DNA of 36,275 bases from a virus: positions 1 through 36,275 of the IMG/VR virus record IMGVR_UViG_3300033571_006685. One strand, given 5' to 3'. Under the pieces are notes generated by a model that had not been told where the DNA came from, searched no databases, and saw only the letters and a program-made list of their open reading frames with translations. The position numbers were made by a program, and so were the translations under genes. Positions 1 to 36,275 of this stretch are shown piece by piece. Position 1 is the stretch's first letter. Each line of letters opens with the position of its first letter.

Positions 1-75
1 GCAGAGGTAAATGCTCAAATAGCAGAAGCAGAAAGGTTAGGTATCATTTTACCAACTAATGAAAGTGTTATATAA
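1..75 (+). CDS. 3' end of a small phage protein (partial)
   Basis: An open frame from base 1 ends at TAA 73-75 and encodes 24 residues (AEVNAQIAEAERLGI...). The helical, Ala/Glu-rich end resembles the tails of many small phage proteins with a coiled-coil body. It is in the same frame as the truncated gene at 36207-36275; joining the two edges would give a 47-aa protein, as expected if the molecule is circular. Function unknown. Confidence 0.6.
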   Translation, partial: AEVNAQIAEAERLGIILPTNESVI

Positions 76-76
76 T
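71..76 (+). promoter_or_regulatory. -10 box (TATAAT) for leaderless gene at 83
   Basis: A perfect TATAAT ends six bases before the ATG at 83, so transcription would begin at or next to the start codon. It overlaps the stop codon of the preceding gene. No clear -35 is seen. Confidence 0.55.
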
Positions 77-82
77 ATAAGT

Positions 83-223
83 ATGAAAAAAATATCACAA
101 GAACAAATTAACAAGATACTAGATGTGCTAATGCAACTTAATATACCTGTTAAAACTTATGTAAGTATGCAAGATATGTTTGAAAAACTTCCATTAGTAG
201 AAGAAATAAAAGAAAAAAAATAA
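83..223 (+). CDS. small hypothetical protein, 46 aa
   Basis: Starts ATG 83 and ends TAA 221-223 (MKKISQEQINKILDVL...). Lysine/glutamate-rich, predicted helical, with no membrane segment or recognised domain. There is no Shine-Dalgarno site; the start lies six bases after a TATAAT box. The stop is one base from the next ATG, so it leads a tight cluster with the holin-like genes. Function not recognised. Confidence 0.6.
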   Translation: MKKISQEQINKILDVLMQLNIPVKTYVSMQDMFEKLPLVEEIKEKK

Positions 224-224
224 T

Positions 225-407
225 ATGAAAGTATTTACATCAAACAGATTTAAGTCATTTTATTGGAGGTCAGCCATGATGATAGTAGCTGGGTTTATAG
301 ACCTAACAATTCAATCTCTAGCAGATTTTAATTTAGGTTCGCAAACTACCGTAATTCTAGGACTTGTACTAGGTGAAATATCTAAATATCTTAACAGTAA
401 AAAGTAA
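225..407 (+). CDS. small membrane protein, possible holin component
   Basis: 60 aa with a positively charged N-terminus (about residues 3-15, KVFTSNRFKSFYWR), then a hydrophobic stretch about 17-50 long enough for one or two membrane segments, and a lysine-rich end. It lies just upstream of a coiled-coil membrane protein and a peptidoglycan-degrading enzyme, the usual place for holins. The stop abuts the next ATG directly (TAA then ATG). Holin activity is inferred from size, topology and context; no family motif was recognised. Confidence 0.55.
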   Translation: MKVFTSNRFKSFYWRSAMMIVAGFIDLTIQSLADFNLGSQTTVILGLVLGEISKYLNSKK

Positions 408-743
408 ATGACAAACGACCAAGTATCTACAATTTTAAACGCTTTATTTGAGCTTAAAAAAGAGCTTGGTGCAAACTCACAAGAAACTAAAGACATTAGT
501 AAAAAAGTACAAAGATTAGAAGACACGCTAGTTACAATAGACTCAAAGATAAATGGAAAGTTTGAAGCACATCATCAATGGGTAGAAGAAAGACTAAAAG
601 ACGTTCAAGGATTTGCAGAAAGAGAAATCAACTTATTAAAGAAAGAAAAAGCAGAAGTAACAACAGCTAGAATTGGTGCAAAAAGTACAATAGGTGTCGC
701 TCTAATAGGTGCAATATCAGGTTTAATAGCTTTATTTAAATAA
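408..743 (+). CDS. coiled-coil protein with C-terminal membrane anchor (XhlA-like)
   Basis: 111 aa. Residues about 5-85 are charged heptad-like helix (coiled coil), followed by a hydrophobic segment about 92-110 (IGVALIGAISGLIALF). This arrangement recalls haemolysin XhlA-like and other holin-associated phage proteins. The ATG follows directly on the stop of the 225 gene and the stop is one base from the peptidase start, so the three are surely co-transcribed. A role in lysis is inferred from topology and neighbours. Confidence 0.55.
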   Translation: MTNDQVSTILNALFELKKELGANSQETKDISKKVQRLEDTLVTIDSKINGKFEAHHQWVEERLKDVQGFAEREINLLKKEKAEVTTARIGAKSTIGVALIGAISGLIALFK

Positions 744-744
744 T

Positions 745-1809
745 ATGACATTCCTAGACTTCCTATTCAACAGACCAAAACCACTGCAAGATGCACTAAT
801 AGACGAGCGACCTTTTTCTGAAAGGCAAAAGAACTGGCTAGACATAGAGTTTGCTATGGGTGATGATGTTGCAGATTACAACATACAACCTAGACAATAC
901 TTTCCATATAATCAATCATCTTCATTGTCATGTGTATCACTTGCTCCAGCAATATGGTTAGAACACTTTAGAAATATTGTAAGTTCAAGAAAAGATGTTT
1001 ATATAAGACGAGCCAATAGACCAGCAGGAGGTATGGCTATGCACGATATGATTAAGATAGCTAGAGATGGTGTAGCACTAGAGAGCCAAGTACCAAGTCA
1101 AGGGCTAGGCGAAACAGCTATGAATGCAGGTTATTTTATTACAAAAGATATAATAGCCACAAGAGCAGTAAACAACATAAACGGTGCAGTCTACATACAA
1201 AATAGAAATGAAATAGACAACCTAGTTAAAGCTCTAAAGAACGCTCCTGTATCAATATTTTTAGCATTTGACACATCTTTACAATGGCAAGAGTATTGGG
1301 TACATAAGCCAACTGTAATCAATAAAAATCTAAACATATACGCTTCTGGTACATCAAGACATCAAGTAACAGCTATTGGTTCAAAGATAGAAAACGGAAT
1401 TAAATATATTACTATCCAAGATAGTGCAGGAGTAGGTACTGGTTATGGTGTAAACAGAAATCTAAGAGATTTGTCAGAAGATTTTGTAAGAGCGAGGGTA
1501 TATGAAGCGACATTTGCAATTCCTAAAGTTGAAGTAAATCCACCTAAAAAACTCAAGTGGACTGGTAAGAGAAATCTATCAGTCGGAATGGTTGGTGATG
1601 ATGTCCGAAGACTACAAGAGATATTACAAAAAGAGGGTTGCTTTGATTTCCCTAATCCCTCAGGATTTTTTGGAGGTGCAACTCGTGCTGGAGTTATCAA
1701 ATATCAAAATAAAAAGGCAGATACAATACTAAAACCTTTAGGGATTAAATCTGGTACAGGTGTCGTGGGTTTATCAACAAGGAAACAATTGGAGAAAGAT
1801 TATAGTTAA
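745..1809 (+). CDS. endolysin-like papain-fold peptidase with peptidoglycan-binding domain
   Basis: 354 aa in two parts. The N-terminal part has a papain-like cysteine peptidase layout: Q57 (oxyanion-hole type), Cys63 in SSLSCVSLAPA, His206 in SRHQVTAIG, and Asp226 in ITIQDSAG completing a likely triad. The C-terminal part, about 279-350, matches a PG_binding_1 repeat (LSVGMVGDDVRRLQEIL, then GFFGGATRAGVIKYQ). The pair suggests cleavage of cell-wall peptide bonds after anchoring to peptidoglycan. There is no signal peptide, so export would need the adjacent holin-like proteins. It could also act on the host wall at entry or modify another protein; lysis is favoured by context. Confidence 0.75.
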   Translation: MTFLDFLFNRPKPLQDALIDERPFSERQKNWLDIEFAMGDDVADYNIQPRQYFPYNQSSSLSCVSLAPAIWLEHFRNIVSSRKDVYIRRANRPAGGMAMHDMIKIARDGVALESQVPSQGLGETAMNAGYFITKDIIATRAVNNINGAVYIQNRNEIDNLVKALKNAPVSIFLAFDTSLQWQEYWVHKPTVINKNLNIYASGTSRHQVTAIGSKIENGIKYITIQDSAGVGTGYGVNRNLRDLSEDFVRARVYEATFAIPKVEVNPPKKLKWTGKRNLSVGMVGDDVRRLQEILQKEGCFDFPNPSGFFGGATRAGVIKYQNKKADTILKPLGIKSGTGVVGLSTRKQLEKDYS

Positions 1810-1811
1810 GA

Positions 1812-1817
1812 TATAAT
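1812..1817 (+). promoter_or_regulatory. possible -10 box after the endolysin gene
   Basis: TATAAT within GATATAATATC starts three bases after the endolysin stop. No convincing -35 is seen, and the palindrome may simply be AT-rich spacer. Confidence 0.3.
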
Positions 1818-1879
1818 ATCTCCATACCAGAAACAATGACAATTTTTTAATTTTCATTTTCAAAGTCTTTGCTTTCTGA

Positions 1880-1885
1880 TATAGT
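1880..1885 (+). promoter_or_regulatory. extended -10 promoter for structured RNA
   Basis: TGATATAGT is an extended -10 (TG at 1877-1878). A weak -35-like TTTTCA lies 17 bases upstream. The predicted start, about 1892, is just before the 5' arm of the stem that closes the RNA at 1892-2020. Confidence 0.45.
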
Positions 1886-1891
1886 AGGTCA

Positions 1892-2020
1892 AGTAATAAC
1901 AAGGAGATAGACACATCGAGAGCCGCATAACTCTAAGCTATCCATTGCCAACTCAAAGATACGACATGTCGTTCCAAGAGGTCGCAACAATCACCAGCAA
2001 TGGTGGTTTTTGTTATTATC
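1892..2020 (+). ncRNA. candidate structured RNA with pairing ends and terminator
   Basis: About 130 nt without an ORF. AATAACAA (1895-1902) pairs with TTGTTATT (2010-2017), closing the molecule. Internal hairpins are AGAG/CTCT (1919-1922/1931-1934), the palindrome ACGACATGTCGT (1961-1972) and a terminator-like CACCA-GCAA-TGGTG (1992-2005) followed by GTTTTTG. CCATTGC (1942-1948) can instead pair with GCAATGG (1997-2003), which would break the terminator hairpin. No known RNA family was recognised. It may be a free small RNA or an attenuator for the transglycosylase gene downstream. Confidence 0.5.
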
Positions 2021-2205
2021 TCTATATGGTCATTATCTTTTTACTTAAAGAATAAAGAAAAGTAAAGAAAGGGTTGCAAGTCAAAGAAAGAAAAGAAAAA
2101 GAAAAGCCCCCTAGAAAAGTAAACAGTTCCCGCCGTTATCTAGTAACGACGTTTTGGTATTCCATTTATGGAACCATTCAAAGTAAAGACTATCAAGTAT
2201 TAAAA
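2021..2205. other. gene-free spacer with purine-rich tract and two hairpins
   Basis: No ORF of note. 2041-2104 is a run of A/G-rich sequence on the plus strand (repeats of AAAGAAA type). Two short perfect hairpins follow: CGTTA/TAACG at 2134-2148 and TTCCAT/ATGGAA at 2160-2173. Nothing else is recognisable. It may be the 3' region of read-through RNAs from either side. Confidence 0.4.
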
Positions 2206-2298
2206 TAAAAAACCCTTTCAGTAGAGGAGTAAGCTTTCGCCTACCACGCTCCTGAAAAGGTTCGTTAGAACGTTCTCTACTGGTTACTATGAAGTAAC
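2206..2298 (-). ncRNA. small RNA A, two-state terminator RNA (paralogue of 9949-10037)
   Basis: About 93 nt on the minus strand with its own consensus promoter. In transcript order: 5' hairpin GTTACT-TCAT-AGTAAC (2298-2283) at the predicted +1; 5' arm CAGTAGAG (2282-2275); hairpin GTTC-TAAC-GAAC; CCTTTTCA (2260-2253); hairpin GTAGGC-GAAA-GCTTAC (2244-2229); 3' arm CTCTACTG (2226-2219); TGAAAGG (2220-2214); T6 (2212-2207). Either the outer stem CAGTAGAG/CTCTACTG forms, or the terminator stem CCTTTTCA/TGAAAGG forms; both use the same 3' bases. The RNA at 9949-10037 has the same layout with a different but still complementary outer stem. No gene follows on this strand, so it looks free-standing. 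Confidence 0.7.
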
Positions 2299-2304
2299 GT
2301 GTAT

Positions 2305-2334
2305 ATTATATTATATTCAATATGTGATTGTCAA
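2305..2334 (-). promoter_or_regulatory. consensus sigma70-type promoter of small RNA A
   Basis: On the minus strand TTGACA (2334-2329), 18-base spacer, TATAAT (2310-2305). Predicted +1 is 2298, the first base of the 5' hairpin. A second overlapping TATAAT at 2315-2310 has a too-short spacer. It has the same -35, spacer length and -10 as the promoter of the paralogous RNA at 9913-9942. Confidence 0.75.
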
Positions 2335-2372
2335 ATATGTGCATAACTCTATTTTATCTACCTGTAATCTGA

Positions 2373-2378
2373 TATAAT
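2373..2378 (+). promoter_or_regulatory. extended -10 promoter upstream of transglycosylase
   Basis: TGATATAAT extended -10. Predicted start about 2385, giving a ~95-nt leader before the TTG at 2481. Confidence 0.5.
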
Positions 2379-2385
2379 TACATCT

Positions 2386-2480
2386 ATGAACGCTTCTCTT
2401 TAAGGTAAACCGTACACAAGATGTATAACTGGTGTCACCAGTAGAAATATATATGCTTAGCAGAGTCTCCTATATAAAGT
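2386..2480 (+). promoter_or_regulatory. structured leader of the transglycosylase gene with a 5-codon ORF
   Basis: The leader begins with a minimal ORF (ATG 2386 to TAA 2403, MNASL) placed seven bases after a -10 box. It continues with hairpin TACA/TGTA around 2413-2426 and a strong hairpin ACTGG-TGTCA-CCAGT around 2428-2442, then an AT-rich stretch before TTG 2481. There is no Shine-Dalgarno site. A regulatory role of the mini-ORF is inference. Confidence 0.35.
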
Positions 2481-2927
2481 TTGAAATACTTAATAACAAT
2501 AATATCAATATTAGTAGCTCTACAAATATTACTAATAAACCAAGAACTTAATAAGATAAACAATCTTAATACGTTCATACCTGTAGAGTTTACGCCTTTA
2601 GATAAGACTAAAAAAGTCATCAAAGGAGATGTAGCAAAGATGATAGCAATGAAAGCTATCGAGAATGATTTAAACCCTAAATACTTAGTGGCACTTGCAA
2701 AATGCGAGAGTTCATTAAATCCAAATATTCAATCAAAGTTTATGCAGTCTTATGGTAGAGAACAAAGTTTTGGACTTTTTCAAATCCACTTAAAAGCTCA
2801 TAAAGATGTAACAGTTAAACAAGCCTTAGACCCTGTATTCAACACACAGTGGGCTATACAAAAAATCAAAGAGGGTAAAGCTCCTAGATACTGGGTACAT
2901 TGTCATAAAATAGCAAAAAATGTATAA
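2481..2927 (+). CDS. membrane-anchored lytic transglycosylase (SLT-like)
   Basis: 148 aa. Start is TTG 2481: an in-frame TAA sits two codons upstream and the N-terminus is needed for the hydrophobic signal/anchor at residues about 2-20. The soluble part has goose-lysozyme/SLT features: catalytic Glu76 in ALAKCESSLNP and SFGLFQIH at about 96-103, the usual G-x-x-Q-I motif. It would cleave glycan strands of peptidoglycan from the outer face of the membrane, in host lysis or wall passage. At 148 aa it is a minimal SLT domain. It is transcribed from its own promoter through a structured leader. Confidence 0.75.
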   Translation: MKYLITIISILVALQILLINQELNKINNLNTFIPVEFTPLDKTKKVIKGDVAKMIAMKAIENDLNPKYLVALAKCESSLNPNIQSKFMQSYGREQSFGLFQIHLKAHKDVTVKQALDPVFNTQWAIQKIKEGKAPRYWVHCHKIAKNV

Positions 2928-2933
2928 TGTATC

Positions 2934-2966
2934 TGAGGGTTTCTCACAAGTTTCCCTCACATATTT
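2934..2966 (+). terminator. probable terminator after transglycosylase gene
   Basis: TGAGGG (2934-2939) pairs with CCCTCA (2954-2959), followed shortly by ATTTTT. It lies just after the TAA at 2925-2927. A TATAAT overlaps the stop (2923-2928), but no gene begins behind it. Confidence 0.5.
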
Positions 2967-2979
2967 TTCATGTTCACAG

Positions 2980-3005
2980 ACACCTTTCGCCCGAAGGTGT
3001 TTTTG
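2980..3005 (+). terminator. intrinsic terminator
   Basis: ACACCTT (2980-2986) and AAGGTGT (2994-3000) form a 7-bp stem with an inner CG pair and a short loop, followed by TTTTG. It ends three bases before the -10 box of the next transcript, insulating it from upstream transcription. Confidence 0.65.
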
Positions 3006-3007
3006 TG

Positions 3008-3013
3008 TATAAT
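3008..3013 (+). promoter_or_regulatory. -10 box for tRNA-like RNA / metallopeptidase transcript
   Basis: TATAAT directly behind the terminator. Predicted start about 3019-3020. No good -35 (hexamer at 2985-2990 is poor). Confidence 0.5.
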
Positions 3014-3018
3014 TAAAG

Positions 3019-3132
3019 GAGAATCAACTGGCGATAATCTAACAGTTGTGGATAGTACCTTTTGAGTATAGTCACTAGTGCTTCAACTGTAGGCTCTAGA
3101 GGACATCATGGTGCAATTCCATATATACTCAC
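3019..3132 (+). ncRNA. tRNA-like structured RNA leading into the 3133 gene
   Basis: No ORF. GAGTATA (3064-3070) pairs perfectly with TATACTC (3124-3130) like an acceptor stem, preceded by a T-arm-like segment ATGG-TGCAATT-CCAT with a 7-nt loop that differs from TTCAANN at one base. A single A follows (3131), like a discriminator base, then C and the ATG at 3133. The middle lacks a D-loop GG and a normal anticodon arm, and the unit is about 68 nt, shorter than tRNA. Upstream CAACTG (3025-3030) and a repeat CAACTG (3084-3089) both compete for CAGTTG (3043-3048). It may be a degenerate tRNA, a Y-RNA-type tRNA mimic, or a leader. Confidence 0.45.
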
Positions 3133-3549
3133 ATGAAGAAAAAAATTAAAAAAGTTTGGCATCAACAAAAAGCATTTGCTTTTGATGTTGCACCATTTGA
3201 AACAGATTTAGTTGTTTTTATAAACCCAACAGAGGAGTTTATGAAAAAATCATTAAAAGATATGATGGGTAAAGGTTATGCTAATTTTGATGAAAGAGAA
3301 ATAGGAGAATGGGATAGTAGTAAAACAGACAAAGGCAGATTGATAAAAGTTGCTGGAGGTTTTGCAATTCTAGTAAAAGCAAATAAAAACCAGTTTAGAG
3401 AATTTGTCGGAGTTTTAACACATGAAATAGTCCATGCAGTACAATACATTTTAAGACAAAGAAGAATCGGATTAAGTGAAGAAACAGAGGAGGTACATGC
3501 TTACCTTACAGAAAATCTACTTGTTAGAATCTTAAAAGAACTTTACTAA
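3133..3549 (+). CDS. putative zinc metallopeptidase (HExxH)
   Basis: 138 aa. GVLTHEIVHAVQY contains HEIVH at about 97-101, the zinc-binding and catalytic motif of metallopeptidases, followed by Glu-rich EETEEVHAY about 117-123 that could give the third ligand. Size and layout recall small phage metalloprotease-like proteins; the substrate is unknown. The ATG lies two bases after the 3' end of a tRNA-like element, with no Shine-Dalgarno site, so the mRNA could be leaderless if that element is cleaved off. It could also be a non-catalytic SprT-like fold. Confidence 0.55.
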   Translation: MKKKIKKVWHQQKAFAFDVAPFETDLVVFINPTEEFMKKSLKDMMGKGYANFDEREIGEWDSSKTDKGRLIKVAGGFAILVKANKNQFREFVGVLTHEIVHAVQYILRQRRIGLSEETEEVHAYLTENLLVRILKELY

Positions 3550-3550
3550 T

Positions 3551-3658
3551 ATGACACTAGAACAAAAAATACAAAAAGCTATCAAGATAACTTTAAAACA
3601 ATTTAAAAAGACTTTTAAGGATTTAGCTTTAATTGATAAAAATGAAAAACTACGATAA
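3551..3658 (+). CDS. small hypothetical protein, 35 aa
   Basis: ATG 3551, TAA 3656-3658 (MTLEQKIQKAIKITLK...). Basic amphipathic helix, no known domain. One base after the metallopeptidase stop, and its 3' end overlaps the next gene by 17 bases in another frame. Confidence 0.45.
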   Translation: MTLEQKIQKAIKITLKQFKKTFKDLALIDKNEKLR

Positions 3659-3845
3659 CCAAGAGGAGGAACATAAGGCTATCAATGAAGATTACGTTGT
3701 AGACCAATTCTACGACCTAGCAGATGACGATATAGAAATGTCACCAGCCGAGCAGTGGTCATTGTTTACTGTTGGTATAATCATGACACTTGTAGTTGCT
3801 GTGGTTGTTAGACTTTCTTTATGGATAGTTGATTTTCTGATATAA
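3642..3845 (+). CDS. small membrane protein, acidic N-terminus
   Basis: 67 aa from ATG 3642; a TTG three codons upstream is possible but less likely. Residues about 1-38 are strongly acidic (EEEHKAINEDYV, DLADDDIE), followed by one long hydrophobic segment about 44-65 (VGIIMTLVVAVVV...). A single-pass protein with an acidic cytoplasmic or external tail. Function not recognised; position between host-wall genes and small accessory genes. Confidence 0.55.
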   Translation: MKNYDNQEEEHKAINEDYVVDQFYDLADDDIEMSPAEQWSLFTVGIIMTLVVAVVVRLSLWIVDFLI

Positions 3846-3846
3846 T
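3841..3846 (+). promoter_or_regulatory. -10 box for near-leaderless gene at 3855
   Basis: TGATATAAT (extended -10) overlapping the stop of the preceding gene; eight bases to the ATG at 3855. Confidence 0.5.
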
Positions 3847-3854
3847 AAATAAAC

Positions 3855-4004
3855 ATGAATATCTTTACAACTTACAAACAACCAATACACCCAAAAACAG
3901 GTAAACCAGAACACGCAGAGTTGGTATATTTTAATAATGAGCTTGTCTATAATTTCCGTGATAATACTATTGTAAAGTTTAGTGAAGCACAATACGAATC
4001 ATGA
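3855..4004 (+). CDS. small hypothetical protein, 49 aa
   Basis: ATG 3855 to TGA 4002-4004 (MNIFTTYKQPIHPKTGKPE...). Soluble, mixed composition, no recognised domain. It starts eight bases after an extended -10 box with no Shine-Dalgarno site. Its stop codon overlaps the TGATATAAT of the next promoter. Confidence 0.5.
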   Translation: MNIFTTYKQPIHPKTGKPEHAELVYFNNELVYNFRDNTIVKFSEAQYES

Positions 4005-4010
4005 TATAAT
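4005..4010 (+). promoter_or_regulatory. extended -10 promoter for the 4052 gene
   Basis: TGATATAAT; predicted start about 4017, giving a ~35-nt leader that contains the one strong Shine-Dalgarno site in the window. Confidence 0.5.
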
Positions 4011-4040
4011 AAACTTGCATAGTTCTTTCACAGCTAACAA

Positions 4041-4046
4041 AGGAGG
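4041..4046 (+). promoter_or_regulatory. Shine-Dalgarno site deciding a TTG start
   Basis: AAAGGAGG with five bases to TTG 4052. Almost no other gene in the window has such a site. Confidence 0.7.
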
Positions 4047-4051
4047 TTACA

Positions 4052-4309
4052 TTGAAAAAGATTAAAGTCAAAAGGACAAATCGCCATCACCGTCGTAGTC
4101 GTGCTAGGGGCGGGGATAACTCACCTCAAAACATCTCTATCGTCAATGAAAAGCAACATCAGAGTTTTCATAACGTATTCAGCTCAACTGAACCTCAAGC
4201 TATTTGCGATGATTTAAATAACATCTGGGGAGACCCTGCTGTACATTTCTTCTTCGTAAGAAAAGAAACCCTCAAAGAAGTCCAAAAACTAATCAAACAA
4301 CTGACATGA
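4052..4309 (+). CDS. HNH-like His/Arg-rich small protein of Patescibacteria type
   Basis: 85 aa starting at TTG 4052, chosen because of the strong AGGAGG five bases upstream. Residues about 8-20 (RTNRHHRRSRARGG) then NISIVNEKQHQSFHNVF and INxIWGDP-like ending resemble a small family I associate with Patescibacteria genomes, with HNH-like spacing (HH, N, H) but without Cys pairs. Nuclease activity is not shown. The end overlaps the next gene as ATGA. It is a possible host-derived gene, and the SD site sets it apart from its neighbours. Confidence 0.5.
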   Translation: MKKIKVKRTNRHHRRSRARGGDNSPQNISIVNEKQHQSFHNVFSSTEPQAICDDLNNIWGDPAVHFFFVRKETLKEVQKLIKQLT

Positions 4310-4515
4310 GCCTACTAGCCTTATTCAGAAGACAGCGTACGGAATGTCCTACTTGCGGGTATGACATTGCACCTCATCACAAGAGAGTTGTGAATGGCAC
4401 GAACATATTTTGTAGCCATGATTGTGAGGAAGAATACCTTGAAGACCACGTGATAGTCGTACCTCAAGAGCTTTCTTTGGAGTATCCAAACCAACAGCTA
4501 GAACTTCGGTTATAG
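4306..4515 (+). CDS. small zinc-ribbon protein
   Basis: 69 aa; ATG overlaps the previous stop (ATGA). CPTCGYD near the N-terminus and FCSHDCEEEY about residues 35-42 give a C-x2-C...C-x3-C zinc site of TRASH/MYM type. Such proteins bind nucleic acid or metal; the partner is unknown. Last gene of the rightward cluster before the terminator at 4521. Confidence 0.55.
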   Translation: MSLLALFRRQRTECPTCGYDIAPHHKRVVNGTNIFCSHDCEEEYLEDHVIVVPQELSLEYPNQQLELRL

Positions 4516-4520
4516 CAAAA

Positions 4521-4552
4521 AGCCCCTAATCCATTGGAAAGGGGGCTAATTT
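4521..4552. terminator. bidirectional terminator between converging operons
   Basis: AGCCCC...GGGGCT-type stem: AGCCCCT (4521-4527) with AGGGGGCT (4540-4547). On the minus strand it is followed by TTTTTGC, a good terminator for the leftward operon; on the plus strand by AATTTAT, weaker. It lies between the converging 4306 and 4607 genes. Confidence 0.7.
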
Positions 4553-4606
4553 ATCACCTGTAGAATGCCACCAGAGGGCTAAAACGGGCAAATGCGAGTA
4601 GTTTTG

Positions 4607-4741
4607 CTATCTAAGGGTAATCTTATGCGTTTTTAAATAATATCTCACTAACTGAGGGCTTATACCAAGTGTCTTTGCTATCTCACAAGCTCTCATTCTA
4701 GGAAGTTTTGCCAGCCTTTTTATTTCTTGTAGTCTATTCAT
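4607..4741 (-). CDS. small helix-turn-helix protein, 44 aa
   Basis: Minus-strand ATG 4741 to TAG 4609-4607. The protein is almost only an HTH unit: IKRLAKLPRMRACEIAKTLG then ISPQLVRYYLKTH. ACEIAKTLGISPQLVRYYL fits a helix-turn-helix DNA-binding motif. Its start overlaps the end of the NinG-like gene by eight bases, so it ends the leftward operon. It may regulate phage promoters; it is too small for a full repressor unless it dimerises. Confidence 0.6.
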   Translation of the reverse strand: MNRLQEIKRLAKLPRMRACEIAKTLGISPQLVRYYLKTHKITLR

Positions 4742-5171
4742 TTTTATTTTTATAATATTCTATTTTTTCTAAGTAATCTTGCTCTGTCCACTTTGATATT
4801 TTACCTTTAAGGGAGTACAGGTAGTCCACTTTTTCTTTTCCGAGTTTCATTCCGTATTCATACAAGTTACCTCCAAGATTTATATTACAATGGTAACAGC
4901 AACCTTTGACGTTGTCTTCATGAAAGTAAAGTTCAATACCTCCGACTGATTTTGGAATAAAATGTCCTGCATGGTACGCACTACCTTCTGCACGTCTACC
5001 ACAAATAAAGCAAATGTTTTTATCTCTAGCTCTTATGTATTTACTGAACTCTATCCATAACTTTTTTTTAAGTTTTGATATAGAAGTTTTACCAACCTTG
5101 TTGAGCTTAGATACTTTCTTTGGTTTATTTACTTTATTAGGACTTACTCTCCTTAGAGGTGTGCGTTTCAT
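4734..5171 (-). CDS. ninG: NinG/Rap-like HNH recombination protein
   Basis: 145 aa from ATG 5171. A start at 5216 would add 15 residues, but it lies inside a hairpin and upstream of a good -10 box. The basic N-terminus (KPKKVSKLNKVGK) is followed by C54-x2-C57, AGHFIP (68-73), N87, CCYHCN (91-96) and GGNLYEYG, the signature of phage NinG/Rap (PF05766). Lambda Rap nicks branched recombination intermediates, so this is probably a structure-specific nuclease working with the Rad52-type annealase of the same operon. The length is somewhat below lambda NinG. Confidence 0.75.
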   Translation of the reverse strand: MKRTPLRRVSPNKVNKPKKVSKLNKVGKTSISKLKKKLWIEFSKYIRARDKNICFICGRRAEGSAYHAGHFIPKSVGGIELYFHEDNVKGCCYHCNINLGGNLYEYGMKLGKEKVDYLYSLKGKISKWTEQDYLEKIEYYKNKNE

Positions 5172-5178
5172 TGGTAAT

Positions 5179-5187
5179 AGTATACCA
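5179..5187 (-). promoter_or_regulatory. extended -10 promoter of the NinG-like gene
   Basis: Minus-strand TGGTATACT (5187-5179); seven bases to the ATG at 5171, so the mRNA would be leaderless. Confidence 0.5.
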
Positions 5188-5194
5188 CATATAT

Positions 5195-5218
5195 GAAAAT
5201 ATGCCTTTTCAGGCATAT
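5195..5218 (-). terminator. perfect hairpin with GAAA loop and T tract
   Basis: ATATGCCT (5218-5211), GAAA loop, AGGCATAT (5206-5199), then TTTTC on the minus strand. It ends the transcript from the DUF2828 gene, or the RNA at 5199-5280, just before the NinG promoter. Confidence 0.6.
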
Positions 5219-5280
5219 CTAGACTCTATCTTGTTTTCTCCAAAAGAAAAGGATTTTGTTTGCTGTGAGAGTCTATTAAG
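5199..5280 (-). ncRNA. candidate structured RNA downstream of DUF2828 gene
   Basis: On the minus strand AGACTCT (5273-5267) pairs with AGAGTCT (5227-5221), enclosing hairpin TTTTCT-TTTGG-AGAAAA, and is followed at once by the GAAA terminator hairpin. No own promoter is clear, so it may be the 3' UTR of the upstream gene. Its position next to a Ro-like gene recalls bacterial ro/Y-RNA loci, but no conserved Y-RNA sequence was recognised. Confidence 0.35.
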
Positions 5281-5369
5281 TATTGAGATAACTAGACACA
5301 TCTTTTTTCAATTAGAAGTTGAATGATTGTGAGTTGCTGTTCGTGTCTATCAATACCTATATCATATAC

Positions 5370-6785
5370 CTATGCAAGAATATTGCAATACCTGTCGCTG
5401 TGGATAACTTCATTCATTAGTTCTATGGGTGATTTATTTTCTACTGCCAACTTGAATGTTGTTGTACTTAATCCTGAAACAAGTGTTACACCTCTTTTAT
5501 TTTTAGTAACTGGAACTTGTTTATTTCTTGCGTTTACATTCCAAAATACAATGTTTGGTATTTTGTATTCTGTACCACTAAATAACTGCTCAATGGCTTC
5601 GTGATTGGTTCCTGTAACACAACTGTCAAATTCCATATCAGAGATAATATAAATTGTTTCTGGTAATTCATTTGAGGGAGTGTTGTTTTGTACTGCTGTA
5701 TTAACAAGTGTTGCAAATACTTTATACAAGTTTGTATTTCCATCCCAATCAGCTCTTTCAAGGTTATACATTTTTTCTCGTATATCTTTACCTTGTATCT
5801 TTTGCAACTTTGGATTTTCACTAAAGGTTATAAAGTAATCTTTAAATTGACCTTTGTTTCTTTCGGCAAAATAAAGTGCAAGTGATACTGATACTGCCAT
5901 TGGGTCGCCACCCATAGAGCCTGATACATCTGCAACTACAAGTGCGTTTTTTCCATTTGTATAGTCTGGTAAATTATTCCACATAGCATCTAGTGCTTTC
6001 ACATCTCCACCACTTTGAACTGCTTTATACACTTGGTATGTATAAAGAGTTTTAGTGTTTATTTTTTCTTTACCACTGGCTACATCTTCTAAGTATTTTG
6101 AGTACCTTTCTTCATCGTGTTTTTTAAATGCTTTCTTATATTTAAAGTTTGCTTGTGATGGTAACTTTCCATACTCAATGGTTTTGTATTCTTTATTAGT
6201 TAGATTGTGTTCAACTAACTTAATTTTAGTTCTTAGACTAGATAGCATTTTTCTATATCCTCTTTCTGTCATACCTAGCGACATTCTAATTCTTTTTGCA
6301 AGTAGTTTAGTTTTATTAGATGAGGTGTTTTCACTTGGCAACCATTTCCCTAAGAGTGTAGGCGTATCACTTTCTTTGTCTTTCTCTAGTTGATTCTTAA
6401 TTACACTGACAACAACATCTTTAGACTTTGTATCTATGAGTTTTATCAGGTCGTCAAATCTTCCGTATTCTGGTATTAAATTTGCAATCTTTGAAAACTC
6501 ATCTTGATACTCATCTGCCACTATTCTAATACAAGTGTTAAATACATCTCTTTCACCTTGACCACCTCTTACATCTCTAAGATAGAAAAGTATTCTTATT
6601 GCACCTATTCTATCTTGTGCCATAGCTTTTCTAAAAAGGTCTACTGCTAAAAATAGATTGTTTCTTGTAGCCCCACCTAGTGCAAAAAGGTCTAATAAAT
6701 TATCTGTTGTAGATATATAGGTTTCTGCACCATTTTCTGTTGTTGTTTTGTTCATTGTTTTTTCTAAGTTGTTTATGAAGTTCAT
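5370..6785 (-). CDS. DUF2828 protein with vWA domain, Ro60/TROVE-like
   Basis: 471 aa. The N-terminal helical half has DLFALGGATRNN (33-43) and FYLRDVRGGQGERDVF (67-82), the conserved motif of DUF2828. The C-terminal half is a von Willebrand A domain with MIDAS residues DVSGS (D286, S288, S290), T351 and D383 (ISDMEFD); PNIVFWN and LVSG further match DUF2828. The family combines an alpha-helical repeat region with vWA, the layout of Ro60/TROVE proteins that bind Y RNAs and misfolded RNA; this relation is an inference from architecture. It lies between NinB-like and NinG-like genes in the leftward operon. No Shine-Dalgarno site; the ATG at 6753 (MNKTTTENG) is an alternative start. Confidence 0.8.
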   Translation of the reverse strand: MNFINNLEKTMNKTTTENGAETYISTTDNLLDLFALGGATRNNLFLAVDLFRKAMAQDRIGAIRILFYLRDVRGGQGERDVFNTCIRIVADEYQDEFSKIANLIPEYGRFDDLIKLIDTKSKDVVVSVIKNQLEKDKESDTPTLLGKWLPSENTSSNKTKLLAKRIRMSLGMTERGYRKMLSSLRTKIKLVEHNLTNKEYKTIEYGKLPSQANFKYKKAFKKHDEERYSKYLEDVASGKEKINTKTLYTYQVYKAVQSGGDVKALDAMWNNLPDYTNGKNALVVADVSGSMGGDPMAVSVSLALYFAERNKGQFKDYFITFSENPKLQKIQGKDIREKMYNLERADWDGNTNLYKVFATLVNTAVQNNTPSNELPETIYIISDMEFDSCVTGTNHEAIEQLFSGTEYKIPNIVFWNVNARNKQVPVTKNKRGVTLVSGLSTTTFKLAVENKSPIELMNEVIHSDRYCNILA

Positions 6786-6795
6786 TGTTTTATTG

Positions 6796-7206
6796 TTAAA
6801 TCATATAATCCGTATAATTTTGTATCTCCTCTGCTGTTGGTAATGCAATTCCAGTTTCCGAGCTTATCTTATCGAGATATTCACCGAACTCCACTTTAGT
6901 TAATTCAGTTGTGCTTTTAGGTATCTTAATTTCTTTACCCATGACAGTTATAAACACAGGTGGTAGTAACGTACGCTTGAAGTATTCATGGAGGTCTTGA
7001 TAATTATTTCCTGTACTTTCCTCAATCATTCTAAGATAGGCAAAGTAAAATCTGCATTGGCTTAGACTTCTTACAGGCACTATCCTTTTTATCTGATATA
7101 CCTTGCCTATATTTTCCTTTAAGTCTTCTTTGAATAAAGACTTTTGAGTTTCAGATTGGAAGTCCAAGCCTGTGCCATTCGATTTTGCTGTGAATATCTT
7201 TGACAT
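6796..7206 (-). CDS. NinB-like phage recombination accessory protein
   Basis: 136 aa. RSLSQCRFYFAYLRMIEESTG (about 46-66), DLHEYFKRTLLPP and a C-terminal FGEYLDKISSETGIALPTAEE match a widespread phage family close to NinB: helical, with a conserved R-S-x-x-Q-x-R motif and DLHEYFK. Lambda NinB is a recombination mediator that binds single-stranded DNA and RecF-pathway partners. The neighbours (Rad52-type, SSB-like, NinG-like) support this role. Exact family membership needs a profile search. Confidence 0.5.
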   Translation of the reverse strand: MSKIFTAKSNGTGLDFQSETQKSLFKEDLKENIGKVYQIKRIVPVRSLSQCRFYFAYLRMIEESTGNNYQDLHEYFKRTLLPPVFITVMGKEIKIPKSTTELTKVEFGEYLDKISSETGIALPTAEEIQNYTDYMI

Positions 7207-7410
7207 TTATTTTACAAGTGTGTATTCGAATATTTTAGTTTTTACACCTTTCTTTACCAGAAAATCCCCCTCTATCTTCATTCCCTGCTCTCTAAGTTTA
7301 AGAATGATGTGTGATAAACGCCAGATGCCAAGTTTCATAATCGCATCAAAGTTGTTTACCTTTCCTTTTGTTTCTAAGATGTGTTTGATTGTTTGTAGTT
7401 GTGATTTCAT
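7207..7410 (-). CDS. small winged-helix DNA-binding protein
   Basis: 67 aa: MKSQLQTIKHILETKGKV then AIMKLGIWRLSHIILKLREQGMKIEG and a beta-wing-like VKKGVKTKIFEYTLV. The I-x-R-L-S...L-R-x-x-G pattern is typical of small phage winged-helix proteins found with annealases. Overlaps the next ATG at TAAATG spacing. A regulator or DNA-handling factor; partner unknown. Confidence 0.6.
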   Translation of the reverse strand: MKSQLQTIKHILETKGKVNNFDAIMKLGIWRLSHIILKLREQGMKIEGDFLVKKGVKTKIFEYTLVK

Positions 7411-7467
7411 GTTGTTTACCCACGCTTACGCATTAGCTGGTGGGTGGTTATATGGCTTATAATAAGG
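7411..7467 (-). promoter_or_regulatory. hairpin in the intergenic leader of the winged-helix gene
   Basis: CCCAC and GTGGG (around 7428-7453) form a stem with inner GCT/AGC pairs, 11 bases before the ATG at 7410. It could cap mRNA processing or affect initiation. No promoter is evident. Confidence 0.3.
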
Positions 7468-7800
7468 CTAGAAAGGTATCGAGCTTAAATCAATACTATT
7501 TCCATCTTCATCAGGGCTAGTAAAGTTGTCCATAGGGTCTTCTGTCGGTGCAAGTTTCTCTCTGATTTGCTCTTTTACTTCCTCAACATCTTTCTTTCTT
7601 TCAAAGGTATCAAGTTCTCCATAAAGACTGCCAGTTTTACCCTCTTTGATTTGGATATTTACCCAGCCATTCTTAGCGTGGTCTGTTAGAAACTTTTTAA
7701 ACTCGTCTACTTTGAAAGACACATTCGCTTTAATAAAGCTAGGTGCGTTTTGATGCGGTGCTTTGATAATCATTCCCTCCGTAAATACTTTGTCTGCCAT
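7468..7800 (-). CDS. single-stranded DNA-binding-like protein
   Basis: 110 aa. A short beta-rich core (about 10-60) is followed by a charged linker (RKKDVEEVKEQIREK) and an acidic tail ending SIDLSSIPF. Bacterial SSB proteins end in an acidic tip with I-P-F that recruits partner enzymes, and this tip has the same last three residues. The OB fold itself is not obvious by eye. It sits directly behind the Rad52-type annealase (stop and start overlap), a classic pairing for phage single-strand annealing. Weaker alternative: unrelated acidic protein. Confidence 0.45.
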   Translation of the reverse strand: MADKVFTEGMIIKAPHQNAPSFIKANVSFKVDEFKKFLTDHAKNGWVNIQIKEGKTGSLYGELDTFERKKDVEEVKEQIREKLAPTEDPMDNFTSPDEDGNSIDLSSIPF

Positions 7801-8258
7801 TATTTTATTTCGTTAATATATGCTGTTAAATCGTAAACTCTCTTGCCTTGCTTATCTACTACATACGGAAAGTTACTAGTTGTCTTAGCTTCGTTGGCTG
7901 GTACATATTGAATATCAAGGTCATAAAGAAATCTACCTATACCCCATTTTACACCAGCTCTTTTGAAAGCATCAGAAGCCTGACCTTTCTCTTTCTCAAC
8001 TGCCGACTCACTTCCTGTATCCCATTTCCATACCCATTCATTGTCTACTTTGATACCTATACCTGCAAACATTTGCCCTCCAATGTCTTTGTAGTCGTCT
8101 TGCCAGTTCCCTATGCCTATAACATCGTCAAGGTGTCTTTGTACATCTCTTGAGTCTATGTACGCTACACATTGAGCCAATGGTTTATTCTTTGAAAATG
8201 ACTGTACTCTCCATTTGTAAGGTATAACCTTTGTAAGTTCTTTTAGTTTAGTTTCCAT
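7800..8258 (-). CDS. Rad52/Rad22-type single-strand annealing protein
   Basis: 152 aa. IPYKWRVQSFSKNKPLAQCVAYIDSRDVQRHLDDVIG, then W-x-D-Y...G and GSESAVEKEKGQASDAFKRAGVKWGIGRFLYDL match the DNA-binding core of the Rad52/22/DdrA family, including the K-G-x-x-S-D-A-x-K-R-A-x-x-x-x-G-I-G-R-x-L-Y signature. It should anneal complementary single strands for recombination-dependent replication. The length equals the annealing core without the C-terminal part. It is followed by an SSB-like gene and, further on, NinB- and NinG-like genes. Confidence 0.85.
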   Translation of the reverse strand: METKLKELTKVIPYKWRVQSFSKNKPLAQCVAYIDSRDVQRHLDDVIGIGNWQDDYKDIGGQMFAGIGIKVDNEWVWKWDTGSESAVEKEKGQASDAFKRAGVKWGIGRFLYDLDIQYVPANEAKTTSNFPYVVDKQGKRVYDLTAYINEIK

Positions 8259-8424
8259 TGTCGTAATTGTTAAAGTCTACATCTATGCCAAAGTCTTCTA
8301 ATACCTTGGCGTTTCTTTCGCTTTTACTTCTGATAAACCTAAGAAGATATGATTTTATAATATCCCTTGCGTTGTTTACCGAGCTTGACGGATAGTGTCT
8401 TAGAATTAAGTTGATTGTGTTCAT
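8248..8424 (-). CDS. small hypothetical protein, 58 aa
   Basis: ATG 8424, TAA 8250-8248 (MNTINLILRHYPSSSVNNARDI...). Overlaps both neighbours in the leftward operon by a few bases (TAATG before it, the Rad52-type start inside its last codons). Mostly helical with a basic middle (RSKSERNAK). No domain recognised. The overlaps at both ends support it as real. Confidence 0.6.
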   Translation of the reverse strand: MNTINLILRHYPSSSVNNARDIIKSYLLRFIRSKSERNAKVLEDFGIDVDFNNYDNGN

Positions 8425-8639
8425 TATTTTGTGTTTAAATCATATTCTAAACTCTCTGATGTTTCGTTCCATTCCTCGACCTCTATCAATGTATCAGGGT
8501 CAAAGTCTAGTGGATTTTCAGACCAGATGTTGAATAGTGACTCTGCTGGTAATCCGTCTTCATTTTCCATTTTAGGAAGTACATTTTCCATGAAGTATAT
8601 TTTTACTTCCTGTGTGTCTTTAAACTTTAGAAGTTCCAT
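8424..8639 (-). CDS. small acidic hypothetical protein
   Basis: 71 aa, strongly acidic (NEDGLPAESLF, DFDPDTLIEVEEWNE). Its first codons overlap the end of the 8794 gene by 13 bases, its stop overlaps the next ATG. Acidity and operon position would fit a DNA-mimic or protein-inhibitor role, but nothing in the sequence proves it. Confidence 0.55.
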   Translation of the reverse strand: MELLKFKDTQEVKIYFMENVLPKMENEDGLPAESLFNIWSENPLDFDPDTLIEVEEWNETSESLEYDLNTK

Positions 8640-8794
8640 GGTAGTAATATTGCGTTAGCTATTGTTGCGAATAATAATGCTAGTGAAGCTAGTGTAACCC
8701 CTGCTACTGCTAGATTGACTTCGTTTCTTTTAAACCAACTTTCTTTTTTGAAGTGAGAGTAAATCTCCATGTCGTCTATAATTTGTTTTTTCAT
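8627..8794 (-). CDS. small single-pass membrane protein, 55 aa
   Basis: ATG 8794 to TAA 8629-8627. About 25 charged residues (MKKQIIDDMEIYSHFKKE...) then one hydrophobic helix (VNLAVAGVTLASLALLFATIANAILLPW). Its start is the first after the long structured leader 8804-8970, so that leader controls it directly. Function unknown; a membrane protein first in a transcript of recombination genes is unusual. Confidence 0.65.
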   Translation of the reverse strand: MKKQIIDDMEIYSHFKKESWFKRNEVNLAVAGVTLASLALLFATIANAILLPWNF

Positions 8795-8803
8795 GTTATT
8801 TGT

Positions 8804-8970
8804 TACAGATACTTTTAAAACTCCATAAGGAGTAGTGAGAACATAAATGGCTGTCTTTCGGATTTTGCCTTAACCGTTCCGAGAGTAGTATCTGTACAGG
8901 AGTTCCTCTGTGTTGGTGTTTATGTCCTCGCTACCTCTTACGAGATAGTTAAATTGTCAAATAACCTTAC
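8804..8970 (-). promoter_or_regulatory. riboswitch-like structured leader, candidate switch
   Basis: Minus-strand leader between a promoter and the ATG at 8794. In order: hairpin CTATCTC-GTAA-GAGGTAG (8948-8931); stem arm GAGGACATAAA (8929-8919), which pairs with TTTATGTTCTC (8847-8837) over 11 bp with one wobble; inside it AGTATCTGTA read as TACAGATACT on this strand (8896-8887) and hairpin TCGGA/TCCGA (8882-8878/8862-8858); then terminator-like hairpin CTCC-TTAT-GGAG (8832-8821) with TTTT; then AGTATCTGTA (8813-8804), which pairs with 8896-8887 over 10 bp. The two long stems cross, so they form a pseudoknot or exclude each other. No known riboswitch class was recognised. Confidence 0.5.
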
Positions 8971-9005
8971 TCTTATATACTACTCTTTTCTTTTACTTTT
9001 GTAAA
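8964..9005 (-). promoter_or_regulatory. leftward promoter sharing its start region with 13045
   Basis: Minus-strand TTTACA (9005-9000), 17-base spacer, TAGTAT (8982-8977). The bases from the end of the -10 on, TATAAGAGTAAGGT (8977-8964), are identical to those at the rightward promoter at 13073-13086. The sharing of 14 bases suggests a common regulator or antitermination-type signal. Confidence 0.5.
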
Positions 9006-9036
9006 GTCTATATCAAGTGGCAACCTGTGGAAAAGT

Positions 9037-9312
9037 CTAATCCATGCTTATTTTTTTGCGTGTATTGAATATTGTAGTCATTCCCACCGACTCTTTAATG
9101 ATAATAAGTTCTTTTTGCATTTGTATTACTTCGTATTCAAGCATTAGATTTTCTTTCATAGAGTCAAGTCGTCTTTTTTCTTTGAGGAGATAATTAGTCA
9201 ATCTTTGATTTTCTTTTTCTAGTATATCAAAACATTCATTTGAACAAGTCATCTTTTGTCTTTTTTCTAAAAGTTTATCGCATACTATGCAATTTGTATT
9301 TTGGCGTTCCAT
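9037..9312 (-). CDS. zinc-finger plus coiled-coil protein
   Basis: 91 aa. CIVCDKLLEKRQKMTCSNECF (about 8-28) gives a C-x2-C...C-x3-C zinc site, followed by a coiled coil about 30-75 (EKENQRLTNYLLKEKRRL...). The small zinc unit resembles those of phage or plasmid-type DNA-binding proteins. Its ATG overlaps the stop of another zinc protein (TAATG), the two perhaps arising by duplication of the zinc unit. Function unknown. Confidence 0.55.
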   Translation of the reverse strand: MERQNTNCIVCDKLLEKRQKMTCSNECFDILEKENQRLTNYLLKEKRRLDSMKENLMLEYEVIQMQKELIIIKESVGMTTIFNTRKKISMD

Positions 9313-9455
9313 TATTTTATATTTTTTAATTTCTTAGTTGGTCTACATTTTTCTTTACAATATTTTTTACCTCTTTGGGAGATATTTATATCAAATGGTT
9401 TCTTACAAGTTACACAGATAATACTTGCAATGACTTTAGTGTAGGTTTTGTGCAT
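9312..9455 (-). CDS. small zinc-ribbon protein, first gene of leftward operon
   Basis: 47 aa from ATG 9455; ATG 9461 would add two residues. The start at 9455 is preferred because it lies exactly six bases after the -10 box at 9467-9462, like other genes here. CVTCKKPFD and YCKEKCRP give C-x2-C...C-x3-C. The basic tail (PTKKLKNIK) suggests nucleic-acid binding. Located next to the putative DnaA-box origin region, it may be an early regulator; this is inference. Confidence 0.6.
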   Translation of the reverse strand: MHKTYTKVIASIICVTCKKPFDINISQRGKKYCKEKCRPTKKLKNIK

Positions 9456-9461
9456 AAACAT

Positions 9462-9467
9462 ATTTTA
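9462..9467 (-). promoter_or_regulatory. -10 box of leftward operon (leaderless)
   Basis: Minus-strand TAAAAT, six bases from ATG 9455. No clear -35. A hairpin (9481-9506) lies just upstream. Confidence 0.45.
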
Positions 9468-9479
9468 CACCAAATAAAA

Positions 9480-9607
9480 AACTATGGACTTTTTTATCCA
9501 CAGTTTTGTTTCTATATAGCGAACTGCACGAACAATAGTCTGCTGGGTTCTTGTACTTATTAAGACGAGTCAAAGTCTAAAATGTTACAAAAATAAAGTG
9601 TGGATAA
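9480..9607. other. candidate replication/control region with two DnaA boxes
   Basis: TTATCCACA at 9494-9502 and TGTGGATAA at 9599-9607 are perfect DnaA-box sequences in opposite orientation, in an AT-rich gap between the divergent operons. Hairpin AACTATGGA/TCCACAGTT (9480-9506) overlaps the first box. Three more perfect boxes occur at 5399-5407, 13028-13036 and 13573-13581. Origin function is inferred. Confidence 0.45.
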
Positions 9608-9633
9608 AGTAAATTGCAATTAAATATTTTTGG

Positions 9634-9639
9634 TATACT
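9634..9639 (+). promoter_or_regulatory. extended -10 promoter of the 9646 gene (leaderless)
   Basis: TGGTATACT with six bases to ATG 9646. Confidence 0.55.
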
Positions 9640-9645
9640 TATAAC

Positions 9646-9963
9646 ATGGAAATAGCACTACTTTTAAAAGAAATATCTATCGCTGATGTCAGACCGAAGA
9701 TACGAAATGAAAGACAATATGTTATATCACTATTTGTAGAACGCTTAAACAATGAAAGGGGAAATCTAAAACCTTTGAGTCCAACTTTTATAGCTTTTAA
9801 AATGTCGCATTTGAAGATACCAGATTTATACTTCTTTTTAAAGACTTGTGAGCAAGGAGATAGCTTTTCTAAAGTTTGGTGGGGAGCTTTAAAGACTGTG
9901 GATAGAAAGCCCTTGACATATAGGAAACGAAAAAGCTATAATAGATATGCTAGTGAAAACTAG
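9646..9963 (+). CDS. hypothetical protein, 105 aa, first rightward gene
   Basis: Basic protein (RPKIRNERQY, RKPLTYRKRKSYNRY at the end) with a mixed helical middle (SPTFIAFKMSHLKIPDLYFFLKTCEQ). No known domain by eye; the basic ends suggest nucleic-acid binding. Leaderless start six bases after TATACT. Its last 17 codons contain the full promoter of small RNA B (9913-9942), so the 3' end has a double function. The gene directly faces the DnaA boxes. Confidence 0.6.
   Translation: MEIALLLKEISIADVRPKIRNERQYVISLFVERLNNERGNLKPLSPTFIAFKMSHLKIPDLYFFLKTCEQGDSFSKVWWGALKTVDRKPLTYRKRKSYNRYASEN
9913..9942 (+). promoter_or_regulatory. consensus sigma70-type promoter of small RNA B
   Basis: TTGACA (9913-9918), 18 bases, TATAAT (9937-9942), embedded in the 9646 coding sequence. 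Predicted +1 is 9949, the base before the 5' hairpin. Confidence 0.75.
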
Positions 9964-10037
9964 ACACAGGATAATCTCCAAGAACCTTTTCATGGAGTTC
10001 TCAGCGAAAGCTGGGAGTCCTGTGAAAGGGTTTTTTT
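9949..10037 (+). ncRNA. small RNA B, two-state terminator RNA (paralogue of 2206-2298)
   Basis: About 89 nt. 5' hairpin CTAGT-GAAA-ACTAG (9950-9963) at the predicted +1; outer arm CACAGGA (9965-9971); CTCC paired with GGAG (9976-9979/9994-9997); CCTTTTCA (9985-9992); hairpin CTCAGC-GAAA-GCTGGG (10000-10015); TCCTGTG (10018-10024), which pairs with CACAGGA; TGAAAGG (10023-10029), which pairs with CCTTTTCA; T7 (10031-10037). The outer stem and terminator stem exclude each other. Shared with small RNA A: GAACCTTTTCA, GCGAAAGC, TGAAAGGGTTTTTT; the outer stems differ in sequence but keep pairing. Its last part is a strong terminator in either reading. Confidence 0.7.
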
Positions 10038-10152
10038 ATTAAAATCTTTTCACTAAAGTCTAACAGAATCCGATACAGGATAGCCTAGGGACTTAAAACA
10101 ACTAGGTCGCAAGTATACACAATACGGAATACCAAACGGGGATAAAGTTATT

Positions 10153-10185
10153 GTGCGAAACTTAAAATACGCACTCGTTCTTTTT
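10153..10185 (+). terminator. probable intrinsic terminator
   Basis: GTGCG/CGCAC stem with 12-nt loop, followed by TCGTTCTTTTT. Shares three bases with the CACAATA/TATTGTG stem just upstream, which could act as antiterminator. Confidence 0.5.
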
Positions 10186-10323
10186 AAAACTCAATAGTCA
10201 CTATCTTATATCTCAAATAGATACTCTCTATCAAGGTAAACAAGATACTTTTCAAGGGAAGTTATCTAGGAAAATATCCAAGAATATAACTTTATCTTTG
10301 AAGGGAAACGGCTTGAGGTGGTT

Positions 10324-10332
10324 TGGTATAGT
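10324..10332 (+). promoter_or_regulatory. extended -10 promoter of the IbrB-like gene
   Basis: TGGTATAGT; predicted start about 10339, leader about 28 nt without a Shine-Dalgarno site. Confidence 0.5.
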
Positions 10333-10366
10333 ATATACAATGTAATTACAAATATAAAATAACAAA

Positions 10367-11494
10367 ATGAGCGAAATTAAAAAAATCAAAGAAATTATTG
10401 ATAAAATAGAAAGTTATGAATTAGACGATAAAGTCACTTTCATAAATGCGGTTAGACAAATGTTGCATAAAATATCTCCATTTGCCAATGAGCCTGTAGA
10501 CTGTGTTTTATGGGTTAAATCAGATACAGTTGTAGCCAATGATTACAACCCTAACAAAGTAGCACCTCCAGAAATGCAACTACTTGAAGTGAGTATCGAT
10601 AATGACGGATATACTCAACCAATTGTAACTTATAATGTTGACGGTAAAAATGAAGTAATTGACGGATTTCACAGAAGTAGAGTTGGTAAAGAGTCACCTT
10701 TGATAAATAAACGAGTACACAACTATTTGCCTGTGGTAGTCATCAGAGATGAGCAAACAGATAAAAACAATCGTATTGCATCAACAATCCGACACAACAG
10801 AGCTAGAGGAAAGCACCAAGTTGACGCTATGTCTGAAATTGTACTTGAACTTAAAAACAGAAACTGGACTAATAAAAGAGTTGCTAGAGAGTTGGGAATG
10901 GACGAAGATGAAATATTAAGACTGTGTCAGATTTCTGGACTATCTGATATGTTTTCAGATGCAGACTTTAACAAAGCGTGGGAAGCTGGTGACAGTATTC
11001 ATGGATTTGAACCACTTACAGATGAAATTGAAGATGATGAAGACTATGGTAGAACTGTAAACACATCAGATCAAGATAGGATATTCCATACTTATGATAA
11101 ATGGGAATGTGCTAAAGCTGGATTTTATGCAAGTACAAAAGACGGAATGACAGCAGAACAGTGTCAAAATGTATTTGCTGATTTACTAAGAAATGAAGAC
11201 GAGTTCAAAAATGCACTAGAAAGAGTTATCACAGAATGGAAAAATTCATGTGAGCATTATTTGACTAACAAAGCTATGAATAGAATAGCGTGGCTCGGAC
11301 AGGCTTCTGTGTGTATTGCTAAAGGTATACCGAGTACATATTCATCTGGTTGGAACTTACTAACTATTGACGAACAAGAAAAAGCAAATGACATCGCATT
11401 TGAGTATCTAAACAAATGGCTAGTAAAAAACAATAGACCAGAGATAACAATGGAGGAAGCATTATCAACAGGTAGACAAGTAGAAATATACTAA
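10367..11494 (+). CDS. ibrB: ParB/Srx-fold protein, IbrB-like
   Basis: 375 aa. The N-terminal third carries the ParB/sulfiredoxin fold: LLEVSIDNDGYTQPIV (72-87) and EVIDGFHRSRVGK (96-108), with the G-x-H-R-x-R nucleotide/phosphate motif, followed by an HTH-like stretch about 150-195 (TNKRVARELGMDEDEILRLCQISG). A helical C-terminal part follows. With the PAPS-reductase-type gene one base downstream it forms the pair known as IbrB-IbrA in E. coli, reported as regulators of immunoglobulin-binding genes; the biochemical role is unclear. ParB-type N-domains in this setting may bind CTP/ATP or DNA. Here it may act in regulation, DNA modification or anti-defence (inference). Confidence 0.75.
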   Translation: MSEIKKIKEIIDKIESYELDDKVTFINAVRQMLHKISPFANEPVDCVLWVKSDTVVANDYNPNKVAPPEMQLLEVSIDNDGYTQPIVTYNVDGKNEVIDGFHRSRVGKESPLINKRVHNYLPVVVIRDEQTDKNNRIASTIRHNRARGKHQVDAMSEIVLELKNRNWTNKRVARELGMDEDEILRLCQISGLSDMFSDADFNKAWEAGDSIHGFEPLTDEIEDDEDYGRTVNTSDQDRIFHTYDKWECAKAGFYASTKDGMTAEQCQNVFADLLRNEDEFKNALERVITEWKNSCEHYLTNKAMNRIAWLGQASVCIAKGIPSTYSSGWNLLTIDEQEKANDIAFEYLNKWLVKNNRPEITMEEALSTGRQVEIY

Positions 11495-11495
11495 T

Positions 11496-12719
11496 ATGGC
11501 AACAAAGATATATCAACAGTACAACGTATTAACAGGTGCTAAGGATAGGATAGTTAAAACATTTGATTTGTTTGAAAAGATATATGTTTCTTTCTCTGGC
11601 GGTAAAGATAGTACGACAATGCTCCACTTAGTAATGGAAGAAGCTATAAAGAGAAATAGAAAAGTCGGTGTATTGATTATAGACCTTGAAGCTCAATACA
11701 AACAAACTATTGAACACATGGACGAAATAGTAGAAATGTACAAAGACCACATAGATTTGCATTGGTTCTGTGGAGAGTTGCTATTGAGAAACGCTGTTAC
11801 TAACTATGAGCCACGCTGGATATGCTGGGACGAAGATAAAAAAGATATATGGGTTAGAGAAAAACCTAAACAGGCTTCTGATTTATCTCAATATGATTTC
11901 TATGTGCCAAAAATGGAGTTTGAGGAACTTATGGTTATCTTTGGTCAATGGTATTCAGAGCATGGAAAATATAGGACAGCTGGAATGATTGGTATTAGAG
12001 CAGATGAAAGTTTGCACAGATATAGGGCTATTGTTTCTCAAAAGAAAGGTTTAACTATAAATGGTTACAAGTGGACTACCAAAATATCTAAAAACCTTTT
12101 CAATGTCTATCCGATTTATGATTGGAAAACAGAAGATATATGGGTTTACTATGGAAAGTTTAGCAATAAACCTCACAATGCGATTTACGATAGAATGACA
12201 CAAGCTGGTGTTAAATTATCAGACCAAAGACTATGCCAACCTTTTGGAGATGACCAAAGGCGTGGACTATGGTTGTATCACATACTTGAGCCAGATACTT
12301 GGACTAAGTTAATCAATCGTGTAAATGGAGTTAATTCAGGTGCATTGTATATTGAGGAAAATGGAAACATGACAGGATATAATCACATTACAAAACCAGC
12401 AGGGCATACATGGCAGACTTTTTGTAACTTGTTACTTTCAACATTACCAGAAAAGACATCTAAACATTACCAATATAGATTTAAAAAGTTTATAAAAGGT
12501 TGGCAAGATAGAGGGTATACAAAAATACCAGATGAAGCACCACATGAACTAGAGGTAAAATGCTGGGCTCCATCATGGCGTAGAATGTGTAGAGTTATTC
12601 TTAGAAACGATTATTGGTGTAAGGGTCTTGGTCAAACTCAACCTAAAAGTGAAGCCTATGAAAAGTTCAAACAAATTAAATCACTTAGAGTTAAAAAAGA
12701 AAAGCTCAATCAAGATTAG
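11496..12719 (+). CDS. ibrA: PAPS reductase-family protein (DUF3440), IbrA-like
   Basis: 407 aa. VSFSGGKDSTTMLH (31-44) is a PP-loop ATP pyrophosphatase motif (SGGKDST at 34-40). The rest follows the DUF3440/IbrA layout: VLIIDLEAQY, RWICWDED, GMIGIRADES, CQPFGDDQRRGLWLYH and a C-terminal PHELEVKCWAPSWRRM domain with CRVILRNDYWCKGL. The PP-loop would activate a substrate by adenylation; true PAPS reduction is not implied. Related families include DndC, which works in phosphorothioate DNA modification, so sulfur or nucleotide chemistry on DNA or a cofactor is possible. It starts one base after the IbrB-like stop (co-translation). No obvious partner enzyme for sulfur transfer is in the window. 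Confidence 0.8.
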   Translation: MATKIYQQYNVLTGAKDRIVKTFDLFEKIYVSFSGGKDSTTMLHLVMEEAIKRNRKVGVLIIDLEAQYKQTIEHMDEIVEMYKDHIDLHWFCGELLLRNAVTNYEPRWICWDEDKKDIWVREKPKQASDLSQYDFYVPKMEFEELMVIFGQWYSEHGKYRTAGMIGIRADESLHRYRAIVSQKKGLTINGYKWTTKISKNLFNVYPIYDWKTEDIWVYYGKFSNKPHNAIYDRMTQAGVKLSDQRLCQPFGDDQRRGLWLYHILEPDTWTKLINRVNGVNSGALYIEENGNMTGYNHITKPAGHTWQTFCNLLLSTLPEKTSKHYQYRFKKFIKGWQDRGYTKIPDEAPHELEVKCWAPSWRRMCRVILRNDYWCKGLGQTQPKSEAYEKFKQIKSLRVKKEKLNQD

Positions 12720-12834
12720 CTATCCAATAAGATGTGTAAGATTATCACCCAGGACTTGGGAAAAGTTAAAAACAAAAAGATGGAAGTCTAAGAAAAGCTG
12801 GGAAATGTTTATTATCGACATGTGTAACAAGTAA
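12658..12834 (+). CDS. small RHH-like DNA-binding protein
   Basis: 58 aa from ATG 12658; an upstream ATG at 12628 is possible but lies deeper inside the IbrA-like gene. The C-terminal part, VRLSPRTWEKLKTKRWKSKKSWEMFIIDM, has the strand-helix-helix look of ribbon-helix-helix proteins (R-L-S-x-x-T-W-E-x-L, then K-S-W-x-x-F-I). The first 62 bases overlap the IbrA-like gene in another frame, so its true start may be later with a non-ATG codon. A repressor of the local operon or an antitoxin-type protein is possible. Confidence 0.5.
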   Translation: MKSSNKLNHLELKKKSSIKISYPIRCVRLSPRTWEKLKTKRWKSKKSWEMFIIDMCNK

Positions 12835-12852
12835 GACAAACTAACAATAAGA

Positions 12853-12858
12853 TATAAT
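12853..12858 (+). promoter_or_regulatory. -10 box for leaderless gene at 12865
   Basis: TATAAT with six bases to ATG 12865. Confidence 0.55.
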
Positions 12859-12864
12859 TAAAGA

Positions 12865-13041
12865 ATGAGAACATACGATGAAGACGATAAACGATACATG
12901 GAGTATCAAGAATGGCTAAAGACACCAGAGGGAATTGCTTATTTAGAATCACCAGAATACGCTTATTTTAAAAAGATATTTAATAAAGTTTTTAAAGAAG
13001 TATTAGTAAGTTCAGGAGTGCTTAAAGTTATCCACAGGTAA
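12865..13041 (+). CDS. small hypothetical protein, 58 aa
   Basis: ATG 12865 to TAA 13039-13041 (MRTYDEDDKRYMEYQEW...). Acidic helical N-terminus, more basic aromatic C-terminus (YFKKIFNKVFKEVL). Starts six bases after a perfect TATAAT. The 3' end carries a DnaA box (13028-13036), and the next promoter begins four bases after the stop. Confidence 0.55.
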   Translation: MRTYDEDDKRYMEYQEWLKTPEGIAYLESPEYAYFKKIFNKVFKEVLVSSGVLKVIHR

Positions 13042-13044
13042 CCC

Positions 13045-13073
13045 TTGACCCAGTACCGAGTTAGGTATATACT
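13045..13073 (+). promoter_or_regulatory. strong rightward promoter
   Basis: TTGACC, 17 bases, TATACT (13068-13073). The -10 end and following bases (TATAAGAGTAAGGT, 13073-13086) are identical to those at the leftward promoter 8964-9005. It probably drives the long series of small genes up to about 17000. Confidence 0.75.
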
Positions 13074-13116
13074 ATAAGAGTAAGGTAATTAACTAACAAC
13101 GCCTTATATAAAAAAT

Positions 13117-13305
13117 ATGAACAATCTATCACTCGAACAACTTAGAAACCTATCAAACGAAGCCCTTAGAGCAGTCCTTGAACTTGCAAGAAGTCACTGG
13201 TCACTTAACCAAGTTGACAGAGAGGACAATGCAGAAAGAGTCCAAGAAGCTAACGAACTTGAGCAAAGAGTTCAGTCAGTTCTTAATGAGAGAAGTTGGA
13301 ACTAA
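13117..13305 (+). CDS. small helical hypothetical protein, 62 aa
   Basis: First gene behind the 13045 promoter (leader about 37 nt, no Shine-Dalgarno site). Fully helical sequence (LSLEQLRNLSNEALRAVLELARS..., then NAERVQEANELEQRVQSVL) suggesting a short coiled coil. No domain recognised. Confidence 0.55.
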   Translation: MNNLSLEQLRNLSNEALRAVLELARSHWSLNQVDREDNAERVQEANELEQRVQSVLNERSWN

Positions 13306-13327
13306 CATTACTAGCTAAATAACCAAC

Positions 13328-13597
13328 ATGACATTTGAACAATACCTACAAGAAGTACACGCAAAAAATTATCATGGTACTGATGACGACATGCCAGATA
13401 ACCTTGACTCATGGCTTACAGATTTACAAATTGACGATGTAATTGCTTATGCCGAAAACTGGCACACACAAGAAATGAAATCTATCAGAGCTAAAGGTGC
13501 TAACACTACAAACTCAAAGTATTCTAAAGAACAGAGAAGTGAATGGGCTAGGAAAGGAGGGCGACCTAAATCTGTGGATAAACTTTCACAAAAGTAA
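13328..13597 (+). CDS. small hypothetical protein, 89 aa
   Basis: Acidic N-terminal part (HGTDDDMPDNLDSWLTDLQIDDVIAYAENW) and a C-terminal SKEQRSEWARKGGRPKSVDKL. The latter resembles the A-R-K-G-G-R-P-K tails common in phage and plasmid proteins, possibly a DNA-contacting end. A DnaA box lies inside its 3' end (13573-13581). Function unknown. Confidence 0.55.
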   Translation: MTFEQYLQEVHAKNYHGTDDDMPDNLDSWLTDLQIDDVIAYAENWHTQEMKSIRAKGANTTNSKYSKEQRSEWARKGGRPKSVDKLSQK

Positions 13598-13653
13598 AAT
13601 ATAAATGGTAAGATAAAAGTATAAGCAATTATTAGGTATAAGTGAATAAATAT

Positions 13654-14046
13654 ATGAGAGAAATAAAGTTTCGATGGTGGTTTCCGATAGAAGAGGGTAA
13701 CAAATCATTAAGACAAGGAATGGTTTATGAACTAGATTGTCAGCAATTCTCCGATGTCAATGAACTGTTTGTACCAAATAACTATGTAGGCAATCCTATT
13801 CCTATGCAATTCACAGGACTCCTCGATAAGAATGGTAAAGAGATATATGAGGGGGATATTGTTAAACACCCAACAGGTAAAATGTCAGTCATTGAATATA
13901 TTGTTCAACAAAGACTACCAGAAAAGGAAACAGAAGAAATAAGTTATGACTCTCCTTATGATTTTTCAGGCTTTACTGGTATTTCTTATGGTGGAGTAAT
14001 TGAAGTCATAGGAAACATTTATGAAAACCCTAACCTACTAAACTAA
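13654..14046 (+). CDS. YopX-family protein
   Basis: 130 aa from ATG 13654 (MREIKFRWW, the usual YopX beginning); a GTG at 13642 would add four residues. FTGLLDKNGKEIYEGDIVKHPTGK and the C-terminal GVIEVIGNIYENPNLL match the YopX family (PF09643) closely. YopX proteins are frequent in phages but their function is unknown. Middle gene of the small-gene series, two bases before the next ATG. Confidence 0.85.
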   Translation: MREIKFRWWFPIEEGNKSLRQGMVYELDCQQFSDVNELFVPNNYVGNPIPMQFTGLLDKNGKEIYEGDIVKHPTGKMSVIEYIVQQRLPEKETEEISYDSPYDFSGFTGISYGGVIEVIGNIYENPNLLN

Positions 14047-14047
14047 A

Positions 14048-14425
14048 ATGCCTACACTACAACAAATATTGGAAAGTTTCGATGAAATGACACCATTAAA
14101 CTTACCTATTGAAAAAGACAAAGGTTATGTCAGCTTGATTGAGAAAGACCAATGGCTAAAAGATAATTCAGAAAAGCATCTTTACGAGGACTATACTTAC
14201 CCCGAACCAGAGTTAGACTTGTCTGAAGACAAAATCAAATCCTTCCTCACCTCCACATACAAATCTATTATAGAGGGAGAGATAGAACGGCTAAGTCAAA
14301 AGATTAAAGATATAAACAATAAGACGATTATACCAAGACCTCAAGACGAAAAAGAAAGAACTTTTGGTTATACATCTGCCCTTCAAGACCAAATCAATTA
14401 CTTACAAAATAAACTAATGAAATAG
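14048..14425 (+). CDS. hypothetical protein, 125 aa
   Basis: Acidic and helical, with a coiled-coil-like C-terminal half (IIEGEIERLSQKIKDINNK..., YTSALQDQINYLQNKL). This C-terminal pattern occurs in several small genes here, so they may be related. No known domain. Confidence 0.55.
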   Translation: MPTLQQILESFDEMTPLNLPIEKDKGYVSLIEKDQWLKDNSEKHLYEDYTYPEPELDLSEDKIKSFLTSTYKSIIEGEIERLSQKIKDINNKTIIPRPQDEKERTFGYTSALQDQINYLQNKLMK

Positions 14426-14431
14426 AATAAT

Positions 14432-14641
14432 ATGAAAAACGATAAATGGTCACAGTGGAAAGATATAGGAATTAGAACTGATAGCTACGGTAGAGACTGG
14501 CTATTGCAAATGAAGACTAGGTACGCAGATAACAAAAAAATATTTAAGAATAGGTCGCTTGATGCAAGATTTGGTCACTACATATTATTCCACGATAAAA
14601 ATGTTATAGAAAAATTAAAACAAATATTAAAAATTAACTAA
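14432..14641 (+). CDS. small basic hypothetical protein, 69 aa
   Basis: Begins MKNDKWSQWKDIG and continues basic and aromatic. The W-S-x-W-K start is echoed in the 16190 gene (KNKWSKWEHV), hinting at a common origin. Starts six bases after the previous stop. Function unknown. Confidence 0.5.
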   Translation: MKNDKWSQWKDIGIRTDSYGRDWLLQMKTRYADNKKIFKNRSLDARFGHYILFHDKNVIEKLKQILKIN

Positions 14642-14647
14642 CCCACA

Positions 14648-14809
14648 ATGACTAACCTACAACCAATTAAAGAAGAATTATTAAAACTATACAAAGAATA
14701 CTGCGAACACATAGACTCTGACAACGACCAAGTAACTTACCATCAAGATTATAAAGCTAATCTTGCGTTATTTATGCTATGGATTGAGAAAAGCAATATT
14801 TTTAACTAA
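14648..14809 (+). CDS. small hypothetical protein, 53 aa
   Basis: ATG 14648 to TAA 14807-14809 (MTNLQPIKEELLKLYKEY...). Acidic and helical. The start region ACAATGACTAACCTACAAC is repeated at the next gene (from 14813), so the two genes share their initiation region, probably by local duplication. Function unknown. Confidence 0.55.
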   Translation: MTNLQPIKEELLKLYKEYCEHIDSDNDQVTYHQDYKANLALFMLWIEKSNIFN

Positions 14810-14815
14810 ACCACA

Positions 14816-15145
14816 ATGACTAACCTACAACAACTTAGAGAGGAGGGTGACAAGGAGTTTGAAAAAAAGTTTGTAAGTAAATCCCATATAAGTCTATGGG
14901 GAACTTATAAAGAAAAACCAATAAAAGCTATAAAAGGAGAGATTGAAGTTATTGAAAAAATAAAAGACTATATCCACCAACGAGAAGACAAAGCCTACGC
15001 TCTCGGTCAACAGGATATGTTGGAGAGGGTGAGGGAGATTATTGCAAAGGAAATGGATAAAAGAGCTAATATTGAAACGGTACAGTTCCTTGCGTGTGAT
15101 GATTTAGCGTGTGAAATATTAAAAGCCTTAAATAACCTTAACTAG
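14816..15145 (+). CDS. hypothetical protein, 109 aa
   Basis: Starts with the same codons as the previous gene (MTNLQ). Contains KDYIHQREDKAYALGQQDMLERVREIIAKEMDKRA, a helical pattern common in small phage proteins of unknown function (A-x-x-x-G-x-x-x-x-L). Followed two bases later by the next ATG. Confidence 0.55.
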   Translation: MTNLQQLREEGDKEFEKKFVSKSHISLWGTYKEKPIKAIKGEIEVIEKIKDYIHQREDKAYALGQQDMLERVREIIAKEMDKRANIETVQFLACDDLACEILKALNNLN

Positions 15146-15147
15146 AG

Positions 15148-15384
15148 ATGTCATACGAAAAATATATAACAAATGTCTGTGCAAGGTGTAGTGTTAGTTC
15201 AAATGTTGCACTTTCAGATGTAATAAGAAAAAAAAGCCCTGAAAATGGTATACCAAATTATTGGAAATATGTAGGTGATTTTGTTGATTATCAACCTTAC
15301 TTTCTTCTATGCAATAAATGTGTAGATGAATGGAATAAACATATACAAAACGAAATAGAAAAATTTGTAAAATTAACCAAATAA
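15148..15384 (+). CDS. small zinc-binding hypothetical protein
   Basis: 78 aa with CARC at about 11-14 and CNKC about 55-58, a likely four-Cys zinc site. The remainder is aromatic and charged. Binding partner unknown. Confidence 0.55.
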   Translation: MSYEKYITNVCARCSVSSNVALSDVIRKKSPENGIPNYWKYVGDFVDYQPYFLLCNKCVDEWNKHIQNEIEKFVKLTK

Positions 15385-15387
15385 CAT

Positions 15388-15792
15388 ATGACAAACATTG
15401 AAAAGTGGGAGGAAGAATTTGACAGTAAGTTTTTCAAAATAACTGTCGGCTATGGAGAAAGAGGTATTTTTCACGGCGAACCAGAACAATTAAAAGACTT
15501 TATAAAAACCCTCCTCCAGTCAGAACAAACTCGTATAGCAGAGGAGGTGGAGAAGAAAGCAGTTAAAAACACTGATAAGGTTATTTGTGCCGATATTACA
15601 TTTTCAGATGACTTGGCAAGAGAAAAAGACTCAAATGGTGTTATTGTAAGAATTGACGAATTAAAAGGTTTTTTTCAAGAAAAATTTGAAGTCGGAACTG
15701 TTGGAGATTTTACAATCAAGCTATTTGAAACTACTGAACAAGATTTCTTTATAAGTTTAAATAAATCTTATTTTGAAGGAAACTTTTTTTAA
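15388..15792 (+). CDS. hypothetical protein, 134 aa
   Basis: N-terminal helix (IEKWEEEFDSKF), a middle helix (LKDFIKTLLQSEQTRIAEEVEKKA) and a beta-rich end. The end (LYFEG-like KSYFEGNFF) carries no catalytic motif. No family recognised. Confidence 0.5.
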   Translation: MTNIEKWEEEFDSKFFKITVGYGERGIFHGEPEQLKDFIKTLLQSEQTRIAEEVEKKAVKNTDKVICADITFSDDLAREKDSNGVIVRIDELKGFFQEKFEVGTVGDFTIKLFETTEQDFFISLNKSYFEGNFF

Positions 15793-15810
15793 CAATATAA
15801 ATACAATAAA

Positions 15811-16188
15811 ATGGAAGTAAAATACATACAAGAAGCAATAAGAAGAGCAGAAAAGTTTGGATATGAACCAGAAAGTTGTTCCATGTATAATCTAGATGAA
15901 TCATCAGCACCAGCTGAAATACGCCTAGATTGCATCAAAGCAACGCTTGACCCCTATTTTTGGGAATGCCTAGGTAGACATGAAAACTGGAGAAGACCTG
16001 CCAAGTCGGTATACAACAAAGAATACTTTACAAAAGATAGCTCAACTCCAACAGAATTAAATATTGAAACAGAAGATGCATGGCTTCATGTGTGGAAAAG
16101 TTTGCCTGACTTCTTAGTAAATAACCTAGATTCAGATGTCAATGACTTTTTTATAGACGTATTATCAATAATAAAACAAGGGAAATAG
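15811..16188 (+). CDS. hypothetical protein, 125 aa
   Basis: MEVKYIQEAIRRAEKFGYEPES... with DAWLHVWKSLPDFLVNN. Ends with a hydrophobic helix-like FFIDVLSIIKQ. Resembles small phage proteins that start with E-A-I-x-x-A-x-x-G-Y; no known function. One base precedes the next ATG. Confidence 0.5.
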   Translation: MEVKYIQEAIRRAEKFGYEPESCSMYNLDESSAPAEIRLDCIKATLDPYFWECLGRHENWRRPAKSVYNKEYFTKDSSTPTELNIETEDAWLHVWKSLPDFLVNNLDSDVNDFFIDVLSIIKQGK

Positions 16189-16189
16189 T

Positions 16190-16387
16190 ATGAATATGTT
16201 TAAAAATAAATGGTCAAAATGGGAACACGTCACTTATGTAGAGCATTTTACTGCTGGAATAAAAACATATGAAATCCTTAAAAGAATTAACTTAGACTCT
16301 GGTTTGGTTCAATACAAAAGAATATACATTGATGATTGTGTTCACGGATTAGCAAGTATGTTAAAAAATAACCTTATAACCAAATGA
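16190..16387 (+). CDS. small hypothetical protein, 65 aa
   Basis: Basic and aromatic; starts MNMFKNKWSKWEHV. Stop overlaps the next ATG (ATGA). The N-terminus resembles that of the 14432 gene. Function unknown. Confidence 0.5.
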   Translation: MNMFKNKWSKWEHVTYVEHFTAGIKTYEILKRINLDSGLVQYKRIYIDDCVHGLASMLKNNLITK

Positions 16388-16509
16388 AAACACCAAAAGA
16401 AATAATAAGAATACACAGTACATATCAAACTCTTTCTAAGAAAAAGAAAAGAGAAGTATTGCTGGAATTATTAAAATGGACAATTAAAGAACTAATTTTA
16501 ACTAAATGA
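16384..16509 (+). CDS. small basic hypothetical protein, 41 aa
   Basis: ATG 16384 to TGA 16507-16509 (MKTPKEIIRIHSTYQTL...). Basic helix, ATGA overlaps at both ends, so it belongs to the translated chain. Function unknown. Confidence 0.55.
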   Translation: MKTPKEIIRIHSTYQTLSKKKKREVLLELLKWTIKELILTK

Positions 16510-16778
16510 AACTAACAATTGAAGAAAGAGAAAAATATAGAAAAAAGTTTACTGAAATATGTTCAGAACCAAATAACGAAACTTTTGTATCTGAATGGAA
16601 TAGAGATAAAGTTGCAGACCACTGGCTATCAGTCATAGACACCATACTAGAGGAGAAGAGGGAAAGAATAATAAAAGAAATTATTAAGATAAACATACCT
16701 GAAACTCACATGGACACAGAACTTGGTGAACTGAGGTTTAGAGAGAAAGTCCTTAACTTACCAAGTCTTAATAAGTAA
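16506..16778 (+). CDS. small hypothetical protein, 90 aa
   Basis: Charged helical sequence (LTIEEREKYRKKFTEIC..., WLSVIDTILEEKRERIIKEI). Start overlaps the previous stop. No domain recognised. Confidence 0.5.
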   Translation: MKLTIEEREKYRKKFTEICSEPNNETFVSEWNRDKVADHWLSVIDTILEEKRERIIKEIIKINIPETHMDTELGELRFREKVLNLPSLNK

Positions 16779-16782
16779 ACAA

Positions 16783-16866
16783 ATGATACAAACAATATAC
16801 TTTATATGGGGAATGATATTTGGGATAGGACTTATTGTAATAGTAGCAGTAGGACTATCAAGATAA
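16783..16866 (+). CDS. tiny membrane peptide, 27 aa
   Basis: ATG 16783 to TAA 16864-16866. Nearly one hydrophobic helix (MIQTIYFIWGMIFGIGLIVIVAVGLSR). Four bases after the previous stop. Could be a holin/antiholin-like or regulatory peptide; the evidence is only topology. Confidence 0.45.
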   Translation: MIQTIYFIWGMIFGIGLIVIVAVGLSR

Positions 16867-16883
16867 CTTTATAAACAAATGAA

Positions 16884-17033
16884 ATGCAAGACCTATACGA
16901 CCAAATAGCAAAAGTAGTAGCAAGGTGGGAGAAGAAGACAGGAAAGATTATTAAGTATAATTTTACGATAGATAAGCCTAAAAGGAAAAAGAAACTTTAC
17001 AAACATAAAAAAAAGAGTATAATAAAAACATGA
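16884..17033 (+). CDS. small basic hypothetical protein, 49 aa
   Basis: ATG 16884 to TGA 17031-17033 (MQDLYDQIAKVVARWEKK...). Very basic C-terminus (KPKRKKKLYKHKKKS), probably nucleic-acid or membrane-surface binding. A TATAAT inside its last codons serves the next gene, and the stop overlaps that gene's ATG. Confidence 0.5.
   Translation: MQDLYDQIAKVVARWEKKTGKIIKYNFTIDKPKRKKKLYKHKKKSIIKT
17018..17023 (+). promoter_or_regulatory. -10 box for leaderless gene at 17030
   Basis: TATAAT six bases before ATG 17030, within the 3' end of the preceding gene. Confidence 0.5.
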
Positions 17034-17284
17034 AAAAAATCATAATAATAGCAATCATTTTATCAATAGTATTCTTCGCAGTAAGGGCATCTGCACAAGT
17101 AACTTCATTTAACTGGAAAGGTGATTTACCTTTTACTAGAATAACTAATAGACTGATAGATGAAGCTCAAGTAGTAAACTATAAGTTTGAGGACAAAGTA
17201 GGAACTTCAACAGTAACTTGTTATGGGTCTTATGTAACTAACAAACAATCACTACCAAGTGTATCTATATCTTGCGTTAAATAA
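17030..17284 (+). CDS. small secreted protein with signal peptide
   Basis: 84 aa. Strong signal peptide: KK, then a hydrophobic core (IIIIAIILSIVFFAV) and a likely cleavage after RASA (about residue 22). The mature part of about 60 residues has two Cys (TVTCYG and SISCVK) that could form a disulfide outside the membrane. Likely periplasmic or cell-surface; a role in superinfection exclusion or surface change is only a guess. Leaderless start; stop overlaps the next ATG (TAATG). Confidence 0.6.
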   Translation: MKKIIIIAIILSIVFFAVRASAQVTSFNWKGDLPFTRITNRLIDEAQVVNYKFEDKVGTSTVTCYGSYVTNKQSLPSVSISCVK

Positions 17285-18132
17285 TGAAAAAAGTTGTTAA
17301 ACCAGAAGATTTACAAATACCTCAAGAGTGTTTTCTATATCCCACAGGTGAACAACAAATACAATCAGAGGGTGGAGAGCATTATCAAATCGCGCAGATA
17401 GACTTCAGAAACGAGTTTAAAACCTATGTAGACGGAGCAGAGTTTCCTTATGAGGGTTTTGTTACAAACGAAATACTTTGGGCAACTAACCAAGCTAAAT
17501 CAATATTCATAGAAGCAATCAAGATATTATCAAAACCACAGTTCATACTAGGTTCAGTAATATCTTTTTTGTTTTTTAGAGAGCAACTGATAGACTCATT
17601 CAATAGGCTCGGTCACAGAGTAATGTCACCTGTCATGCTCAAAGATAAACACCTCTCAAAGTTTGCTAGAGAATTGCAATATGTAACATTCGAGTTTCTA
17701 AGACATCTAGTATCAGAACAAAAAGCCGATAAGTTCTCAGAAATATTCTCAAGGATTATAGACAATGACGATGCGTACAAGCAAAGACTCAAAGACATAT
17801 TCTCAATGACTAACAAGGCTAAGTTAAGAAACCCTAAAGAACTTTCAAGGCTAGTAGAAATTATGAACGAAAGACAAGGAAAACCTCAGTGGATGAAAAA
17901 AGTAAAATCAGCTGTACTACTTCTTAGACTTCTAATCGCAATAGTACCAAACGCTAAGAAAGGGTATTTATCAGCAATAAACGCCTGTAACCTAGATAAT
18001 CTAATACTACACTGGGAAGATATATACTGGTCAGTTTACAAGAAAGATTACAACTTTGCAGGTATGACACATGAAGAAAGACTTAAACTAGTCAAAGAGA
18101 AAGGTTGGCAATTACCAAATAACTTAAAATGA
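17284..18132 (+). CDS. hypothetical protein, 282 aa
   Basis: The largest unknown of the middle region. One hydrophobic segment about 86-100 (QFILGSVISFLFFREQL) and a second about 210-222 (SAVLLLRLLIAIVPNA), the rest helical and basic. It overlaps the signal-peptide gene before it and the 88-aa gene behind it, so the three probably work as a unit. No family recognised. Confidence 0.55.
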   Translation: MKKVVKPEDLQIPQECFLYPTGEQQIQSEGGEHYQIAQIDFRNEFKTYVDGAEFPYEGFVTNEILWATNQAKSIFIEAIKILSKPQFILGSVISFLFFREQLIDSFNRLGHRVMSPVMLKDKHLSKFARELQYVTFEFLRHLVSEQKADKFSEIFSRIIDNDDAYKQRLKDIFSMTNKAKLRNPKELSRLVEIMNERQGKPQWMKKVKSAVLLLRLLIAIVPNAKKGYLSAINACNLDNLILHWEDIYWSVYKKDYNFAGMTHEERLKLVKEKGWQLPNNLK

Positions 18133-18395
18133 AAGAACTAACAAATATAATGGTAAATCTAGTGGCTGGACTATGTAAAAAATACTCTCTAAAAATAGAG
18201 GACACTTTACTTACACCAGAACATCTTTCTGTACTGATAGCCAATGAAGTACCTAACTTTGAAATAAAGAAGTTTGTCAATGAATTATTTGAAGATACAC
18301 AAAGACCAGAATTTGAAAGTGCTAAGGAATTACACCGAGTTATCAACAACCTAGAAGTTCAAAGACTTTGCAATAAGTATAAGAAAATTGTATAA
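18129..18395 (+). CDS. hypothetical protein, 88 aa
   Basis: Mixed helical protein (MKELTNIMVNLVAGLCKKYSLK..., FEIKKFVNELFEDTQRPEFES). ATGA overlap with the previous gene. TATAAT for the next gene overlaps its stop. Function unknown. Confidence 0.5.
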   Translation: MKELTNIMVNLVAGLCKKYSLKIEDTLLTPEHLSVLIANEVPNFEIKKFVNELFEDTQRPEFESAKELHRVINNLEVQRLCNKYKKIV

Positions 18396-18396
18396 T
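18391..18396 (+). promoter_or_regulatory. -10 box for leaderless gene at 18403
   Basis: TATAAT six bases before ATG 18403, overlapping the previous stop. Confidence 0.55.
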
Positions 18397-18402
18397 ATAA
18401 TC

Positions 18403-18543
18403 ATGTTAGCATTCTTTACATTCATAGCTGGTATCATAGTTGGAGGTGCTTATGGATTTGCAGGAGGATTTACAGAGGGGTATAATTTAGGAGAACAAGA
18501 CAATGAAACTATCAACACACGAGATATTGATTCAATACATTAA
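18403..18543 (+). CDS. small membrane protein, 46 aa
   Basis: ATG 18403 to TAA 18541-18543. Hydrophobic, glycine-rich N-terminal half (MLAFFTFIAGIIVGGAYGFAGG) and an acidic tail. Single-pass anchor; leaderless start. Confidence 0.55.
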   Translation: MLAFFTFIAGIIVGGAYGFAGGFTEGYNLGEQDNETINTRDIDSIH

Positions 18544-18592
18544 AATAGCCTTGGGCATAATCGGTCTTATAATAATATGGCAAAAGTTCTAA
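18503..18592 (+). CDS. possible tiny membrane peptide, 29 aa, overlapping
   Basis: ATG 18503 to TAA 18590-18592 in another frame (MKLSTHEILIQYIKIALGII...). The second half is a membrane helix. It overlaps both neighbours, like embedded lysis or Rz1-type peptides, but could be chance. Confidence 0.35.
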   Translation: MKLSTHEILIQYIKIALGIIGLIIIWQKF

Positions 18593-18849
18593 ACCCTAAA
18601 CACATAAGATTTGATATTCAAAAAGAAAAAGGCTTTAGAGGTCATAAGTTTATAGCTACAACTATCATAGACGACAAAGGACGTCAGATAACAGAAGAAC
18701 CTAAAGAGGGAAGTGACATAATCACACTAAGAGCAGAGCAAAGAATATACAATAATTCCAAAGGGGTTTTGACAAACAAAATAGCCGAAGACTTAATTCA
18801 CGCATTAGAAAATGGAGCTAAAGAATACCGACCACTATACGAAATATAG
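18577..18849 (+). CDS. hypothetical protein, 90 aa
   Basis: Soluble alpha/beta-like sequence (FDIQKEKGFRGHKFIATTIIDDKGRQI..., KIAEDLIHALENGAKEYRP). A TATAAT lies three bases before the ATG, too close for normal leaderless start, so it is likely translated from the upstream message. Function unknown. Confidence 0.5.
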   Translation: MAKVLNPKHIRFDIQKEKGFRGHKFIATTIIDDKGRQITEEPKEGSDIITLRAEQRIYNNSKGVLTNKIAEDLIHALENGAKEYRPLYEI

Positions 18850-18855
18850 TAGTAG

Positions 18856-18864
18856 TGATATAAT
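18856..18864 (+). promoter_or_regulatory. extended -10 promoter of the terminase region
   Basis: TGATATAAT (TATAAT 18859-18864) with predicted start about 18871, 23 bases before ATG 18894. Probably the first promoter of the late operon. Confidence 0.5.
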
Positions 18865-18893
18865 ATAAGCATATAAATTAACCAATAACTACA

Positions 18894-19028
18894 ATGCCAT
18901 TAAAGAAAGGATACGGAAAGAAAACAATAGCTAGTAACATTAAAAAGGAAATGAAAGCAGGAAAGCCACAAAAACAAGCAGTGGCTATCGCTCTAAGCGT
19001 AGCCAAGAAAGCTAAAAAGAAGAAATAA
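18894..19028 (+). CDS. small basic protein (DUF6496-like)
   Basis: 44 aa (MPLKKGYGKKTIASNI..., GKPQKQAVAIALSVAKKAK). The K-P-Q-K-Q-A-V-A-I-A-L-S pattern is a short phage family I know as DUF6496-like, of unknown function, often near structural or packaging genes. Highly basic, likely nucleic-acid binding. Two bases separate it from the next ATG. Confidence 0.65.
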   Translation: MPLKKGYGKKTIASNIKKEMKAGKPQKQAVAIALSVAKKAKKKK

Positions 19029-19030
19029 TC

Positions 19031-19285
19031 ATGGCAACTGCTAGAATAACAAAACCAACAGCTAAAGGTAAATCTTGGAAAGCCGAGATATTTGAAAATG
19101 GCGAAAAGGTTAAAACTATTCAAGGCGGACAGAAAGGCACAAAGCTAGGAGGTAAAAGAACAGCATCGTTTAAAGCAAGACATGGTAACAAGACAGCAAA
19201 GCAATACATAAACGATAAGCAATGGGAAAAAGGAAGTTTAATGATAGGAAAGACACTAAGAATACCTAAGGGTAAGAAGATATAA
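19031..19285 (+). CDS. small basic hypothetical protein, 84 aa
   Basis: KSWKAEIFENGEKVKTIQGGQKG then ASFKARHG and TAKQYINDKQWEKGSLMIGKTLRIP. The S-W-K-A-x-F...G-Q-K-G...R-H motif is shared by a group of small phage proteins of unknown function near terminase genes. Three bases before TerS. Confidence is for the gene, not the role. Confidence 0.6.
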   Translation: MATARITKPTAKGKSWKAEIFENGEKVKTIQGGQKGTKLGGKRTASFKARHGNKTAKQYINDKQWEKGSLMIGKTLRIPKGKKI

Positions 19286-19287
19286 CA

Positions 19288-19773
19288 ATGAAAGTATCTA
19301 GCACTAAAAGAGAAAACGCAACTACAAATCCATACGGAAGTAATCAATACATGTTAGACCCCAGACAGAAACTATGCTGGGATTATTACATCAATCCTAA
19401 AAGTGAAACCTTTGGAAATGCTACACAATCAGCAGTAAAAGCAGGTTATGAATATGACTATGCAGACCAGATAACAACAGTAGATTGGTTCAAGGGGAAA
19501 CTTAGGAAACTCAATATGCTCAATAAAGCGGAAAAGGTACTTGATGAAATGCTTGATTTAGAGGTAAATACAGTTAAACAAGATGAAGACGGAGAGCAAG
19601 TAATAAGAGTTGACTCATCGTTAGTTAAGATAAAACAAGATACAGCAAAGTTTGTTGCAGAGAGACTAGGAAAAGAAGAAGGGTTTTCAGCTAGAACAGA
19701 GCATACAGGAAAAGACGGAGAGAGTTTAACTATAAGTTTTGATAATGCTTTTACACCAAAAGAAAATGCCTAG
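19288..19773 (+). CDS. terS: terminase small subunit
   Basis: 161 aa. The N-terminal half (DPRQKLCWDYYINPKSETFGNATQSAVKAGYEYDYADQITT) is a helix-turn-helix DNA-recognition domain typical of TerS; then LRKLNMLNKAEKVLDEMLDL and a helical oligomerisation region (KIKQDTAKFVAERLGKEEGFSART). It should bind phage DNA and hand it to TerL. Located two genes before TerL; the 3' end overlaps the next gene by eight bases. Confidence 0.8.
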   Translation: MKVSSTKRENATTNPYGSNQYMLDPRQKLCWDYYINPKSETFGNATQSAVKAGYEYDYADQITTVDWFKGKLRKLNMLNKAEKVLDEMLDLEVNTVKQDEDGEQVIRVDSSLVKIKQDTAKFVAERLGKEEGFSARTEHTGKDGESLTISFDNAFTPKENA

Positions 19774-20104
19774 ACTCAATAAAAAATCACCTTATGTAAT
19801 CAAGGTAGTATGGGGACAGTGTATAAAAGTTTACATAGACAAAGATGGAGATGACTATAATCTAGTTGCGGAATATGCATTAAATGACGGTAAATACACA
19901 TATTGTTCTTTAAGAATATATGATTTTTCAGAAATAGAAGAATTAGCATTACCCTTATGTAAGGAAGTTTTATTGGCTTCTTTACAGTCTATCCAAAATG
20001 CAGATTATCAAAAGTCATTACGATTAGAGATTATGAATGACCCAACTAAGTCAATGTCATTAAATGAAATTACACCAAAAACAAAAGACGATAGTACAGA
20101 GTAA
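19766..20104 (+). CDS. hypothetical protein between TerS and TerL
   Basis: 112 aa from ATG 19766, overlapping the TerS stop by eight bases; an earlier start at 19739 lies inside TerS. Beta-rich with charged strands (YVIKVVWGQCIKVYIDKDGDDY) and a helical tail. The 3' end overlaps TerL by 41 bases. It may be a packaging accessory; no family recognised. Confidence 0.5.
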   Translation: MPRLNKKSPYVIKVVWGQCIKVYIDKDGDDYNLVAEYALNDGKYTYCSLRIYDFSEIEELALPLCKEVLLASLQSIQNADYQKSLRLEIMNDPTKSMSLNEITPKTKDDSTE

Positions 20105-21449
20105 AGCCCGATTCAAGATTGTACGAGCAGGAAGACGAGCAGGAAAAACTAAACTCGAAGTAGAGGACATGGTTTTTAATGCTGTATCAGGAAAGGATAG
20201 ACCGATATTTTATATTGCACCAACACAGACACAGGCTAGAGCAATCATTTGGGAGGAGTTAAAATCAAGAGTAGCAGGGATAGGTGAAGCCAATGAAGCC
20301 AGACTTGAAATGAAGCTACCAACACAAGACGGAGGATATTCTACAATCACAGTTGCAGGTTGGGAAAATCGTGAAAACTTTAGAGGTCGTAAAGCGTGGA
20401 AGATTTACTTTGACGAGCTAGACACTATGCGGAATTTCTTCATAGGTTGGCAAGAGATATTTAGACCAGCTCTCACTGACTTAAAAGGTTGTGCTATGTT
20501 TTCAGGTACACCTAAAAAAGAAAATCCTAATCTTAAACGACTAGAGAAGATAGCCGAAGAAGATAGCGACTATGCTTCGTTTCATTTTAGTACATACGAT
20601 AATCCACACATACCACCAGAGGAGATAGAAAAAGCTAAAAATGAATTAGACTCTGATACGTTCAGACAAGAGTACTTGGCAGAGTACTTAGACAATCAAG
20701 GTTCATTATTCAGATATGAGTGTTTACTAGATGTATTCACGAATACAGTGGAAAAGAAAGGTGGTAAATACTTAATCGTGGATATAGCAGATGATGGCTC
20801 GGACAAGACAATATTTTCATTTTGGGAGGGCTTAGAGGAATACAGAAGAGAAGCCTTTGAGGGATTAAACACAGAGGGTATCATTATGAAGATACGAGAG
20901 TACGCCAGTCAAGACCAGATACCATATTCACAGATTGCCGTTGATGCTATTGGAGTTGGTGCGGGTGTAGCTTCTAACTCACAGCTATCAGGTATTGTAG
21001 GCTATAAGTCATCGTATTCAGCGTTTAAAACAGACCAGAGCATCGTTACAGTGCCAAATACACGATATACATCAGACTCACCGATATTAACGTCAGATTA
21101 TAAAAATCTACGCTCACAGTGCGTATTTACACTTGCAGACCTAGTTAATAATCACAAGATAGCTTCTAGGGTTACAGGTCTATTTAAAGAGCTTACACTT
21201 GAGGAATTGTCACACTATCAAGATGCATCTACTGGTGACGGAAAGCGTACAGCTACAAGAAAAGAAGACGTTAAAGAAATGATAGGGAGAAGTCCAGACC
21301 ATTCAGATACTTGGCTAATGAGGATGTATTTTGTCGTTAAGGATAAAGTTATGCCTAATACAACAGAGCAACAACAAGAAATTGCAATGAAGTTAGCACA
21401 GCAATTTGATAAAAACTTTAGCCGTGCCACAAGAAACTCTACAAAGTAA
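20064..21449 (+). CDS. terL: terminase large subunit
   Basis: 461 aa. Walker A VRAGRRAGKTK (20-30), Walker B KIYFDELDT (113-121, catalytic Glu118), coupling motif SGTP (147-150). The RNase H-like nuclease has Asp240 (LIVDIADD), Asp294 (AVDAIG) and the DHSD motif about 412-415. It pumps DNA into the prohead and cuts it. The motif set is complete. ATG 20064 lies inside the previous gene, and the motif spacing fits this start. TerL without integrase or cos features suggests headful packaging of a circularly permuted genome, which would agree with the gene split at the window edges. Confidence 0.9.
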   Translation: MKLHQKQKTIVQSKARFKIVRAGRRAGKTKLEVEDMVFNAVSGKDRPIFYIAPTQTQARAIIWEELKSRVAGIGEANEARLEMKLPTQDGGYSTITVAGWENRENFRGRKAWKIYFDELDTMRNFFIGWQEIFRPALTDLKGCAMFSGTPKKENPNLKRLEKIAEEDSDYASFHFSTYDNPHIPPEEIEKAKNELDSDTFRQEYLAEYLDNQGSLFRYECLLDVFTNTVEKKGGKYLIVDIADDGSDKTIFSFWEGLEEYRREAFEGLNTEGIIMKIREYASQDQIPYSQIAVDAIGVGAGVASNSQLSGIVGYKSSYSAFKTDQSIVTVPNTRYTSDSPILTSDYKNLRSQCVFTLADLVNNHKIASRVTGLFKELTLEELSHYQDASTGDGKRTATRKEDVKEMIGRSPDHSDTWLMRMYFVVKDKVMPNTTEQQQEIAMKLAQQFDKNFSRATRNSTK

Positions 21450-21470
21450 TCTGTGCATAACACTATTGAC

Positions 21471-21499
21471 TTGTTGATTATATATATCTTTGGTATAAT
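21471..21499 (+). promoter_or_regulatory. promoter before the 21538 gene
   Basis: TTGTTG, 17 bases, TTGGTATAAT (TATAAT 21494-21499; extended -10). The leader contains TCGGTGGATTA (21516-21526). Confidence 0.6.
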
Positions 21500-21515
21500 T
21501 ATAGTAAATTATTAG

Positions 21516-21523
21516 TCGGTGGA
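21516..21523 (+). repeat. TCGGTGGA motif, copy 1 (before 21538 gene)
   Basis: TCGGTGGATTAT, 14 bases before the ATG at 21538. First of the intergenic copies in the late operon; see the copies at 21863, 23662 and 24869 and the antisense loop at 25801. Confidence 0.6.
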
Positions 21524-21537
21524 TTATTAAAATCAAT

Positions 21538-21858
21538 ATGCCAGAAAGAAATACAAATATTTTAACACAAGACGAAAGGGGTAATAGCTTTACTATCCCA
21601 ACAGTCAGATTTCTAAACACAACATCATCAGGGTTGGTTAAGACAGGTGACGGAACAGTTCACGGAGTTATTGTAAACTCACATACATCAGGGACAATTA
21701 AGTTTTCTAATGGTACAACAGCTGTAAACGACATGATGGGAACATATACATATCCATCAGGCTCACAGGTAATAAACTTTGGAGTAGGTCTTAAGTTCAC
21801 TACAGGACTATTCGTAACAACTGGAGGTACTTCAAACATAACAATTCTTTACAACTAG
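21538..21858 (+). CDS. small beta-rich virion-type protein, 106 aa
   Basis: Sequence is strand-rich with VKTGDGTVHGVIVNSHTSGTIKFSNGTTA and TTGLFVTTGGTSNITILY. It belongs to a common group of small phage proteins found near portal genes (G-x-G-T-x-H-G-V-x-V-N-S-x-T-x-G-T). Probably a capsid decoration or structural protein; the role is inferred from position. Confidence 0.6.
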   Translation: MPERNTNILTQDERGNSFTIPTVRFLNTTSSGLVKTGDGTVHGVIVNSHTSGTIKFSNGTTAVNDMMGTYTYPSGSQVINFGVGLKFTTGLFVTTGGTSNITILYN

Positions 21859-21862
21859 CATA

Positions 21863-21873
21863 AACTCGGTGGA
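21863..21873 (+). repeat. AACTCGGTGGA motif, copy 2 (before portal)
   Basis: AACTCGGTGGA ends nine bases before the portal ATG (21883). With the preceding A it is identical over 12 bases to 24868-24879, and it is an exact complement of TCCACCGAGTT at 25801-25811. Confidence 0.65.
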
Positions 21874-21882
21874 ACGAACTAA

Positions 21883-23661
21883 ATGCAATCAATAACTAAA
21901 CTCGTACAAGAGAGAGAGAACGTATACGTCAACGGAACAGCTAACATATCCAAGTATGTAGACTATTCTCAATATGAAACTATATGCACAGTAGAAGCGT
22001 ATTTGAACTCTAAACATATATCAGGTTCAGAAGATGCACTTGGTAGAGAGAAGCCTTTCTTCAATGTTGTTACATCAGTAGCTAACATCTGGATGAGAGC
22101 AACGGATATAGACCGAAAGAACATCAAGTTCAAGGCTACTAAGGTAAAACACATAATTCCGTCATTTCTTGCTAACATATTGCTACAAGATTGGATGAAA
22201 AGAACTAACTTTGGTGCGTACCTAAACGACTGGGGTAGAACACTTGCTCGTTATGGTTCAGCAGTTACTAAGTTCGTCGAGAAAGATGGAGTATTGCACA
22301 TCAATGTAACACCTTGGAATAAGCTAATCACAGACAACATTGACTTTGAAAACAATGTAAAGATATTTAAGTTCTATTTGACACCTGCACAACTAAAGGC
22401 TAATCCTATTTATAACCAAGAAGTTGTCCAAAGTATTATAGAAGCACAGCAAACTAGAAAAGATTTAAACAATCAGCAAATTGACACGCTTTCAGACTAC
22501 ATAGAGCTATACGAAGTTCAAGGAAATCTTCCTCTTTCAATGATTACTAATAAGGAGAAAGACGATGAAACTTATGTAGACCAAATACACATCATATCTT
22601 TCAATGGTAATCAACAAGACTTTACTTTGTATTCAGGTAGACTAAAGAAACAGCAATATCACAAAGCAGATTTGATAAAAGAAGACGGTAGAGCTATGGG
22701 TATTGGTGCAGTAGAGTATCTATTCCCAGCTCAATGGATGGCAAACCATTCAATTAAACTAGCTAAAGACCAACTAGAATTGGTTTCTAAAGTAATCTAT
22801 CAGACAGCAGATACTAATTATGCAGGTAGAAATGCTCTAACCTCTATTGAGAACGGAGATATATTTATTCACGAGGTAAACAAACCTCTTACACAGGTAA
22901 ATAACCAAGGGCATGACCTCACATCTCTACAGAACTTTATGGTTCAATGGCAAAATCAAGCCAAGGAGATTACAAATACACCAGACTCTATATCAGGTAA
23001 TACAATGCCGTCAGGTACAGCGTATAGGCAAGTTGCAATTCTAAACCAAGAGTCACATTCACTATTTGAACTGATGACAGAGAACAAAGGTATCGCACTA
23101 GAAGAAATGTTTAGAGAGTGGATAATTCCATACATCAAAACTAAGCTAAACACTAAGGAGGAAATCATGGCAGTGCTAGACTCACAGCAAATCAAGCAAC
23201 TAGACACATGGTATCTAAACACTAAGGCTCAAAAGATAGTCAATAGAAAGATTATAGATGAAGTATTGGCTGGAAACATGGTATCACCAGAGCAACAAGA
23301 TGAGATGTTTAACAAAGAGTCAGCAGAGCTACAAGCTCAACTAGGACAACTTGGCAACACAAGATACATAAAACCATCAGAAATAGACGATACAAATTGG
23401 AAAGATATATTCAAAGACTTTGACTGGGAGATAGAGGTGGAGGTCACTAACGAGCAATCTGATAAAGAAGCTATGATGACTACGCTAACTACTATTCTTC
23501 AGACAATCGCACAAAATCCAAATATCCTACAAGACCCTACTATGAAAACTATATTCTCAAAGATTGTAGAAGCTACAGGCTCACTATCATCATTGGAAAT
23601 ATCTCAAATAGCAACACAACAACCTCCTCAGCCAGTAGAAGCACCCATCGGTGGAAACTAA
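21883..23661 (+). CDS. portal protein
   Basis: 592 aa, large portal of podovirus type. Features: REKPFFNVVTSVANIWMRATDID near the N-terminus, a beta-rich middle (LYEVQGNLP...), then a helical region with QWMANHSIKLAKDQLELVSKVIYQ, TPDSISGNTMPSGTAYRQVAILNQESHSLFELM and a C-terminal helical barrel (LTTILQTIAQNP). It should form the dodecamer through which DNA enters and leaves the capsid. Position between TerL and scaffold/capsid is as expected. Confidence 0.85.
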   Translation: MQSITKLVQERENVYVNGTANISKYVDYSQYETICTVEAYLNSKHISGSEDALGREKPFFNVVTSVANIWMRATDIDRKNIKFKATKVKHIIPSFLANILLQDWMKRTNFGAYLNDWGRTLARYGSAVTKFVEKDGVLHINVTPWNKLITDNIDFENNVKIFKFYLTPAQLKANPIYNQEVVQSIIEAQQTRKDLNNQQIDTLSDYIELYEVQGNLPLSMITNKEKDDETYVDQIHIISFNGNQQDFTLYSGRLKKQQYHKADLIKEDGRAMGIGAVEYLFPAQWMANHSIKLAKDQLELVSKVIYQTADTNYAGRNALTSIENGDIFIHEVNKPLTQVNNQGHDLTSLQNFMVQWQNQAKEITNTPDSISGNTMPSGTAYRQVAILNQESHSLFELMTENKGIALEEMFREWIIPYIKTKLNTKEEIMAVLDSQQIKQLDTWYLNTKAQKIVNRKIIDEVLAGNMVSPEQQDEMFNKESAELQAQLGQLGNTRYIKPSEIDDTNWKDIFKDFDWEIEVEVTNEQSDKEAMMTTLTTILQTIAQNPNILQDPTMKTIFSKIVEATGSLSSLEISQIATQQPPQPVEAPIGGN

Positions 23662-23669
23662 TCGGTGGA
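23648..23669 (+). repeat. TCGGTGGA motif, double copy at portal end
   Basis: TCGGTGGA at 23648-23655 inside the last codons of the portal and again at 23662-23669 after its stop, 21 bases before ATG 23691. Confidence 0.6.
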
Positions 23670-23690
23670 TTATAAATTAACTAAATAATA

Positions 23691-24239
23691 ATGACCCCAG
23701 AAGAACAAGCAGACTTTATGCAAAGAGAATATGACCTATTCTCTCCAGCATTCAAAGACAACAAGATACTGCTTAAAGTATTGCGAAAGATAATACTTGG
23801 TATCGAATTGTCAGACACTGAAAAGGAGTTATCAACTCAAATCCCTCAAATAGTAAAGGATAGAATAGCTAGTCTGTTGCTACCAACTGTTACAGGAGAT
23901 GAGGAGATACACGCCGTCAATGATTTTTGGTTTCAATTCAATCTAAAAGAAAGAAGCGAATACCAAGTAAACAAAGACATCGAATATCTACCGATAGTGT
24001 GGGAGTTTTTCATTTCAGCTATTGAAAGACTAAACAACAACAAGACAGATATATCTATCAAAGACTTGCAATACTCTAAGTCAAAGACTAAAGATGAAAA
24101 CATTGTAAATGTAATTGCCAGAAACATTATTCTTGCAACTACAGAAAGTCTAGTAGCTACAATATCTGTAAAGGCTAACAGTAAACCACTTACACCAGAG
24201 GATATTCAGAAAGCACAAAAGCAAAATAGTTCACGATAA
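23691..24239 (+). CDS. hypothetical late protein, 182 aa
   Basis: Mainly helical (PEEQADFMQREYDLFSPAFKDN..., VWEFFISAIERLNNNKTDISIK) between portal and scaffold-like genes. Size and position would fit a head-completion or assembly factor. No domain recognised. Confidence 0.5.
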   Translation: MTPEEQADFMQREYDLFSPAFKDNKILLKVLRKIILGIELSDTEKELSTQIPQIVKDRIASLLLPTVTGDEEIHAVNDFWFQFNLKERSEYQVNKDIEYLPIVWEFFISAIERLNNNKTDISIKDLQYSKSKTKDENIVNVIARNIILATTESLVATISVKANSKPLTPEDIQKAQKQNSSR

Positions 24240-24250
24240 ACTGTGGATAT

Positions 24251-24280
24251 TTGCATTGACATTTCGATGTATGGTATAAT
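24251..24280 (+). promoter_or_regulatory. promoter before the scaffold/capsid genes
   Basis: TTGCAT, 18 bases, TGGTATAAT (TATAAT 24275-24280; extended -10). The RNA would begin near 24287 with ATCGGAGAAAAAACTC, a diverged version of the repeated motif. Confidence 0.6.
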
Positions 24281-24330
24281 AAATACATCGGAGAAAAAAC
24301 TCTTAACAAATTAACTAAACATCACTAAAG

Positions 24331-24867
24331 ATGACAGAAAAAGACCAAGAGATTATCGACTCTACAATAGATACAGAGGAAACTGAAAATGACATGGACA
24401 TTGAACTCGACCTTGAGGACAATAACGAAGAAAGCGAAGAAACTATCACAATTCCTAAAAAGAAATGGACAGAAACAATCGCACAGAAAGACCATTGGAA
24501 AAAGAAAGCTACTACTCCTGCTAAAACAGAAGCAAAAGCTACTCATTCTGAACCATCATTATCTATGAAAGATAGCTTTGCACTTGCAAAAGCAAATGTT
24601 GAAGAAGATGACATTGACGAAATCCTAGACTACGCAAATCTTAAAAAGATAACCGTATCTGAAGCTCTAAAGACTAACTTTGTAAAAAGTTTGATTAACG
24701 AGAAAGCAGAGTTTAAGAAATCTCAAGAAGCATCTACTACAGCAAATGTGAAAAGAGCAACTCCTAAAATCACAGATGATGTGATACTCGACAACGCTAG
24801 AAAAGGCAAAATGCCAGAAAGCGAAGAAGAAATCAGAGCATTGTTCAGAGCGAGAATGAAGAAGTAA
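24331..24867 (+). CDS. scaffolding-like protein
   Basis: 178 aa, very acidic at the N-terminus (DTEETENDMDIELDLEDNNEE), then lysine-rich and helical, ending with a basic LFRARMKK. This acid-to-base polarity with a coiled-coil core and position right before the capsid gene is typical of phage scaffolding proteins. No protease domain is seen. Assigned by composition and context. Confidence 0.65.
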   Translation: MTEKDQEIIDSTIDTEETENDMDIELDLEDNNEESEETITIPKKKWTETIAQKDHWKKKATTPAKTEAKATHSEPSLSMKDSFALAKANVEEDDIDEILDYANLKKITVSEALKTNFVKSLINEKAEFKKSQEASTTANVKRATPKITDDVILDNARKGKMPESEEEIRALFRARMKK

Positions 24868-24868
24868 A

Positions 24869-24879
24869 AACTCGGTGGA
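24869..24879 (+). repeat. AACTCGGTGGA motif, copy before capsid gene
   Basis: AACTCGGTGGA, 29 bases before GTG 24909. Exact complement of 25801-25811 beyond the capsid gene, so the two could pair around the capsid mRNA. Confidence 0.65.
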
Positions 24880-24908
24880 TTTATTACTTAAATTAAATCC
24901 AAAATCCC

Positions 24909-25760
24909 GTGAACACTATATCGACATTCACATATCGTCAAAAGTATTTCAAAACTACTCTTGAGGAAACACTTAAAAGAGCATTGATTGCAGAAGCAAT
25001 CTGTAACGTAGACAATTCTGATGTTAAAAGAATTGAGAACCCATACGGTTCAGCTCCAACAGCTTCAGTTACAGCTATTAACGGAACATATTCTGTATCA
25101 ACTTACACAACTACTGACGACACATTGACAGTAGACAACGAAGTTAAAGTTGCAGAACACATCTACGGATTCGAGGACATCATGTCTAACTTCGACCTAT
25201 ACGCAGACAGAATGAGAGAAATGATGTTTGCAGTCAAAGACAAGATTGACCAATTCGTACTTAACAACCTTTGTGAAGATGCTACAGGAGCATACACAAC
25301 ACCAACAGGAGGTTTCAACACACCTGCTAACGTAAACAAGATATTCGCAGACCTATCGGCTCTAGTTTCAGGTTACTCTGATGTCTATAAAGGACTTTTC
25401 CTAGTAATCGAAAACACAGAAGTATCAGGTATCCAACAAGCTCAAGCTACAAACGGCTTCAACTTTGCAGATGCAGTTCTTAAAAACGGATTCGTTTCAA
25501 ACTTCCAAGGAGTTGAAATATACGTTACAAGAACAGGTACTTTCATAGACGGAACTATCGGTACTAAGACTGTTACAAACGCAGGTCGTAGAGTATTCGG
25601 AGTTAAGAATATCGCTACATACGCAAGTCCTAGAGGTCTACAATACGATGAGAAGAAAGTATCAGGTGAAACTGGTATGGAAATCCTAGTAGTAGGTCTT
25701 GTTGGATTCAAACTATGGGCGACTAAGACTGCACTTGTAGTTGACATTCTACTAGCCTAA
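24909..25760 (+). CDS. major capsid protein
   Basis: 283 aa from GTG 24909 (VNTISTFTYRQKYF...); no ATG is better placed and no Shine-Dalgarno site is present. LDVDNEVKVAEHIYGFEDIMSNFDLYADRMREMMFAVKDKIDQFVL-type long helix, SGYSDVYKGLFLVIENTEV and a C-terminal FGVKNIATYASPRGLQYDEKKVSGE...VGLVGFKLW fit an HK97-fold capsid subunit. Assignment rests on this pattern, its place behind the scaffold and composition; the codon use is even and C-rich compared with neighbours, as in highly expressed genes. Confidence 0.75.
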   Translation: MNTISTFTYRQKYFKTTLEETLKRALIAEAICNVDNSDVKRIENPYGSAPTASVTAINGTYSVSTYTTTDDTLTVDNEVKVAEHIYGFEDIMSNFDLYADRMREMMFAVKDKIDQFVLNNLCEDATGAYTTPTGGFNTPANVNKIFADLSALVSGYSDVYKGLFLVIENTEVSGIQQAQATNGFNFADAVLKNGFVSNFQGVEIYVTRTGTFIDGTIGTKTVTNAGRRVFGVKNIATYASPRGLQYDEKKVSGETGMEILVVGLVGFKLWATKTALVVDILLA

Positions 25761-25765
25761 CCAGT

Positions 25766-25785
25766 AATCCCCTTGTGTGGGGATT
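25766..25785 (+). terminator. hairpin behind capsid gene (possible attenuator)
   Basis: AATCCCC-TTGTGT-GGGGATT, 7 bp, right after the capsid stop. No T tract, so termination is uncertain. Its 3' arm is also used by the longer hairpin 25779-25826. Confidence 0.45.
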
Positions 25786-25826
25786 TGGGTAATGTTTCTC
25801 TCCACCGAGTTCATTATCCAAACCCC
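25779..25826 (+). promoter_or_regulatory. long hairpin presenting an anti-repeat loop
   Basis: GGGG(A)TTTGGGTAATG (25779-25794) pairs with CATTATCCAAACCCC (25812-25826): 15 pairs with one bulged A and one wobble. The 17-nt loop (25795-25811) ends in TCCACCGAGTT, the exact complement of AACTCGGTGGA upstream of portal and capsid genes. It competes with the 25766-25785 hairpin for GGGGATT. Looks like an antisense or kissing-loop control element for late translation or RNA processing. Confidence 0.6.
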
Positions 25827-25846
25827 TACATAAGGAAACAAAACAA

Positions 25847-26014
25847 ATGCCTAAATCAAAAACAACTAAAGAGGAAACAAAACAAGAAATTGTAGAAACT
25901 CCTAAAATTGATTCAGAGTTTGCTAGATTACTAGAAATCTACAAAGCACAAAATCCTAAAAAGTATGCTTTGAAAGAAGCAGAACTTATGAAGAAATTAC
26001 AAGCTAACAAGTAA
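25847..26014 (+). CDS. small hypothetical late protein, 55 aa
   Basis: ATG 25847 to TAA 26012-26014 (MPKSKTTKEETKQEIVE..., YKAQNPKKYALKEAELMKKL). Charged helical protein right after the capsid gene, perhaps a head minor protein. The only translation signal near is AAGGAAA, 14 bases upstream. Confidence 0.55.
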   Translation: MPKSKTTKEETKQEIVETPKIDSEFARLLEIYKAQNPKKYALKEAELMKKLQANK

Positions 26015-26019
26015 ATAAC

Positions 26020-26238
26020 ATGCCAGTATCATCAGCTTCAAACGCAGTCCTAGAGTCAGGTGCAACTATTGGAGGAATACAAATACTTACAGGTTCAGGT
26101 ACACCACACAACGTGGTGACTGCTCCTAAAGGTTCACTATTCCTAAGAACAGACACGGGTGCTTCAACAACAGCAACTAGAGCGTATATAAACCTTACAG
26201 GTTCAAGTACGTGGACTAACTTAACGACAGCATCTTAA
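26020..26238 (+). CDS. small beta-structured virion-type protein, 72 aa
   Basis: Gly/Thr/Ser-rich: GTPHNVVTAPKGSLFLRTDTGASTTATRAYINLTGSSTWTNL. The pattern G-S-L-F-x-R-x-D...Y-x-N...W-T is common in small phage proteins coded near capsid genes. Likely a structural or fibre-associated unit. Confidence 0.6.
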   Translation: MPVSSASNAVLESGATIGGIQILTGSGTPHNVVTAPKGSLFLRTDTGASTTATRAYINLTGSSTWTNLTTAS

Positions 26239-26298
26239 TCCTTTATTGGTTTACTTCAGGGCATAAGCCTTGAGGTTAGCCTGTAATAATAAACAACA
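26239..26298 (+). terminator. hairpin between the 26020 and 26299 genes
   Basis: ttcagggcataagccttgagg-type sequence after the stop: CAGG...CCTG (26256-26259/26280-26283) and GGCATAAGCC inside. It may form a small stem. No T tract. Confidence 0.3.
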
Positions 26299-27024
26299 AT
26301 GCAATTCAACGATACATCAACAGCAAAGTCAGGTATTTTACAAGATATTGAAATCAAGCTATTTGGTGACAATGGTTATGGAAAGATAACTAGCGACCCA
26401 GATAGACTTTCTCAATTTACTCAAAGATGTAATCGTGCATTAGATAGGTTTGTATTCTTAGCCATGACAGCAGACCAGAGATGGTCATTTGACGATAACA
26501 ACTATACTGATTTAGCGATTGCACAAACTAACTTAGTGACTACTCAAAGAGATTATCAATTTGCATTAGACCACCTAGAGATTGAAAAGGTCTTAATTCA
26601 AAGACCAGACGGAACTTGGATTGAACTCACACCACTTAGACAGACAGAAAATCAACAAACTTATTTTGAAAACAATACAGGTAATACAGGAGTACCTAGA
26701 AGATACGAGAAAAGAGGTTCAACAATATTCTTAGATGTTGTACCAGATTATTCAGTTACTAACGGACTTAAAGTCTATTTCTCAAGAGGTGCATCGTACT
26801 TTGTGACAACAGACACAACTAAAGTACCTGGCTTTGCATCAATCTTTCATAAGTTCATACCTATACACGCATCAGCGGAGTATGCAATAGACAGAGAGAT
26901 GCCAAGTGCTAAAAATCTTTATGAAAAACTATTGCAAGAAGAACAGTCGGTAAAAGACTTTTATGCAAATAGGAGTAAAGATGAAAAGCCTAGATTACAA
27001 GTAATTTACCAGAATAATAAATAA
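26299..27024 (+). CDS. head-tail connector/adaptor-like protein
   Basis: 241 aa. KITSDPDRLSQFTQRCNRALDRFVFLAM helices near the N-terminus and a middle with QRDYQFALDHLEIEKVLIQRPDGTWIELTPL...; then HKFIPIHASAEYAIDREMPSAKNLYEKLLQEE. This mix of helices flanking a beta core is typical of phage adaptor proteins below the portal in podoviruses (gp4/gp8-like), and the place after the capsid gene agrees. Family inferred by pattern only. Confidence 0.6.
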   Translation: MQFNDTSTAKSGILQDIEIKLFGDNGYGKITSDPDRLSQFTQRCNRALDRFVFLAMTADQRWSFDDNNYTDLAIAQTNLVTTQRDYQFALDHLEIEKVLIQRPDGTWIELTPLRQTENQQTYFENNTGNTGVPRRYEKRGSTIFLDVVPDYSVTNGLKVYFSRGASYFVTTDTTKVPGFASIFHKFIPIHASAEYAIDREMPSAKNLYEKLLQEEQSVKDFYANRSKDEKPRLQVIYQNNK

Positions 27025-27025
27025 T

Positions 27026-27226
27026 ATGACTAACTGGGATAATCAAGAGAAAACAGGCAGAGGTAATGGAGGTTGGAAGTTCAATGAACCTAACCTTACA
27101 TTTAATCAAATGTTTGACCCAGATACAGGCAACATTGTTTATTTCAATGGTTTAGGTTTGACTGTTACTTGGACAAATATTGCAAAAACAGTTTCAATAT
27201 TATTAGCATTATCAATATCAATATAA
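27026..27226 (+). CDS. small hypothetical late protein, 66 aa
   Basis: Polar N-terminal part (DNQEKTGRGNGGWKFNEPNLTFNQMF) and a hydrophobic C-terminus (ILLALSISI). Four bases before the next gene. Possibly a tail-tip or membrane-contacting piece; no domain recognised. Confidence 0.5.
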   Translation: MTNWDNQEKTGRGNGGWKFNEPNLTFNQMFDPDTGNIVYFNGLGLTVTWTNIAKTVSILLALSISI

Positions 27227-27230
27227 ACAA

Positions 27231-28301
27231 ATGGTTTACGTACAAAACGACTTTCCAACTTCAATACAAGACCCAGTAATTCCAACAGCAAATGATGAGG
27301 TATCAGATTTTGACCATGCAGGTTTAGAGGAGTTTCAAAATGAAAGTATAAAAGCACTTAAAGATAAAGTAGGTGCAAATAGCTCGGCAGTAACAACTTC
27401 ACATGATTATAAACTAAGCGAAGTTACTTCAAGCGACAAGGCGGTTGGTATCACAGCGACTCAAACGCTTACTAATAAAACACTTACAGCTCCTAAGATA
27501 GTAAACGGAGGTTTTATTGCAGACAACAACGGAAACGAACAAATAGAGTTTGAAACTACAGCAAGTGCAGTAAATCATATAAATGTTAAAAATGGTGCTA
27601 CTGGTAGCCCTGCTATCATAAACGCTAAAGGCTCGGATACAAACATATCTCTAAGACTAAATCCTAAAGGCACTGGTTCAATTGAAATAGGTACGGCAAA
27701 TCTAAAATTTCCTAATGCAGACGGAACGGCTAACCAAGTAATTAGAACAGACGGTGCTGGTAATCTTTCATTTGGTTCAGCAGGTACACCGTCAGCAGAA
27801 ACAAGTATTCCAAAACCAGTGATAGGATTTACAGGAACTTCAAATGTAGGTAGGTCTACAGCAACAGAAATGATTTTTGGATTGATAGATGTACCTCAAG
27901 ATATAACAGTAAACAAAGTCACAGTTTGGATTGGAGGTTATACTTCAAGTGGAACTTATAGAATAGGTGTATACACAAGAGATGGACAGACTAGACTTAT
28001 AAACTTTTTGACAGCAACAATATCATCAGGCTCACAAAGAGTAACAACTACTTTAGGTGCTCCAGTGGCACTTTCAGCAGGGCAATACTATGTCTGTGGA
28101 GTTCCTACTGGTGGAAACTTTGAGCTTATGAGTTGGGATACTAACACGGGTGTATATACAAACCTTAACCAGACAACTGGCGAGCAGTTCTATCAAGGAA
28201 AGAAAACAGTTTCAAGTGGTGTTTTGCCAACTACATTTGACCCCACTTCAATAGTAAGTACTGATAGATTTGACACATTGGCAGTAAGACTAGACAACTA
28301 A
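27231..28301 (+). CDS. tail fibre/spike-type protein, 356 aa
   Basis: N-terminal TATQTLTNKTLTAPKIVNGGF is a phrase common in phage fibre shafts (T-x-T-L-T-N-K-T-L). The rest is Gly/Thr-rich beta repeat (TGSPAIINAKGSDTNISLRLNPKGTGSIEIGTANLKFP...), then a C-terminal globular beta domain (TSNVGRSTATEMIFGLI...VTVWIGGYTSSGTYRIGVYTRDGQTRL...). Likely trimeric and receptor binding. Adjacent to a coiled-coil helper gene. Confidence 0.75.
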   Translation: MVYVQNDFPTSIQDPVIPTANDEVSDFDHAGLEEFQNESIKALKDKVGANSSAVTTSHDYKLSEVTSSDKAVGITATQTLTNKTLTAPKIVNGGFIADNNGNEQIEFETTASAVNHINVKNGATGSPAIINAKGSDTNISLRLNPKGTGSIEIGTANLKFPNADGTANQVIRTDGAGNLSFGSAGTPSAETSIPKPVIGFTGTSNVGRSTATEMIFGLIDVPQDITVNKVTVWIGGYTSSGTYRIGVYTRDGQTRLINFLTATISSGSQRVTTTLGAPVALSAGQYYVCGVPTGGNFELMSWDTNTGVYTNLNQTTGEQFYQGKKTVSSGVLPTTFDPTSIVSTDRFDTLAVRLDN

Positions 28302-28302
28302 T

Positions 28303-28563
28303 ATGCAAGAAGAAATTAAAATCTTAAAAGAAAAAGTAAAGGTTTTAGAAGAAAAATTGCAACTTGCAACAATGCCATTTGAAATTAAAGAAATTATCAG
28401 AGGAGAGGTAATCAAGGATATAGACACGCTTACTGCATCAACAAGACAGCAAACTATTGCTTTGCCAGATTTACCAGTAACGCTTACTTTACCAGTTAAC
28501 CCTACAGGATTTTTAGTCTTAAAGGCTACATCAGGTAGAGAATATAAAGTCTTTTATGTTTAA
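28303..28563 (+). CDS. small coiled-coil protein, 86 aa
   Basis: N-terminal coiled coil (EIKILKEKVKVLEEKLQLA), then a beta-like C-terminal half (TLTLPVNPTGFLVLKATSGREYKVFYV). Its place between fibre and the 28556 gene, with an eight-base overlap, suggests a trimerisation or fibre-assembly factor. Confidence 0.55.
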   Translation: MQEEIKILKEKVKVLEEKLQLATMPFEIKEIIRGEVIKDIDTLTASTRQQTIALPDLPVTLTLPVNPTGFLVLKATSGREYKVFYV

Positions 28564-30301
28564 AATATTCAACGGAAATATAACTCAATTAAATCAAGGT
28601 GACTTACAAGGTAAATTGTATAATACATTTAACTGTGATTTGACTTATGAGAAAGGTAAGATGTGTATATCACCTCGTACAATTCTAACGACTGATAGCG
28701 TACAAGATGCTTTGACATCATGGCAAGGTTCACCAGTGGGGTTTAAATACTTTGATACAAGGTGGTTTACTGTAGTAACAGGAGGAGTTATGTTTAATGA
28801 CGGCACACCTCAAGGAAAGTTTGCATTTGATACAGGAAGTGGTAGACCAACAACAACGTGTAATTCAGGATATTCAGACTTAGAAGTCTTTGGAAGTGTT
28901 TTGCTAGTAACGACTACAGATAAGCTATTCTCAAAGGTAACAAACGGAGGTAATGGTACAGGGGCGTATACAGAAAGAAGAACATTTAGTACTGCTACAG
29001 CAACACCCTCTCACATGCTTTGTGTTAGAAACGATAGAGCTTACTGGGTAGATAGTAGAGGTCAGATATTCTCAATGGATACAGCTTTTACTACAGTCAC
29101 AACTACAGGACAGACTTATACTTTCAAAGTACCCGATGGTCATGATGTTATATTCATGCGACCACACTCGGCAGGTATTTATATTGGTACACTAGACCCT
29201 AATGGAGGTAGTGGATATGTATACGACTGGAACGGAGTAACAGCTAACACATGGCAAAATAGATACAAGGTAAATGCTCAAGGTGCATTGGCAGGTGAAT
29301 TAGACGACAATGGTATACTTCACGTAATGAACTCTGATGGAGTTCTTCTAAAGTTTACAGGAGGTGGATTTATAGAAGCAGGTAAATTGCCAGTAAAAAG
29401 AGATTTACTTTACAAAGCAACTTCGATAATCATCAACGACAGATTTATACACCCTAATGGTATGGACTTTATAGACGGCAACTTAAGTCTTTTAATAAAT
29501 AACAGATTAAACTCAACATCAGAGGTTAGATACAGAGAGAATATCCATTCGGGTATATGGGAGTTTGACGGAGTTTCTTTGTATCACAAATACTCGCCGT
29601 CTTACACAACCTCAACAACGATAACAGACTACGGACAAACTACACTTGAAAGTGTTGGAGGTCTTTCTAACTGTTCAGACATCTTTGAAACGCTAGACAA
29701 TAAAAAAGGAAACTTCTTGGCAGGTGCTAAATATTATATAAACGCAACTGGTTCGTCATATGGAATATGGACTGATAACTATTATGATACTTTAGAGAAA
29801 GCTGGTTTCTTTCAAACAGTACAAATACGAGCAAGTGAAGTAAAAGAAATGTGGCAAAAAGTTACAACACTATATATTCCTACACAAGGATTTAGATTTG
29901 TGGTAAAATATAGGACAGAGCGTGAACCACATGTTGATATGGACATCACATGGACAGGTACTAATACATTTACAACTACACAAGTTGGTCTATCAGTCGG
30001 AGATGAGATAACAATTATTCAAGGCACTGGAAGTGGAAGAATTGCACACATCTCTAACATATCATTCTCGACACCAAACTTCACTGTCACACTTGATGAA
30101 GAAATCACAGGCGTGACTGGAACTGCACGAGCTAGAAAAGAAAACTGGAGGAAAATCGGAACGATAACTTCAACAGCAAGAAAATTCAGTGAGGAAGCGA
30201 TAGAACAACCAGATACCCTAGTAGAAATTAAGGTGGCTATGTTAGGTATCGGAGAATTAACAATAGATGAACTTGTATTAGATAACGCAAAACAACAATA
30301 G
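28556..30301 (+). CDS. large beta-rich virion protein, possible propeller tail hub
   Basis: 581 aa with repeated short beta strands (FKYFDTRWFTVVTGGVMFNDGT, SDLEVFGSVLLVTTTDKLFSKV, PSHMLCVRNDRAYWVDSRGQIFSM, HVMNSDGVLLKF), suggesting a beta-propeller like P22 gp10-type packaged-DNA stabilisation or hub proteins. The C-terminal third forms another beta domain (VDMDITWTGTNTFTTTQVGLSVGDEITII). Podovirus tail assembly is likely. No enzyme motif is seen. Confidence 0.6.
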   Translation: MFKIFNGNITQLNQGDLQGKLYNTFNCDLTYEKGKMCISPRTILTTDSVQDALTSWQGSPVGFKYFDTRWFTVVTGGVMFNDGTPQGKFAFDTGSGRPTTTCNSGYSDLEVFGSVLLVTTTDKLFSKVTNGGNGTGAYTERRTFSTATATPSHMLCVRNDRAYWVDSRGQIFSMDTAFTTVTTTGQTYTFKVPDGHDVIFMRPHSAGIYIGTLDPNGGSGYVYDWNGVTANTWQNRYKVNAQGALAGELDDNGILHVMNSDGVLLKFTGGGFIEAGKLPVKRDLLYKATSIIINDRFIHPNGMDFIDGNLSLLINNRLNSTSEVRYRENIHSGIWEFDGVSLYHKYSPSYTTSTTITDYGQTTLESVGGLSNCSDIFETLDNKKGNFLAGAKYYINATGSSYGIWTDNYYDTLEKAGFFQTVQIRASEVKEMWQKVTTLYIPTQGFRFVVKYRTEREPHVDMDITWTGTNTFTTTQVGLSVGDEITIIQGTGSGRIAHISNISFSTPNFTVTLDEEITGVTGTARARKENWRKIGTITSTARKFSEEAIEQPDTLVEIKVAMLGIGELTIDELVLDNAKQQ

Positions 30302-30302
30302 T

Positions 30303-31808
30303 ATGAACGAAACCACCAATCCTACAACAGGAGAAAAAATTACATACAATCGTATAGGAGGGACACCAGATAATCCTATATATTTTAATGACCCCACGCC
30401 AACTTCTACAACGCCGTTAAGTCAAACGGCTATCCCTGTATCTGATTTACAAGGAACTCAACCTATAAAAGTGCCTAATGTCACACCTCCAAGAAGTGAA
30501 GCCCCTGCGGTTATAGCACAAGCAGACCAAAGTGTTATTAACTACCAAGAAGCTCAAAAGAGAGCAGATGAGCTATTAAAAATGCAAGGTACAGAAGCTA
30601 CTAAAGAAAGGTCAGCATTAAACAAACTAGCAGAAAGTGTTTTTGGTCAAAGAACTGATGTCCTACAAGGTCAAACTCAAAGAGAACAAGCTCTAGGAAT
30701 TACAGAGCAACAAAAAGCACTTCAAACTGTAAATGATGAGATAGCTAGTGCAACAGTAGCACTTAGGGCAGAGCAAGATAGAATAAGAAATACGCCAATG
30801 TCACAGGCTCAAAAGTCTGTTGAGTTAGGTGCATTAGAAGATACTTATGGTAGACGACTTACAGACATGGCTATTCGTCAATCGGCAGTTCAGGGCAATA
30901 TAGGAGCTATCAGAGAAGAAAGTGATAGACAAACTAGACTACTGCTTGCTCCACTTGATAACAAACTACAATATCTTTCAACATTCGCTAAAGACAATGT
31001 AGATGCACTTGATAAGAAAGAACAGCAAAAACTAAATCTAATTATCAATGATGTTCAAATGCAAAGAGAAGATGTTAAAACACTTCAAAAGGCTAAAGCA
31101 GATTTGATTACGGAAATTGCTAACAACGGAGGTGGTTCAAATACTAATCTTGTATCACAAATACAAGGTGCTAAAACTGTTGACGAAGCATACGCTCTAG
31201 CAGGTAAAAGCGGATTTATAGGTAAACTTGATAGACAGATTAAACAAGCACAAATAAACAAGATATACAGTGATATGGCAAATAAAGGAGTTAGTAGAAA
31301 ACCAGCGACAGGTGCAGAAAAAAACAACTTAGGATTTTTCAATAGAGCCTATGATGCTATACAAAATATCGCACCTATTGAAGACAGATTTGCAGGTAAA
31401 GAAAATCTAGTTAGAGCAGTTGGTCAAAAGTTCTTACCAGCATTCTTCCAAACTGGTGAGCAACAGTCTTACACTCAAGCACAAAGAGCTTTTACAGAAT
31501 CACGTCTTAGAAAAGAGTCAGGTGCGGCGATTCCACCAGAAGAGTATAAAAATGATGCTAGAACATACTTTGCACAACCAGGTGATACAATTGAAACTAT
31601 AAGACAAAAACAAAGAGCAAGAGGAGAAGTGCTAGATTCACTTAGATTTTCATCAGGTAATGCTTATTATGAATATTATGGAGATGATGCAGTCGACGGA
31701 TTAAAGGTAGGAAATGAAACATATAAGGTTGGGCAGACCGTGTCAAATGATGCGGGTCAGGTTGGGATAGTATTAGCAGACGGGTCTATTAGAATAATAA
31801 AAGAATAA
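30303..31808 (+). CDS. ejection/internal virion-type coiled-coil protein, 501 aa
   Basis: Pro/Thr-rich N-terminal linker (about 1-70), then long coiled coil about 75-270 (QKRADELLKMQGTEATKERSALNKLAESVFGQ..., LNLIINDVQMQREDVKTLQKAKADL), and a small C-terminal globular part (AVDGLKVGNETYKVGQTVSNDAGQVGIVLADGSI). Such helical proteins beside a membrane-segment partner (next gene) are typical of podovirus internal virion/ejection proteins that help DNA cross the envelope. Confidence 0.6.
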   Translation: MNETTNPTTGEKITYNRIGGTPDNPIYFNDPTPTSTTPLSQTAIPVSDLQGTQPIKVPNVTPPRSEAPAVIAQADQSVINYQEAQKRADELLKMQGTEATKERSALNKLAESVFGQRTDVLQGQTQREQALGITEQQKALQTVNDEIASATVALRAEQDRIRNTPMSQAQKSVELGALEDTYGRRLTDMAIRQSAVQGNIGAIREESDRQTRLLLAPLDNKLQYLSTFAKDNVDALDKKEQQKLNLIINDVQMQREDVKTLQKAKADLITEIANNGGGSNTNLVSQIQGAKTVDEAYALAGKSGFIGKLDRQIKQAQINKIYSDMANKGVSRKPATGAEKNNLGFFNRAYDAIQNIAPIEDRFAGKENLVRAVGQKFLPAFFQTGEQQSYTQAQRAFTESRLRKESGAAIPPEEYKNDARTYFAQPGDTIETIRQKQRARGEVLDSLRFSSGNAYYEYYGDDAVDGLKVGNETYKVGQTVSNDAGQVGIVLADGSIRIIKE

Positions 31809-31809
31809 T

Positions 31810-33309
31810 ATGATTGTAAAACCAGAAGATTTTTTCTCAAACAAGGTAACTAGTCCTCAAGCAACTAGCCAATCTACAGTTCCAATTGAGCCGTCATCTC
31901 CTAACTTTTTTCAAAAAGTAGGTCAAGCCGTTAGTAGTAGAATAGGAAAGGCAAGTCAACAGCAAGAACGAACTATAAGTGGTGAAATATCTCCACTACA
32001 AGGAACTCTTAGAACAATCGGACAAGGAGCAGGTGCAGTTCAAGATGTTTTAGGTGAAACTATAATCACAGCAGGTAAGGCAGTATTGCCAAAAAGAGCC
32101 GAACAAGCTATTGCTAGTGGTACACAAAGCATAATTGGCTCAAGACCAGTTCAAGAAGTAGTATCTCAATATCAAACATTCAAAGAAAAATACCCAGAAG
32201 CATCAGCAGATATAGAAGCTATATTTAATATTAGTTCACTTATTCCAATAGGTGCTGGAACACGACAAGCGACTAGAGCTATAAATACAGCAGGGGAAGT
32301 TGCAGGTGAAGTATCACAAATGGCAGGTAGAGGACTAATCGAATCAGGTGAACAAGGTATAAAGTCACAAAAAAATAGATTCGTACAAAGTTTAATTAAA
32401 CCTATTGAAAGTCAGGCTACAAAACTAGACGAAGTGGCAAGAACAGAAGTAATAAATGGTAGAAAAGTTGTGCAACCATCACCAAGAGAAATAGAAATTG
32501 CTAGTATAGTTGAACAAATACCGACAATAAACAGTAAAAATACAGTTCAAGGAAATTACAACGCACTTAGAGTAGAAAACACCAACAGAGCAGTTGCACT
32601 GCAAGAAACATTAGACAAATCAAATATACTTTTACCTAAAAGAGAAGTTGTATCTAGGCTTGGAACAGCACAAACAAATCTTCAAACTAATCCTTTAATA
32701 GTTGGTGATGCAAGTAAAACAGCTAACAGGCTTGTAGAGGGTGCTAAGAAGTTTATAAACGAACAAGACGGAACAATTGGAGGTGCATTGAGAGCTAGAA
32801 AAGCCTATGATAATTGGGTTCTGACTCAAAAGCCTAAAGCGTTCGATGCTAAAGCCGAAAATGCTTTTACTATCGCCAACAGAGAGGTTAGAGATGCCTT
32901 TAATTCTATTATAGATGAAAAAATACCAGATATAAATGTTAAAAAACAACTTAGAGAACAGTCATTGATATATGAAGCTATGGACAACATAGCTCCTAAA
33001 GCAGTTGCAGAAGCCAATACAAGAATAGGTCGTGCAGTTCAAAGAATCGGTAATACTCTAGGTGTAAAAAACAAAGCAGTTCAAGGACTAATTTCTCTAG
33101 GACTTCTTGGAGGAGGTATAACAGCGACTACAATTGCTTTACCTGCTACAATTGCAGGAGGGCTTGGATATGTACTTTATAGGGGAGGAAAGTTTGTAGC
33201 ATCTCCACAAGCTAGAAAAGCAGTAGGTGAACTCTTGGAAAAAGCTGGAAAAAATATAAATCCTAAAGATAAAAAGATTTTAGAAAGTTTTATTAAAACT
33301 GCAAAATAA
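31810..33309 (+). CDS. ejection/internal virion-type protein with membrane segment, 499 aa
   Basis: Polar and helical N-terminal part with repeated A-G-x-V/G-Q motifs (IGQGAGAVQDVLGETIITAGKAVLPKRAEQAIASG), then a glycine/alanine-rich hydrophobic stretch about 425-455 (GLISLGLLGGGITATTIALPATIAGGLGYVLY). A hydrophobic segment in a large late protein without a signal peptide fits a membrane-inserting ejection protein. Follows its likely partner by one base. Confidence 0.6.
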   Translation: MIVKPEDFFSNKVTSPQATSQSTVPIEPSSPNFFQKVGQAVSSRIGKASQQQERTISGEISPLQGTLRTIGQGAGAVQDVLGETIITAGKAVLPKRAEQAIASGTQSIIGSRPVQEVVSQYQTFKEKYPEASADIEAIFNISSLIPIGAGTRQATRAINTAGEVAGEVSQMAGRGLIESGEQGIKSQKNRFVQSLIKPIESQATKLDEVARTEVINGRKVVQPSPREIEIASIVEQIPTINSKNTVQGNYNALRVENTNRAVALQETLDKSNILLPKREVVSRLGTAQTNLQTNPLIVGDASKTANRLVEGAKKFINEQDGTIGGALRARKAYDNWVLTQKPKAFDAKAENAFTIANREVRDAFNSIIDEKIPDINVKKQLREQSLIYEAMDNIAPKAVAEANTRIGRAVQRIGNTLGVKNKAVQGLISLGLLGGGITATTIALPATIAGGLGYVLYRGGKFVASPQARKAVGELLEKAGKNINPKDKKILESFIKTAK

Positions 33310-33311
33310 TC

Positions 33312-36188
33312 ATGGAACTTACACCAAAACAACTAAAAAAACTTCAAAAGATAGAGAAAATGACAGAAGATGACTTGTCATTTAAGTTAGCTATTATTGA
33401 TAGTTTTGAAGAAGTAGAGGAAAAGGTAGAGGAAATATCAGACAGTCTTAATTCATTCAAAGATGAAGTAACATCTAAGCTTGACGAGGTAAATGATAAT
33501 CTAAAAAAAAAGTTAGAAGAAGAATTAGTCTACGAAGTTGATGAGAGTAAAATAGTTGAAAGTGTAATATCTCAAATCCCTGTACCTAAAGACGGAGAGG
33601 ATTATGTTTTGACTGATAAAGACAAAAAAGACATAGCTAAATCTATTGAAGTGCCAATAGTTGAAAAGGTAATAGTAGAAAATACTATTGTTGATTTTGA
33701 CTATGAAAAGGTAAAAGAATATATCCCATTAGTACCAAACTTTACAGACATCAGAAATGCCTTTGAAGTATTCCCAGATGAAGAAAAGCTAAAGACTTCG
33801 GCTATATATAAACTAGATGAAACTTTAGAAAAGCTAAGAGAAGATATTTCTAATTCTTACAGTAGAGTGGTTTCAAATAATCGTAATCTATACAACCTAT
33901 TAGATGTTAATTTGTCAGGATTAACAGTTGATGACTCAATTAAATGGAACGGTACACAATGGATACCTTATACACCTAGTAGTGGAGGTGACCGCTACAA
34001 AACAACCTCAACAACATCTCACACAATAGTACCAACAGGTACTCTTACATTTACAGTAGATGCAGGTCTTGCATACACAGCTTTACAAGACGTTTCAATA
34101 GTCTATGACATTTCAAACCATATGCACGGAGAGGTTGTATCTTATTCAGGTACATCTCTTGTAGTAGATATTAAACACAAAACAGGTTCAGGTACTTATG
34201 CTTTATGGACTATCAATCTTGACGGTATATCAGCAGGTGTACCAACTCTCCAAGAAGTAACAGACGAGGGGGATACAACTACAAATGCTATAACAGTACC
34301 AGCAATATACATTGGAGGAGCATCAGCAATAGGAGAAATATTTATGTGGGATGAGGCAAATTCCGAGTATGGAACTCCTATAACAGTAAGTGACGGAAGT
34401 ATAAACTTCAACTACAACATTTTTGCAAATACAGTATCAGCAGGGGCAATAACATCTACGGGTAGTTTTCAAGCTGGAAGTGCTTTATTTTTCGTGACAT
34501 CTGGTTCTGATTTTGACATACCATTAACAATGGATTTGATACACAGAGAGGCTTCACCTATTTCATCTGTAGCATCTGGCTTTGGAGCTTCTAGGGTAAC
34601 AAAATTAAGGACAAAGAATGGAAGTAACTTTGATATGTATCGAGATACTACATCTTTACTTAACCCAGAGCAAACAACCCTCACTGTTCGTAACTCAAAG
34701 TATATACGTGACTCTACAGGGGAGAGAGAAGCTCATAGAATGGATAGTACAGGTACAGGGGTAGAACACACACTATTTGGTAAAGTAAACATTGACGGTG
34801 CTAGTTCTTATTTTGACTTTGACGACGGTACACAACAATCTCTTGTAGGTTTCAACGGTTCTATTGATAACTGGGGGTTATATATCTACACATCAAGTGA
34901 CGATATATTTACTATTTCAGACCAACTTGATAGTAAAGTATATTCTTTCCAAGGTGCATCAAACGGAACTCTTGACCTAAGAATTGGAGATATAGACGGA
35001 AATGATAATCAACAGGTCTTTCGTATTGACCAAGCCAACGATGCTTTTATATTTTCAAATGGAAAAATAGGACTTAATGTTGATATTCCTGTTGCAGACC
35101 TAGATATTAGAGGTACTGCTACAATCGGTGACCTAGAAACAGGAAACTATTTCAGTGTAAGTAATGTTGAAATGAGTTTTAACTCGGCTCTATTACCTAT
35201 TTACATTGGAGATGCACAAGGAGCAGGTAACTCAACTATCTTTACAGTTGATGACAACCTTCAATTATTTACTTTTGCAAATGGTGGTGTAAACATAGAC
35301 GGAGGTACTTTGGCTGTAGGTACATCTGGTGCAGGAGCAGGTGATTATACGCTAAGAGTTGGAGTAGATGAACTTACTGGAGGGGTAGGTTTAGGTAAAT
35401 TATCTTTCTTTGACAATGCAGACGCAAGTTACAGTGACCCAATGGAACTGTCAGACGGAGTAATGTACTACCCTTTTGCAGAAAATAATATGATTACAAT
35501 AAATGCTACTGACTTGAATGTAGGTGGTACACTTCGTTCATCTAACTCTAGCTATGCAAGGACAACTAACGATAGTTATGGTGTAGATTATGTATTTGAA
35601 ACTCTAACTAGAGATACAGACTTCCCAGCAAACATTTTAACAGGGTGGGGTGTCAGAAAGGAAATATACCTAAGAACAAAATCTTCAACAGTACCAAGAG
35701 TTTCTTATGAGTCTACCTCGCTTCAAAATACAGTAACAGCTACTTATACAACTAGACGTTCAATATTTGTGCGTGATTTTTCAGCAGAAAGAGAAGCTTA
35801 TAGAATAGACGCTACTGGTACAGGTGTAACTAACACGTTGTTTGGAAGTATCATAGCAGGTTCAGGCAGGATACTAGGCTTTCAAGGCACAGATGTTGCT
35901 AGTGCTAACAACCTTGTACTAGGTGCTGGAAACGTATTTGAAATTACAGGTACAACTCAAATAAACTTAATAAGTAACTTGTCTTGGCAGAATGGTTCAC
36001 AGGTAACACTTTTGTTTACTTCTACTCCAACTGTAAAGCACAACCAAGCAACTAGTGGTACTAACATAACTATTCAGCTTGCAGGTGCAGTGGACTTTGT
36101 AGCTACAGCAGGTGACACGCTAACACTTATGCTAAGTGAAATCGGAGGTACACAGGCTTGGCGAGAAGTTAGTCGTGCGGTAATTTAA
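33312..36188 (+). CDS. large tail fibre protein, 958 aa
   Basis: Largest gene in the window. Residues about 1-80 form a coiled coil (LIDSFEEVEEKVEEISDSL...), followed by a stalk and repeated beta units. Two related blocks are visible: FGASRVTKLRTKNGSNFDMYRDTTSLLNPEQTTL...RNSKYIRDSTGEREAHRMDSTGTGVEHTLFG and, later, GVRKEIYLRTKSSTVPRVSYESTSLQNTVTA...RSIFVRDFSAEREAYRIDATGTGVTNTLFG, an internal duplication. The C-terminus (IQLAGAVDFVATAGDTLTLMLSEIGGTQAWREVSR) is a fibre-tip-like beta domain. Probably the main receptor-binding fibre. Confidence 0.75.
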   Translation: MELTPKQLKKLQKIEKMTEDDLSFKLAIIDSFEEVEEKVEEISDSLNSFKDEVTSKLDEVNDNLKKKLEEELVYEVDESKIVESVISQIPVPKDGEDYVLTDKDKKDIAKSIEVPIVEKVIVENTIVDFDYEKVKEYIPLVPNFTDIRNAFEVFPDEEKLKTSAIYKLDETLEKLREDISNSYSRVVSNNRNLYNLLDVNLSGLTVDDSIKWNGTQWIPYTPSSGGDRYKTTSTTSHTIVPTGTLTFTVDAGLAYTALQDVSIVYDISNHMHGEVVSYSGTSLVVDIKHKTGSGTYALWTINLDGISAGVPTLQEVTDEGDTTTNAITVPAIYIGGASAIGEIFMWDEANSEYGTPITVSDGSINFNYNIFANTVSAGAITSTGSFQAGSALFFVTSGSDFDIPLTMDLIHREASPISSVASGFGASRVTKLRTKNGSNFDMYRDTTSLLNPEQTTLTVRNSKYIRDSTGEREAHRMDSTGTGVEHTLFGKVNIDGASSYFDFDDGTQQSLVGFNGSIDNWGLYIYTSSDDIFTISDQLDSKVYSFQGASNGTLDLRIGDIDGNDNQQVFRIDQANDAFIFSNGKIGLNVDIPVADLDIRGTATIGDLETGNYFSVSNVEMSFNSALLPIYIGDAQGAGNSTIFTVDDNLQLFTFANGGVNIDGGTLAVGTSGAGAGDYTLRVGVDELTGGVGLGKLSFFDNADASYSDPMELSDGVMYYPFAENNMITINATDLNVGGTLRSSNSSYARTTNDSYGVDYVFETLTRDTDFPANILTGWGVRKEIYLRTKSSTVPRVSYESTSLQNTVTATYTTRRSIFVRDFSAEREAYRIDATGTGVTNTLFGSIIAGSGRILGFQGTDVASANNLVLGAGNVFEITGTTQINLISNLSWQNGSQVTLLFTSTPTVKHNQATSGTNITIQLAGAVDFVATAGDTLTLMLSEIGGTQAWREVSRAVI

Positions 36189-36206
36189 AAACATAACATA
36201 ACAACA

Positions 36207-36275
36207 ATGGACAAAACATTTGAAAAAATAGACGATAACACATTAAAGATTATAGAAACATCTGAAACAAGTGTA
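36207..36275 (+). CDS. 5' end of a small phage protein (partial)
   Basis: ATG 36207, 23 codons to the window end (MDKTFEKIDDNTLKIIETS...). It is in frame with the fragment at 1-75; joined they give MDKTFEKIDD...NESVI, 47 aa. Starts like a common family of small late phage proteins (M-x-K-T-F-E-x). Between the big fibre and the lysis genes if the map is circular. Confidence 0.6.
   Translation, partial: MDKTFEKIDDNTLKIIETSETSV

Follow-up and report, generated by a model that had tools for sequence, protein, structure and literature searches.

Two diverged phage RNAs belong to a small family of probably stand-alone RNAs with two competing folds

Our comparison of ten related sequences suggests that two short elements on opposite strands of a virus DNA (IMG/VR record IMGVR_UViG_3300033571_006685; the whole stretch of 36,275 nucleotides is here called the window) belong to a hitherto uncatalogued family of small RNAs carried by viruses and mobile DNA tied to tiny-genome bacteria, probably Patescibacteria. 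To judge from this comparison, the sequence has been conserved so that two competing folds remain open to it. We favour, at about even confidence, the reading that phages and mobile elements carry these as stand-alone RNAs, some 90-110 nt long and most likely acting in trans, with a loop that serves as contact and is hidden or exposed by refolding. It is unusual for two competing structures to be conserved in a stand-alone RNA and not in an mRNA leader. RNA regulation in Patescibacteria phages is little known, and the result is a defined, searchable RNA family with a testable fold that can be studied from cloned DNA, host culture being unnecessary.

The two window copies are diverged paralogues (72% identical). 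Both RNAs, their promoters and their common blocks, proposed in a sequence-only reading of the window, were confirmed in place (Table 1). The shared blocks of that reading are all present in both copies, but GCGAAAGC is not conserved in the family; the P3 hairpin is likewise not kept across all members.

Table 1. Positions of the two RNAs, their parts and the overlapping reading frame in the window
Feature	Position	Strand	Remarks
RNA copy 1	2206..2298	-	~93 nt; predicted +1 2298; U-tract 2212-2207
Copy 1 promoter	2305..2334	-	-35 TTGACA 2334-2329, 18-base spacer, -10 TATAAT 2310-2305
Copy 1 P0, 5'-terminal hairpin	2283..2298	-	GTTAC-TTCATA-GTAAC
Copy 1 P1 5' strand CAGTAGAG	2275..2282	-	
Copy 1 P1 3' strand CTCTACTG	2219..2226	-	
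Copy 1 P2 hairpin	2246..2273	-	2273-2267 with 2252-2246; displays conserved loop
Copy 1 conserved loop L AACCUUUUCA	2253..2262	-	doubles as terminator 5' strand
Copy 1 P3 hairpin	2228..2245	-	GAAA tetraloop
Copy 1 conserved 3' tail T AAAGGGUUUUUU	2207..2218	-	terminator 3' strand and U-tract
RNA copy 2	9949..10037	+	~89 nt; predicted +1 9949
Copy 2 promoter	9913..9942	+	-35 TTGACA, 18-base spacer, -10 TATAAT
Copy 2 P0, 5'-terminal hairpin	9950..9963	+	CTAG-TGAAAA-CTAG
Copy 2 P1 5' strand CACAGGA	9965..9971	+	
Copy 2 P1 3' strand TCCTGTG	10018..10024	+	
Copy 2 P2 hairpin	9976..9997	+	CTCCA/TGGAG; displays conserved loop
Copy 2 conserved loop L AACCUUUUCA	9983..9992	+	
Copy 2 P3 hairpin	9999..10016	+	GAAA tetraloop
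Copy 2 conserved 3' tail T AAAGGGUUUUUU	10025..10036	+	
105-aa ORF	9646..9963	+	predicted all-helical; 3' end holds copy 2 promoter; stop codon in P0

Pattern scans yielded eight further members, six on virus contigs and two in mobile-looking regions of genomes of 0.6-1.0 Mb that are probably Patescibacteria. The sequence-only reading had looked to more copies with compensating stem changes for support; with both window copies included, a small family of ten sequences now stands in place of two. All ten score at least 44.8 bits with a covariance model made from the same ten (copy 1, 73.6 bits; copy 2, 76.2 bits), and the next-best match outside the family (G386, 31.4 bits), which lies in a coding-like region and lacks an intact tail, was dropped. 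Loop and tail are invariant, which is partly a matter of ascertainment because both blocks belonged to the search pattern; promoter spacing and the covariation of P0, P1 and P2 are features outside it. Scans with the Watson-Crick loop/tail variants AACCCTTTC/GAAAGGGTTTTT and AACCTTTTCA/TGAAAAGGTTTT, and with a form trimmed at both edges, gave no extra members having the architecture.

A search with blastn against known phage and plasmid records returned chance-level matches only. None of the RNAs scanned with the Rfam 15 covariance models reached a curated threshold; the top weak match, at chance level, was the PyrR site (22.5 bits where 54 are required; E 0.94), and the earlier impression that no described family has this layout is supported as far as Rfam goes. 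An open-access literature search found no description of such a small RNA in Patescibacteria phages, and we know of no match in sequence or architecture among known phage small regulatory RNAs.

Sequence comparison establishes the promoter geometry, the stems P0, P1 and P2, and also the terminator helix of the competing fold. The TTGACA-18-TATAAT promoters noted earlier for the two copies are the only perfect ones in the window, and when spacers of 16 to 19 bases are allowed there are still exactly two, against 0.06 expected from shuffles. Judged from their -10 boxes, +1 falls at 2298 (-) and 9949 (+), where the hairpin begins, in agreement with the sequence-only reading. Throughout the family, a -10 box with at least five of six matches ends exactly 6 bases before P0 (10/10; background 0.012 per site), and where the -35 is poor, TGn precedes the -10 in most cases. 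In all ten, a promoter of its own would thus set +1 at the 5' end of the RNA, as is expected of a stand-alone small RNA.

The stems themselves covary. For P0 and P1 together, 99.1% of cells are paired across the ten members, and 27 cells are changed on both sides, where shuffles give 7.1 +/- 2.1. Sliding the strands out of register leaves no more than 45.5% paired. The outer stems CAGTAGAG/CTCTACTG and CACAGGA/TCCTGTG, in which covariation was first seen, differ yet both pair, and the covariation now extends over ten sequences. P2, a hairpin that the sequence-only reading did not have, is likewise supported (Fisher P ~5e-9), and its strands pair worse when swapped between members (mean rank of own partner 0.6 versus 4.5 expected); in 10/10 its loop contains AACCUUUUC with 1-2 nt on the 3' side.

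An alternative, long terminator hairpin draws on each inner stem for its 3' strand. Its core, the helix AACCUUUUC/GAAAGGGUU followed by a U-tract, occurs in 10/10, being part of the search pattern, and P1 and P2 can in addition pair through their 3' strands, prolonging the terminator (Fisher P ~6e-8; swapped strands pair worse, own mean rank 0.5 versus 4.5 expected). Copy 1 shows no excess of this prolongation in a shuffle test (p 0.78). The two-state 3' domain put forward earlier therefore stands in so far as competing folds exist, but the competing strands differ from those named: P1 and the core helix have only the 3' UG in common, and it is the 3' strand of P2 that takes part in the real competition. 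In G006 the tail has CG in place of this UG, and the partners in P1 and in the loop have both changed from A to G in step. Since, in both folds, strand partners from one member pair better than partners swapped between members, we regard the RNA as bistable.

Riboswitch and attenuator platforms, including those of PyrR type, have mutually exclusive antiterminator-like and terminator folds. The present RNA resembles them in this respect, its P1/P2 fold excluding the terminator fold; unlike them, it belongs to no Rfam family at the gathering score and has no consistent downstream gene. A conditional terminator or antiterminator that heads a transcription unit and acts in cis (as an attenuator, or like a riboswitch or HK022 put), with the P1/P2 fold permitting read-through, is a possible but rather unlikely alternative. 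For six of the ten copies a sense gene does follow, 240-730 nt downstream and ParB-like in two cases, and the two opposite-strand copies recall putL and putR of phage HK022, antiterminator RNAs of ~70 nt present as two related copies per genome, which form two stem-loops and act in cis on the elongating polymerase via its beta' zinc-binding domain (PMC9378689). Short structured phage RNAs in two related copies with strong promoters close by are common to both systems. However, put has no terminator of its own at its end, whereas the RNA described here, a three-helix bistable domain as known from sequence, ends in one built from the conserved loop, and one window copy has nothing to read into. 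Indeed copy 1 (-) has no sense gene downstream, as noted before, and with G004, G007 and G008 it makes four of ten copies without one within 700 nt, which disfavours plain attenuation; only 6/10 have a sense gene within ~700 nt, where a cis-acting element would be expected to have one throughout. Moreover, the downstream sequence is unconserved past the closest relative (G003), and the gene that follows copy 2 comes with a separate promoter-like site (10313-10341). The earlier judgement that a role in trans is likelier than attenuation gains from the four copies without a sense gene; the role itself is one that we infer, a target not having been found. Pairing of the loop with phage translation starts, compared in six phages, was no better than that of permuted loops and gave no signal of an antisense role there. 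We discarded a conserved second RNA downstream (only G003 shares sequence there) and a leaderless peptide from an ATG near +1 (early stops in most members, the sequences being read by eye).

That the element is an ordinary promoter-plus-terminator unit, an insulator or upstream-gene terminator with no RNA function, would agree with the strong intrinsic terminator at its end and with copy 2, which starts within the 3' end of the ORF at 9646-9963, as the sequence-only reading had it. A terminator, however, needs neither covariation of P0, P1 and P2 nor a promoter fixed within a base of P0, and we consider this explanation very improbable. The RNA might also bind protein, as a decoy, a scaffold or in a guide-like manner, the partner being the small helical protein whose gene lies upstream or a protein of the host, for instance its RNA polymerase. 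The 105-aa protein, all-helical in its model (pLDDT 71) and without a structural match in the PDB, has homologues 6-35 nt upstream of, or overlapping, the RNA in four phages (the window and three others), all homologues detected in IMG/VR adjoin the RNA, and the invariance of loop and tail, a U-G wobble included, suggests recognition of sequence beyond pairing. We nevertheless hold protein binding to be unlikely: G001, G004 and G005 have no homologue, nor do the regions of G007 and G008 examined, the RNA is absent from the surroundings of the chromosomal homologues in G122 and G211, and the synteny may merely reflect shared phage ancestry. Y RNAs are small structured RNAs associated with Ro60/TROVE proteins, and the window likewise combines a small structured RNA with a gene (5370-6785) for a VWA-containing, Ro60-like protein of the DUF2828 family, which PHROGs labels RNA-binding. 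In contrast to the Y RNA/Ro60 pair, RNA and DUF2828 never co-occur in other members (family in 0/8 other RNA-bearing records, RNA in 0/19 DUF2828 loci), and no solved Ro60 matches in sequence; the DUF2828 protein, earlier proposed as a starting point for finding partners, must be given up in this role, and a Y-RNA-like association appears improbable in the extreme.

Phage small regulatory RNAs such as DicF, IsrK and SprY, some with intrinsic terminators, act by pairing or sponging (reviewed in PMC12197685). They share with the RNA described here their small size and their origin in phages or prophages; those RNAs come from well-studied hosts, and the passages of the review consulted mention no such bistable layout.

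For the favoured stand-alone RNA acting in trans, we infer transcription, termination and a role of the loop along the following lines. Host sigma-70 RNA polymerase would start exactly at the P0 base, and P0 would cap the RNA and protect its 5' end. As the RNA emerges, P2 would form first, displaying AACCUUUUC in its loop, and then P3; once the last ~35 bases emerge, the molecule would pick between two routes, in which either (i) P1 closes, the loop stays exposed and the U-tract unpaired, or (ii) the loop pairs with GAAAGGGUU, aided by P2/P1 3'-strand pairing, and the resulting intrinsic terminator sets the RNA free with its loop hidden. The loop may be the contact through which the RNA functions, as an antisense seed or as a protein site; the balance of the two folds would then fix what share of the molecules exposes the seed and what share hides it, and binding to the loop would favour the exposed fold. 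More speculatively, and with considerable doubt, the family may represent a new class of RNA found in phages and in the defence-carrying mobile elements of Patescibacteria, free-standing and bistable with a terminator made from its own exposed loop, in which the binding of a partner to the loop would determine both folding and the stop of transcription, that is, a sensor or decoy needing no downstream gene. P2 is ~16 bp long in G008. A pseudoknot between P2 loop and tail with P1 formed is possible in compact members and would be hard to reach in G008.

The two RNAs that a sequence-only reading had placed in the window were found there. Together with eight further members detected by scanning IMG/VR, and in one scan the GTDB species genomes, with the pattern AACCTTTTCN{18,48}GAAAGGNTTTT, they form a family of ten that is real and uncatalogued, with well-supported competing folds (see the table); the remaining pattern matches did not have the architecture and were excluded. 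The blocks GAACCTTTTCA and TGAAAGGGTTTTTT common to both window RNAs each have exactly two exact occurrences, with zero mismatches, and ahead of each RNA stands the proposed promoter, a perfect TTGACA-N16..19-TATAAT likewise occurring exactly twice (0.06 expected). At 72% identity the two copies are no closer than copies from different phages, so a recent duplication is not their origin; pairwise identity among members is 60-78%. Zero Rfam matches were obtained at curated thresholds, and more permissive scans of the surroundings of copy 2 and of four relatives turned up only chance-level hits for these RNAs.

Features and family members by position
Feature	Sequence	Position	Strand
RNA copy 1	window	2206-2298	-
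RNA copy 2	window	9949-10037	+
105-aa ORF	window	9646-9963	
DUF2828/DUF7788 gene	window	5370-6785	-
Noncoding stretch, copy 2 to ParB	window	10038-10366	+
ParB-like and PAPS-reductase/DUF3440 genes	window	10367-12719	+
GGAATACCAAA after copy 1	window	~2163-2153	
T-arm-like element	L134 (G003)	~150-360 nt past RNA	-
RNA context	L255 (G007)	298-3894	
Chromosomal 105-aa homologues	L261 (G122), L262 (G211)	around 1501	
Viral members	L001 (G001), L002 (G002), L134 (G003), L142 (G004), L144 (G005), L151 (G006)		
Genome-locus members	L191 (G007), L194 (G008)		

A covariance model having as its structure the 5' hairpin (P0) and outer stem (P1) only scores all ten members at 44.8 bits or more, and because these ten trained the model, this shows consistency, not independent discovery. 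Outside the ten loci the top scores were 31.4 and 27.4 bits, and the 31.4-bit hit was not accepted, its tail (the conserved 3' block ending in a U-tract) not being intact. The two bacterial bearers, G007 and G008, are in one phylum, taken to be Patescibacteria, with genomes of 0.4-2.0 Mb in our sample. The RNA is rare in it: the pattern occurs in one of 380 genomes, and the covariance model, run over many genomes with stricter filters by which members may be missed, was positive in one of 297 and one of 384 (excluding the rejected hit), the known bearer each time.

P0 and P1 are absent from the search pattern. In an ungapped alignment (A3) that was trimmed manually with knowledge of P0 and P1, and is therefore biased towards them, (i) standard pairs occupy 99.1% of their cells (72.3 +/- 3.0 in shuffles), (ii) two-sided changes affect 10 of 11 pairs (27 cells versus 7.1 +/- 2.1 in shuffles), and (iii) sliding the partners reduces pairing to 45.5% or less. 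Enclosed by P1, all ten members form an inner hairpin, P2, with AACCUUUUC in its loop, where 1-2 bases 3' of it and 2-11 bases 5' of it are left unpaired; a further hairpin, P3, varies in length and loop. Shuffling of the P2 5' strand yields Fisher P ~5e-9, and strands swapped in from other members seldom do as well (mean rank 0.6 of 9). Since the search was anchored on loop and tail, their invariance is in part a product of ascertainment; because relaxed and Watson-Crick variants yielded no added members, it is suggested, not proven, that this invariance, the conserved U-G wobble included, is real.

The proposal that the outer stem competes with a terminator is borne out in refined form: the core terminator helix shares just two bases with P1, and the deeper conflict involves P2. 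The terminator helix pairs loop AACCUUUUC with GAAAGGGUU of the tail, ahead of the U-tract, and is prolonged by pairing of the P2 and P1 3' strands, which exceeds chance (Fisher P ~6e-8, swap rank 0.5 of 9), copy 1 taken singly showing zero excess in the shuffle test. By MFE folding the terminator is the more stable form in nine of ten members, its advantage being ~1.6 to 13 kcal/mol; the exception is G008, in which P1/P2 is preferred. The tail of virus G006 has one altered base (UG to CG); its P1 and loop partners are both altered as well, and both pairings are kept.

With +1 set at the first base of P0, the hexamer from -12 to -7 matches TATAAT at 5-6 of 6 positions in all ten members (background 0.012 per site), the promoter being independent of the search pattern, and TGn precedes the -10 in most copies whose -35 is poor. 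On the simplest interpretation the RNA would start exactly at the base of P0. Its most likely role, to which we would give about an even chance, is that of a trans-acting RNA with the loop as seed or binding site; in six phages, translation starts showed no unusual complementarity to the loop. Cis control ranks second and appears rather unlikely: a sense gene follows at 240-730 nt in six of the ten copies, and within 700 nt there is none after copy 1, G004, G007 and G008; conservation of sequence 3' of the RNA is limited to copy 2 and G003, its closest relative. Because of these two observations attenuation is disfavoured as a general function, as the sequence-only reading had argued, yet possible at some loci. 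A protein-binding RNA, ranked third, seems less likely still, and co-occurrence does not support the DUF2828 protein once suggested as partner. That protein has a VWA-like domain, is RNA-binding according to PHROGs (phrog_850), and has zero sequence relatives among known structures.

Copy 2 begins within the 3' end of the 105-aa ORF, homologues of which immediately precede the RNA in G003 (78% identity), G002 (38%) and G006 (36%), the only ones returned by an IMG/VR search with the protein alignment. The protein has no convincing family match in Pfam, PHROG or NCBIfam, and its all-helical model (pLDDT 71) gave zero fold matches in the PDB. In two small-genome bacteria from the phylum of G008 a homologue sits on the chromosome, between genes reading as mreB and def/fmt, with no RNA nearby; it would be an uncharacterised host gene that is apparently also present in phages.

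The G004 copy lies between portal-like and terminase genes, and the G008 copy near a large serine recombinase. The G007 copy is on a 6.6 kb contig near two genes, one for Shedu (SduA) and one for type I restriction-modification specificity, as might be expected in a defence island. In G003, ~200 nt separate the flanks ATACTGTGT/ACACAGTAT of a tRNA-like T-arm, GCAAGTTCGACTCTTGC, and these could pair like an acceptor stem; ARAGORN made zero tRNA or tmRNA calls at this site. The IbrB/IbrA-like gene pair following copy 2 likewise lies 3' of the RNA in G003 (86-90% identity). The noncoding stretch of 330-550 nt before the ParB gene has blocks in common with G003 (L134, L249), e.g. GTATAC.CAATACGGAATAC, and another of its blocks recurs after copy 1; it is possibly another structured RNA.
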